Below are positions 1-64,000 of a stretch of 64,000 nt of DNA, one piece after another; position 1 is the stretch's first letter, and the number at the start of each line of letters is the position of its first letter. The translations under genes and the position numbers were made by a program. The notes under the pieces are model-generated. The model saw only the letters and a program-made list of their open reading frames with translations. It had not been told where the DNA came from and made no database searches. This DNA is from Arenicola marina (Eukaryota; Annelida; Polychaeta; Arenicolidae). The DNA lies in assembly GCA_964019135.1 (NCBI GenBank), contig OZ025260.1, positions 37,181,373-37,245,372 of the forward strand. Reading direction: 5' to 3'.

Positions 1-899
1 AGGGGTGGAAGGCTAGAGTACCATGAGAGGTGGAAGGCTAGAGCGCCGTGACGGGTGAAAGGCTAGAGCGCCATGAGGGGTGGAAGGCTAGAGCGCCGTG
101 AGGGGTGGAAGGCTAAAGCGCCATGAGGGGTGGAAGGCTAGAGCGCCGTGAGGGGGGGAAGGCTAGAGCGCCGTGACTGGTGGAAGGCTAGAGCGCCATG
201 TGGGGTGGAAGGCTAGAGCGCCATGAGGGGTGGAAGGCTAGAGCGCCGTGAGGGGGGGAAGGGAAGGCTAGAGCGCCGTGAGGGGTGGAAGGCTAGAGCG
301 CCAAGAGGGGTGGAAGGCTAGAGCGCCATGAGGGGTGGAAGGCTAGAGCGCCATGAAGGGTGGAAGGCTAGAGCGCTAAGAGGGGTGGAAGGCTAGAACG
401 TCATGAGGGATGGAAGGGTAGAGCGCCGTGAGGGGTGGAAAGCTGGAGCGCCAAGAGGGGTGGAAGGCTAGAGCCCCATGAGGGGTAGAAGGCTAGAGCG
501 CCATGAGGGGTGGAAGGCTAGAGCGCCGTGAGGGGTGGAAGGCTAGAGCGCCGTGACGGGTGAAAGGCTAGAGTACCATGAGGGGTGGAAGGCTAGAACG
601 CCGTGAGGGGTGGAAGGCTAGAGCGCCATGAGGGGTGGAAGGCTAGAGCGCCGTGAGGGGTGGAAGGCTAGAGCGCCGTGAGGGGTGGAAGGCTAGAACG
701 CTGTGACGGGTGGAAGGCTAGAGCGCCGTGAGGGGTGGAAGGCTAGAGCGCCGTGAGGGGTGGAAGGCTAGAGCGCCGTGAGGGGTGGAAGGCTAGAGCG
801 CCGTGAGGGGTGGAAGGCTAGAGCGCCGTGAGGGGTGGAAGGCTAGAGCGCCATGAGGGGTGGAAGGCTAGAGCGCCATGAGGGGTGGAAGGCTAGAGC
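1..899. repeat. 25-bp minisatellite array, about 36 copies
   Basis: Head-to-tail 25-bp units with core ggctagagcgcc, then gtgagggg or atgagggg. The window opens inside the array, so its left end is not seen. Variation is mostly single substitutions plus one short insertion near position 255. No open frame of note runs through it. Confidence 0.97.
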
Positions 900-900
900 T

Positions 901-918
901 CATGGCGCTCTAGCCTTC
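901..918 (-). repeat. Inverted copy of the array unit at its right edge
   Basis: The 18 bases here are the exact reverse complement of the array unit (gaaggctagagcgccatg) and directly abut the last forward unit. The edge of the array can therefore fold into a hairpin. All other units have the opposite orientation. Confidence 0.9.
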
Positions 919-2462
919 TGACCCACCCGACGCAGGACTCATCCCGATCGAGGTCCTTCACAGATCACACATCTACCTCTTATGATGTTATCAGCCGGCG
1001 ACCTCTGTCACTTCCTAGAGTGGTAGGTGAGCGCGGCCCGGCCTCTGACCAGCTCCTTATCGGCCTGCCAAACACAGACCACGTCCCTGATAACAAAAAT
1101 GACCAATGAACGAGCAAATAAAGGAACGTCGGCGAAGGAACGCGTGTCGGCGATGGACTTTCAACCTGCTAGTCCACAAGGTGGCGCAATCTCACTAATA
1201 TTTCGCTCTCATACCCCGCTATACACACTGTGTCGGTGACTCAAAGACACCCCAAGGGGCGGGTGTCAATGTATGACACGTGAGACGGGGTATATCTCCG
1301 GCCACACCGCGCGGCCCAAGCCATAAATCCGGGACATTAAGCCCGGGACGTCGTATATAGCGACCAGAACTGGATTATCGCCCACTTAGATACTCTGACT
1401 GTTTGCTGCTCATCGCAGTTCAAGAGGTAGCTGACAATATTGGCCGGGAGCACCTCTCTCCTTAGTACCTAGGACGGGGACGATACAATGTAAGTATAAC
1501 AAATTAAATCATCTTGCGCGGCTCACTTTTTACATGTTAATTTCAATGTAGCGGTAAACCGAGAAATCGACCATACGTCCGGCACAGCGAGGGTCAAAGG
1601 TCACGGATGTCCTGTGATTTGGTTCTGGCGAATATCAGTTTAATGTGTTGATCTGAGGTAAGGTGTCCCAGCATGGAAGCCCCCCCCCCCTCCCCCCTCG
1701 CCTATCGAACTACACGTAACCAAACAGGAAACAGGTAGGAAAAAACGTGGGGCAAAATGGGGACGCGGGGCATTACGGGGTGGGGTGACATCTCCATAGT
1801 TACGTGGCCTGGCCTGACGCAATACTTTTATACCAGCAGCTTACGTCATTTGGTGCGCGCAACACGAAGCACATAACATGCGAGTATAAACCAAGATTTG
1901 TTATTTTTCTCAGTCTTGATCTACTTTCTCAGCTCGTCTCGATTCTATATGAGGAAAAATGCTTGGCACTTGATCTTGAAGTTCTAAGGACATCGGAAAC
2001 AATTTTTATTCACTAAGTTAACCTGGCGACGACCGAATTGTCATTGAGTCCTATTTGAATTTCTTCATGTTGAACAATGGCCCCTAGTTGCCCAAATCTG
2101 ACCCCAAATTGCCCCATCTATGGGGGTAAACGGGGCAATGAAGGCTTAATTTGGTTTTTATTATAATTCTGTAATTTGTCATTGGTAAGACATGACAGTC
2201 GGCTTATAACGTCAAATCACAATGTTTAATGTTTCAACAAAGTGTGGTAACTCTTGCTACTGTTTTACGGATCCCAGTTACATTAAAAGCTTAGCGTCCC
2301 CATTTTGCCCCACTTTCCCCTATGATTGTAAAATGATTCATGATATTGCAGTAGCCCGAATTATTGACATTGTACATATATTGTTATTTGTAGCAGTAAA
2401 CCTATTGGGCACTAAAGTAATACGACTTAGAATAAGAAAGAACTGGAAGACAATATCACTGT
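919..2462. other. Intergenic, no gene seen
   Basis: Unique-looking sequence with a C-run near 1680. Short open frames here have no recognisable motif or splice context. The right part is AT-rich. Confidence 0.6.
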
Positions 2463-2640
2463 AACACAGTATGACTGTAACACAATATCACTGTAACGCA
2501 ATATGACTGTAACACAATATCACTGTAACACAGTATGACTGTAACACAATATCACTGTAACGCAATATGACTGTAACACAATATCACTGTAACGCAATAT
2601 GATTGTAACACAATATGACTAACCCAAATAAATCACACAA
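2463..2640. repeat. 16-bp minisatellite with 32-bp dimer order
   Basis: Units of the form actgtaacacaatatg alternate between forms ending atatc and atatg, so the real period is a 32-bp dimer. About 11 monomers, decaying at the right edge. Confidence 0.9.
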
Positions 2641-2723
2641 TGTAAGTTTAACACAATACATTATGGCGTAAGACAATTACTATTTTACCACAACAACCAA
2701 AAATAACTGTGACCCTCGGCCCT

Positions 2724-5575
2724 CCTTAAACGGCTCATAGAAGTGTTGTCCGACCCTTAAACGGCTCATAGTAGGGTTGTCCGCCCCCTTAAACGGCTCA
2801 TAGAAGGGTTGTCCGCCCCCTTAAATGGCTCACAGAAGGGTTGTCCGCCCCCTTAAACGGCTCATAGAAGGGTTGTCCGCCCCCTTAAACGGCTCATAGA
2901 AGGGTTGTCCGCCCCCATAAACGGCTCATAGTAGGGTTGTCCGCCCCCTTAAACGGCTCATAGTAGGGTTATCCGCTCCCTTAAACGGCTCATAGAAGGG
3001 TTGTCCGCCCCCATAAACGGCTCGTAGAAGGGCTGTCCGCCCCCTTAAACGGCTCATAGAAGGGTTGTCCGCCCCCTTAAACGGCTCATAGAAGGGTTGT
3101 GCGCCCCCTTAAACGGCTCATAGTAGGGTTATCCGCTCCCTTAAACGGCTCATAGAAGGGTTGTCCGCCCCCTTAAACGGCTCATAGAAGGGTTGTCCGC
3201 CCCCATAAACGGCTCATAGAAGGGTTGTCCGCCCCCATAAACGGCCCATAGAAGGGTTGTCCGCCCCCTTAAACGGCCCATAGAAGGGTTGTCCGCCCCC
3301 TTAAACGGCTCATAGAAGGGTTGTCCGCCCCCATAAACGGCTCATAGAAGGGTTGTCCGCCCCCTTAAACGGCCCATAGAAGGGTTGTCCGCCCCCTTAA
3401 ACGGCTCATAGAAGGGTTGCCCGCCCCCATAAACGGCTCGTAGAAGGGCTGTCCGCCCCCTTAAGCGGCTCATAGAAGGGTTGTCCCCCCCCCCCCCCTT
3501 AAACGGCTCATAGAAGGGTTGTCTGCTCCCTTAAACGGCTCATAGAAGGGTTGTCCGCCCTTAAACGGCTCATAGAAGGGTTGTCCGCTCCCTTAAACGG
3601 CTCATAGAAGGGTTGTCCGCTCCCTTTAAACGGCTCATAGCAGGGTTGTCCGCTCCCTAATACGGCCCATAGAAGGGCTGTCCGCCCCCTTAAACGGCCC
3701 ATAGAAGGGCTGTCCGCCCCCTTAAACGGCTCATAGAAGGGTTGTCCGCTCCCTTAAACGGCTCATAGATGGGTTGTCCGCCCCTTTAACGGCTCATAGA
3801 AGTGTTGTCCGCCCTCATAAACGGCTCATAGAAGGGTTGTCGGCTCCTTTAAACGGCTCAAAGAAGGGTTGTCCGCCCCTTAAACGGCTCATAGAAGGGT
3901 TGACCACCCCCTTAAACGGCTCATAGAAGGGTTGTCCGCCCCCTTAAACGGCTCGTAGAAGGGTTGCCCGTTCCCTTAAACGGCTCATAGAAGGGTTGTC
4001 CGCTCCCTTAAACGGCTCATAGAAGGGTTGTCCGCTCCCTTTAAACGGCTCATAGAAGGGTTGTCCGCTCCCATTAACGGCTCAGAGAAGGGTTGTCCGC
4101 TCCCTTAAACGGCTCATAGAAGGGTTGTCCGCTCGCTTAAACGGCTCATAGAAGGGTTGTCCGCTCCCTTAAACGGCTCATAGAAGGGTTGTCCGCTCCC
4201 TTTAAACGGCTCATAGAAGGGTTGTCCGCTCCCTAATACGGCCCATAGAAGGGCTGTCCGCCCCCTTAAACGGCTCATAGAAGGGCTGTCCGCCCCCTTA
4301 AACGGCTCATAGAAGGGCTGTCCGCCCCCTTAAACGGCTCATAGAAGGGCTGTCCGCCCCCTTAAACGGCTCATAGAAGGTTGTCCGCTCCCTTTAAACG
4401 GCTCATAGCAGGGTTGTCCGCTCCCTAATACGGCCCATAGAAGGGCTGTCCGCCCCCTTAAACGGCTCATAGAAGGGTTGTCCGCCCCCTTAAACGGCTC
4501 ATAGAAGGGCTGTCCGCCCCCTTAAACGGCTCATAGAAGGGCTGTCCGCCCCCTTAAACGGCTCATAGAAGGGCTGTCCGCCCCCTTAAACGGCTCATAG
4601 AAGGGCTGTCCGCCCCCTTAAACGGCTCATAGAAGGTTGTCCGCTCCCTTTAAACGGCTCATAGCAGGGTTGTCCGCTCCCTAATACGGCCCATAGAAGG
4701 GCTGTCCGCCCCCTTAAATGGCTCATAGAAGGGTTGTCCGCCCCCTTAAACGGCTCATACATGGGTTCTCCGTTTCCTTAAACAGCTCGTAGAAGGGTTG
4801 TCTGCCCCCATAAATAGCTCATAGAAGGGTTGTCCGCTCCCTTAAACGGCTCATAGATGGGTTGTCCGCCCCTTTAACGGTTCATAGAAGTGTTGTCCGC
4901 CCTCATAAACGGTTCATAGAAGGGTTGTCGGCTCCTTTAAACGGCTCAAAGAAGGGTTGTCCGCTCCCCTAAACGGCCCATAAAAGGTTGTCTGCCCCCT
5001 TAAACGGCTCATAGAAGGGTTGTCCGCCCCCTTAAACGGCTCATAGAAGGGTTCTCCGCCCCCATAAACGGCTCGTAGAAGGGCTGTCGGCCCCCTTAAG
5101 CGGCTCATGGTAGGGTTGTCCGCCCCCTTAAACGGCCCATAGAAAGGGTTGTCCGCCTCCTTAAACGGCTCATAGTAGGGTTGTCCGCCCCTTTAAACGG
5201 CCCATAGAAGGGTTGTCCGCTCTCTTAAACGGCTTATAGTAGGATTGCCGCTCCCTTAAACGGCTTATAGAAGGGCTGTCCGCTCCCTTAAACGGCTCAT
5301 AGTTAAGTTGTCCGCTCCTTTAAACGGCCCAGAGAAGGGTTGCCCGCTCCCTTTAACGGCTCATAGAAGGGTTGTCCGCCCCCTTAAACGGCTCATAGAA
5401 GGGTTGTCCGCCCCTTAAACGGCTCATAGTAGGGTTGTCCGCCCCTTAAACGGCTCATAGAAGGGTTGTCCGCTTCTTTAAACGGCTCATAGAAGGGTTG
5501 TCCGCTCCCTTAAACGGCTCATAGAAGGGTTGTCCGCTCCCTTAAACGGCTCATAGAAGGGTTGCCCGCTCTTTA
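2724..5575. repeat. 32-bp minisatellite array, about 89 copies
   Basis: Units contain acggctcatagaagggttgt followed by ccgcccccttaa. Variants (gctccc for gccccc, ggcccata for ggctcata, tagtagg for agaagg) recur in blocks, for example around 4210-4480 and 4380-4700, which points to segmental duplication inside the array. Open frames on either strand are by-products of the repeat. Confidence 0.97.
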
Positions 5576-6245
5576 ACCTAAGCTCGGCAAACCTAACGGC
5601 CGACAAAATATAATGATTCCATCCCCTCAAACCGATGCCCCCCCCCACCAACACACACCTGTACAACGGTAAGACGGATCGACCGACTTTTTTTTTAACA
5701 AAAAACGATTTTGGAGGTTAGAAGAACTTTACTTGTCCGCGTCGACGAGAGAAGGGGGCGGGGCTGATTGGCCAAAGCATGTTCATGACATGTGTTCCTG
5801 ACTCTGGCCCCTTCACAGACCCAATGTTTAGTTTACCGTGTGTATCATGTCCGAAGTGCTAGGTAAGATTATGGACTGCCGTTTCATACATAAAACCAAA
5901 TATATATCACTATGTATATCCGGGATCAGTCTGACGTCAGTCTGACGTCCGACCCTCCACAGGTTGTCATACTTTACAATTGACGGATATAGATTTTTCC
6001 GTAGTGCTTGAAGGGTCAAAGGTCGGTGGTATCAGTCTATCATGGGTAGCTAACCCAGTCTGAGTACTCCCAATGTCCACATGTACTATGGCAGGTTTGA
6101 TAAGAGATGTACATTTACTGTGTGACAGATGGCTTTCCGTAGCAAGCAAGTTGTTCAAGCTGCTCATACCACAATTTTTGACCTACTGAACCACTTTTGA
6201 ATGGATAATTTTTTCACATATTTTGTCTGATCGTAAATTAGTTCA
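5576..6245. other. Intergenic, no gene seen
   Basis: Contains a C-run near 5640, a T-run near 5690 and AT-rich sequence. No coding or RNA feature recognised. Confidence 0.55.
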
Positions 6246-6480
6246 ACGTTTTCAACAACTATTATCGCATCTAATCTTCAACAACTGTTATCACATCTAA
6301 TCTTCAACAATTGTTATCACATCTACTATTCAACAACTATTATTACATCTACTCTTCAACAACTGTTATCCCATCTACTCATGTAATCTTCAACAACTGT
6401 TATCCCATCTACTCATGTAATCTTCAACAACTGTTATCCCATCTACTCATGTGATCTTCAACAACTGTTATCACATATAC
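6246..6480. repeat. Short minisatellite, 26- and 34-bp units
   Basis: Units share cttcaacaactgttat. The right-hand units are longer by the 8-bp insert ctcatgta, so two unit lengths coexist. About eight copies. Confidence 0.88.
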
Positions 6481-7560
6481 GTTTCGCAAAAGACAAAAAA
6501 AAATCTTGGCACACTAAATATTATCATGTCTGAAATAAGCGCAACAAAATCATCTTGTTTTACCCAATGAAGAGAAGAATGCCGTCTGCGAAGTTTAAAC
6601 TATCGTACGTGCGCGACTTCTAGCATCTAGACTTACGGACTTTGACAAAAACTAAAATAAAACCGTTAATTTCCGGGATAAAGCTATAAAAGGTTTTTCT
6701 GGGCACTATAACCAGCGGCGCTGGAGTTACGAGAAGACACAGGCTGGTGGGGACAGTACACCGGGTATTATACCAGAAACCGTTCAGGGTGCCCACAATA
6801 CATCCACACTCTGAACCGCTTCACCCTGGGGCTGTGTTGTTGCCATGGGACCAGCTGGGGACACGGATGCGGTGGGGTGCGTCAGCTGACTAGTCATGCA
6901 ATGACTGGACGTCATACGGCGATGACGTATGAGTCATGAGAGATCTTCCACCAGTCAACGTGGACTATCTCCCCAATCAACCTCTGGGTGTGTAACAAAT
7001 GGCATCGTAGAACCACCTTGTAATGTCTATACCAAAGTGATCATAACATTGATAAGGCTGACAAATGGCATCGAATATATAAATAAATTTACATTTCAGG
7101 CCTACTAAATGGCAAGGTATCACAACATTGATCACATAATTAACCTTTGTAGTAACTTTTTACGGCACAGCCATGTCACAAATTTAGTCGTTATAGGCCT
7201 TACAATGACATCGAATATATCCTAAAATTAACCGTTTAAAGGCCCGCTAAAGTATTACAGATATATATACAGATATTCCCCGCCGGTTTCAAAGATGTCG
7301 CATGAGATGCTAAAGTGAAACTGACATTTCACAGAACTACGACATTTCCTTCAAATGGAGTGACACATATGACCAAAATATTTACAGCTGATCGTAAGTT
7401 GGAACCTATGTAAACTATGTTACAGATTTCAGTAATTCACTGGTTTATTTGATCAGGATGAAACATTAGGTGAATGAGGACTGGGACCTGTGACAGACAA
7501 TGATATATATAGAAGAATTAAAAAAAAAAAAAATGTTCAGATAAAGACGCCAAAAATGGG
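6481..7560. other. Intergenic, no gene seen
   Basis: AT-rich, with an A-run near 7520 just before the next array. No gene, tRNA fold or transposon end recognised. Confidence 0.55.
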
Positions 7561-8362
7561 GTTGTGTGTACTACGTCATTGAACTATGGCATGCGTTGTG
7601 TGTACTACGTCATTGAACTATGGCATGCGTTGTGTGTACTACGTCATTGAACTATGGCATGCGTTGTGTGTACTACGTCATTGAACTATGGCATGCGTTG
7701 TGTGTACTACGTCATTGAACTATGGCATGCGTTGTGTGTACTACGTCATTGAACTATGGCATGCGTTGTGTGTACTACGTCATTGAACTATGGCATGCGT
7801 TGTGTGTACTACGTCATTGAACTATGGCATGCGTTGTGGGTACTACGTCATTGAACAATGGCATGCGTTGTGTGTACTACGTCATTGAACTATGGCATGC
7901 GTTGTGTGTACTACGTCATTGAACTATGGCATGCGTTGTGTGTACTACGTCATTGAACTATGGCATGCGTTGTGGGTACTACGTCATTGAACTATGGCAT
8001 GCGTTGTGTGTACTACGTCATTGAACTATGGCATGCGTTGTGTGTACTACGTCATTGAACTATGGCATGCGTTGTGTGTACTACGTCATTGAACTATGGC
8101 ATGCGTTGTGTGTACTACGTCATTGAACTATGGCATGCGTTGTGTGTACTACGTCATTGAACAATGGCATGCGTTGTGTGTACTACGTCATTGAACTATG
8201 GCATGCGTTGTGTGTACTACGTCATTGAACTATGGCATGCGTTGTGTGTACTACGTCATTGAACTATGGCATGCGTTGTGGGTACTACGTCATTGAACTA
8301 TGGCATGCGTTGTGTGTACTACGTCATTGAACTATGGCATGCGTTGTGTGTAATACGTCATT
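7561..8362. repeat. 34-bp minisatellite, left part, about 24 copies
   Basis: Very uniform units containing gtgtactacgtcattgaac followed by tatggcatgcgtt. Each carries tacgtca, the reverse complement of a CRE-type TGACGTA site. The array continues after an inserted LINE at 9442. Its last unit before the insertion has the rare variant taatacgtcatt. Confidence 0.97.
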
Positions 8363-9441
8363 TTTTTTATTTTTTTTTTTTTATTTATTTAAATCATATA
8401 TGGTACATGCATACATATAACGATTTTCAACTACATCCGTTGAACACTTAAACACCAGAATATATATAGATCAACACTTAAACACCAAAATATATATAGA
8501 TACCTATTCAACTTGACAAAAAATATTCTATTAAGGATTTACCCCATTTTTTAATCATGCTTTTCTGTTTTTCATTGTCTTTGGAATTATGGTATTCTAA
8601 ACGAAAGTAACTCTTGATAACCCTTATGCAACTGGTCAATATAAGTCTTTTGCCAGTACATCTGGCCACATATATGTATCTCTTGACTATTAATATAATT
8701 ATATTTAGAAGATCTTCATTGGTTACGTTAAAAACCCCTAACATTATGTCTTTTGCGGAGAACATAGTTATGTCTCTAATATTAGCTTGATTGCGTAACC
8801 AGTTATACAAGTTCGTCCACAGTATTCTCTCGTCACATTCCACGAATAAATGGTCTAAAGTTTCCGGATGTTTTTCACAAAAGTTGCATAAATTGTTCTC
8901 TATAATGTTACAGCGCTTTAGAAATACATTAGTCACAACTATTCTGTGTATAATGGCAAACTGAAAACTCCGAAGCTTTTCATTGATGGTTACCAGATAT
9001 GGTAATTTATATATCACGCACCATTTATCTCTGAGTATAGTCGGGCCTAGTATTTCGCTCCACTTACGCTCGTTATTACAACTAAATTGCGGACTAATAA
9101 CCAACTTTCTATATACATAGTTGCATACTTTTTTGATCGATAATAATTCTTCTAAATGTAAACACATAACAGAGTCTAATTTTCGTCCTTCCTGACGACG
9201 CATTTTCACCCATTTTTGGGGGATGGAAAATACTAAAGTATAGTAGTCCGCAAAATTGAGAATATTGCCAAATGTTTTTATAAACTCGTCAAACCGAAGT
9301 GGTTCACCATTGCTATTTACCAGGTCGTTCACCCACCTAATACCTTTCCTCAAGAATTCTGTCTTTCTACAAAGTAAATTATCATTCTTCATAAAGTACG
9401 AGTTCCATAACGGTTGCCTGAGAACATTAAATAATTCATCA
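8363..9441 (-). mobile_element. 5'-truncated L1/Tx1-like LINE inserted in the 34-bp array
   Basis: Minus-strand insertion of about 1.08 kb. It starts on the + strand with an A/T tail (8361-8395 reads as T-rich), then a short 3' untranslated part, then the C-terminal 311 codons of a LINE ORF2. Endonuclease and polymerase domains are absent because the copy is 5'-truncated. The clean 12-bp target duplication and one uninterrupted frame say that the insertion is fairly recent. Clade assignment (L1/Tx1-like) rests on the C-terminal Cys-His motif and general style. Confidence 0.85.
8508..9441 (-). pseudogene. LINE ORF2 C-terminal fragment with zinc-knuckle-like motif
   Basis: A single open frame of about 311 codons, read on the minus strand and ending at 8508. 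It carries CNFCEKHPETLDHLFVEC, the C-x2-C-x7-H-x4-C arrangement typical of the zf-RVT region after the reverse transcriptase in L1/Tx1-type elements. A basic, aromatic tail follows. The first codons of the open frame lie in flanking array sequence, so this has no start of its own. It is not a host gene. Confidence 0.8.
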
Positions 9442-9774
9442 TAATACGTCATTGAACTATGGCATGCGTTGTGTGTACTACGTCATTGAACTATGGCATG
9501 CGTTGTGTGTACTACGTCATTGAACTATGGCATGCGTTGTGTGTACTACGTCATTGAACTATGGCATGCGTTGTGTGTACTACGTCATTGAACTATAGCA
9601 TGCGTTGTGTGTACTACGTCATTGAACTATGGCATGCGTTGTGTGTACTACGTCATTGAACTATGGCATGCGTTGTGTGTACTACGTCATTGAACTATGG
9701 CATGCGTTGTGTGCACTACGTCATTGAACTATGGCATGCGTTGTGTGTACTACGTCATTGAACTATGGCATGCG
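9442..9774. repeat. 34-bp minisatellite, right part, about 10 copies
   Basis: Same unit and same phase as the array at 7561-8362. The two were one array before the LINE landed. Confidence 0.96.
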
Positions 9775-10421
9775 AATGTATAATTGGTCTAATATTGTCA
9801 AAAACTAACATTGCAACAAAACTAAAAATAATGCAGCCAGGTCCATGTCGAAGAAACAATCTGAAATTCCCTATTCAGAGAAAAAACCCTGACGAGTAAA
9901 GTCACTATTTCATCAAATTTGATGGGGGAGGGTTACGTCAGATCGCAGGGAGGCACCGTCGTTGTTGAAACAGCCGTAAACACTATGACTGCACTCTGCC
10001 GCAAGCCGGCTTTACAGTCGGTGAACAATCGGCAAGTGAGAAGTTGTTGCGCCCTCTGTCGCAAGATTTCTTCAAGCGGGTTACGTCAGCGTGCTGACGT
10101 CACTAGCCAAGTATGCGCGTCACTGCTCGTCCAAGGTTTGCCTTTTGTTGAAATAGTAACTTTAACTTGTTATCATCGTTTGTTGACACATGACTCATCG
10201 TGTAGTCAGTTCTCTATGGCTGTATCTGTTCACAGAGCGATGGCGATGTACGTAATTTGGTTGCCATTAACTCGGAAACTGATCGTTATTTTAGTGGTCA
10301 TTAATCCATATTTAGCCTTCCGCAAGTGGTGTAGGGCAAGTGTACGTGTGTCAGGGGAGATGTTGGGGGGGGGAGGGGGGAGTGACACGCAGCTAATGTG
10401 TATAGTTGGTTGGTGGTTCTG
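9775..10421. other. Intergenic, no supported gene
   Basis: A 183-codon open frame crosses this stretch (9919-10470), but it lacks a recognisable domain and runs into SINE sequence. G-run near 10370. Confidence 0.5.
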
Positions 10422-10472
10422 GCGTCAATGGGAGATAGAAGAGAGAGTGGAGCCATGTCCCCGGGGGTAACC
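10422..10472 (-). mobile_element. Fragment of tRNA-derived SINE (tail side)
   Basis: About 50 bases matching the region gtcaatgggaga to ccatgtccccgggggtaacc of the SINE copies at 34304-34554 and 61853-62008. The tRNA-like head is missing. Sequence after 10472 is different. Confidence 0.7.
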
Positions 10473-10905
10473 CAGGGGCGATCCAGGAATTTGAAAGGGG
10501 GGGACCCACCACCCCCCCGGTGGTGGGTCCAAAATTGCGACCGGGGGATCCACCAATTTTGACGACCGGAAGGGGGCCCCTGAAAACTTGCGACCGGGGG
10601 TGGGGGGGCGTGGGGCACGCCGCCTCAGATATCGTTCTTCATGCAAAGGGGGGGGGGGGGGTCCACGCCTTGGATGACCGAAATTGTGCATTGAAAAACG
10701 TCATTCTTACTAAAAACAGAGGGGGTCCGGACCCCCCCCCCCCCGCTTGATCCGCCATTTTTGAACCTCTACTCTGTGCGAAACTAACATGTATAGCTAA
10801 GTATATTAACGTAACTCGCACGATCTTCCTATGAAGCTTCAGGTTACGTAACAGCCAAATGGTACAACACTCGACCGCAGATCAAAGGTCCCGAGCTCGA
10901 AAAGC
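10473..10905. other. G/C-run-rich intergenic sequence
   Basis: Long G- and C-runs (near 10640-10655 and 10730-10744). Short overlapping open frames are low complexity. Looks like the remnant of another interspersed repeat, family not recognised. Confidence 0.45.
10502..10530. other. Perfect 11-bp hairpin
   Basis: ggacccaccac at 10502-10512 and its exact complement gtggtgggtcc at 10520-10530, with a 7-base C-rich loop. Confidence 0.8.
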
Positions 10906-11287
10906 GGTCTGAACCCGGGTCTTAACCTGTGTCCCCGGGTCTGAACGCCTTAACCTGTGACCCCGGGTCTGAATGCCCTAACCTGTGTCCCCGGGTCTGA
11001 ACGCCTTAACCTGTGACCCCGGGTCTGAACGCCTTAACCTATGTCCCTAGGCAGCTGAATGCCCTAGGTCTGAATGCCTTAACCCCGGGTCTGAACGCCT
11101 TAACCTGTGTCCCCAGGCGGCTGAATGCCCTAGGTCTGAATGCCCTAACCTGTGTCCTCGGGTCTGAACGCCTTAACCTGTGTCCCCGTGTCTGAATGCC
11201 CTAACCCCTTGTCCTCGGGTCTGAACGCCTTAACCTGTGTCCCCGTGTCTGAATGCCCTAACCTGTGTCCCCGGGTCTGAACGCCTT
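10906..11287. repeat. 28-bp minisatellite, about 13 copies
   Basis: Units with aacgccttaacctgtgtccc then cgggtct. A few units carry a ggcggctgaatgccctag variant. Confidence 0.93.
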
Positions 11288-11600
11288 CGCGGTGGCGAGG
11301 GTGGTGTTACGAATGTTGTATCAGTGGGGTGCGGGGTGGAGCTATAGAGAGGACTGAAAGACACCTGGCCCGGGCGGTGGCGAGGGGAGGTGGGGGGGTG
11401 GTAATGAATGTTGTATCAGTGGGGTGCGGGGTGGAGCTATAGAGAGGACTGAAAGACACCTGGTCCGGGCGGTGGCGAGGGGAGGGGGGGGGTAACGAAT
11501 GTTGTATCAGTGGGGTGCGGGGTGGATCTATAGAGAGGACTGAAAGACACCTGGCTCGGGCGGTGGTGAGGGGGTGGGGGGTGTTACGAATGTTGCAGCA
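11288..11600. repeat. Tandem repeat with about 90-95 bp period, 3-4 copies
   Basis: gaatgttgtatcagtggggt recurs at about 11311, 11406 and 11497, and a diverged copy starts at about 11587. Units differ mainly in the length of a G-run. Confidence 0.9.
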
Positions 11601-12186
11601 ACGTTGGGCAAGAATGTTGCGGTAGAAGAGCAGATAGGCTTACCATGTCTGCCTGTTACACTACCACGCATACCACCCACCCCCTCCCCTCTCTACTTCC
11701 TCCATCCGTTCATACTCCCGCACCCTGGCCCCACCCCCCCCCCACCCCTAACCCGCCCCTGTCCTGAACCCTTTACCCGCCCTATCCCATCCCACACTCC
11801 TCACCACGCTCCCTGCCCCCACCACCTCACCCCCCCGCCCCAGCCCATCCCCCACACCTCACCCCGCCCCATGCCTCCACCTCACCGCCCCCCCCCCACC
11901 CATCCCCAGCTCATCCCACACACCTCACCCCTCTCCCTCAACCACGATCGCCGATCCCCACGACACACCCCAACCTGTCCGCTCCTTGCCCCCCCCCCCC
12001 CCCACCCACCCGCCCCTCCACGCTCCACGGCCCCGACCACGGTAACAGAAGTGTCTTGCATACAAACACATACTAGCGATATATATATATATATACTACC
12101 CAGAACTATGTATACATACATACTACCCATAAATGTATATATATATAAACATATCAGCCGTATGTACTGCACGTGCTGTACGTGGC
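11601..12186. other. Low-complexity C-rich and TA-rich sequence
   Basis: C/CA-rich tract from 11650 to 12030 and TA microsatellite-like runs at 12080-12150. Proline-rich open frames here are compositional. Confidence 0.6.
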
Positions 12187-12330
12187 GTGCAAGCGGCGTA
12201 GTGGTAGATGCCTACGGTACTGTAGGAGAGGGGTGGAGGAGAGGGGGTGGGTTCGAAGTGAAGAGAGGGATCCCACCGGTGCAGTTCATGGGTCGTGAGG
12301 CTCGGAGCACGGATCACTCAAACACACCAT
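12187..12330 (+). mobile_element. Possible tRNA-derived SINE head
   Basis: A box A-like stretch ggcgtagtggtagatgcc near 12195 is followed by a box B-like gggttcgaagtg near 12249. The spacing and order suit a tRNA-type RNA polymerase III promoter. The acceptor stem does not pair, so this is not a tRNA gene. Confidence 0.4.
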
Positions 12331-12415
12331 CCGGAAGCTCAGCAGCCACTTCTCAGTATTGCCACGGATTCGACTCACGTTCCAACCGACCACGCATGCG
12401 CCAGCCCTCTTACTG

Positions 12416-12502
12416 TTGTGAGCCATAACACACACAGGCTGCAGGCACACTGGACACGTTGTGAGCCATAACACATACAGGCTGCAGGCACACTGGACAC
12501 GT
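12416..12502. repeat. 43-bp tandem duplication
   Basis: Two nearly identical copies (cacaca against cataca) starting ttgtgagccataacac at 12416 and 12459. Confidence 0.92.
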
Positions 12503-13327
12503 TCGACAAGCGAATTATACTCATCTAGGATACTTCATCGAGACCAATCTTACTATACTACTGTAGGCGGCTGTAGTGATCGCCGAATCAGTTTATTCCA
12601 TCGCAGTAATTCACGGATATACGGTGTAGGGTGTGTTGCCATGGCAACTGGCGTTGTGCGCTGTTGATACGCCGGGGAGATAGGTAAGCATACTGCGAAA
12701 TCATCGACGGGTGTCTCATCGGAAATAATCGCCATGTAAACACACGTCGGAACCTGTGTTGCTTAATGTGTGTACACATTGATGAAAAACAATTCCGATT
12801 GCATTTGAGCCAATATTCAGAGCACTTGTCAAAGCAAACATCATAGCGTTCCGTGATGTTAACAATGGCACATTGCTCCAAAACAGTCGTATTGCTAGAT
12901 CTGTCCGAATGGCTAGTTCTGTATATCTAGAGCAACATTTACAGTCTGTTTTGCCTACGGTCAGGTAAATTTGTTTTAGTGTAACAATACTTGACATAAT
13001 TTTATGAAGAGTGGATATAACTAAATACGAAGTGTATTATGCAAGGCAGATGTAAAAAGCAAATATTTCGCAATTTCACCACCCTTAGTGCAGGTTAAGC
13101 GATACAATTGGCGCAACTGCATTACATAACTTTCTCTTCACCGAAAAGTACTGGCACCTTGAGCTACATAATGGGGAGCTGAACATTGTGTTCTTACCTA
13201 TACGGACAGATGTGGCATTACGACACATTTGGAGCGCCCACATAGGCCTACACAGGCTGTGTGTTTCACATTCCTGGCTGAGGAGCGGTAGTAAACAGAC
13301 TGTGACGTACCCACTGATTCCTCACGT
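12503..13327. other. Intergenic, no gene seen
   Basis: Short overlapping minus-strand open frames have no recognisable domain. A small run of cctagctacatt-like sequence begins at the right edge. Confidence 0.5.
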
Positions 13328-13452
13328 TTGGGCTTAGCTACATTATCAAATTTTTGTCCTAGCTACATTATAGAACTATAAGCCTAGCTACATTATCGAA
13401 CTATAGGCCTAGCTACATTACCAAACTATAGGCCTAGCTACATTATAGAACT
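13328..13452. repeat. 25-bp minisatellite, left part
   Basis: Units with cctagctacattatagaac, more diverged than the right-hand part. Continues after element copy A at 14028. Confidence 0.88.
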
Positions 13453-14027
13453 AATATGGATAGGTGCTACGTAAAAAATGCCAGCATATATTTATTAATT
13501 CAGATATTTCGAGGGGATACATGTGGATTAATATTCAAAATTAATCTCGCTTCGGCTTGCCATAAAGAATATCTTTGGTGGGATGACGAATGCCATGCAC
13601 ATGCTTGTCATATCATTCGGTTGCTTAAGAACTCCCATTGTGACGTCATGTTTATAACATTTTGACGTCACAACTACTCACTATGACAGCAGCCGATGGG
13701 CGGTCACCAAGAGCGCTCTGCTTGGCAAAAGACATTGTCATTTAGCCCGTCGCTTATAAATTAACTTTAATTTGAAGTATACATCCAGTGTTAACATTGA
13801 ATAATTTATTCGTCAATTTTGTGGGGCAGCTGATTTAATTATTAAAGACATGACATAATAGGCTTCGACCTCACTTTGCTTGAATACATTTATGTACAGC
13901 TGATATTTACTCCGAATCCGAAAACGTCTCATGGGGGCCGTTACGCGAAATGAAAGTTCTAAGCCTTTGCTTGAAATGGACTTTGAATACGCATGCATGT
14001 TACCTTAAGAGCTCGCTTGCGCTCGCC
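13453..14027 (+). mobile_element. Unclassified interspersed element, copy A (about 575 bp)
   Basis: Matches the reverse complement of 18077-18635 over its full length at high similarity by eye. It sits inside the 25-bp array, whose units resume immediately on both sides, so it moved in as a unit. Neither strand codes for more than about 70 residues. I see no long terminal inverted repeats and no poly-A tail. It contains an internal inverted repeat around gtgacgtca and gacgtcac near 13640-13670. Either a non-autonomous DNA element or a SINE of unknown type. Confidence 0.75.
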
Positions 14028-14345
14028 ATAAGCCTAGCTACATTATAGAACTATAAGCCTAGCTACATTATAGAACTATAGGCCTAGCTACATTATAGAA
14101 CTATAGGCCTAGCTACATTATAGAACTATAGGCCTAGCTACATTATAGAACTATAAGCCTAGCTACATTATAGAACTATAGGCCTAGCTACATTATAGAA
14201 CTATAGGCCTAGCTACATTATAGAACTATAGGCCTAGCTACATTATAGAACTATAAGCCTAGCTACATTATAGAACTATAAGCCTAGCTACATTATAGAA
14301 CTATAGGCCTAGCTACATTATAGAACTATAGGCTTAGCTACGATA
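14028..14345. repeat. 25-bp minisatellite, right part, about 13 copies
   Basis: Uniform units alternating between actataagcc and actataggcc variants. More homogeneous than the left part. Confidence 0.93.
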
Positions 14346-15089
14346 CTTAGTCATAGCTGTCTGTGTCGTTCGGAACAATCCACCCCCCCCCCCCCACCAC
14401 CTCCACACACCGCCTGCCCTCGTGATGTCCTAACAGGATATAACGCCAGATTGGGATATACGGGGCGGTGGGCGGAGTGTGGGGAGGGGGTGGGGGTGGC
14501 GGTTAGGGTGTGCAGGTGTCAGATAATGGTCGATGCAGCCCTGACACACCCCGCCTGCCTCGCTCTCCTTTCGCTTCACAGTGATTGTGGCAGACGCGTA
14601 TGATTTATTGGTAAAAAGGCCACAAGAGAGGCACCGTTCTGGCCTAACAACGTGTTCTTTCGATTATCGCAGGTGCGCTATACCTGTGTACTTTTTAAAT
14701 AAGAATAATAACACAAATATATCCCATCCATTGAACCGACTTCATGCGTTTCTCAGAGGCAAAAATACTGCGCGAGCAGCTTTTAAGACGCGCATTGTAA
14801 AAATTACCGCAGACACTCGAAGGGCGCCCCGTATAACTATGTAATAATACTGTATAGACCTATAGACCTGTATACATATGTACACCCGCACAGGGCCACT
14901 GTGCATGTGTCACACAGAGTGAGACCGGCATACGGGAGGCCTGCTGGTCCCGCGACCACATCTCACTGACTGACCTCGACAAGTAGTCCATACACACAAT
15001 GTGGCTATATATGTTATATGTATGTATAGCTGGTGTGATAAGCGGCCGCCATTGCAGGCTGGTTCCCGTCCGTTGTTATCTCGGTGTTG
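14346..15089. other. Intergenic, no gene seen
   Basis: C-run at 14381-14395, G-rich stretch at 14460-14510. The 87-codon frame at 14581 has no recognisable feature. Confidence 0.5.
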
Positions 15090-15262
15090 GTCTTGGCCAG
15101 ACAGGGGTCGAATTAACGCGGCCATTAAAACACAGGGACGTCCTAACTGAGAGGTCCGGCACTGAACCAATTGAGCTATGTGTCGCCACCAGGAATCGAC
15201 CCCAGCACCGCTGGCTTGGCGCCTGGAGATCGTAACCACTACACTATATAAACCATAAGAAC
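15090..15262 (-). mobile_element. Composite SINE with two tRNA-like heads
   Basis: On the minus strand a first tRNA-like unit has box A-like gtgtagtggttacgatc and box B-like ggtcgattcctgg. It is followed directly by a second with box A-like tagctcaattggttcagtgc and box B-like aattcgacccc. Two pol III promoter pairs in a row suggest a dimeric tRNA-derived SINE. Box-level matches only. No poly-A tail or target duplication established. Confidence 0.5.
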
Positions 15263-16134
15263 ATACGGACATTATTTCCATTCAAAACATATTGGATTTT
15301 GTTTCTATGGGAAAATATAGCAGTGAGTGTAACAATATTAGGCCTATTAAAGCTACACTTAGATTGAACGGTATTCGTTCCACCACAGCTATGAACTCTA
15401 CGAGAGAACCCAAATCCGTTCTCGAGGTTAAATCGGTTCTCATAAGCTTAGGGTTGCACACAAAATGGTTGTGGACTCTCTCTATGCAATGTTTGCATAG
15501 CGTGGATGCATTTTAAGCTAAGCTTGGTGGATGCCTGGGTACCCACGTAAGGCGGAATGTGTGGTATAGTCTGGCCTGGAGGGGGCGGGGGCGGGGTGGT
15601 GGCCATACAGAAGTCCAGACAACTCAAATATAACCGCATGGCCTCTGTACAGAGCCCGTTATGCTCCAGCTTGGGCGGCCACACCACAGGGCTCTGTCGA
15701 CATATTCCCCTCCTCTGTTCGGTAATTAGTTGAGCATCTCGCTCTGCATGGGCGTATCCGCCATATTGGCAAAATCCGGATTGGTTTCCCTTGCTTTTCT
15801 TTTTTCTTCTTTTTTTCATTCCGCTTTGACTACAAACATATGTGGGGATTGCCGTCTGAGTAGCAATTAAGTCATAAATGTCTATCTCTGCCGCTGAAAC
15901 CGGCAGCCATTAACACTGCCCCCCCCCCTCCCTCCCCCCCCCCACGCACACACCCTATACGTCCCTTCACTCGCCCCACCCCCTACCCTACAGGCCCAGG
16001 ACTCGGCCTGGTGGCGGGCGGGCTGTCTGCGACCGGACGTCGCTCAAGGCTTTAAATGATCCAGAATAGGATGTTGCGGGTGAAGGCCTACGGGATTGAA
16101 CAGCGGCCCTATGGCGTCTAGATCAGGAGCCTCC
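15263..16134. other. Intergenic, no gene seen
   Basis: Contains T/C-rich stretch near 15800-15815 and C-runs at 15920-15945. Open frames lack recognisable domains. Confidence 0.5.
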
Positions 16135-17462
16135 TGAATGGGTGCATCTGGACTGGGACTCTGGTTCGGGAGTCTGGACTGGGAGTCTCTGGTCTGGGTA
16201 CCTCTGGACTGAAGATTTTGGGCTTAAGGTGTCTGGACTGCGAGTACCTGCAACTGAAGCCTCTGGACGTGTGGTCTCTGGACTGGGAGTCTCTGGACTG
16301 GGAGTCTGGACTGGGAGTCGCTGGACTGCGAATCTCTGGACTGGGAGTCTCTGGACTGGGAGTCTGTGGACTTGAAGTCTCTGGACTCGGAGTCTCTGGA
16401 CTCGGAGTCTCTGGACTAGGAGTCTCTGGACTGGGAGTCTCTGGACTGGGAGTCTCTGGACTGGGAGTCTCTGGACTGGGAGTCTCTAGACTGGGAGTCT
16501 CTGGACCGGGAGTCTGTGGACTGGGAGTCTCTGGACTGGGAGTCTGGACTGGTAGTCTCTGGACTAGGAGTCTCTGGACTGGGAGTCTCTGGAATGGGAG
16601 TCTCCGGACTGAGAGTCTCTGGACTGGGAGTCTCTGGAATGGGAGTCTCTGGACTGAGAGTCTCTGGACTGGGAGTCTCTGGAATGGGAGTCTCTGGACT
16701 GAGCGTCTCTGGACTGGGAGTCTCTGGACTGGGAGTCTCTGGACTGAGAGTCTCTGGACTGGGAGTCTCGGGACTGAGAGTCTCTGGACTGGGAGTCTCT
16801 GGACTGCAAGTTTTTGGACTGGGAATCTCTGGACTGGGAGTCTCTGGACTGGGAGTCTGTGGACTGGAAGTCTCTGGACTGGGAGTTTCTGGACTAGGAG
16901 TCTGGACTGGGAGTCTCTGGACTGGGAGTCTCTGGACTGGGAGTCTCTGGACTGGGAGTCTCTGGACTGGGAGTCTCTGGACTGAGAGTCTCTAGACTGG
17001 GAGTCTCTGGACCGGGAGTCTCTGGACTGGGAGTCTCTGGACTGGGAGTCTGGACTGGTAGTCTCTGGACTAGGAGTCTCTGGACTGGGAGTCTCTGGAA
17101 TGGGAGTCTCTGGACTGAGAGTCTCTGGACTGGGAGTCTCTGGAATGGGAGTCTCTGGACTGAGAGTCTCTGGACTGGGAGTCTCTGGACTGGGAGTCTC
17201 TGGACTGGGAGTCTCTGGACTGAGAGTCTCTGGACTGGGAGTCTCTGGAATGGGAGTCTCTGGACTGAGAGTCTCTGGACTGGGAGTCTCTGGAATGGGA
17301 GTCTCTGGACTGAGCGTCTCTGGACTGGGAGTCTCTGGACTGGGAGTCTCTGGACTGAGAGTCTCTGGACTGGGAGTCTCGGGACTGAGAGTCTCTGGAC
17401 TGGGAGTCTCTGGACTGCGAGTTTTTGGACTGGGAGTCTCTGGACTGGGAGTCTCTGGACTC
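16135..17462. repeat. 15-bp minisatellite with higher-order duplication
   Basis: Units of ctggactgggagtct, about 88 copies, open in several frames because 15 is a multiple of three (coding-like strings such as LGVSG or SPETP are artefacts). Marker variants (gactggtagtc, gaatgggag, gactgagcgtc, cgggactgag) recur in the same order in the blocks at about 16550-16860 and 17050-17430, offset about 500 bp, so a large segment was duplicated. Confidence 0.96.
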
Positions 17463-18076
17463 AACAATATTCTCAATGCACGTATAAATCAGACAACAGG
17501 GAACCCTTGATATTCTCCACACATAACATCATGTAACATTTTACATCCCGAAAGTCCCTTGACGTCATAACTTTTTCGTAACTAGTTCGTAGTGCTGTTG
17601 ATCATAACAATAATTACCGAAACGTTGGCACATTCCTCATTCTGCAAAAACAGTTTGGCGTCGCAAAAACATTTCTTGTCTGTTATCATTAAATACTTGC
17701 CTAGTGCTTACCACAAAGTACTTGCTTAGGACTAAGTATGGCTGATGGATACTGCACCTGACGTTACTCATTACTAGAGTGCAATGTCGCAAGAAATTGA
17801 TTTGCGCTGGTAGCAAAAGAACATGTCGCTTGATCTAAGTTCTAGCAATAAATGGGTCTTCCATGAACATTTGTATTTCTGTCCTGCCTCACGTTTATTC
17901 CTCACCTGGATTACGACTTCAGAATTATTTTTGTGGTGGTGGGGGGGTGGGGGCTTGAGAGGTTGACGGGAGATCCGGGCTGAGCCAACAAGGTAAGGGT
18001 TCTACCTTGGACAGTTTGTATGTATGTGTGGGGCGGGGCGTGGACTGAACAACTGAACAACGGGTAGGGGGACTAA
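17463..18076. other. Intergenic, no gene seen
   Basis: No array, tRNA fold or coding feature recognised. G-rich stretch near 17937-17952. Confidence 0.5.
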
Positions 18077-18635
18077 TAGCGAGCGCAAGCGAGCTCTTAA
18101 GGTAACATGCATGCATATTCAAAGTCCGTTTCAAGCATGAACTTACGACTTTCATTTCGCGTAACAGCCCCCATGAGACGTTTTCGGATTCGGAGTAAAT
18201 ATCAGCTGTACGTAAATATATTCAAGCAAAGAGAGGCCGAAGCCTATTATGTCATGTATTTCATAATTAAATCAGCTGCCCCAAAAAGTTAACCAATAAA
18301 TTATTCAATGTTAACAATGGATGTATATTTCAAGTTAATTTATAAGCGACGCGCTAAATGTCTATTGCCAAGCAGAGCGCTCTTGGTGACAGCCCATCGG
18401 CTTCTGTCATAGTGAGTAGTTGTGACGTCAAAATGTTATAAACATGACGTCACAATGGGAGTTCCTAAGCAACGGAATGAGAAGCACGTGCATGGTATAC
18501 GTCATCCCGCCAAAGATATTCTTTATGGCAAACCGATGTGAGATTAATTTTGAATACTAATCTAGATGTATCCCCTCGGAATATCTGAATTAATAAATAT
18601 ACGCTCGCATTTATTAGGTAGCACCTATCCATATT
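18077..18635 (-). mobile_element. Unclassified interspersed element, copy B (about 559 bp)
   Basis: Inverted partner of copy A at 13453-14027. It begins with gcgagcgcaagcgagctctt and ends with ggtagcacctatccatat. It lies about 270 bp upstream of the host gene's start codon, so it could contribute upstream regulatory sequence. It carries two tgacgtca-type CRE-like sites in an inverted arrangement. Differences from copy A are scattered substitutions and small indels. Confidence 0.75.
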
Positions 18636-18908
18636 ACAAATGTATGACGTTTATCGATGTGTGTGTGGAGGGATCTGTCACTCCGGTGACATTGTTCATC
18701 TCCATACAATCCTCAAGATCAGGTTTTCACTGCATGCATCCCATGGCGGTAGAACCCCACAAACACTCGCCTTCCAGAACATACAAAACACAAACACTGC
18801 ATATCTTCCCCGTGCCCCATGCAATGTGACCACCAATTAATGGTCTCTTCCTCTCCCTCCGTGCAGCGCCGGCCGCTCTCATTGGCCAGCCCCAGCAGAC
18901 CATTCAAG
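18636..18908 (+). promoter_or_regulatory. Upstream region of the host gene: promoter or 3' splice site, unresolved
   Basis: Two readings compete. (1) Core promoter: an inverted CCAAT box (attgg at 18881) lies just before caagatggcgg at the start codon, the YY1-type element often found at transcription starts. (2) Internal exon: a pyrimidine tract followed by gtgcag at 18861-18866 is a good 3' splice site, so an upstream exon may exist. The frame is open upstream of the ATG, which does not decide between them. No TATA box was seen. Confidence 0.4.
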
Positions 18909-19204
18909 ATGGCGGACAGGAAACGGGAGTCGGTGGGCGAACGGAAGCTCATCATCGGCGTCCCGGTGTTGCCTGGGTTACCGCTCCAGATGGAGACGAC
19001 GATCCGGGACTCTGACGCGGACTCGGTGTCCAGTCTGCCGGCCGAGGACAGCCTGGTCAGTCCCTTCGGCACGATGATGATCCCGGCCGCCCCCAGTCCC
19101 TCTGGCGGCGGCGGCCCGAACCCCCCGACGTGGAAACTGAAACACATGGATTTCGTTCCTGGTCTGGTCAAGAGCAAGAAGGAAGAAGACTACGAACTGT
19201 TCTC
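18909..19204 (+). CDS. Host gene exon 1 (residues 1-99)
   Basis: Starts ATGGCGGACAGG (MADRK). It encodes a low-complexity N-terminus with a GGGGP stretch and acidic/Ser patches, then KKEEDYELFS, which begins module 1. Donor is ttctc|gtgagt, phase 2. Confidence 0.85.
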
Positions 19205-22200
19205 GTGAGTACAAAGGAAAATGTGGATATAAATACTAATAGAAAGAAGAAACGCACCACTTGTTATTGATGTTATATCTTAATAACAGAGGGACGCTGA
19301 CATAAACATATAATAACATACGTACAGACTCAGTCAAAGGAAATAATAATTTCAAATGACAGAATTTCAAAATTGAAAGTTGTTTACACTAGATGTTCAA
19401 ATCTTATAGTGCTTGAATAATCATATATATGCAAAAATAAACGTTGTGCGTTTATTTGTTCCATGAGAACAGTATAGTAATGATGCCTGTGTGGTTATAT
19501 GGATTAGTATTTCGTGCCCCCCCCTCCCCTCCCCTCCCCCTCCCTATCTTGACGCCTCCTCCTAGGTCATGGGTTCGAACCCTGGCACCATGCAATTTGT
19601 CCCAGCAGGTTTCTTGGTTAGCTTCATTTGCACAAAAGTGGTTTAAAACACCCAAGATCCCACTTCATTTGCCCTCCCCTGCCACCCCTGGTCACACCAC
19701 TGTTCCCTCGTGAGTAACGCAGGTCAATTTGTACCAATGTTGTACAAGAATTACGGGAACAAAGACCCATACAGCCATCTCTCGGCCTCTGCTTTTTCAC
19801 AGCTCCTTTTTGCTTCATAGCCTTTAATATATTCAAAATACAGGCTCCCCACGTCTCTCCAACGCAATCTAATTTAACCCCTCCTTGCCCCCCCCCCCCG
19901 CCCCCCTTCCGCCTCACACGGAGGATAAAACACGGAGGGTAAAAGGCAAATATATAATGTACAAAAAAAACCGCTTGATCAAGACTGTCGGCACATGCCC
20001 CTCCTCTCTTCGGTAATAAGTTTTCTATTTTTCTGTTCTTTGTATTTTTATTATCTTGGCGGGAATGTTCAATTCTCCCTAATCGGTGAGACGGTGATAA
20101 CACCCAAGGAGACGCCTCTTATACCGCGTCGAAGGTTGTGTGTCCTTCCTGGTTAGCCATGTCGCCTTTGGTGACTCATGACTTGTGGCCATGTCAGCAT
20201 AGAGAGTGAGGCGATGATATGACTAACAAAATCTCGCCACTCGTTGCGAGCAAAGCAAAATGACGTCACCTTATGACGTCATTCAAGGAGCGCGTTATGA
20301 CCTAAAAATAGTTTTTCTGAAAGTGGTCGTAAGGACGTGAAAACGTCATTTTCGCACCGTCACAACTAGTGATATCCTGGGGTCCGCCTGATGACTTATT
20401 AAGTAAATGTTTGTAGCTTATCATCATGAGTAGGTTTGCTTATCACAGGAACCATGCGGAGACATATGTGTCACTTATCCCCTCACAGACCACAAGGTGG
20501 TGCTCGTTCTGGTCGTTATCAATCGGATCTTTCAGAGTGACTAAGATAAAAAGCAAATAGTTACATTTGTTTACCCTACCGGCTGGCCCTCCCACAAAAT
20601 GCCCTACTGCTATAGGTCGCTATAGGTACTGCTATAAGTATCTCTTGTTGTAGTTGTGTCTACTACTGTAACACTAGCATTCCTTCTTACTGTAGCAGTT
20701 CCTTCTAATGTGGCAGTGTCTCCCACACATTTGCATAGTGTTAGCACATCCCATTAGTCATTTCTACTGTACCAGCTCTATCTACTTAGCACATTCCATT
20801 AGTATCCAACTGTAGCACACCCCGCTACTATAGAAGTCCCTCCTACTGTAGCACACCCCGCCATTATAGAAGTCCCTCCTACTGTAGCACACCCCGCCAC
20901 TATAGAAGTCCCTCCTACTGTAGCAAACCCCGCCCCTATAGAAGTCACTCCTACTGTAGCACACCCCGCCACTATAGAAGTCCCTCCTACTGTAGCACAC
21001 CCCGCCACTATAGAAGTCCCTTCTACTGTAGCACACCCCGCCACTATAGAAGTCCCTCCTACTGTAGCACACCCCGCCACTATATAAGTCCCTCCTACTG
21101 TAGCACACCCCGCCACTATAGAAGTCCCTCCTACTGTAGCACACCCCGCCACTATAGAAGTCCCTCCTACTGTAGCACACCCCGCCACTATAGAAGTTCC
21201 TCCTACTGTAGCACACCCCGCCACTATAGAAGTCCCTCCAACTGTAGCACACCGCGCCACTATAGAAGTCCCTCCTACTGTAGCACACCCCGCCACTATA
21301 GAAGTCCCTCCAACTGTTGCACACCCCGCCACTATAGAAGTCCCTCCTACTGTAGCACACCCCGCCACTATAGAAGTCCCTCCTACTGTAGCACACCCCG
21401 CCACTATAGAAGTCCCTCCTACTGTAGCACACCCCGCCACTATAGAAGTCCCTCCAACTGTAGCACACCCCGCCACTATAGAAGTCCCTCCTACTGTAGC
21501 ACACCCCGCCACTATAGAAGTCCCTCCAACTGTAGCACACCCCGCCACTATAGAAGTCCCTCCAACTGTAGCACACCCCGCCACTATAGAAGTCCCTCCT
21601 ACTGTAGCACACCCCGCCACTATAGAAGTCCCTCCAACTGTAGCACACCCCGCCACTATAGAAGACCCTCCTACTGTAGCACACCCCGCCACTATAGAAG
21701 TCCCTCCTACTGTAGCACACCCCGCCACTATAGAAGTCCCTCCAACTGTAGCACACCCCGCCACTATAGAAGTCCCTCCTACTGTAGCACACCCCGCCTC
21801 TATAGAAGTCCCTCCAACTGTAGCACACCCCGCCACTATAGAAGTCCCTCCTACTGTAGCACACCCCGCCACTATAGAAGTCACTCCTACTGTAGCACAC
21901 CCCGCCACTTTAGAAGTCCCTCATACTGTAGCACACCCCGCCACTATAGAAGTCCCTCCTACTGTAGCACACCCCACCACTATAGAAGTCCCTCCTACTG
22001 TAGCACACCCCGCCATTATAGAAGTCCCTCCAACTGTAGCACACCCCGCCACTATAGAAGTCCCTCCTACTGTAGCACACCCCGCCACTATAGAAGTCCC
22101 TCCTACTGTAGCACACCCCGCCACTATAGAAGTCACTCCTACTGTAGCACACCCCGCTACTATAGAAGTCCCTCCAACTGTAGCACACCCCGCCACTATA

Positions 22201-25200
22201 GAAGTCCTTCCAACTGTAGCACACCCGCCACTATAGAAGTCATTCCAACTGTAGCACACCCCGCCACTATAGAAGTCACTCCTACTGTAGCACACCCCGC
22301 CACTATAGAAGTCCCTCCTACTGTAGCACACCCCGCCACTATAGAAGTCCCTCCTACTGTAGCACACCCCGCCACTATAGAAGTCCCTCCTACTGTAGCA
22401 CACCCCGCCACTTTAGAAGTTCCTCCTACTGTAGCACACCCCGCCACTACAGAAGTCACTCCAACTGTAGCACACCCCGCCACTATAAAAGTCACTCCTA
22501 CTGTAGCACACCCCGCCACTTTAGAAGTCCCTCCTACTGTAGCACACCCCGCCACTATAGAAGTCCCTCCTACTGTAGCACACCCCGCCACTATAGAAGT
22601 CCCTCCTACTGTAGCACACCCCGCCACTATAGAAGTCCCTCCAACTGTAGCACACCCCGCCACTATAGAAGTCCCTCCTACTGTAGCACACCCCGCCTCT
22701 ATAGAAGTCCCTCCAACTGTAGCACACCCCGCCACTATAGAAGTCCCTCCTACTGTAGCACACCCCGCCACTATAGAAGTCACTCCTACTGTAGCACACC
22801 CCGCCACTTTAGAAGTCCCTCATACTGTAGCACACCCCGCCACTATAGAAGTCCCTCCTACTGTAGCACACCCCACCACTATAGAAGTCCCTCCTACTGT
22901 AGCACACCCCGCCATTATAGAAGTCCCTCCAACTGTAGCACACCCCGCCACTATAGAAGTCCCTCCTACTGTAGCACACCCCGCCACTATAGAAGTCCCT
23001 CCTACTGTAGCACACCCCGCCACTATAGAAGTCACTCCTACTGTAGCACACCCCGCTACTATAGAAGTCCCTCCAACTGTAGCACACCCCGCCACTATAG
23101 AAGTCCTTCCAACTGTAGCACACCCGCCACTATAGAAGTCATTCCAACTGTAGCACACCCCGCCACTATAGAAGTCATTCCTACTGTAGCACACCCCGCC
23201 ACTATAGAAGTCCCTCCTACTGTAGCACACCCCGCCACTATAGAAGTCCCTCCTACTGTAGCACACCCCGCCACTATAGAAGTCCCTCCTACTGTAGCAC
23301 ACCCCGCCACTTTAGAAGTTCCTCCTACTGTAGCACACCCCGCCACTACAGAAGTCACTCCAACTGTAGCACACCCCGCCACTATAGAAGTCACTCCTAC
23401 TGTAGCACACCCCGCCACTTTAGAAGTCCCTCCTACTGTAGCACACCCCGCCACTATAGAAGTCCCTCCAACTGTAGCACAGCCCGCCACTATAGAAGTC
23501 CCTCCTTCTGTAGCACACCCCGCCACTATAGAAGTCCCTCCTACTGTAGCACACCCCGCCACTATAGAAGTCCCTCCTACTGTAGCACACCCCGCCACTA
23601 TAGAAGTCCCTCCTACTGTAGCACACCCCGCCACTATAGAAGTCCCTCCTACTGTAGCACACCCCGCCACTATAGAAGTCCCTCCAACTGTAGCACACCC
23701 CGCCACTATAGAAGTCCCTCCTACTGTAGCACACCCCGCCACTATAGAAGTCCCTCCTACTGTAGCACACCCCGCCACTATAGAAGTCCCTCCTACTGTA
23801 GCACACCCCGCCACTTTAGAAGTCCCTCCTACTGTAGCACACCCCGCCACTATAGAAGTCACTCCTACTGTAGCACACCCCGCCACTATAGAAGTCCCTC
23901 CTACTGTAGCACACCCCGCCACTATAGAAGTCCCTCCTACTGTAGCACACCCCGCCACTATAGAAGTCCCTCCTACTGTAGCACACCCCGCCACTATAGA
24001 AGTCCCTCCTACTGTAGCACACCCCGCCACTTTAGAAGTCCCTCCTACTGTAGCACACCCCGCCACTATAGAAGTCCCTCCAACTGTAGCACACCCCGCC
24101 ACTATAGAAGTCCCTCCAACTGTAGCACACCCCGCCACTATAGAAGTCCCTCCTACTGTAGCACACCCCGCTACTATAGAAGTCCCTCCAACTGTAGCAC
24201 ACCCCGCCACTCTGGAAGTTCCTCCTACTGTAGCACACCCCGCCACTATAGAAGTCCCTCCTACTGTAGCACACCCCGCCTCTATAGAAGTTCCTCCAAC
24301 TGTAGCACACCCCGCCACTATAGAAGTCCCTCTTACTGTAGCACACCCCGCCACTATAGAAGTCCCTCCTACTGTAGCACACCCCGCCTCTATAGAAGTC
24401 CCTCCAACTGTAGCACACCCCGCCACTATAGAAGGCCCTTCCTACTGTAGCACACCCCGCCACTATAGAAGTCCCTCCTACTGTAGCACACCCCGCCACT
24501 ATAGAAGTCCCTCCAACTGTAGCACACCCCGCCACTATAGAAGTCCCTCCTACTGTAGCACACCCCGCCACTATATAAGTCCCTCCTTCTGTAGCACACC
24601 CCGCCACTATAGAAGTCCCTCCTACTGTAGCACACCCCGCCACTATAGAAGTCCCTCCTACTGTAGCACACCCCGCCACTATAGAAGTCCCTCCTACTGT
24701 AGCACACCCCGCCACTATTTTTTTTTTTTTTTTTTTTTTTTTTTATTTTAAAATAAAAGTGCGGTACATAGGTACATCAAGTCCAATTGACTTATTCACA
24801 ACAACAATAAAATATGATGAAGAAAGAAAAGACATTGTTTACGTCAATGCAATATTTAGTTTCTCAAGCCAGTTACATATATTTTTAATTTTTGTTACCC
24901 TGGTTACCCTGTATATGTTAATTTTTTGTGTTAATTCAGCCAGAAATAATTTATTAATATCGGAGTGAACACATCTAGTTTCTCTTTGGTTAAGTATCAG
25001 TTAGATTTTGTATATTATATAGCTGCATACAGTTATTCCAAAGTTATCTATATAGCTGTTGCAACCAGTTACGATGTCGGCTGGTGTAACAGTTCTACAC
25101 ATTACGAATGAAACAGCTTTCCAAATGTTATTGATATAATCACACCAGAATAACATGTGAGGTATGGTATGAGAATCGCGACAGTAAGGACAATAGTCAT

Positions 25201-28200
25201 TTTCTCTTAGTTTCATTTTCTTCAGATTGTAGTTACAAGTTAAAATATTGTGCAAAATCTTATAGTTAAATTCTGACAATTTAGAGTCTGTGATGTCAAT
25301 CACTTTTCGACTAAAAGCTGCCAATGTATCTTCCTCAGCAGGTAGCAGACACCAATTGCCTAACGCCTTCAGAGGTTTTTTAACCTCGTACTTACAGCTT
25401 ACTAACGCTTTATATATGTCTTTAGATTTGATATTATTGTTTGAACATGTAATAGAGCCTGTAGTTACACAAGGTAAAATAGTCATGACATCGCGTAGTA
25501 TTAACATTGTATCTCTATATGGATATAGAGCTTTCTTTAGTAACTTGATTTGACGCAGTACATCTCTCTGGTCATTTATCATATGGTACAGGTAGGTTTC
25601 ATCGACACTTCCATTTGTGAATTTCAAATGGTGTACTTTAGTGATACCAACCTTAATAAACGAATTAAAGAGTAGGCATGTTTTTACACTCCTGTTACCT
25701 AACATTACGCTTACGTTTTGGTTTCCCCATAAAGACTCAGTAAGTAAACTCTCGATATCTTGTGGCTTCGGTCGAACATTTGCTTTCGCGTACGCACTTA
25801 TGATATTTGAATAGAAGGTGGGCAACTTGGATAACTCAGGCAATGCACTTTTTTCACTGAAGCACATGTCAACGATTGGTGTTTGAAACTGCTCGCAATA
25901 TTCTTTACCTAGGACAGCCCAATTTGCATTATTTTCATCTGCAAGTAGTCGTATCAGCCACTTGGCTTTCAGGGAGTCAATATACGAGTCTAAGTCTATC
26001 ATTGCCACTCCGCCATACGCTTTTGGTGACATCAATACATTACGTTTAATACGTTCCGTTCTATTCCAGATAAAATTATACAGTAGCTTGTTAAGTTTCT
26101 TAACTATGTCGGGTGGTACTATAACGCAGGTTGCAATAAACGATATCTTTGGGATAATTAAGGCTTTTATTACAGTTAGCTTGCCAAAGAGTGTTAACTT
26201 CCTTTTTTTCCAGGTACTTAAGACTTTCTCTATGGATAGTAGTTTGTTAGTCCAGTTTAGATTATTACACTCTTCACTATCATTTCCGATATACACGCCG
26301 AGACACTTCACAGGCTCTTCCAATATTGCTATACCGTGGGGGGTTACCTCTTTTTTATTCCCGCTGGGACCGACATTCATACACATGGTTTTTGCTAGGT
26401 TTAGTTTTAGTCCTGCCACTTTTTCAAATTCATTTAATTCATCGAGCACCCCTGTAATTTGTTCGGCGTTTTGTAGGAGTAGTGTCAAGTCGTCAGCATA
26501 TTGGGATACCTTTAGCTCGTGCTCTTGCTGTCTGATTCGAACCTTGAAACCCTTTATACCCTTATTGTTTTTTACATTAATGGCCAGCAATTCAATAGCT
26601 ATGACGAACAGCATCGCCGAGAGTGGACAGCCCTGCTTTATACCGCGAGACAAGTTAACAGGATTTGAAAAGTGACCGTTGTTTTTTACCCGTGCAGATG
26701 AATCTTTATATAACAGTCGGACCCATTGAATGAATGATTTTCCAAACTCAAATTTGTTTAGCGACTGGTGTAGAAAATCCCATTCTAAACTGTCAAAAGC
26801 TTTCTCGAAGTCCAAAAATAGAAGAATACCACTGACATGTTTACGATTTGCATAATCTATAACGTCTTGAATCATACGGACATTGCAACCTATAAACCGT
26901 TTTGGTATATAACCAGTTTGATCTGGGCTTATGATACTAGATATGACTGATTTAAGACGCCGGGCCAGCGCTTGTGCCAGGATCTTATAATCAACATTAG
27001 ATAGCGTGATTGGTCTGTAGTTTTTAAGTAATCCACGAGAGTTGCCTTTATGAATGAGCGTTAAAAGCGACGTGCGTTGTGAAACCGACAACACTTCCTC
27101 TTCATAGCATTCCTTGTATGATTCAACTAACAAATCTTTTATGTATGGCCATAATGCTTGATAAAACTCCACGGTGAGCCCGTCGTTTCCCGGAGACTTG
27201 TTTAGTTTCATTGCCATAAGTGCATTTGAACATTCCTGCACTGACACATATCCTTCACAGAGATCGCGATCTTCCTTTGACAATACATTTGTAACCTTTA
27301 CGGCGTCAATATAACTGTTTACATGGTTAATGTCAGGAGACCTGCTTTTGTAGAGGCTATCATAGTATTGATGTAATTCTTTCAGGATACAATCTTTGTT
27401 TGTGATACGGGTTCCGTCCGGTGATTCTAACATGTCTATACTATTATAAGATTGACGAGACTTTTCTAAATTAAGAAAATAAGACGTATTTTTTCCCCTT
27501 GCTCTATCCATTCTGCCCTAGCACGTATCTGAGCTCTTTTTGCGGTATCACACATCAACATATCGTATTCTGCTTTTAGTGTGGTTCTTTTGACTATCAA
27601 GTCAGTAGAGCTATGAAGGACTAGGTCTCTCTCGATAACCTTCAACTCTTCCTCGACCTTTTCCACAGCATTTTTACGTACTCTACTTTGGATTATACCA
27701 TAATGTATGGAAAACTCCTTAAATTTAATTTTGCACAAGTCCCATAGATCTCTTTTACAGCAATAATCCTGATACTCTTCTATCGTTTCATTTAAAATAT
27801 CAATAATCCCAGTTGTATAAGATTCATTTGTTAATAGAGAATTGTTGAGTTTCCAGTATCCTCTCCAACGGGTGCTAGACGAGATGCGGATCTTGAAAAG
27901 CATCGACTTATGGTCTGGTGTGGGCGCGTGAACAATATCTGCCGCCCTAGCTTTTTTCATTAGATCTGCGGATACAAGTATATAATCAATTCGACTGGAA
28001 TTACCTCTAGAAGAAGGGTCTATATACGTGTATTCCCTTTTAAAAGGATTCAAACAACGGTAAGTATCCCCCAGATTTAGCACTTTCTTAAAGACAGTAA
28101 ATTCAGATGAGCTATGGTCAAGATGACCAGATTTTCTGTCAATACTGGCATCCACGGTGTTAAAATCCCCCCCAACCACTGTTTGAGAGGCATTGCATGA

Positions 28201-31200
28201 GTTCTGGAGAATCCAATTACGTACATGCTTGAAGAAGTCAACTCTAGCTTTGCCGTCATTTGGTGCATACACATTTACCAAACAATATTCTGTTCCCTTT
28301 ATCACACAGTTTACTAACAGTGATCTACCTTCATTACCAATATGTGCACTAATCAACTCAAAATCTAGCTTAGTGCTGACTAGAATGGCTGTGCCTCTAC
28401 TGTGAGAAGAATCCCTTACTGAATGAAATGCCTTTCCTTCCCACTCTCTATTAAATTTACCAACGAAACTATCCGTGACGAATGTTTCCTGCAGAAACGC
28501 GATATCAACACCCTTATTTTTAAGGAACATGAAGACCTTTTCACGTTTTACTCTTTTCCGTAAACCTCTTACATTAAGACTAGTACAAGTCACGATATCA
28601 CATTTTAGATTTTCACCCATTGATTTATCTTTTGTCATGAAATATCAAATTCATCCTAGGTTTCACATTGTTTTTGTCCATTAATCCAGTGTTCATAGAG
28701 GTAGGTCCGCAGGGATGGAGGGGTGTCGTTACCGTTTTAGACCATGTAAGACCACGGGCGCTGTGAACTCAGCCGTCGTCGTTGCTCCCTCTGGCGAGTT
28801 TACATTCAGATTCGGCTGGCGGGGTACCGGCTAAGGTCTTCCGCCACTATAGAAGTCCCTCCTACTGTAGCACACCCCGCCACTATAGAAGTCCCTCCTA
28901 CTGTAGCACACCTCGCCACTATAGAAGTCCCTCCTACTGTAGCACACCCCGCCACTATAGAAGTCCCTCCTACTGTAGCACACCCCGCCACCATAGAAGT
29001 CCCTCCTACTGTAGCACACCCCGCCACTATAGAAGTCCCTCCTACTGTAGCACACCCCGTCACTATAGAAGTCCCTCCTACTGTAGCAACGTCCCCTGTT
29101 GCAGGATACCGCACTGTGGCAGTCACACTATATACCGTGGCTAGTGTTTCCACTATCGTAGCCACCGTCATTTCCACAGCCCGTATTTTCATTCATTTCC
29201 ATTCATTTCCATAGCTCCACCCATTTTCGCCGTTTCTCCCATTTCTAAAGTCCTCGCATGTCTTGCCATTACCACAACTGTTGCAGCCCTTCAACTCTGA
29301 ACTGCTCATAGATATACTCTCTACATCTACTGCTAGGAGTTAGCCTACTGCATACTGTATGCTAGAAACTATACAGAAAAAATGTACAGAACATCTGACC
29401 TGAAAACGACTTGAACACATATATTTTCAACGAAAGAGCGTTTTGGGCGAGAAAGAATACAAAGCAAGTCATCAGTAGATTCAAACACCGCTACTACACG
29501 GGCGCCCCATTCACACCCGGTCTCCCAATACACTGACCCGTGGATTTGTTCTCCAGGTCGTTGATGGACAAGGCTAACGAGTGGTCCGTGGCTAACCCCC
29601 AGGCCCTCATCTTCACCTGTGAGACTGTGCAGTGGATGTCGGCAGACCGCCCGATCTACACGGACAGCGGGGTCATCCACAAGAGCATGCACTCCGACAA
29701 GAAGACACGGGTGATGCGAGGACTCAGGTAACCATGTCGACACCGTTAAGTCACTTAGTCTTCATGTGCAAACATGTGGCCCAAAACACCAATACTTGTC
29801 CTCCATCAAGTCGTGGTCGTCCCACATCTGTGCGACACAAACATCTGTATGAGGACAACATCTGTGCGCCGAGCACATCTGTGCGACGACCACATCTGTG
29901 CGACCACATCTGCATGACGACTACATCCATGACCGTCCTTGTTTCACTCAGGCTGTGGTACATGCTCCATCGCTGCCCTTGTTTCACTCGGACTGTGGTA
30001 CATGCTCCATGACCGCCCTTGTTTCACTCAGACTGTGATACATTCTCCATGACTGCCCTTGTTTCACTCAGGATGTGGTACATGCTCCATGACCGCCCTT
30101 GTTTCACTCAGACTGTGGTACATGCTCCATGACCGCCCTTGTTTCACTCAGACTGTGGTACATGCTCCATGACCGCCCTTGTTTCACTCAGACTGTGGTA
30201 CATGCTCCATGACCGCCCTTGTTTCACTCAGGTTGTGGTACATGCTCCATCACTGCCCTTGTTTCACTCAGACTGTGGTACATGCTCCATGACCGCCCTT
30301 GTTTCACTCAGGTTGTGGTACATGCTCCATCACTGCCCTTGTTTCACTCAGACTGTAGTACATGCTCCATGACCGCCCTTGTTTCACTCAGACTGTGATA
30401 CATTCTCCATGACTGCCCTTGTTTCACTCAGGTTGTGGTACATGCTCCATGACCGCCCTTGTTTCACTCAGGTTGTGGTACATGCTCCATGACCGCCCTT
30501 GTTTCACTCAGACTGTGGTACATGCCCCATGACCGCCCTTGTTTTACTCAGACTGTGGTACATGCTCCATGACCGCCCTTGTTTCACTCAGACTGTGGTA
30601 CATGCTCCATGACCGCCCTTGTTTCACTCAGGCTGTGGTACATGTTCCATGAAAACCCTTGTTTCACTCAGGTTGTGGTACATGCTCCATGACCGCCCTT
30701 GTTTCACTCAGACTGTGGTCCATGCTCCATGACCGCCCTTGTTTCACTCAGACTGTGGTACATGCTCCATGAAAGCCCTTGTTTCACTCAGGTTGTGGTA
30801 CATGCTCCATGACTGCCCTTGTTTCACTCAGACTGTGGTACATGCTCCATGACCGCCCTTGTTTCACTCAGACTGTGGTACATGCTCCATGACCGCCCTT
30901 GTTTCACTCAGACTGTGGTACATGCTCCATGACTGCCTTTGTTTCACTCAGACTGTGGTACATGATCCATGACCGCCCTTGTTTCACTCAGACTGTGGTA
31001 CATGCCCCATGACCGCCCTTGTTTTACTCAGACTGTGGTACATGCTCCATGACCGCCCTTGTTTCACTCAGACTGTGGTACATGCTCCATGACTGCCCTT
31101 GTTTCACTCAGGCTGTGGTACACGCCCCATGACCGCCCTTGTTTCACTCAGACTGTGGTACATGCTCCATGACCGCCCTTGTTTCACTCAGGCTGTGGTA

Positions 31201-34200
31201 CATGCTCCATGACCGCCCTTGTTTCACTCAGGCTGTGGTACATGCTCCATGACCGCCCTTGTTTCACTCAGACTGTGGTACATGCTCCATGACCGCCCTT
31301 GTTTCACTCAGACTGTGGTACATGCTCCATGACCGCCCTTGTTTCACTCAGACTGTGGTACATGCTCCATGACCGCCCTTGTTTCACTCAGACTGTGGTA
31401 CAAGCTCCATGACTGCCCTTGTTTCACTCAGGCTGTGGTACATGCCCCATGACCGCCCTTGTTTCACTCAGACTGTGGTACATGCTCCATGACCGCCCTT
31501 GTTTCACTCAGGCTGTGGTACATGCTCCATGACCGCCCTTGTTTCACTCAGGCTGTGGTACATGCTCCATGACCGCCCTTGTTTCACTCAGACTGTGGTA
31601 CATGCTCCATGACCGCCCTTGTTTCACTCAGACTGTGGTACATGCTCCATGACTGCCCTTGTTTCACTCAGGCTGTGGTACATGCTCCATGACCGCCCTT
31701 GTTTCACTCAGACTGTGGTACATGCTCTATGACCGCCCTTGTTTCACTCAGACTGTGGTACATGCTCCATGACCGCCCTTGTTTCACTCAGACTGTGGTA
31801 CATGCTCCAAGACCGCCCTTGTTTCACTCAGACTGTGGTACATGCCCCATGACCGCCCTTGTTTCACTCAGACTGTGATACATTCTCCATGACCGCCCTT
31901 GTTTCACTCAGGTTGTGGTACATGCTCCATGACCGCCCTTGTTTCACTCAGACTGTGGTACATGCTCCATGACCGCCCTTGTTTCACTCAGGCTGTGGTA
32001 CATGCTCCATCACTGCCCTTGTTTCACTCAGACTGTGGTACATGCTCCATGACCGCCCTTGTTTCACTCAGACTGTGGTACATGCTCCATGACCGCCCTT
32101 GTTTCACTCAGACTGTGGTACATGCTCCATGACCGCCCATGTTTCACTCAGGCTGTGGTACATGCTCCATGACCGCCCTTGTTTCACTCAGGCTGTGGTA
32201 CATGCTCCATGACCGCCCTTATTTCACTCGGACTGTGGTACATGCTCCATGACCGCCCTTGTTTCACTCAGACTGTGGTACATGCTCCATGACCGCCCTT
32301 GTTTCACTCAGACTGTGGTACATGCTCCATGACCGCCCTTGTTTCACTCAGGCTGTGGTACATGCTCCATGACCGCCCTTGTTTCACTCAGGCTGTGGTA
32401 CATGTTCCATGAAAACCCTTGTTTCACTCAGGTTGTGGTACATGCTCCATGACCGCCCTTGTTTCACTCAGACTGTGGTACATGCTCCATGACCGCCCTT
32501 GTTTCACTCAGACTGTGGTACATGCTCCATGAAAGCCCTTGTTTCACTCAGGTTGTGGTACATGCTCCATGACCGCCCTTGTTTCACTCAGGCTGTGGTA
32601 CATGCTCCATGACCGCCCTTGTTTCACTCAGACTGTGGTACACGCTCCATGAAAGCCCTTGTTTCACTCAGGTTGTGGTACATGCTCCATGACCGCCCTT
32701 GTTTCACTCAGACTGTGGTACATGCTCCATGACCGCCCTTGTTTCACTCAGACTGTGGTACATGCTCCATGAAAGCCCTTGTTTCACTCAGGTTGTGGTA
32801 CATGCTCCATGACCGCCCTTGTTTCACTCAGGCTGTGGTACATGCTCCATGACCGCCCTTGTTTCACTCAGGCCGTGGTACATGCTCCATGACCGCCCTT
32901 GTTTCACTCAGACTGTGGTACATGCTTCATGGCCGCCCTTGTTTCACTCAGACTGTGGTACATGCTCCATGACTGCCCTTGTTTCACTCAGGCTGTGGTA
33001 CACGCCCCATGACCGCCCTTGTTTCACTCAGACTGTGGTACATGCTCCATGACCGCCCTTGTTTCACTCAGGCTGTGGTACATGCTCCATGACCGCCCTT
33101 GTTTCACTCAGGCTGTGGTACATGCTCCATGACCGCCCTTGTTTCACTCAGACTGTGGTACATGCTCCATGACCGCCCTTGTTTCACTCAGACTGTGGTA
33201 CATGCTCCATGACCGCCCTTGTTTCACTCAGACTGTGGTACATGCTCCATGACCGCCCTTGTTTCCCTCAGACTGTGGTACATGCTCCATGGCTGACCTT
33301 GTTTCACTCAGGTTGTGGTACATGCTTCTCGACGATACGTTCTTCGATGCCAGTGACCGGAGCAAGTGTCCCGGCCCCGTCAAACTGACCTACACCAACT
33401 ACATTCCAGAGGCCAAGACTGACAACTTCCACAACATGTTAAAGCGACTGAACGAAGATCTCCTCAAGAAGGCAATACCGGGTGAGTCTCGCAGGTTGTT
33501 AGGATACCAACGTTATTGAATCTTCAAGATATATCCAACGCACGCCAGTGAGTTATTTGCGGGGATATTTACCGGGTCAGCCGTCACGAGTCGGGGGTTT
33601 GCTCCCCATTGTTGCATGGCGTATATGATTAAACCCCGATGTCATCCTTATTAAAGACAAGAGGGTACCACACAATGACGTCACTTGGTGCTGCCCTCGG
33701 CCATTCCCATTAGCTCTATATTGTCTTTAATTTTCCTTTTGAGATGAGACATTAAATAACAACATAAAATCAGGCGAAGCGTCCTGGATACACTGTCTGA
33801 CTGTGTGATTGTTAACTTGCAAAAGGCGGCAGTGATGTCCGAATTTTGATGACGTAGTACACAAGAAAGTCACCCGCGACGCCCCCGTTTTGCCACAAAG
33901 CGGCTTAGCAACAGACCCTTTTATTTATTGCATATAATATATGCGGTCGTATACCCCAATAACTACATTATTTCTATTGAATCAATTCTCAAGGAAACTG
34001 TATATATGATTACCGCTTATAAGCACTCAGCAACTCAGTCCCTTGACTAAATGATGCCACAAAAATAATTATACAGATAGAATATTTTGTCATCTAAACA
34101 TGTGTTTGGTTGAACTGTAGGTCGGAAGATCCTACGCGTGGAGACGCTGCACCAGCTTAGTGACTGCGCGGACCCAGACACCAACTCCTGGCGGGAGCAG

Positions 34201-37200
34201 CCGGATAACAGCCGGGACTACTTCAGCTTCATCCGCGTCTTCTCCATGCTGAGGGCGGAGGACACGCCGAAAACAAGCGAGCTGGGTACGAATTGGTTAC
34301 AGGTGGTTGATTATTCAGGACGCTTTAACCACTTTTGGTCATATCGCGTCAATGGGAGATGGAAGGGAGAGTGGAGCCATGTCCCGGGGGTAATCCCCTA
34401 CTCTTTACGGAGAAAAACATGGGGTTTTCAACCTGCGACCACACAGACATGGCCACAGCAGGGCTCGAACCGCCGATCCACGTGCCGTTAGGCTCTCAGG
34501 CGACCAGAGCACTACATGCGAGCACTCTAACCCACTGAGCTACCGCGTCGGCCCCGAATTGGTTACAGGCATGCAAGAATACATGTATGTGGCTGGGTAC
34601 GAATTGGTTACTGAGATGCAGGAATACAGGCGGCTCCATTTATGATCCAAACGATAGCCAGTGACATTGCATGATTGGTACGAATTGGTTACTATGATAC
34701 ACTAATACAGGCTGCTACATTTATGGTCCCGGCGTAAGGATTGTTGTCGGCTGGCCATACACCTTGATCATACTCAAGCCTCGTCTCCCCCTTTGGCAGG
34801 TGTCCGGGACTTCTTCCCGGCCTACGACCAGCGCACACCGCACAGTCAGGGATACGAGACCTTCAGCGACCTCTGGCGGAAGGCGGCCCGCTGGCAGTTC
34901 ATGAACCCACGTCTACACATCATCAGCTTCCAGTCGGTCTTCGTCAAGATCAAGAAAGGCGGTGAGGCGGCATTAACCATCTTAGTCCATATCTACATAT
35001 CCGTTAAACCGCCGCATGAGCACGCCAGGGCGTCTGGCAGTTTAGGTCTGGCAGTTTATAGATAGATAGATAGATAGATATAATATATAGACTGATTTCT
35101 ATCATACAAGTATCATAACGCACCCCACAATCTGGTTTCGGTTTTTGCTTCTATATGTCATAACGTAATACTGAAATATTTTAACCCTGGCGTCGGCATC
35201 TGGAGCGAATTTCATTCTTCCAACCAACCACACGTCATAGTCCAGAGAGGTTCTTTGGCGCAATTTAGCCTAAATGTTAACACAAACGTGCCCTTTATAA
35301 AACACCATTCATTTTATTTCATTTCATTTCACTTTACTTCATTTCCTTTCATTTCATTTCATTTCACTTCAGACTCGGACCAAATCACGTTCTTTGACCG
35401 CTGTTACTTCCGCGAGCACAACTCTTCCTACGGGTCGATGGGCCACAACCGCACTGAGTACATCCAGCTGCTGCGTTGTGTGTTCACCCAGGCCCAGCCC
35501 CCCGCCAAGCCGGACGCCCCGCTGGCCCAGCGCCGCCTCTTCTACAAGCACTTCGGTCCCTTCAAGCTGCGGCGCGGCGCCGAGAGCGCCTCGGGGGACG
35601 ACATGGAGCCGCTGGAGTACCTCTACGAAGACCTGCAGCACGTCGAGGCCAAGATCAACAGCTGGCTCGTCTACTCCGGTAAGGCGGGAGAGGTCTATGG
35701 CAAGCCGTTTGTATCATATCGTCTACTCCGGTAAGGCGGGAGAGGTCTATGGCAAGCCGTTTGTATCATATCGTCTACTCCGGTAAGGCGGGAGAGGTCT
35801 ATGGCAAGCCGTTTGTATCATATCGTCTACTCCGGTAAGGCGGGAGAGGTCTATGTCATGCCGTTTGTATCATATCGTCTACTCCGGTAAGGCGGGAGAG
35901 GTCTATAGCAAGCCGTTTGTATCATATCGTCTACCCCGGTAAGGCGGGAGAGGTCTATGGCAAGCCGTTTGTATGATATCGTATTCTCTAGTAAACGGTC
36001 AATCTATGCCTAATGAAAGCTATGAAAGGCATTTGGCCCGCCATTATATGGTACTATTGAGTTATGGCTCGAACCCATGTTGGTTAGCAACTGCCTCTGC
36101 AACCTCCCGATATAACTGGGGGTGTATAAACTGTATGCCGGCTGAGAAAATGTAATGTTGGCATCAGCAAATACACCTTTGGCTTTTATGATATTAAGAA
36201 ATAGTTTTTTATCTTACGCTTTCTCAGCAAATTTAATATCAAGGTCGCTCAGACCAATTTGCGATATATATAGACTTAATTGTGGATTTTACGCCATGAC
36301 CTATACATATTGCTTTTAATAATAATATAATATGACAATATAATAAGCGTAATATGCGCCGCTTGCAAACTATTCAACGCCTTCTGTCCCTTCAGGAGCC
36401 CGGATCCTGGGCATGGAGACGATCCCGACACGGCTGACGACGGGCGGTCAGGAGACGGTGGGTCCGGAGGCAACGTACTGCTACAACGACCGGGAGAAAA
36501 ACGTACATCGGGAGTACTGGCGGGTGCATCTCAGGTAGGAACACTGGCGGGTCCATCTCAGGCAGGAACACTGGCGGGTCCATCTCAGGTAGGAACACTG
36601 GCGGGTCCATCTCAGGTAGGAACACTGGCGGGTCCATCTCAGGTAGGAACACTGGCGGGTCCATCTCAGGTAGGAACACTGGCGGGTCCATCTCAGGTAG
36701 GAGCACTGGCGGGTCCATCTCATGTAGGAACACTGGCGGGTCCATCTCAGGTAGGAACACTGGCGGGTCCATCTCATGTAGGAACACTGGCGGGTTCATC
36801 TCAGGTAGGAACACTGGCGGGTCCATCTCAGGTAGGAGCACTGGCGGGTTCATCTCAGGTAGGAACACTGGCGGGTCCATCTCAGGTAAGAACACTGGCG
36901 GGTCCATCTCAGGTAGGAACACTGGCGGGTCCATCTCATGTAGGAACACTGGCGGGTTCATCTCAGGTAGGAACACTGGCGGGTCCATCTCAGGTAGGAA
37001 CACTGGCGGGTTCATCTCAGGTAGGAACACTGGCGGGTCCATCTCATGTAGGAACATTGGCGGGTTCATCTCAGGTAGGAACACTGGCGGGTTCATCTCA
37101 GGTAGGAACACTGGCGGGTCCATCTCAGGTAAGAACACTGGCGGGTCCATCTCAGGTAGGAACACTGGCGGGTCCATCTCATGTAGGAACACTGGCGGGT

Positions 37201-38057
37201 TCATCTCAGGTAGGAACACTGGCGGGTCCATCTCAGGTAGGAACACTGGCGGGTCCATCTCATGTAGGAACATTGGCGGGTCCATCTCAGGTAGGAACAC
37301 TGGCGGGTCCATCTCAGGTAGGAACACTGGCGGGTCCATCTCAGGTAGGAACACTGGCGGGTCCATCTCAGGTAGGAACACTGGCGGGTCCATCTCAGGT
37401 AGGAACACTGGCGGGTCCATCTCAGGTAGGAACACTGGCGGGTCCATCTCAGGTAGGAACACTGGCGGGTCCATCTGAGGTAGGAACACTGGCGGGTCCA
37501 TCTCAGGTAGGAACACTGGCGGGTCCATCTCAGGTAGGAACACTGGCGGGTCCATCTCGGGTAGGAACACTGGCGGGTCCATCTCAGGTAGGAACACTGG
37601 CGGGTCCATCTCAGGTAGGAACACTGGCGGGTCCATCTCAGGTAGGAACACTGGCGGGTCCATCTCAGGTAGGAACACTGGCGGGTCCATCTCAGGTAGG
37701 AACACTGGCGGGTCCATCTCAGGTAGGAACACTGGCGGGTCCATCTCAGGTAGGAACACTGGCGGGTCCATCTCGGGTAGGAACACTGGCGGGTCCATCT
37801 CAGTTAGGAACACTGGCGGGTCCATCTCGGGTAGGAACACTGGCGGGTCCATCTCAGGTAGGAACACTGAGATCTAACCCGAGACTGTCCAGTCAATCCC
37901 TGGTTGGATCTCAGGTAAGAACTTTCTGCCCAATAGGTATGCATCTGCACCACATTTAGTTATGAATAATTATGTTGTAACTTTACCCGTCTTTCGCAGG
38001 GTTTATATCGAGGGAAACTTCAAGGAAATAGCAGCCTTGCCAGCCAAGTTGGTGTGA
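18909..38057 (+). CDS. Unrecognised host gene, 8 exons, 488 aa, four-module repeat protein
   Basis: Joined exons: 18909-19204, 29557-29727, 33312-33481, 34121-34285, 34800-34961, 35373-35678, 36396-36534, 38000-38057. Lengths sum to 1467 nt, that is 488 codons plus TGA. All seven introns are GT-AG and phases match (2,2,1,1,1,1,2). I do not recognise the family. Residues 1-94 are Ser/Pro/Gly-rich and probably disordered. Residues about 95-488 hold four modules: a helix, a strand with an ET-like motif (CETVQW, RVETLHQL, ISFQSVF, GMETIPT), a variable loop and an Arg/aromatic strand (TRVMRGLRLWYML, YFSFIRVFSML, EYIQLLRCVF, EYWRVHLRVYIEG). No signal peptide or membrane segment is evident, so it is probably intracellular. 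Exons are rich in G/C at third positions, unlike the AT-rich introns. The start at 18909 is the first ATG after the possible splice site and has a good context. Structure is confident; function is unknown. Confidence 0.88.
19205..20805. other. Intron 1, left part
   Basis: Besides the SINE-like piece it holds a C-run at 19889-19910 and paired tgacgtca-like sites near 20262-20280. From about 20590 to 20805 there are decayed copies of the 36-bp repeat (for example ttcttactgtagcagttcc) that grade into the array proper. No exon recognised. Confidence 0.6.
19485..19700 (+). mobile_element. Possible tRNA-derived SINE in intron 1
   Basis: A strong box B-like gggttcgaaccctggca at about 19569 is preceded at a distance by a degenerate box A-like ggttatatggattagta near 19494. 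The intervening C-rich stretch looks expanded. A related tail follows. Boundaries are approximate. Confidence 0.4.
20806..24718. repeat. 36-bp minisatellite array in intron 1, about 109 copies
   Basis: Units combine ccactatagaagtccctcct with actgtagcacaccccg. Variants (caactgtagc, cattatag, ctttagaag, cctctatag) form patterns: the block 21910-22520 recurs at 22809-23420 with the same rare one-base deletion (cacacccgcc) and the same marker order, offset 899 bp. The array was continuous with 28841-29092 before the LINE inserted. Long open frames on the minus strand are artefacts of the 36-nt period. Confidence 0.97.
24839..27511 (-). pseudogene. LINE ORF2: reverse transcriptase and C-terminus
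   Basis: Open from 27511 to a TAA at 25001-25003 (836 codons). The same frame then stays open for about 53 more codons to a TAA at 24839, so the stop at 25001 is probably premature. Reverse transcriptase motifs seen: NYRPITLSN, FLDFEKAFDSLEWDFL (first catalytic Asp), KQGCPLSAMLFVIAIELLA and QYADDLTLLL (catalytic YADD). The Cys-His motif YCPYCRDSHTIPHMLFWC lies near the end. The style of the FDSLEWDFL and GCPLSAMLF motifs suggests the L1 group, Tx1 branch. It lies inside intron 1 of the host gene on the opposite strand. Confidence 0.9.
27466..28638 (-). pseudogene. LINE ORF2: APE-type endonuclease
   Basis: 390 codons. Endonuclease motifs in order: TSLNVRGLR, FLQETF (catalytic Glu), NVYAPN, VVGGDFNTV (catalytic Asp-Asn), SRIDYILVS and TPDHKSMLF (catalytic Asp-His). 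It ends reading AEWIEQGEK and then leaves frame. The polymerase frame takes over with GKNTSYFLNLEK, overlapping at 27466-27511. The site is the run ggggaaaaaat on the minus strand, where seven As instead of six would restore one frame, so a single-base loss (or sequencing error) in an A-run splits the ORF. Confidence 0.9.
28841..29092. repeat. 36-bp minisatellite, remainder right of the LINE, 7 copies
   Basis: Same unit as 20806-24718. It ends at tgtagcaacgtcccc and is followed by decayed, more diverged versions up to about 29175. Confidence 0.95.
29093..29556. other. Intron 1, right end
   Basis: Decayed 36-bp repeat copies, then unique sequence leading to the 3' splice site ttgttctccag at 29556. 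Otherwise nothing recognised. Confidence 0.6.
29557..29727 (+). CDS. Host gene exon 2 (residues 99-156)
   Basis: Acceptor ttgttctccag|g restores codon Ser99 and continues SLMDKANEW. It covers most of module 1, including IFTCETVQW and TRVMRGLR. Donor gactcag|gtaacc, phase 2, at the position equivalent to intron 7. Confidence 0.92.
29925..33326. repeat. 40-bp array in intron 2: about 85 copies of the exon 3 splice acceptor
   Basis: Every 40-bp unit contains cttgtttcactcag followed by gctgtggtacatgct (or gact/gttg variants), which is the intron 2 3' splice site plus the first 15 bases of exon 3. The last unit is the real junction at 33311/33312. The array fills about 95 percent of the 3584-bp intron. 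I read decoy acceptors in several units: joining exon 2 to the nearest gives LWYMLHG and a stop, and joining to typical units farther up stops after about 20 codons. Confidence 0.96.
33312..33481 (+). CDS. Host gene exon 3 (residues 156-213)
   Basis: Acceptor tttcactcag|g. Encodes LWYMLLDDTFF, then the end of module 1 (TYTNYIPEA) and the helix of module 2 (FHNMLKRLNEDLLKKAIPG). Donor ataccgg|gtgagt, phase 1. Its first 15 bases are part of the 40-bp repeat unit. Confidence 0.9.
33482..34120. other. Intron 3
   Basis: 639 bp of unique AT-rich sequence. It has no copies of its splice junctions, unlike introns 2, 4, 6 and 7. Confidence 0.7.
34121..34285 (+). CDS. Host gene exon 4 (residues 213-268)
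   Basis: Acceptor ttgaactgtag|gt. Encodes RKILRVETLHQL and DYFSFIRVFSML of module 2. Donor gagctgg|gtacga, phase 1. Confidence 0.92.
34284..34720. repeat. Intron 4: dispersed copies of its own 5' splice junction
   Basis: The junction sequence ctgg|gtacgaattggttac at 34282-34300 recurs at about 34594 (gctgggtacgaattggttac) and 34676 (attggtacgaattggttac). A shorter cgaattggttacagg at 34555 is explained by the SINE's target duplication. Text after each copy is also related (aatacaggcggct, aatacaggctgct), so units of roughly 80-100 bp were duplicated. Confidence 0.85.
34304..34554 (-). mobile_element. tRNA-derived SINE with perfect 15-bp target duplication
   Basis: On the minus strand it starts with a tRNA-like head: box A-like tagctcagtgggttagag and box B-like ggttcgagccc. 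A body follows that matches 61853-62008 and 10422-10472. It is flanked by cgaattggttacagg at 34289-34303 and 34555-34569, exact on both sides. It landed in the first copy of the intron 4 junction repeat, 3 bp inside the intron. Confidence 0.9.
34800..34961 (+). CDS. Host gene exon 5 (residues 268-322)
   Basis: Acceptor ctttggcag|gt. Encodes VRDFFPAY (end of module 2) and YETFSDLWRKAARWQFMNPR (start of module 3), which closely parallels YELFSSLMDKANEW at the start of module 1. Donor aaaggcg|gtgagg, phase 1. Confidence 0.93.
35055..35083. repeat. GATA microsatellite in intron 5
   Basis: A short run of tagatagatagatagata, six or so units. Confidence 0.9.
35296..35372 (+). repeat. TTTCA pentanucleotide repeat forming the intron 5 pyrimidine tract
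   Basis: About 15 units of atttc with variants run straight into the 3' splice site tttcacttcag at 35372. The acceptor hexamer is one change from a repeat unit, so the tract and splice site share one repeat. Confidence 0.85.
35373..35678 (+). CDS. Host gene exon 6 (residues 322-424)
   Basis: Acceptor tttcacttcag|ac. Encodes DSDQITFFDRCYFREH, TEYIQLLRCVF, a Pro/Ala linker and FYKHFGPFKL of module 3, then the helix of module 4 (EYLYEDLQHVEAKINSW). Very GC-rich. Donor ctactccg|gtaagg, phase 1, at the position equivalent to intron 3. Confidence 0.93.
35665..35990. repeat. 52-bp array in intron 6: six copies of its own 5' splice junction
   Basis: Donor ctactccg|gtaaggcggg at 35679 recurs at 35731, 35783, 35835, 35887 and 35939, exactly 52 bp apart. 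The unit includes the last about 13 bases of exon 6. Reading on in frame past the true donor meets TAA at the second donor (cgg taa). The unit is not a multiple of three, so the second donor would shift frame. Confidence 0.96.
36396..36534 (+). CDS. Host gene exon 7 (residues 424-470)
   Basis: Acceptor gtcccttcag|ga. Encodes ARILGMETIPTRL and EYWRVHLR of module 4. Donor catctcag|gtagga, phase 2, equivalent to intron 2. The last 19 bases belong to the 27-bp repeat unit. Confidence 0.9.
36516..37868. repeat. 27-bp array in intron 7: about 50 copies of its own 5' splice junction
   Basis: Units carry actggcgggtccatctcag followed by gtaggaac, that is the end of exon 7 plus the intron start. Some units read ctcaggtaagaac, a stronger donor. 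The 27-nt period leaves long open frames in both directions (artefacts). Extending exon 7 to any decoy donor reads CAT CTC AGG TAG, so a stop follows Arg470 at once. A further donor-like tctcag|gtaaga stands at about 37912. Confidence 0.97.
38000..38057 (+). CDS. Host gene exon 8 (residues 470-488, stop)
   Basis: Acceptor ctttcgcag|g. Encodes VYIEGNFKEIAALPAKLV then TGA. This completes the Arg/aromatic strand of module 4. Confidence 0.88.
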
Positions 38058-39470
38058 AGTGGACTTCGGGATTTTGAACCAATTGACCAGGATTCAATAG
38101 TTCCACGTACACGTGGTCGTTGCTGAAATGTGCGCTGATCTGTAATGTCCCATGATCACTGTGTGTATCTTGAATGTGTGGTGCACCAAAGAAATGATTG
38201 CTCTATTAAGTCCGTGTCAAGCGTTTTGGTGATATTAGCATAGTTGTAGGCCTACATTTGCGCAAACTTGCTGAACTTGCCGATATTCCTGATGTGCGGA
38301 TATGTTCAATGGTTAACTAGACACATAGTTAGGCGTATCATATTACATATATGAATCAAGGCAAATTGTGCTTCCGGACCGTAAGCCGTAAGTGGGAGGA
38401 GTTTTTCAATTGTTTTTGTTGTTTGTTTTTTTTTGGGGGGGGGGGGAGGCGGTGAACGATCGAAAACTTAAAAACAAGACGCAGCGGGTGCAAATGAGGC
38501 TCCTACCTGTTGTACCGCTGGAGTTAAATCCGCATAGACGCCCCCCCCCCCTCCAAAAGTGTCCTTTGGCCCCGACTGGTACGCCAAGAACAAATGGCAA
38601 TTGATGGCCTCGTCATAGGGCAATAGACTGTTTTAAGTCAACAACTGGTTAATCCAGTTATTATATTACAACGAATATCATCAGACTATTTTATTAGTGG
38701 AGGCAATTAAAGATAAGACTGTCTGTATATAGTCGTGCTATTAACTCTTCTATGGGAGATGAACCAGACACTTGAATCGCAATGGTATATCTATATATAT
38801 GGGGTAACGCTCGTAACCCAATGATTGTTTCTATTGAAATTGACAACATTTGTTTTTCTGTAGCCATTGTTATAACCTTCGTTGTCTCGCGGTTTATGAC
38901 TCGGTCTTTGAGCTCCTTTCGGTGACCTCCGCTATGACGTCACAATCTAGTCACGTGACTTCTGTTTCAATCTCTCCTATATGCAAGTGATTTCAAGCAA
39001 TCAAGGTTCCCAATGTGCACATGATTATTCATTTTGGAATAAACTGTTGTTGATAGCCATGAATGTTTTTTCTATATGTTCATTCTAATAATAAATAATA
39101 TTATGTGTATTCATATTCTGAAACAACGTAGTTTTGGAGGTGCAAATGGGTCCGAGATTAAATATGATATTAATTTTAAATTAAATAAAAAAAAAAAAAA
39201 TAGATAATTATTACAGGCGGCATTAATTGCCCCCGTAAGATTCACAGTCAGGAATTCAGTCAGGAAGTGGGCGCAAGATAAAAACATGTGCGTGTAAAGC
39301 CTCAGACGTAGGTGACCGTAATGCACGTTGCGTGCTATTTGCACACGTTGTAATCGTAAGAAAGAACACAAACTATAATAGCAAGAAAGAAGACATCAAC
39401 TACAAAGGTTGATGCATTGTGATAATAAGGACTGGAGGGCAGGGGCCACAGAATGTACACAGGTATAAGT
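38058..39470 (+). other. Probable 3' UTR and 3' flank of the host gene
   Basis: No other coding feature. G-run at 38433-38448 and C-run at 38542-38553. A candidate polyadenylation signal lies at 39038, which would give a 3' UTR of about 1 kb. Confidence 0.5.
39038..39043 (+). terminator. Candidate polyadenylation signal AATAAA
   Basis: aataaa within tttggaataaactgttg, followed by T/GT-rich sequence (gttgttgatag, gttttttctat). It is the first good signal I noticed after the stop codon. Confidence 0.45.
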
Positions 39471-40750
39471 TAGGACCTGAAGAGGGCTCGTGCCCCCTGT
39501 GTCCCACCCCCCACCCCCGGCCACAGATATACTTTAGGACCTGAAAGGGGGGCCACGTGCCCCCTGTGTCCCCCCCCCCCCACCCCTGGCCACAGATATA
39601 CTTTAGGACCTGAAAGGAGGGCCACGTGCCCCCTGTGTCCCCCCCCCCCCACCCCTGGCCACAGATATACTTTAGGACCTGAAAGGGGGCCCACGTGCCC
39701 CCTGTGGCCCCCCCCCACCCCTGGCCACAGATATACTTTAGGACCTGAAAGGGGGGCCACGTGCCCCCTGTGTCCCCCCCCCACCCCTGGCCACAGATAT
39801 ACTTTAGGACCTGAAAGGGGGGCCACGTGCCCCCTGTGTCCCCCCCCCACCCCTGGCCACAGATATACTTTAGGACCTGAAAGGGGGCCCACGTGCCCCC
39901 TGTGGCCCCCCGCCCACCCCTGGCCACAGATATACTTTAGGACCTGAAAGGGGGGCAACGTGCCCCCTGTGTCCCCCCCCCCACCCCTGGCCACAGATAT
40001 ACTTTAGGACCTGTAAGGGGGGCTACGTGCCCCCTGTGTCCCCCACCACCCCTGGCCACAGATATACTTTAGGACCTGAAAGGGGGGCCACGTGCCCCCT
40101 GTGTCCACCCCCCCCCACCCCTGGCCACAGATATACTTTAGGACCTGAAAGGGGGGCCACGTGCCCCCTGTGTCCCCCCCCCCCCACCCCTGGCCACAGA
40201 TATACTTTAGGGCCTGAAAGGGGGGCCACGTGCCCCCTGTGCCCCCCCCCCACCCCTGGCCACAGATATACTTTAGGACCTGAAAGGGGGGCCACGTGCC
40301 CCCTGTGTCCCCCCCCCCACCCCTGGCCACAGATATACTTTAGGACCTGAAAGGAGGGCCACGTGCCCCCTGTGCCCCCCCCCCCCCCCACACCCCTGGC
40401 CACAGATATACTTTAGGACCTGAAAGGGGGGCCACGTGCCCCCTGTGCCACCCCTCCCCCCCACCCCTGGCCACAGATATACTTTAGGGCCTGAAAGGGG
40501 GGCCACGTGCCCCCTGTGCCCCCCCCCCCACCCCTGGCCACAGATATACTTTAGGACCTGAAAGGGGGGCCACGTGCCCCCTGTGTCCCCCCCCCCCCCA
40601 CCCCTGGCCACAGATATACTTTAGGACCTGAAAGGAGGGCCACGTGCCCCCTGTGCCCCCCCCCCACACCCCTGGCCACAGATATACTTTAGGACCTGAA
40701 AGGGGGGCCACGTGCCCCCTGTGCCACCCCCTCCCCCCCACCCCCTGGCC
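39471..40750. repeat. Array of about 67-bp units, about 19 copies, each with an E-box
   Basis: Units contain cagatatactttaggacctg, then ggggggccacgtgccccct, then a C-run of variable length. CACGTG is flanked by G- and C-runs, making a near-perfect hairpin with one bulged C. Length variation (65-73 bp) comes from the C-run. Confidence 0.95.
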
Positions 40751-40893
40751 CATGGTGATGACAAAGATGTTCCACACACGCTCCACTGGCCTCCGAGACT
40801 GTCAGTCGGCCGTCAGACAGCCAGCGGGCTTCAGGGCCGAGGAGCAGCGCCGACACGTTCATGTTGTAAGCGGCCAACCGCTCGATCACGTCG
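40751..40893 (-). CDS. Candidate partial exon of an unknown minus-strand gene
   Basis: Minus-strand frame reading DVIERLAAYNMNVSALLL, GPEARWLSDGRLTVSEASG, ACVEHLCHH. Third codon positions are strongly G/C, as in the exons of the neighbouring host gene, and amino acid composition looks natural. Splice sites are unclear: a possible acceptor cgcttgag precedes it, and the downstream side runs into the 67-bp array. No family recognised. It could also be chance or a retrocopy. Confidence 0.3.
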
Positions 40894-43411
40894 GGACCCC
40901 CTCAAGCGGGATTTCATTGTACTAAGGAAGAGCTCCGCGTTTGATGTTCACTTTAACGTTATACTAATAAAATTATAGGGAACCTTCCTCAATTCATCAA
41001 CTGATAGCCTTTATACATGAGGCAATACGTTGACTCTACGCCCCCCCCCCCCCACCCCACACCTACTGAGGGAATTGTTGGAGCATAGAACTGTAAGATA
41101 TCTGATAGAGGTAATTTTTCTTCAAACGGGACGGATATGAAAAAAGCTAAGACGGCGAGCAGGGAGAGCGATGGATGCCAGATGTCAACAACCTCCGGCA
41201 GGGGCGCTGGTCCGTGCAGACCCACCATCATAACGCACACAAACAGAGCTCGCGTGGAACAGCTGCAGCTGTCAGCGCCTCACTGTCATCACCGTCTTTA
41301 AAAACATCACGTGGGTGTTAACACCACGCTAGCGCTGAAAAAGGGGGACTTTTTATATAAATAATGTTTAGCCACGCGGGCTAAGCTGTCGAAAAATGAA
41401 AACCGTATGATGCAAAACGTTACATGCGGATTCCTTTTTTCTGCCGCGTTAAATGTCTTGCAGTCTGATGATGGTGAACGCGCATATAGCTCTACTTTCT
41501 TTGCCTCTGATGCTGATGCCTATCAGGCTTTAAAGAGGACACCCCTTATCTCAACAAAGTGACAGCTCACTCACTCTGCATTGATTTACCAAAAGGAATT
41601 TCAAGCGTAGAAACGGAAAAAGACCTACAGATCGTACGGTAAATTGAACTCCCTTGTTTGTAGCTTTAGCGGCTGGCGCAGAAATATTGTTATTGATACA
41701 GTGGCAGCTCGACAAACCGAAACCTGGATAAACAATTGGGAATCGAAAAATGGAAAAATCATACAGTGTTGGCCTAATCTGCAAGATGCCAGCCGATCCT
41801 GCAGTCGTGTGACAACCTGGACCCATATTTAACAGGAAAATAATTCAAACCTTGACGATTTCGGGTTCGAGGTCGTCATAATGCACCCATGCACGCTGCA
41901 CCTGCGCCAATCAGGAACCGGTGCAGTTTGCAGAGTCGGGCGAAACTGCAACGTGTGCTGAAAAAAGGGGATGCGTGTGGCACAAAGCGGGGACGGAGAC
42001 GGGGGCGGGGGCGGGGGCGGTGGCGGGGGCGGGGGCTGGGGCTGGGGCGGGGGCTGGGGCGCCATGGGTATGGGTTGTCGCCCCCCCCCCACCTCGCCCC
42101 TCAGCGCCAGTAATTAGTGCATCGATTGTCTTCTTGAGTCATGCTCAAAAGCCTCCCCGCGATAATGGATGGCGCTCTTCACTTGATCTGTACGGGTAAT
42201 AATATAAAGCAGGGGGTGGGGGGCTGCTTCCTGGACATTGCTGCCGACATGGCCATTAATACTTCTTCAAGGAATAACACTATTAGTCAAGAAAATACGC
42301 ATTGGAAGAAACGTAGGGCTGCCTAAATGCATGATATATATGTAGAAAAAGTAACGATTTAAAACAAAAATAAAGTGCCACGGAGGGCAGCAGAAACGTC
42401 CTTTGCATGAATTGAACAAGGAATCAAATGTTAAGTGGCCAGGTTGAAAAAGTTGTTAAAATACAGGTCACTTCATGAAGGCGATGCGTGTAGTGAGTAA
42501 ATAGGTCTACTCGATAATAGAAAATATTATGTTTCTATTATATTATGATAATATAGCTGCTCCCGCTTGGTGAATGTGATGCGTGTATATCTTTAAAGAT
42601 AATATGGGGTTTACTCATCCCCCCCCCCCCCCACACACGCACCTATGCGCGTTCCACATAATGGCACAAATGTTATTCCACCGAATTATGTAGTAGTGTC
42701 CTGACCCCTCTGCTTCCCACACCCCCTCCCCTCCCCACTGCTACCTCAACGGTTCCACCGTTTGGTATTAGTTTGCGACATGTTTACAACCGAATCCGTC
42801 AGAGAGGTGGACGGAAGTTACTTTGCAACGCAAATAGCTGTCCTCAACCTCTCAGAAAAAGCAGACGACAGTCGCCGTCAAGGTCAACAGGTCACCGGGG
42901 AGGAAAGACACTTGGAGCCGAATCCGTAAGGACATTTTGTCTATACCAGCAAAGTGTAGAATTACAATCCCTCGTAACTTGTTGCAATGTTGATGTTCGT
43001 GAAAGAAATACACTTACAGGACGCTCGGGTAGAGCATATCTCGCAGGTCCTCACCCGGTCTGGCGAACAGTGCTTAGCGGGAGGAAGTGAAGTGTTTACC
43101 GGAACTACTTTTCCAGTCGCAGAAGAGCAGCCTGCGTTTTGGCACCGGGAAATAACAGTTTTTTTTTAAGCCGTTCTTACCACTTCCGTTAGCTTCCGCC
43201 ACAATGAAGAAGGGGAGGGTTACGGGAGGGGGGGAGGGGGGTAGGTTTGTACCGGAAACCTCGGAGGGACCAAGAAAACATGAGATACGATCATAAAGTT
43301 GAATACGGTTACTTAGCGTTTTATGATGTCGCAGTATTTCAGTGACGAATAAGTACTCTTGAACAGTGCGAGATACTTCGCTTTGAGAGCCATTTGGATT
43401 TTTCGGAAATA
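40894..43411. other. Intergenic, no supported gene
   Basis: Holds C-runs (41041-41055, 42081, 42619), an AT-rich stretch near 42520-42560 and a G-rich block (listed separately). Open frames of 60-105 codons lack domains or splice context. Confidence 0.5.
41998..42062. repeat. GGGGGC-type G-rich block
   Basis: Runs of gggggc interspersed with ggtggc and ggggct over about 65 bases. Many closely spaced G-tracts give strong G-quadruplex potential on the + strand. Confidence 0.8.
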
Positions 43412-46402
43412 CGGCACCAGTCGGACCAGTATGGTTACAGTTAACGGACCAGTAGGGTTACTGTTCACGGACCAGTAGGGTTACTGTTAACGGACCAGTA
43501 TGGTTACAGTTAACGGACCAGTAGGGTTACTGTTCACGGACCAGTAGGGTTACTTTTAACGAAACAGTAAGGTTACAGTTAACAGATCAGTAGGTTATTG
43601 TTAACGGACCAGTAAGGTTACTGTTCACGGACCAGTAGGGTTACTTTTAACGGAACAGTAAGGTTACAGTTAACAGATCAGTAGGTTATTGTTAACGGAC
43701 CAGTAGGGTTACAGTTAACGGAACAGAAGGGTTACTGCTAACGGACTAGTAGGGGTTTAGTTAATCGGACCAGTAGGGTTACTGTTAACGGATTAGTAGG
43801 GTTACTGTTAACGGACCAGTAGGGTTACTGTTAACGGACCAATAGGGTTACTTTTAACTGACCAGTAGGGTTACTGTTAACGGACCAGTAGGGTTACTGT
43901 TAACGGACCAGTAGGGTTACTGTTAACGGACCAATAGGGTTACTTTTAACTGACCAGTAGGGTTACTGTTAACGGACCAGTAGGGTTACTGTTAACGGAC
44001 TAGTATGGTTACTGTTAACGGACCAGTAGGGTTACTGTTAACGGATTAGGAGGGTCACTGTTAACGGATTAGTAGTTACTGTTAACGGATTAGTAGGGTT
44101 ACTGTTAACGGACCAGTAGGGTTACTGTTAATGGATTAGGAGGGTCACTGTTAACGGATTAGTAGTTACTGTTAACGGATTAGTAGGGTTACTGTTAACG
44201 GACCAGTAGGGTTACTGTTAACGGACCAATAGGGTTACTTTTAACTGACCAGTAGGGTTACTGTTAACGGACCAGTAGGGTTACTGTTAACGGATTAGTA
44301 GAGTTACTGTTAACGGATTAGTAGGGTTACTGTTAACGGACCAGTAGGGTTACTGTTAACGGACCAATAGGGTTACTTTTAACTGACCAGTAGAGTTACT
44401 GTTAACGGACCAGTAGGGTTACTGTTAACGGACTAGCTGGGTTTTTGTTAACGGACCAGTAGGGTTACTGTTAACGGATTAGTAAAGCTACTGCTCACAG
44501 ATCAGTAAGGTTACTGTTAGCGGACCAGTAAGGTTACTGTTAGCGGATTAGTAGAGTTACTGTTAACGGACCAGTATGGTTACTGTTAACGGACTAGTAG
44601 GGTTATTGTTAACGGACCAGTAGGGCTACTGTTAACGGATTAGTAGAGTTACTGTTAACGGACCAGTATGGTTACTGTTAACGGACTAGTAGGGTTATTG
44701 TTAACGGACTAGTAGGGTTATTGTTAACGGACCAGTAGGGCTACTGTTAACGGATTAGTAGAGTTACTGTTAACGGACCAGTATGGTTACTGTTAACGGA
44801 CCAGTAGGGCTACTGTTAACGGACTAGTAGGTTTTTTGTTAACTGACCAGTAGGGTTACTGTTAACGGATTAGTAGAGTTACTGTTAACGGACCAGTAGG
44901 GCTACTGTTAACGGACTAGTAGGGTTTTTGTTAACGGACCAGTAGGGTTACTGTTAACTGATTAGTAGAGTTACTGTTAACGGACCAGTATGGTTACTGT
45001 TAACGGACTAGTAGGGTTATTGTTAACGGACCAGTAGGGCTACTGTTAACGGACTAGTAGGTTTTTTGTTAACTGACCAGTAGGGTTACTGTTAACGGAT
45101 TAGTAAAGCTACTGCTCACAGACCAGTAAGGTTACTGTTAGCGGACCAGTAGGGTTACTGTTAACGGATTAGTAGAGTTACTGTTAACGGACCAGTATGG
45201 TTACTGTTAACGGACTAGTAGGGTTATTGTTAACGGACCAGTAGGGCTACTGTTAACGGACTAGTAGGGTTACTGTTAATGGACCAGTAGGGCTACTGTT
45301 AACGGACTAGTAGGGTTACTGTTAACGGACTAGTAGAGCTACTGTTAACGGACTAGTAGGGTTACTGTTAATGTACCAGTAGGGCTACTGTTAACGGACT
45401 AGTAGGGTTACTGTTAACGGACTAGTAGAGCTACTGTTAACGGTCAAGTAGGGTTACTGTTAACGCTCTAGTAGGGTTACTGTTAACGGACTAGTATGGT
45501 CACTGTTAACGGACTAGTAGAGCTACTGTTAACGGTCAAGTAGGGCTACTGTTAACGCTCTAGTAGAGTTACTGTTAACGGACTAGTATGGTCACTGTTA
45601 ACGGACTAGTATGGTTATGGTTAACGGACTAGTAAGGTTACTGTTAACGGACTGGTAGGGTTACTGTTAACGGATTAGTATGGTCACTGTTAACGGACTA
45701 GTAGGGTTACTGTTAACGGACTAGTAGGATTACTGTCAACGGACTAGTAGGGTTACTGTTAACGGTCTAGTAGGGCTACTGTTAACGGTCTAGTAGGGTT
45801 ACTGTTAACGGACTAGTATGGTCACTGTTAACGGACTAGTAAGGTTACTGTTAACGGACTAGTAGGATTACTGTTACCGGACCAGTAGGGTTACTGTTAA
45901 CGGACTAGTAGGGTTACTGTTAACGGATTAGTAGGGTTACTGTTAACGGACTAGTAGGGTTACTGTTAACGGACTAGTAGTGTTACTGTTAACAGACCAG
46001 TAGGGTTACTGTCAACGGACTAGTATGGTTACTTTTATTGAACCAGTAGGGTTACTGTTACCGGACTAGTAGGGTTACTGTTAACGGACTAGTATGGTTA
46101 ACGGACCAGTAGAGTTACTGTTAACGGACCAGTAGGCTTACTGTGAACGGATTAGTAGGGTTACGGTTAGTGTACCAACAGGGTTACTGTTAAGGGGCCA
46201 GAAGGATTACTGTTAACGGACCAGTAGGGTTACTGTTAACGGACCAGTAGGGTTACTGTGAACGGGCCAGTAGGGTTACTGTTAACCGACCAGTAGGGTT
46301 ACTGTTAACCGACCAGTAGAGTTACTCTTAACGGACCAGTAGGGTTACTGTTAACGGACCAGTAGGGTTACTGTTAACGGACCAGTAGGGTTACTTTTAA
46401 CG
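43412..46402. repeat. 23-bp minisatellite array, about 130 copies
   Basis: Units ggaccagtagggttactgtt plus aac. Alternation of gaccag, gactag and gattag variants recurs in blocks (for example 44560-44760 and 44960-45240), showing segmental duplication. The tagggtta within each unit resembles a telomere repeat only by chance. Confidence 0.96.
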
Positions 46403-46626
46403 AACTTTAGTAGTAATAAAGTTTTAACCTACCTATTATAGGTAGGTATTGTAATAACTTAATGTTAAATGTGAAATCAATGATCGAAACTTGATGATGC
46501 TGCTATACACAAGAAAGCTGCAGTTTCATTAATGCGAGTGTTAACGATCTGGGATACATGTTTCTTTAACGACGCGCCCTTTCAAAGAATACATATTATG
46601 CACTTATATTCATTCAATAAAAAAAC

Positions 46627-47345
46627 TTAGAGCCCAGTACAGGGACACAATGGGATCCAGAGATTACACAGTCCGCTGGGCCACGCTCCACGAGTCCTGC
46701 ACCCAGGCCCAGTACATGGACACAATGGGATCCAAAGATTACACAGTCCGCGGGGCCACGCTCCACGAGTCCTGCACCCAGGCCCAGTACATGGACACAA
46801 TGGGATCCCGAGGTTACACAGTCCGCTGGGCCACGCTCCTCGAGTCCTGCACCCAGGCCCAGTACAAGGACACAATGGGATCCAGAAATTACACAGTCCG
46901 CTGGGCCACGCTCCGCGAGTCCTGCACCCAGGCCCAGTACAGGGACACAATGGGATCCAGAGATTACACAGTCCGCGGGGCCACGCCGCTCCACGAGTCC
47001 TGCATCCAGGCCCAGTACAGGGACACAATGGGATCCAGAGATTACACAGTCCGCGGGGCCACGCCGCTCCACGAGTCCTGCATCCAGGCCCAGTACAGGG
47101 ACACAATGGGATCCAGAGATTACACAGTCCGCGGAGCCACGCTCCGCGAGTCCTGCACCCAGGCTCAGTGCATGGACACAATGGGATCCAGAGATTACAC
47201 AGTCCGCGGGGCCACGCCGCTCCACGAGTCCTGCACCCAGGCCCAGTACAGGGACACAATGGGATCCAGAGATTACACAGTCCGCTGGGCCACGCTCTGC
47301 GAGTCCTGTACCCAGGCCCAGGGACACAATAAGATCCAGATTTAG
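46627..47345. repeat. 75/78-bp tandem repeat, 9-10 copies
   Basis: Units starting acaatgggatcc at about 46647, 46722, 46797, 46872, 46947, 47025, 47103, 47178 and 47256. Spacing is 75 bp, or 78 bp where gcc is inserted in the ccacgccgctcc part. All unit lengths are multiples of three, so a 231-codon frame (+ strand) and a 237-codon frame (- strand) stay open. No splice sites or homology support translation. Confidence 0.93.
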
Positions 47346-48289
47346 CCAGCTGCTTCGGATTTGTAGATTAACTAGTCTCCGGGCGTTTCCCCGGAGGGAA
47401 GAAAACAGGATCCGGGATCGTAATAATCAAAGCGCTCTCCGGGAGACCTTCCTAAATACCGAGGGTCACGGAGTGTACCGAGCAACGGCAGTTATCGTCG
47501 GGAGACAGGGGAGGGGTGGGGCTGTGGCGGGGGTAGGGCGGTGGCGGCATGGGGGGGGGCGGGACAGTGGCGGGGGGGGGGGGGGGTTATCCAGAGGGAC
47601 CGGGGGGTATGGGCGCGGGGGCGGGGTGTTCAGTCCTGGCCAGTATAAAGGCTTGGGGGTGGGACTTACAGAGGGACAGCATTATTACTGCCTGGTATTA
47701 ATGGCTCTATCGGTCCGAGCGGAAATGCCATTAAGAACGGACAACATCAACTCAGATACTAAATCTTTCATCTTCATATAATGTGATATTTTTGCCAATG
47801 TGCAGCGACGCCGTCGTCACGCAAGACGTGTTGTATTTAATAAATAATTTACCGTTTTTCATTGAGGAGATTGCTTCGCCTTGATCCGGAACCACAGTTA
47901 ACAGGACAGTGGGACCTCGTGGCTTCATCATCTCACGTCACGGCCGCACGGGGGAGCCACCTGCTGGGTGGCTGCCTCATCTACATGCATGATGTCGCCA
48001 TCCTTCTAGGGGGGCAGTCCTTACCGGATAGCGTGGCAACAACTATAAAGCCCTCTGCATCTTTACTATTCCTGTTACTACCGTGTACTCACCATTACTA
48101 CATGAAAGTAGATTAATTCAAACGATCTAACAATAGCTACTAATTATTATATTAAATTGCAATATATTTAAAATACACCACCGTTTGTTTTATGGCATCA
48201 ACCACATTGCAATAAAATCTTCCGACAGAGGGAGTCACATCTTCTCATTTGCAGTACATGCCCACTGTAACGCATCCTTACGGGAGAGT
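47346..48289. other. Intergenic, no supported gene
   Basis: G-rich run at 47510-47590. An 84-codon frame at 47862 has no recognisable feature. Confidence 0.5.
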
Positions 48290-48538
48290 GTTATATAGTA
48301 ACACTCTTTAATTGGTTTAAACACATTTTTATTTGGCAATTGGAAAGCAGGCAAAGCCTATACAAATTTCTCTTGCTTGAAAAATAAGAAACATATATTA
48401 CAGGCAATCAACTTAATAAACTTATAGAATTAGTTCACTAAATGACACACTGCGATGGAATTTGTTGGCTCTCTCTGTGCATCGTAGTATGGCAAATGGC
48501 AAGAGAGTTCGTAAATATACGCGTTCCAACTAGCGAAA

Positions 48539-49108
48539 CTAGGTGTTAAAACGCCTTGTCTTTTCAATATACACATGTACAGCTTTAAATATTTCTAACA
48601 TTTCTTGCAAAGTTAAGTTGGCATTCCCGAACAAAATGGTTCCGAGTGTAAAACTTGTAATTTTCATTACATTTTGCAATAATCTGTCGCGTATGATAGT
48701 ATACATCGGACATTCTAAAAAATAGTGTGTGGTATCTTCACGAGGTGCGCCACATTTACATTGTTGATCATTAATTATACACATATCAAAAAGATGAGCC
48801 CTTAACTTACTACAATTCATTCTCAGTCGCGAGTGTACAACGTTCGTGCAGCGCCGGCCAAAGTTAAATAACTTGGTAGTCTCCCTCTTATGACAAATAT
48901 CCTTATTAACTAAGGCCTGTTTGAAAGTTTTATGGTCGCACATGGATCTTATATTGATAGGTAGTTCGTTCCAGAGCCCTATCACACTTGGTAGAAACGA
49001 GTTGTAATAAGAAGAAAGTCGCGTCTTAAAGGTCGTGACGTTTAATGGCAGAGCATTACGAAGCGCGTAGTGTGTTCTTTGTGTTACATTTTGAGGGAAA
49101 TATCGCAT
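48539..49108 (-). pseudogene. LINE ORF C-terminal part with Cys-His motif
   Basis: 189 codons: TFKTRLSSYYNSFLPSVIGL and WNELP, typical of the region after the polymerase in CR1/L2-type elements, then CKCGAPREDTTHYFLEC. It continues the polymerase in another frame; the switch is near 49100 (one frame reads YLCDISLKM then stop, the other RYFPQNVTQRT). Confidence 0.85.
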
Positions 49109-50830
49109 AAATAACTTGGGGCGTTCCCATAAAACATCTTGTGAAACAGTAACAATTGAAATCTTTTACGTCGAGCACTAAATGTTTCCCAACCGAGTTC
49201 TTGATAGATAAGCGAGTGACCAATGTGTTTAATCGCCCCGGATACAAGACGGCCTGCTCTGAGCTGAACGGCTTCTAGCCTGTCAGCGTCCGCCTGTGTG
49301 CAACCATCCCAAAGAATACATGCATATTCCATAGTGGGATGCACGAAGGTTTTGTACATTAAATCCAGCGTAGCTCGGTTTAACTTGTAACGCAGTCTGG
49401 ACAACACATCGACCCTTCTACTCGCCTTAAGACACATGTCACTGATATGAGATGACCATGTGAGTTTAGAGTTCAAGGTTACGCCAAGATGTTTATGCTG
49501 GTTAGTATTTTGTAAAACTTCGCCTCCCATTTGCAATGGCGGTAAATCAGTTATGGGTTTATTGGATATGGTCATAGATTTTGTCTTAGGTGCGCTAAAC
49601 GTTACAAACCACTGCGAGGCCCAGGACTCCATTTTTTGCAAATCACAGTTTAACATATCAGTTCCATCATCCAATTGATCATCATCGTCTACAATGACAT
49701 ATACAGTTGTGTCGTCAGCGAAAAGTCTAATTTTTGACTGTATCCCGTCGACGATATCGTTGATATAAACTAAGAATAAAAGAGGACCCAGGACTGATCC
49801 CTGTGGAACCCCCGCTTGGATATGACCCAGAGGAGACGCTGCGCCATCAATCACCACACTCTGATACCTGTCATCGAGGTAGTTTTTAAACCAGTTCAGA
49901 AGTCTGCCAGTAATTCCAATACGCTCAAGTTTGTGGATAAGACCAACGTGCCACACACGATCAAATGCCTTTGATATATCGCAGAACACAACACGGACAA
50001 TCTTGCGTTTGTCTAAAGCCTCACTAAATATATGATATAGATGGACAAGCTGGTTAACCGTGCTGTCGCCTGGTATAAACCCAGACTGAAGTCTAGAGAG
50101 TATTTCATTGTCACGCAGATAGTTAAACGTATGTTTAAATATAATCCTTTCGAACAGCTTCCCGGTACAGCTTAATAGCGAGACTAGCCTATAGTTGTCG
50201 ACTAGGCTTCTATTACCTTTTTTGAATATGGGGATAACGCTTGCTTGCTTCCACAGACGAGGCATCTTGCAATCCTTCAGGCATTCATTAAACAATATCA
50301 TGAGCGGCTCGCTTATACAAGAGCCGGCTTCGCGTAACATTCGAGGGCTAATCCCATCAGGACCACAGGCTTTCTTTATATCTATGCATTTTAGCAGATC
50401 GACTATTTCGTCCTGTGTAACAGAGATGTTATTTAAACCCGTGAGCATACAACCACCATCTGTGTCTAGGCTGACACGCTCACTTACATCGAGAGTTGAA
50501 TGGGATAAAAAGTAGTTATTAAACATAGATGCTTTAGTGTGAGGATTGGACTCAGCTCGACCATCAGCCTGTAAGACTGGGTACCCGCAACTATCATTTA
50601 TGCCAAGCATTTGTTTGGAGATGCGCCACCATTTCTTTGGCGTCACAGAGCTTGATTCGTTCAATACACATTCTAAATCATACAAGTATGTAGCTTTTGC
50701 CTCCCTTAAGTTTGTGATATATTCGTTACGCCGTCTTCTGTACTCTGCCCAGTCCGTGTCTCTACTGGACTTCCGTGCTTTACCATGAAGCCTGTCAAGA
50801 GCCCTCTTTTTACATCTAAGTTCCTTATTA
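49084..50830 (-). pseudogene. LINE reverse transcriptase part
   Basis: Open from about 50830 to the stop at 49084 (533 codons from the first start-like codon at 50685). Motifs: KKACGPDGISPRML, NYRLVSLLSCTGKLFERI, VVFCDISKAFDRVWH (first catalytic Asp), AGVPQGSVLGPLLFLVYIND, LFADDTTVYV (catalytic FADD), and HKHLGVTLNSKLTWSSHI of the thumb. The upstream linker (RRRRNEYITNLREAKATYLY) is in the same frame. Confidence 0.9.
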
Positions 50831-51121
50831 AAAATGGTTTATCCTTCGGACGAATAGTAACTACCTTGTTTGGAATGAAATCTGTACACAAGCTGAGAAA
50901 CTGCGACGTCCACGCCTCACACATAGTATCTGGGTCCCCGGACAGAAAGCATTCGCTCCAGTCCGTATGTGACAGAGCTTCAAGGAACTGATCAAAGTCG
51001 GCTTTGTCATAATGCCAAACCTTGCGTTTGTAGCATTTGGTCGTATGCGATTAAAAACTGAGTTCACAAACAATCACAGAGTGGTCACTAGTGGTGACTG
51101 GTGTGAGAATGTCAACATTCT

Positions 51122-51937
51122 TTACGAGGTCAGTCGGGGTGCTTCAAACTGGTCTAAAATGGACTTTGAACGAGCGGTAACGCGCGTAGGCTTGTCTACA
51201 TGGATCATCATGTGATTATTGTTTGCCAAAGTGAGCATATGCAAATTATGACTTGGGTTTGTTACTTCGTCTGCATTAAGTTCACCTGTCAATAGATTGT
51301 TACAGTCGAGATAGCTCTTGGCGTTGTCAACGTTGATTTGAAGTGTGTCCCAGAACCCCACAGGAGAACTTGGAGAGCTATAAATCCCACAAAATAAGAA
51401 CTTGTTATTGCCTATGAGACATTCTAACCAAATGCTCTCGATATCCCCTGCCTCAAGATCAGTTCTACGTGTGGCCAGTATACCATCAGAGACCCATACC
51501 AAAACTCCGCCCCAGGTCCCTGCTATTCGATCTCGGCGAAATGGCTGTTGGTAACCTGAAAGACTAAGATCGACAATAGAAGCCGGATTTAAGTGCGTTT
51601 CAGTGATGCAAATAATATCGTGGCTACCAACAAAGTTCGCAGTAACATAGTTCATTTCATCGTCTTGCAAGCCGTTCACGTTCGCATGACACACAGAAAC
51701 AGCTCTGCCAGACTGGACTCTGGGATCCCGACCTGGGGTGGGACCAGGATTCATGGCAATGTCGCCCGAACATAGTCGCGTTTTTACAGAGGACACGTGT
51801 CCCAGCAGCTTCTCACATTGGGTCGGACACATTACATCGGGCATCTCGCACATAGTCCAAGGAAAAATAAAGAGCAGAAGACTAAATCGAGTTGAACACA
51901 AGAGAGTAAAGTACAGCAGTACATAGTAACAGGACAT
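51122..51937 (-). pseudogene. LINE N-terminus, 2A-like peptide and endonuclease part
   Basis: The frame is open from 52093, but the Met at 51937 is a better start because a signal-like hydrophobic run (YYVLLYFTLL, FSLLLFIFPW) follows it directly. Then come the 2A-like peptide and the endonuclease: CHANVNGL, CITETHLNP (catalytic Glu), WGGVLVWV, FCGIYSSPSSP and LLTGELNAD. The last normally reads GDFNAD, so the catalytic Asp is replaced by Glu. The frame breaks after SILDQF. Confidence 0.85.
51740..51766 (-). other. 2A-like ribosome-skipping motif
   Basis: Encodes GDIAMNPGP followed by T. The 2A consensus is D-(V/I)-E-x-N-P-G-P; here the Glu is Ala, the rest fits. 2A-like peptides are known at the N-terminus of several APE-type non-LTR elements. 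The substitution may weaken it. Confidence 0.75.
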
Positions 51938-52153
51938 CGGTAGGTCGCTTCGTGAATGTACATGTAACGGCCGTGTACTAATAATGAAATATGTAGCATG
52001 GCGGCTATCGATTAAATACCGGAATAACGTGTCCTGAGGTAGATAGTAGGGTGAAGGGTGGGTGAAGGGGTGGGGGGGGGGGGGCTCAGTCACGTCAACA
52101 CGTCACATTAATTATGATCGTCACATTGACTTGCGTCTGAATTTGGATTCGCC

Positions 52154-54835
52154 AAGGGGGAAGTGCCAATGTGGAAGCGCCAAGAGGGAAGTGCCAATGT
52201 GGAAACCCCAAGGGGGAAGTGCCAATGTGGTAGCGCCAAGGGGGAAGTGCCAATATGAAAGCGCCAAAGGGGGAATTGCCAATGTGAAAGAGCCAAGGGG
52301 GAATTGCCAAAGTGGAAGCGACAAGGGGGAAGTGCCAATGTGGAAGCGCCAAGAGGGAAGTGCCAATGTGGAAGCCCCAAGGGGGAAGTGCCAATGTGGA
52401 AGCGCCAAGGGGGAAGCGCCAATGTGGAAGCGCCAATGTGGAAGCGCCAATGTGGAAGTGCCAAGGGGGAAGTGCCAATGTGGAAGCGCCAAGGGGTAAG
52501 TGCCAATGTGGAAGCGCCAAGAGGGAAGTGCCAATGTGGAAGCCCCAAGGGGGAAGTGCCAATGTGGAAGCGCCAATGTGGAAGCGCCAATGTGGAAGCG
52601 CCAAGGGGGAAGGGCCAATGTGGAAGCGCCAAGGGGGAATTGCCAATGCGGAAGCGCCAATGTGGAAGCGCCAATGTGGAAGTGCCAAGGGGGAAGTGCA
52701 AATGTGGAAGTGCCAATGTGGAAGTGCCAAGGGGGAAGTGCCAATGTGAAAGCGCCAAGAGGGAAGTGCCAATGTGGAAGCGCCAATGTGGCAGCGCCAA
52801 GGGGGGTGCGAAAGTGGAAGCGCCAATGTGGAGGCGCCGAGAGGGAAGTGCCAATGTGGTAGCGCCAATGTGGAAGCGCCAAGGGCGAAGTGCCAATGTG
52901 GAAGTGCCAAGGAGAAGTGCCAATGTGGAAGCGCCAAGTGGGAAGTGACACTGTGGTAGAGCCAAGGGGGAAGTGCCACTGTGGTAGAGCCAAGGCGGAA
53001 GTGCCAATGTGGAAGAGCCAAGGGGGAAGCGCCAATGTGGAAGCGCCAAGGGAGAAGTGCCAATGTGGAAGTGCCAAGGAGAAGTGCCAATGTGGAAGCG
53101 CCAAGAGGGAAGTGCCAATGTGGAAGTGCCAAGGAGAAATGCCAATGTAGAAGCGCCAAGAGGGAAGTGCCAATGTGGAAGTGCCAAGGAGAAGTGCCAC
53201 TGTGGTAGAGCCAAGGGGGAAGTGCTACTGTGGAAGAGCCAAGGGGGAAGTGCCAATGTGGAAGCGCCAAGTGGAAAGTGCCACTGTGGTAGAGCCAAGG
53301 GGGAAGTGCCACTGTGGTAGAGCCAAGGGGGAAGCGCCAATGTGGAAGCGCCAAGGGGGAAGTGCCAATGTGGAAGTGCCAAGGAGAAGTGCCAATGTGG
53401 AAGCGCCACGTGGGAAGTGCCACTGTGGTAGAGCCAAGAGGGAAGTGCCAATGTGGAAGTGCCAAGGAGAAATGCCAATGTAGAAGCGCCAAGGGGGAAG
53501 TGCCAATGTGGAAGCGCCAAGTGGGAAGTGCCACTGTGGTAGAGCCAAGGGGGAAGTGCTACTGTGGAAGAGCCAAGGGGGAAGTGCCAATGTGGAAGCG
53601 CCAAGTGGAAAGTGCCACTGTGGTAGAGCCAAGGGGGAAGTGCCACTGTGGTAGAGCCAATGTGGAAGCGCCAATGTGGAAGCGCCAAGGGGGAAGTGCC
53701 AATGTGGAAGTGCCAAGGAGAAGTGCCAATGTGGAAGCGCCACGTGGGAAGTGCCACTGTGGTAGAGCCAAGGGGGAAGTGCCAATGTGGAAGGGCCAAG
53801 GAGAAGTGCCAATGTGGAAGAGCCAAGGGGGAAGTGCCAATGTGGAAGAGCCAAGGGGGAAGTGCCAATGTGGAAGGGCCAAGGAGAAGTGCCAATGTGG
53901 AAGAGCCAAGGGGGAAGTGCCACTGTGGTAGAGCCAAGGGGGAAGTGCCAATGTGGAAGGGCCAAGGAGAAGTGCCAATGTGGAAGAGCCAAGGGGGAAG
54001 TGCCACTGTGGTAGAGCCAAGGGGGAAGTGCCAATGTGGAAGGGCCAAGGAGAAGTGCCAATGTGGAAGCGCCACGTGGGAAGTGCCACTGTGGTAGAGC
54101 CAAGGGGGAAGTGCCAATGTGGAAGGGCCAAGGAGAAGTGCCAATGTGGAAGAGCCAAGAGGGAAGTGCCACTGTGGTAGAGCCAAGGGGGAAGTGCCAA
54201 TGTGGAAGGGCCAAGGAGAAGTGCCAATGTGGAAGAGCCAAGGGGGAAGTGCCACTGTGGTAGAGCCAAGGGGGAAGTGCCAATGTGGAAGTGCCAAGGA
54301 GAAGTGCCAATGTGGAAGCGCCACGTGGGAAGTGCCACTGTGGTAGAGCCAAGGGGGAAGTGCCAATGTGGAAGGGCCAAGGAGAAGTGCCAATGTGGAA
54401 GAGCCAAGGGGGAAGTGCCACTGTGGTAGAGCCAAGGGGGAAGTGCCAATGTGGAAGGGCCAAGGAGAAGTGCCAATGTGGAAGAGCCAAGGGGGAAGTG
54501 CCACTGTGGTAGAGCCAAGGGGGAAGTGCCAATGTGGAAGTGCCAAGGAGAAGTGCCAATGTGGAAGCGCCACGTGGGAAGTGCCACTGTGGTAGAGCCA
54601 AGGGGGAAGTGCCAATGTGGAAGGGCTAAGGAGAAGTGCCAATGTAGAAGAGCCAAGGGGGAAGTGCCACTGTGGAAGGGCCAAGGAGAAGTGCCAATGT
54701 GGAAGAGCCAAGGGGGAAGTGCCACTGTGGTAGAGCCAAGGGGGAAGTGCCAATGTGGAAGGGCCAAGGAGAAGTGCCAATGTGGAAGCGCCACGTGGGA
54801 AGTGCCACTGTGGTAGAGCCAAGGGGGAAGTGCCA
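52154..54835. repeat. 28-bp minisatellite with 83- and 249-bp higher-order units
   Basis: Monomer agtgccaatgtggaagcgcc plus aaggggga. From about 53700 to 54835 three monomer types (gggccaaggagaa, gagccaaggggga, cactgtggtagagcc) form an 83-bp unit. The variant cgccacgtggga recurs every third 83-bp unit (54068, 54318, 54568), a 249-250-bp second level. The left part is less ordered. Open frames of up to 1184 codons are artefacts. Confidence 0.96.
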
Positions 54836-54879
54836 CTGTGACAGCAATCACGTAGGTGTAGCATTGTGGCATTGCTAAA

Positions 54880-55575
54880 GAGGAGGAACCAATGAATAAC
54901 AGCCAATGTGAACGTGCCATGTGTGACACCATTGTCAATGTGCCAATGTGAAAGCCCCAGTGAAAGTGCCAATGTGAAAGTGCCAATGTGAAAGCACCAA
55001 TGTGAAAGTGCCAATGTGAAAGCCCCAGTGAAAGTGCCAATGTGGAAGCACCAATGTGAAAGTGCCAATGTGAAAGTACCATTGAAAGTGCCAATGTGAA
55101 AGTGCCAATATGGAAGCACCAATGTGAAAGTGCCAATGTAAAAGCACCATTGAAAGTGCCAATGTGAAAGCACCAGTGCAAAGTGCCAGTGTAGAAGCAC
55201 CAGTGAAAATGCTAATGTGAAAGTGTCACTGTGGAAGCACCAGTAAAAGTACCAATGTGCAAGCACCAGTGAAAGTGCCAATGTGAAAGCACCAATGAAA
55301 GTGCCAATGTGAAAGTGCCAATGTGGGAGCACCAGTGAAAGTACCAATGTGAAAGCACCAGTGAAAGTGACAATGTGGGAGCACCAGTGAAAGTGCCAAT
55401 GTGAAAGCACCAGTGAAAGTGCCAATGTGGAAGCACTAGTGAAAGTGCCAATGTGATAGTGCCAATGTGAGAGTGCAAATGTGATAGTGACAAGGTGATA
55501 TTGCAAATGAGATATTGCCAATGTGACAGTGCCAACGTGATAGTGCCAATGTGGAAGCACCACTATGATAGTGCC
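54880..55575. repeat. Diverged extension of the same repeat
   Basis: Units such as agtgccaatgtgaaagcacc, with variable length and many substitutions. Probably an older part of the array. It joins 52154-54835 through a short unique stretch at 54840-54930. Confidence 0.85.
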
Positions 55576-56640
55576 CCCCCCCCCGCCCCCGCTGCCAGCA
55601 GGAAGATGAGAGCACGAAAGCCTCGAAAGCCTCGCGAGCCGCTCACCCAGCGTGATACCCACCGTAGAGACAAAGAGGGGGCACCCCCGACCCTCAGTTC
55701 AGCCGGTGGGTGAGGAGGGTTGGGGGTGGATGCTGGCATTGTGGGGTTAGGGAGGGGTGAGCGTGGAGGGGAGGCGCGGGAGAGGACAGGGGAGGGGGTG
55801 GAGGTGCAGGATGAGAAGCTGACTATTGTTGTTGGCGGTCGTCGACAGGTTCTATCGCCATTCCCATCAGTAGACATCCCCCCTCAGCATCCACAGACCA
55901 GAGACCACAGGGTCCAGAGCAAACAGCGTGACGTGAAAGAGGGTAAAAACACCGGTCCGGTCGACTTACGGCCTGTTAATGTCATCTTCCACACTTCTCC
56001 CCGTCACGAGGGTTTCTGTACCTTCTCCAACTGCTATTATTTGCACAACGTTATCCCAACTTCACACACCCCCTCCCTCTCCCACTCTCCCCCATACACC
56101 TCACACCCGCCACCGGCGCACACAACCCCCACCCCCACCCTCTCCCCCCTGGCACTTCCGTCGACATCCTGGAGCGAGAATAAGCACGCTGTTATCTCCT
56201 CGCCCATCTTGTGTCCTTTTCCCCTCCTTAGCCCAGTCTTTTTTTTTGTAAGCGCCACCATCACGCCCCCCCCCCCCCATCTCCATCCCCTCCCACCACG
56301 CCCTTTTCCTTACCCCTAATCTATGACTTGCCCTCAATGCTCCCACAGCGCTGAAACCTGCGCCGCCCTCCCCCCAACCCCGGCCCCCTAACGTCGATCC
56401 AACCCCCCCCCCCCCCAACTACTTTCCGGTCGTGATTCTTCTTTCACACCCCCCCCCCTCCTGCCCACCTCCCTTCTATGACAACAGCCTCACTCCCCTC
56501 ACTATGCTACGTAAGCCATACCCGGACCCGCTCCTGCTAAAATATACTTATGGTGTGTGTAAACGGGCTCAGTCACTGCTATCCTACCATCTACTATCTT
56601 CTATGTCAGGGGTGAGTACCGACAGCTATAGTCGAGCGTC
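55576..56640. other. Intergenic, C-rich, no supported gene
   Basis: Many C-runs (55575, 56266, 56404, 56448). Proline- and serine-rich open frames are compositional. Confidence 0.5.
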
Positions 56641-56644
56641 TCTT

Positions 56645-56673
56645 TAAGACGAAAATCTACGATTTTCGTCTTA
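56645..56673. other. Perfect 13-bp hairpin, 3-base loop
   Basis: taagacgaaaatc at 56645-56657 and gattttcgtctta at 56661-56673. It may mark the left end of the composite repeat that follows. Confidence 0.85.
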
Positions 56674-56687
56674 TGTCGGTGTGTTCG

Positions 56688-56689
<2 letters not shown>

Positions 56690-56726
<37 letters not shown>

Positions 56727-56727
56727 G
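56690..56727. repeat. GTCT tetranucleotide microsatellite
   Basis: About nine uninterrupted tgtc units. Confidence 0.95.
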
Positions 56728-58714
56728 GAGCATTATCTGTCGAATGCCTAAAGATATCGTTCTCTTCTTTTACCAAAACATTCCGACAGCCAATCGACAG
56801 GTCAAGTTCGTGAATGGGCAATATAACTCAAAGGTCAAGGTCACGATGACGTCATACGTCCAAAACACATTTTCCGCTCTAGCTCTCTTAATATTGCAGT
56901 TAGAGAGCCGCAATTAGTGTCAAAATACTCAGCTCCTCAAAGTCTTTCTCGTTACTGACATCAGATTTGATGTAGGATGAAAAGTTTTCGCGCCACGGGC
57001 TCTTGAAAATTGACAACTTTGGATTTTTTTTTTTTTTTTACAAAGTTTGAGATATCGACTTCTCCTTCTGCATAGATAATGCCACGGCCTACCGTCAGAC
57101 CAAGTTTGTAGATGGGCAATCTAGGTCAAAGGTCAAGGTCACAGGAATTTTTCACATTTCGCTTAACCATTGAAAGATAGGACCAAAAATCGGAAAAATC
57201 ACTACTACTGTCTTAGTTTTCATCTAATGACGCTCACCATTATTTCTGTTATTGGGCCCATAGGTACGTTATATATCGCCTCAAAATTGTAAAAATCGCC
57301 CGAATAGTTTTCCCGCTAAAAATTCCCAAAGTTTAACATGGGATCCTACGGCAGCATTTTGGCGGGAAAGTGGTCTCAATTTCTCCGTGAAGGGCACAAG
57401 TGAGACAAACGTCACCTGGCGTGATACATGACATTAGTAATTGGGCACGAATGACTATATTGGTCAAGGTCACGCTTCCAAGGTCAAGGTCGCAGCAAGG
57501 TCAAGGACACGAAACATGTGTTCCCGCGTAACTTCGTTAATATCGCGTCTAGAGATTCGTTGTTTGTTGGAGAGTATTCTGCGGAGAGAGGCGGACACGC
57601 ATGACTGGCTCAAATGTTTCCGGATACTGAACGATTTTCGAGTAATCGGCCAATCTATATTCAGCGTACGTGTCAAGTGGCGTTTTGAACTTTGCAAGAC
57701 CATAACTCGGTTAATATTTGAGATAGGGAGCCCAGATTTGGCATGAATGGAGAGAGAAATGTGAGCTAGACTTATGAAACCCACCTCAGAAATGCTCTAG
57801 GACGCTTAGTTTGGCCACTAGAGCGCTCACAAGAGGTGCACCCCCCTCCATGCCGACGCTCCCATTATGAGTCAACGGCGATATGGACCGGCACTCTTTC
57901 GGGGTTGCGATGGCCGCCGTTCGCTTAATAGCGACGCTAGAGAGTCGGGATTAGTTGCAAACGACGGGCAAACGACGGGCAAACGTCGACTTGGATATGG
58001 AAACCGCCTTCACATTTTGCCTATCACGCATAGTTTTCCCGCTAAAAATTCCCAAAGTTTAACATGGGACCATACGGGAGCATTTTGGCGGGAAAATGAC
58101 CTCCCCAATTTCTCCATGAAGGGGACATCTCAGACAAACGACACCTTGCGTGAAACATGACAGTAGTATTTGGGCGGAAAGTACTATATTGATCAAGGTT
58201 ACGCTTCCAAGGTCAAGGTCACGGCAATGTCAAGGTCACGGCAAGGTCAAGTTCAAGGTCACGAAACATGTTTTCGAGCGTAACTCCGTTAATATTGGGT
58301 CTACAGATCCACGGTTTGTTTCAGAATATTCTTCAGAGACAGGCGCAAAAGTAATGTGCCCTCAGATTTCACCTCACATTTATAGTTTTGGAATTATTGG
58401 ATCATCAAATTGTAACCTAATAAAAATTACCTATATGTGGTGCAATATGTACCAATATTACTAATATCATGTGTGCTAAATTCCAACGAAATCGAACCAG
58501 CAGTTTGGACGCAAAGAAATAATCAAAACATTAACATGGCCAATCCCATTATAAAGATATGACGCGTGAGTACGCAATGACGTTTCGGCCTATCCCCCAA
58601 TGTTGTCGCTAGCCCTTTGCAATTTTATTGTCAAAAAGGGACGCCAGCAGGCCGACTGTTTCATCAACCGAAATGTGTTTCCAGCATAAAAACGAAAAAA
58701 TATTAATAATAGGT

Positions 58715-58795
58715 ACCCAGTTGGGTTTGAACACCCAACCTTCATGCCCAATGTCGAACGCCTTATCCACTACGCCAAAGTGCCGCGTTGTACGT
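58715..58795 (-). mobile_element. tRNA-like SINE head
   Basis: On the minus strand box A-like ggcgtagtggataaggcg and box B-like ggtgttcaaaccc. The T-arm stem (ttggg/cccaa) pairs, but acceptor and anticodon stems do not. It is therefore read as SINE-derived and not as a tRNA gene. Confidence 0.5.
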
Positions 58796-59344
58796 ATATG
58801 CTACTGTTTCAGAAGTCCCCAAACCCGCTCGATCAGTCATATTTCATACGAAATCCTGCCCTCGGTCTTCCATAGGCTCGACCGAAGCACAACATCCGCC
58901 CGTCTCGATCTTTATATCTCGCACCACAACGAAACAGGTCCACATTGGGTAATATTGGGTATATATCCGCGGTTTGTTTCAGAGTATTCTTTAGAGACTT
59001 TTTGAAGATTTATATATTCTCGCTATCTTCCAGCTATGTTATAAGCGGGATTATGAATGCGGCCCCTTTATCTGTGACCTTTCATAGTTATCGGCTCATG
59101 GTCAGTTGCACCTATCCCCCGATTTTCGTCTTTCCTCTCAAGCTATGCTTGACAAATTCTAGTTCTATCTATCGGTTGCCTTCCATCCACAGAGTAGGTC
59201 TACTGTAGCTTCAGTCTAAACACAACAAAATAATCCTGCTAGTTGCGAAATCCATATTCCACTATTTCCTTATGATCAGTCTAATCAATGACGTGAATAT
59301 CGTATCTCTTTTACTGAATTGTCATTTTCGGCCAGTTTTCCGGG

Positions 59345-59440
59345 ACTTGCGTGATGGGATGGGTGAAACGAGCCCCAGATGTCAGTTGCCGGGGTTGGAT
59401 CCCACGACCCGTTTTCTGTTACTAACCCTCTCATCCGCTG
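59345..59440 (-). mobile_element. tRNA-like SINE head next to an array
   Basis: On the minus strand box A-like tggctcagcggatgagagg and box B-like gtgggatccaacccc. The neighbouring array repeats the sequence just upstream of box A. Confidence 0.5.
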
Positions 59441-59727
59441 AGCCAGAGAGCTCGGGCCGCCAAGAGTCTGGAGCTGAGCCAGAGAGCTCGGGCCGCCAAG
59501 TGTCTGGAGCTGAGCCAGAGAGCTCGGGCCGCCAAGTGTCTGGAGCTGAGCCAGAGAGCTCGGGCCGCCAAGTGTCTGGAGCTGAGCCAGAGAGCTCGGG
59601 CCGCCAAGTGTCTGGAGCTGAGCCAGAGAGCTCGGGCCGCCAAGTGTCTGGAGCTGAGCCAGAGAGCTCGGGCCGCCAAGTGTCTGGAGCTGAGCCAGAG
59701 AGCTCGGGCCGCCAAGTGCCTGGAGAA
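59440..59727. repeat. 36-bp array grown from the SINE head, 8 copies
   Basis: Units gagccagagagctcgggccg plus ccaagtgtctggagct. On the minus strand each unit carries ctctctggctcagc, the start of the adjacent SINE's box A. Very uniform. In-frame open reading on both strands follows from the 36-nt period. Confidence 0.95.
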
Positions 59728-60689
59728 GTTCAGTATCGTAAATCCTGCATATGTTTGTGATGTTTTATGGGTATTGTGACATTGTGTGCGTCTGATTACT
59801 TCATCAATAGATGCGTTACATGAGCTAACCTGTTCTACACTGGATACACTGTCTACGATGTCCATGGATTTCAAAACACCCTGTTTTATTGTACACAAAA
59901 CATAGCAGGCCGCTTGGTGCATAACATGATGAAAAATATCTTCCGTGAATGACATCAGGTCTCTGTTACTAAACATTGGCTTGACCTTGAACGAAGATAA
60001 CCTTGATCTCGTCGTTTGGGTGTGAAATAGAAATGGTCCCCCGTGATGGTCGTTGTCGTGACAACCAACGCGAGTTGACCCTATAGTTGGCTCTAACAAT
60101 ATAGGAAACACACAAGAACAAAAGGTTTCATCTTCTGAATCAACGTTTGGCCAGAGTTACTAACCCAGGGGGCCTAACCCTATGGCCGCTAAGACGAAAG
60201 AGTTGTGGGTTCGAATCTCACTGCCGCAAGGCGCTTTTTTTATTGATACCAGATTTCGTATCGTGAGTGTTAAGATGAGGCGACCACGGACACACGTGGG
60301 ACCTATCAACCCGTCTCTCTCCCCTCACACAGTATCACATGGCAGGTCACTCAGTCCTTCTCGACAACAGCCCACCAGGCTCTGACACAAGGCGCGATGA
60401 CATGATACCACGGACAGAAGCATTCCTCGTGGATCTGCATCAACGATTGCCTAGATGACCTTTGTCTGCACTCAGCAACTGCTCTGATCGGCCGTCCCAC
60501 TAAACACCGAAAACAGCGAAAACAAGTCCTGAGGTTGACGGTGGGGACTTTGGGGGTTAGTGACGTCATCGTGTCACGTAAATGCATCTGACATGGACGC
60601 TGTATAACGATAGAATGTCCAGTTCTACGTTGGCTCAACGGTCAGGACAGCTGGATGAATGATGGAATACTCTGATTCCAGTCTGCTCA
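59728..60689. other. Intergenic, with one tRNA-like piece
   Basis: At about 60165-60225 (+ strand) a box A-like ctatggccgctaagacg and box B-like gtgggttcgaatctcac suggest another SINE fragment. Nothing else recognised. Confidence 0.45.
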
Positions 60690-60872
60690 ATGGCAGAACC
60701 TTCCGCTTCGAGTGTGGTGAATGGCAGAACCTTCCGCTTCGAGTGTGCTGAATGGCAGAACCTTCCGCTTCGAGTGTGCTGAATGGCAGAACCTTCCGCT
60801 TCGAGTGTGCTGAATGGCAGAACCTTCCGCGTCGAGTGTGTTGAATAGTAGAACCTTCCGCTTCGAGTGTGC
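60690..60872. repeat. 31-bp minisatellite, 6 copies
   Basis: Units with tggcagaaccttccgcttcg plus agtgtgctgaa. Confidence 0.95.
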
Positions 60873-61852
60873 TGCATGAATGTGACTTTTTATTTTGAAG
60901 TCTCTAGACATACTCAAGTAAACAATATGTGAATCTTAAGTCGAGGAATGCAAATAAGGTACGTACATCGACGGGATGACTTAACGTGGCATCAAAGAGC
61001 CGCTTGTCACAGCTGTGAAACTCATCACCCATGTCCGCCAGTGCTCGCCTTAACCCCACCTCTGCCTGAGACACCTCCGCACCTGTGGCTCAGGCCCGGG
61101 GGTTGTGGTCTGCCTGCTGCTGCAGCCCTCGCAGACCCCAAAGAGGTGAGCCCCCCCCCCCCCCGCTTCTGTCTTGAACCGGTGGTTGGTACCTGGACGC
61201 CCCCACCCTCTTCCCTCCCCCGTCGAGCCAGCGTCTTTTAGCCTTCAGCCCCCATGAGATGCGCGCCAAACTTTAGGGGTAGAGGGGGTTGAGACTTCTT
61301 TCCCCCTCAGACCCTTTGGCCACCCGTCTCCGCCGCCGCGCGCTTGGCCAAGGTGTGGGGTGAGCACGTGACACTCCGACCCCGCATGTCGATGGATTCT
61401 GTTTCGCAACGGGACAGTTAGGAACACTTGATGTTCACCGCGTCGCCGAGAGAATATTGTGTTTAAATAACTGGTACATTTCAACTCACGGAGTTGTGAA
61501 TTTCAGTCTTATCGATTTCAACTCACGAGGTGGTGAATTTCAGTCGAAGCCAAGGATTAACCAAAGATAAGGGCAGGTAAGGTCATATCTTTGTTATATT
61601 TCAACTCACGAAATTGTTAATTTCAACCGGATCTGAGGATGGATCAATGACATAGGTAAGAAGCGTACTTACGTCTCGATTTTCATCAGTGGCAAGTCGT
61701 AATACAAGGTTGCTATGACAACAACTGATGAAAGTGAATGGTAAAATGTGTTGTTTGTATGTTATTTATAGGTTTAATGTGTTTATAACGTCTTTCCGTT
61801 TGCATTTATGGTAAAGTTAAATATCTTTCATTAATCGTTTGCGGCATTTTAC
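60873..61852. other. Intergenic, no supported gene
   Basis: Contains three spaced copies of tttcaactcacg followed by a ttgtgaatttca-like stretch (about 61477, 61516 and 61599), a C-run at 61150-61164 and a donor-like aaagaggtgagc at 61142 without a convincing exon. Confidence 0.45.
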
Positions 61853-62008
61853 CGCGTCAATGGGAGAAGGAAGGGAGAGTGGAGGCATGTCTCCGGGGGT
61901 AACCCCATACTATTTGGGAAGGACATCGTATCTTTATCCTGCCCCCACACAGACATGGCCACAGCGGGGTGCGAGCGCTCTAACCCACTGAGCTACGGCG
62001 GCCGACCC
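61853..62008 (-). mobile_element. tRNA-derived SINE, third copy
   Basis: Minus-strand head gtagctcagtgggttagagc, then a body matching 34304-34554 (gacatggccacag, cgggggtaacccc, gtcaatgggaga). Internally shorter than that copy: the box B region is partly lost. No target duplication found. Confidence 0.75.
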
Positions 62009-64000
62009 TGGTATGACTAGGATGTTGCACCCTAGAAATGGGGGATCAGCAACAATCAAAAGTAATGGGGGGAGCACCTCAAACAGAGGGTGGGGTGTAC
62101 AAATTGCACCACAAATTGGGCCGCCGTGCTCATAACGTATGCCGTGTGGAGGCCTGATGGAGGGGAGGGGGAGTCCGGATCCCCTGTACCCCGCCTGGAT
62201 TATTGGATCCGTCATCTACTGTAACGACATTACTTGTAATTAAATCGTCCCATCTGTGATTACACCCCCCCCCCCCACCCCCAGGTTAGTACTAACGCTA
62301 TAACCATCACCATGACGACGGGAGAGATAACAGAAAGGCAATTGTGAAGAAAACATGCCGCGTTAATCTGGTTCCGTCATCACAGGATGATGTGAGGAAG
62401 TAGTAAAGAGGGGTTTGGACGCCAGACCCGTAACTCTTCCCTTCCCTGGCTATCATATTCTGTTGTTTTGGCCCCACGCAAGGTCGCTGCAAGGTAGTGG
62501 TGAGGGCGCTGTGTGGTCCCGGGACCCCTACCGCCCTAGGCCCCGGTTTGATGGTGGGAACGGGGGCCGGAGATAGAGGGGGGGAGGGTGGTTGAGAGTG
62601 GTTGCCGGAACCTGAAATACGATATTTGTCTCTGTCCCTACCTCTCTCTTTTGCTCAGTCTTTCTTTCCCTCTCTCTCTCTTTCTGTCTCCCTGTTTCTC
62701 TTTCTACATATCGCCAGTGACCTCTGTCTCTCTCTCCCTCTCAATCTCTCTCTTTTTTCTCTGTATAAATCGTGGATTCTATCAATTCGATTTCATCTGT
62801 AATCCTAGCACCCAGCCTGGCACAATGAGGGGGCCACGGGGACCTGAATCCGGGGTACCCCCCCCCCCCCCACACACACACACACACCTCCACCCCCTAG
62901 CCCACCCCCACTGCCTCTGGTGTTATTATTGCTGCATCACGGCTTCTGGATGCAGTCTTTGACAGTGCATGGGCTGGCTGCCCCGGACCTGTCTCTGGAT
63001 CTCCTCTCTGTAGACTGTTGTGGCCTCCATGGTGTTGTGTGTCTCTGGAATGCCCTCTGTTGGGGCATGGGGAGGGGGGGGGGGCGTGTGTGTGGGGGGG
63101 GGGGGGGCGGGAATGACGTCACTATCTGTCGCTCCATGCATGAAGATGCCAAATGTTAGGTTTGGACGGTAGGTGGCGTAGTTGCAGTGCTGATATCCGG
63201 TGACCATGCGCCTTGCTCTCAATCCGACTCCACTCCAAGCCGTGTACAGCAATATGATACATTGAATTAATACACGCGAAGTTGCGCCCGACAACATAAC
63301 TGTTCGCATCCGAAACAACAGTCGGAGGTTAAAATGGTTAGGACCAATTTGCACTTGGCGCAGAGGTCCAGAATGTTCCCACAGCGATGTTGAATTCTTC
63401 TGTCGCGTTTCGGACTATTTATTTCTAATTTTATGCCGTTTCGTCTACTGAAGAGTGCTGCGAAACGTTGAATGGTTCGTAGGCAAAGTGGCTTGTCTGA
63501 GAAAGTTCCGATTGCAAAAGGTCGGAGCGGATATAAGTCGTGGGAACTGCGCTTGCCTTGTGATTGCAGCCAAATGACACACACCCAGAAATGTGTTTAT
63601 CTCTTCCCCTCTGATGTGTAAAGAGAGGCCGCCATTCCACCTATATCTCCATCGGCGAGCTACTCACCTCACCGAGGAATCACCTACAAATATTGTGTTT
63701 TGTCCCCCAAGAAATGTTGCTGACATAGTTGGTGGTGTCTTATCCTTATGCTGGCGCCTCTCCATGCACTTACCATATCGCTGTCTCCTCTCTGTCTCCG
63801 TTTTTATCTGTCCGTCTCCCTCTTTTCCTCGCTCTCTCTCCCTCTCTATCCCCCTCGCTCGCTCGCACCCCCGCCCCCCTCTCGGTCCTATTCCACCGGG
63901 CCCTCTCTTTGCGAAACCAACTGTGTTTCTCTATTTACAAGTTTTTACCTGTCCCTGGGGCTCATCCCCGTAGCCTACTAGTTAACGCCATCGCCGGACT
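62009..64000. other. Intergenic, no supported gene
   Basis: Low-complexity stretches: pyrimidine-rich tctctc tracts at 62635-62765 and 63775-63870, CA repeat at 62871-62888, C-runs at 62266 and 62860, G-runs at 63070-63110. Short open frames have no recognisable domain. Confidence 0.5.

Follow-up and report, generated by a model that had tools for sequence, protein, structure and literature searches.

The closest described systems to the locus analysed here are the 'mirage' minisatellites of amphioxus, found in Adh3, in the globin genes BflGb6 and BflGb9, and also in troponin C and PGBD5 (PMC3087553, PMC3902484); the original prediction had already named them as the nearest relatives, and our comparison agrees. 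In the excerpts of these reports on which we draw, the globin and Adh mirages are said to leave the mRNA undisturbed (PMC3087553, PMC3902484). As in the arrays of Arenicola marina, the amphioxus units straddle a junction of exon and intron, be it the donor or the acceptor end, and carry duplicates of its AG or GT. The same excerpts give 2-7 units of 60-160 bp for the globin and PGBD5 mirages, and the Adh3 units measure 10-72 bp, whereas the Arenicola marina arrays consist of 85, 50 and approximately 72 units of 27-40 bp, with a probable one of approximately 30 units; furthermore, three arrays are in a single gene, and there is a stop-codon version. Mirage minisatellites are apparently carried beyond the cephalochordates, to another phylum and at a far larger size.

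Tandem alternative splice sites (NAGNAG, GYNNGY) likewise place several usable sites close together, but at distances of 2-12 nt in the portion of the source cited (PMC2878309). We rejected this class for the host-gene arrays, because their competing sites are 27-52 nt apart (40 nt at the acceptor, 52 nt at exon 6, 27 nt at exon 7) and are read as decoys rather than alternatives. Among annelids, the metallothionein genes of earthworms have minisatellites in intron 1 and, like the host gene, present introns filled with minisatellites; the excerpt of that report does not describe junction-spanning units (PMC12783039).

The acceptor array and its host gene

The host gene is intact, encodes 488 codons and is conserved in worms. 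Its coding exons and acceptor array are located as follows in the window (the whole stretch of 64,000 nt that was analysed; slashes mark exon-intron borders).

18909..19204, + strand: coding exon 1, with the ATG at 18909 (open frame, splice signals; tblastn with P0001)
29557..29727, + strand: coding exon 2, whose donor CAG/GTAACC joins the acceptor array (open frame, splice signals; tblastn)
29926..33326, + strand: acceptor mirage minisatellite, 40 bp x 85 units (TRF and in-register unit comparison)
33286..33325, + strand: last acceptor unit, with the presumed real acceptor AG at 33310-33311 (unit comparison; sole unit with CTGAC)
33312..33481, + strand: coding exon 3, 170 nt (open frame, splice signals; homologue alignment; tblastn)
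34121..34285, + strand: coding exon 4 (open frame, splice signals; tblastn)
34800..34961, + strand: coding exon 5 (open frame, splice signals; tblastn)
35373..35678, + strand: coding exon 6, 306 nt, donor CCG/GTAAGG (open frame, splice signals; tblastn)
36396..36534, + strand: coding exon 7, 139 nt, donor CAG/GTAGGA (open frame, splice signals; tblastn)
38000..38057, + strand: coding exon 8 and stop codon (open frame, splice signals; too short for a tblastn match)

TRF calls the acceptor array with a period of 40, 85.0 copies, 94% matches and 0% indels, and the array takes up 94.5% of the 3,584 nt of intron 2, as expected from the earlier claim of an acceptor copied about 85 times within its own intron. 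Placed in register, the 85 units comprise 31 distinct sequences. Positions 1-26 of the consensus (TCCATGACCGCCCTTGTTTCACTCAG) are the pyrimidine tract and AG, while positions 27-40 are coding bases 1-14 of exon 3, with base 15 matching too: the unit crosses the exon-intron border by 14-15 nt, in a frame confirmed by homologues, and has the composition that was predicted. The AG is present in 83 of 85 units (GG in units 2 and 58), and the splice signal is retained in the extra copies both here (AG in 82 of 84 decoys) and at the exon-7 donor (GT in 47 of 49). At positions -14..-1, 77 of the 84 decoys are identical to the real site.

The copy number rules out a chance origin of this array. An exact 29-nt pattern of the unit has 65 matches in the 867-Mb assembly, every one of them inside the array, and a scan of viral contigs for the unit gave 0 matches. 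A block of seven units is repeated at units 30-36 and 77-83 (entropy-weighted; none of 1000 shuffles of unit order was as good), and shows past turnover of the array. An earlier block test on the same units was not significant (59 of 500 shuffles), and neither was periodicity over a longer range, at about 44 units (as low in 141 of 500 shuffles). Judged by its sequence, the array is a mirage minisatellite, presumably spliced correctly.

The predicted end of exon 2 at 29727 and start of exon 3 at 33312 are both confirmed by the open frame and the splice signals. Seven of eight homologues span the junction without a gap (motif RG[LI]R-x-WY), the eighth being a fragment; the Paralvinella homologue is identical across it at RGLRLWYM, and tblastn placed exon 3 with four of the six homologues tried. 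A profile search that scored only the 7,995 candidates with the most shared words returned the same eight homologues. All three of those with organism names are annelid, and Eryth_link_C of the annelid erythrocruorin linker family, which we take to be restricted to annelids, is found in the assembly: an amphioxus setting is not supported. No Pfam domain was recognized in the protein, a PDB sequence search with the homologue profile gave no match, and the Capitella homologue as modelled by AlphaFold (mean pLDDT 68) has no structural match in the PDB and viral libraries at E 0.001. There are no Rfam or tRNA matches in the window.

Decoy sites and the reading frame

Use of any of the 84 upstream acceptor units would bring in a premature stop within exon 3, and five junctions follow downstream. 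The original prediction of a stop within about 21 codons is right for 78 of the 84 decoys; in the other six the stop comes later, at 42, 42, 52, 60, 60 and 60 codons, but without passing the end of the lengthened exon 3. The last acceptor copy is the sole copy that preserves the protein. Among the donors, the exon-7 decoys bring an immediate in-frame stop at 49 of 49 positions (47 with GT), the first decoy of exon 6 introduces no stop into the CDS, and in a PKN-like kinase all 53 pattern-matched decoy donors again produce an immediate in-frame stop. In each of the four clear splice arrays the protein-keeping copy adjoins the exon, and the complete frame of the host gene is obtained only with the exon-touching copy of each array.

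On the exon side, the variants seen most often leave the amino acid unchanged (Arg AGA/AGG, Leu CTG/TTG; in exon 7, Val). Synonymous drift on the exon side of the units was considered and set aside, as the rarer acceptor-side variants and CAT/GT (6 of 49 exon-7 decoys) are non-synonymous, and the numbers are too small for a claim.

Amplified borders elsewhere in the gene and genome

Beyond what had been predicted, there are several arrays of this kind in the host gene and in the genome, at donors and at a stop codon too. Those of the host gene are listed below, together with a pentamer array and a weaker case.

34286..34729, + strand: part of intron 4 in which the exon-4 donor region (GGTACGAATTGGTTAC) recurs as diverged extra copies at ~34596 and ~34677 (weak case)
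35308..35371, + strand: array of TTCAT pentamers that makes up the polypyrimidine tract of the exon-6 acceptor and ends just before the exon (TRF)
35667..35982, + strand: donor mirage, 52 bp x 6, spanning the exon-6 donor, the real donor presumably in the first copy (TRF, unit comparison)
36516..37869, + strand: donor mirage, 27 bp x 50, spanning the exon-7 donor, the real donor presumably in the first copy (TRF, unit comparison)

By eye, copies of the exon-4 donor region at 34289 and 34555 weakly resemble the target-site duplications of a SINE, and a LINE interrupts the array in intron 1. The real exon-6 donor is reproduced at 9 of 9 positions in each of its five decoys, and 35 of the 49 exon-7 decoys are likewise identical to their real donor; two other exon-7 decoys (CAG/GTAAGA) come nearer to the consensus than that donor does (8 vs 7 of 9). 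These donor arrays offer the mirror-case test of splice-site choice.

Fifteen kinase loci of the genome yielded one clear donor array of 72 copies, one array of 30 copies that is probable rather than clear (L031), and one amplified stop codon (L034). Arrays make up 33.9% of 100 kb sampled, and 41% of the window. We put forward, tentatively and as possible rather than probable, that coding borders by the thousand (acceptors, donors, even stop codons) are amplified genome-wide into arrays that each hold tens of decoys. If true, the choice of the exon-proximal site must be strict and general, and the genome would be a very large natural contest between near-identical splice sites.

Origin of the array and choice of the splice site

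We consider it likely that the acceptor array is a giant mirage, seeded by duplication and grown into the intron, in which exon definition picks the exon-touching copy and which by itself probably confers no benefit. The seed would be a tandem duplication astride the border of intron 2 and exon 3, with later growth by duplication of units and blocks. Growth would have been directed away from the exon border and into the intron, since intron-side copies spare the protein and exon copies would not; the conservation of the exon side of the units in homologues argues for the same direction. The nearest sites across the exon would pair first, so that the last acceptor of exon 3 and the first donors of exons 6 and 7 win, and this pairing would explain why border-crossing duplications are tolerated. 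Occasional use of a decoy may be cleared by nonsense-mediated decay. The locus is also a setting for testing intron gain through repeat amplification.

Because the sites are nearly identical, sequence strength is largely eliminated as an explanation, so the locus tests position alone, up to 84:1 against the right site. According to the excerpted results of Carranza et al. 2022, long flanking introns combined with sites of near-equal strength favour the 5' sites that lie nearest to each other across the exon; five minigenes whose competing 5' sites were identical, with flanking introns of 365 nt, used the upstream site exclusively (PMC9225289). No intron of the host gene is shorter than 411 nt. 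For competing 3' sites in the long/long class, exon definition made the preference for the upstream site weaker but did not overturn it, and when the strength of 5' sites was not equalised the downstream site was favoured in all four classes, again in the excerpted results (PMC9225289); because of these findings the 84-to-1 acceptor contest poses a greater difficulty than the donors do.

According to a different hypothesis, which we judge unlikely, splice junctions would act as hot spots of mutation where minisatellites are born (through R-loops, paused transcription or junction repair, for instance), so that the arrays are made there and not only tolerated. Three of six arrays in the host gene straddle a junction, and random placement gives at least three in 0.7% of 20,000 trials; given the array under study, at least two of the other five do so in 2.3% of random placements. 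For this count short TRF rows, poly-T and the TTCAT row were dropped, and the LINE-split intron-1 array was counted as two. The clear and the probable donor array among the kinase loci point the same way, but the numbers are small and come from one ascertained gene in an array-rich genome. Moreover, the stop codon amplified in L034 is a coding border without splicing, which argues for a general coding-border filter.

The decoys could instead be functional, as a repeat-number rheostat that sends a length-dependent share of transcripts to nonsense-mediated decay, a reading we hold to be quite improbable. The retention of AG in nearly all decoys, along with the tract, and the stops that follow every one of them are consistent with it, and the core positions 13-26 have fewer distinct variants than the rest (6 of 42 possible vs 23 of 78). 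This reduction, through which selection preserving the decoys was tested, is not significant (Fisher P 0.076); most intron read-through is expected to meet stops, and where a phase-2 intron has GTAA, GTGA or GTAG at its donor, a stop arises automatically. The locus is nevertheless a setting for testing effects of repeat number on splicing fidelity and decay.

A difference of the kind that was to be sought at the last unit is there, in a branch-point-like motif: CTGAC occurs in unit 85 only, where the usual ATGAC is lost (the looser CTNAY also matches unit 58). That the last acceptor wins by this intrinsic strength, and not by nearness to the exon-3 donor, has in our view very little probability, as the branch-point-like motif is just 15 nt from the AG, which is close for a branch point, and the decoys identical to real donors at exons 6 and 7 require a different rule there. 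Strength could contribute to the choice made by exon definition. Least probable of all is an array length produced by misassembly, as befell one amphioxus mirage in a draft version according to the excerpted report (PMC3087553), given the variety among the units, the lack of indels, a contig of 42.2 Mb and the similar arrays at other loci.

The acceptor array and the exon 2/3 junction

Intron 2 of the host gene (18909-38057, forward strand) is occupied for 94.5% of its length by a 40-bp minisatellite at 29926-33326, for which TRF gives 85.0 copies with 94% matches and no indels, as claimed in the original prediction of about 85 copies filling almost all of the intron. Aligned in register, the array resolves into 85 units with 31 distinct sequences, the most frequent of which occurs 30 times. 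Positions 1-26 of the unit correspond to the intron end (...CCCTTGTTTCACTCAG), while positions 27-40 agree with the opening 14 coding bases of exon 3; the AG is kept in 83 of the 85 units, with GG in units 2 and 58. An exact 29-nt unit pattern has 65 matches in the 867-Mb Arenicola marina assembly, every one of them in this array.

Joined at canonical splice signals, the eight coding exons form a single 488-codon open frame. The protein has no match in Pfam, but a search of 5.8 billion proteins yielded 8 relatives, and a profile search returned the identical set; the three that carry organism names are all from annelids. Identity is 56% for the homologue of Paralvinella palmiformis (98% of the query covered), and 46% and 32% for two homologues of Capitella teleta. 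Since 7 of the 8 homologues run without gaps across the exon 2/3 junction, where the Paralvinella protein is identical (RGLRLWYM), protein alignment indicates that the protein-making acceptor is the one between 33311 and 33312, in the last unit, which is the copy that had been predicted to be the correct one. Exon 3 was located by tblastn with 4 of the 6 homologues tried; two of these four alignments continue into the array at ~40% identity, which we take as overextension.

The 84 upstream units, referred to here as decoys, are identical to the real site from -14 to -1 in 77 cases, and from -14 to +14 in 11. A premature stop is predicted from all 84 (2 of them without AG), at 20 codons in 73, at 2 in four, at 8 in one, at 42 in two, at 52 in one, and at 60 in three; thus, the expectation of a stop within about 21 codons holds for the units stopping at 2, 8 or 20 codons, and fails for those at 42, 52 or 60. 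As exons 4-8 lie downstream of these stops, decoy transcripts would be expected to undergo nonsense-mediated decay. Sequence or branch-point differences had been suggested as something to look for in the last unit, and a sequence difference is found upstream of its AG: CTGAC, unique to this unit and 15 nt from the AG (counted by hand), is present, and the usual ATGAC is lost. It could represent a replacement branch point, or simply the divergence usual for edge copies.

Donor arrays in the host gene and at kinase loci

The exon-7 donor is straddled by an array of 27 bp x 50, whose first copy keeps the protein. Over 9 positions 35 of the 49 decoy donors are identical to the real one, and two are nearer to the consensus. 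A stop one codon further follows from every one of the 49 decoy positions, 47 of which have GT; the stops from the nearest two precede the last junction by 23 and 50 nt, a distance that may be too short for decay. The exon-6 donor is straddled by an array of 52 bp x 6 with five full decoys, the first of which gives no stop in the CDS, while the remaining four do. Intron 4 carries the exon-4 donor region in further, diverged copies, two of them probably SINE target-site duplications, and the exon-6 acceptor tract is made of a TTCAT array.

When the gene's six larger arrays were placed at random (omitting short rows, poly-T and the TTCAT array, and entering the LINE-split array of intron 1 as two), at least three straddled a junction in 0.7% of 20,000 trials; conditional on the acceptor array, at least two of the other five did so in 2.3%. 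This excess of junction-straddling arrays is suggestive, but not strong. The LINE in question (24718-28840, minus strand, poly-T at its left end, with endonuclease-like and reverse-transcriptase-like frames recognized by eye) divides the 36-bp array of intron 1 into 20805-24718 and 28841-29088.

Elsewhere in the genome we studied 15 kinase loci picked from 122 kinase matches, a non-random sample of mostly partial domain matches. One of the 15 contains a clear mirage, that is, a minisatellite whose unit spans an exon-intron border, in a kinase that we take to be PKN-like, the kinase types being named here from motifs beyond the Pfam match. Its exon ends in ...LKYLHDHKIVYR, the protein continuing as R|DLKLDN into the next exon. 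A 27-bp unit starting 14 nt within the exon is present in 71.9 copies, the first of which supplies the donor; all 53 pattern-matched decoy donors lead to an immediate stop. At a second locus (L031) a 31-bp x 30.5 array starts 51 nt past the donor at 1309. The donor region aligns with the array unit over 21 nt with a score of 26, reached in 0 of 500 shuffles (the best of 53 other exonic 40-mers scores 18), a likeness due in part to the donor consensus itself; on this alignment the array is a probable mirage. At L034 the last 111 nt of the kinase coding sequence, including the stop codon, recur towards the 3' side in a 107-bp array (1738-2663) whose first copy is the coding one. A further array adjoins the next donor at L029, and one ends 56 nt from the kinase match at L036; in the remaining loci TRF reports none bordering the kinase match, the outer junctions being partly mapped.

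Amphioxus mirages and a possible mechanism

Mirages are described in the globin, Adh3, troponin C and PGBD5 genes of amphioxus, with 2-7 units where counts are given and mRNA reported as undisturbed (PMC3087553, PMC3902484). The acceptor array shares both the structure and the position of these elements. The Arenicola arrays are a real, extreme form of mirage, and the form is apparently recurrent in this genome. Within the open-licence literature, judged by titles and the beginnings of abstracts, we recognized no example from annelids of repeats that span a splice junction, and found no earlier report of mirages in annelids.

Every clear array extends outward from the coding border, and the exon-touching copy, which is the last for the acceptor array and the first for the three clear donor arrays, keeps the protein. 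Two filters are probably enough to explain this geometry: intron-side copies would be tolerated because the protein is unchanged, and exon definition would pair the nearest sites across the exon. According to Carranza et al. 2022 (PMC9225289), such pairing occurs with long flanking introns and sites of nearly equal strength, and the upstream 5' site was used exclusively in five minigenes with identical 5' sites; when strength was not equalised, all classes favoured the downstream 5' site. Among 3' sites a weaker effect is reported there, the upstream preference being lowered and not reversed, so that the acceptor array is a harder case for the exon-definition account, and a better test of it than the donor arrays.

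Repeats and other features of the assembly

Tandem repeats of period 10 or more make up 33.9% of a sample of ten 10-kb stretches, one from each of ten contigs and all from the same fixed position, with 20,000 of the 33,944 repeat bases coming from two stretches that are wholly array. The corresponding share is 41% in the window, and 73% in the ten 10-kb stretches that flank it. At the left edge of the window, a 25-bp array (1-899) appears to extend upstream, where the five adjoining 10-kb stretches (L009-L013) consist almost entirely of 25-bp array; directly to the right lies ~10 kb of 27-bp array with 74% GC (L014). Two arrays, at 46632-47321 (75-bp) and 59437-59725 (36-bp), can be read without stops in several frames; for the 75-bp array, Pfam gave no match to the single frame tried. 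A second minus-strand LINE is marked by RVT_1 (49087-50838), with Exo_endo_phos matching below threshold at 51125-52102.

The Pfam family Eryth_link_C, which is not known outside annelids, has four matches on contig C14 (best E 1.6e-20) and none in 14 control genomes, those named being all prokaryotes and thus silent on other animals. Taken with the homologues, these matches make an annelid source the most likely, and an amphioxus origin finds no support. Kinase matches on seven small contigs (C232, C330, C443, C465, C497, C504, C652) contain internal TAG and/or TAA, as if from a ciliate-like contaminant translating both as amino acids. Contig C3 holds a large local expansion, mostly at 45-57 Mb: dozens of kinase-domain frames that resemble one another, ~250-380 codons long and with few exceptions free of internal stops.
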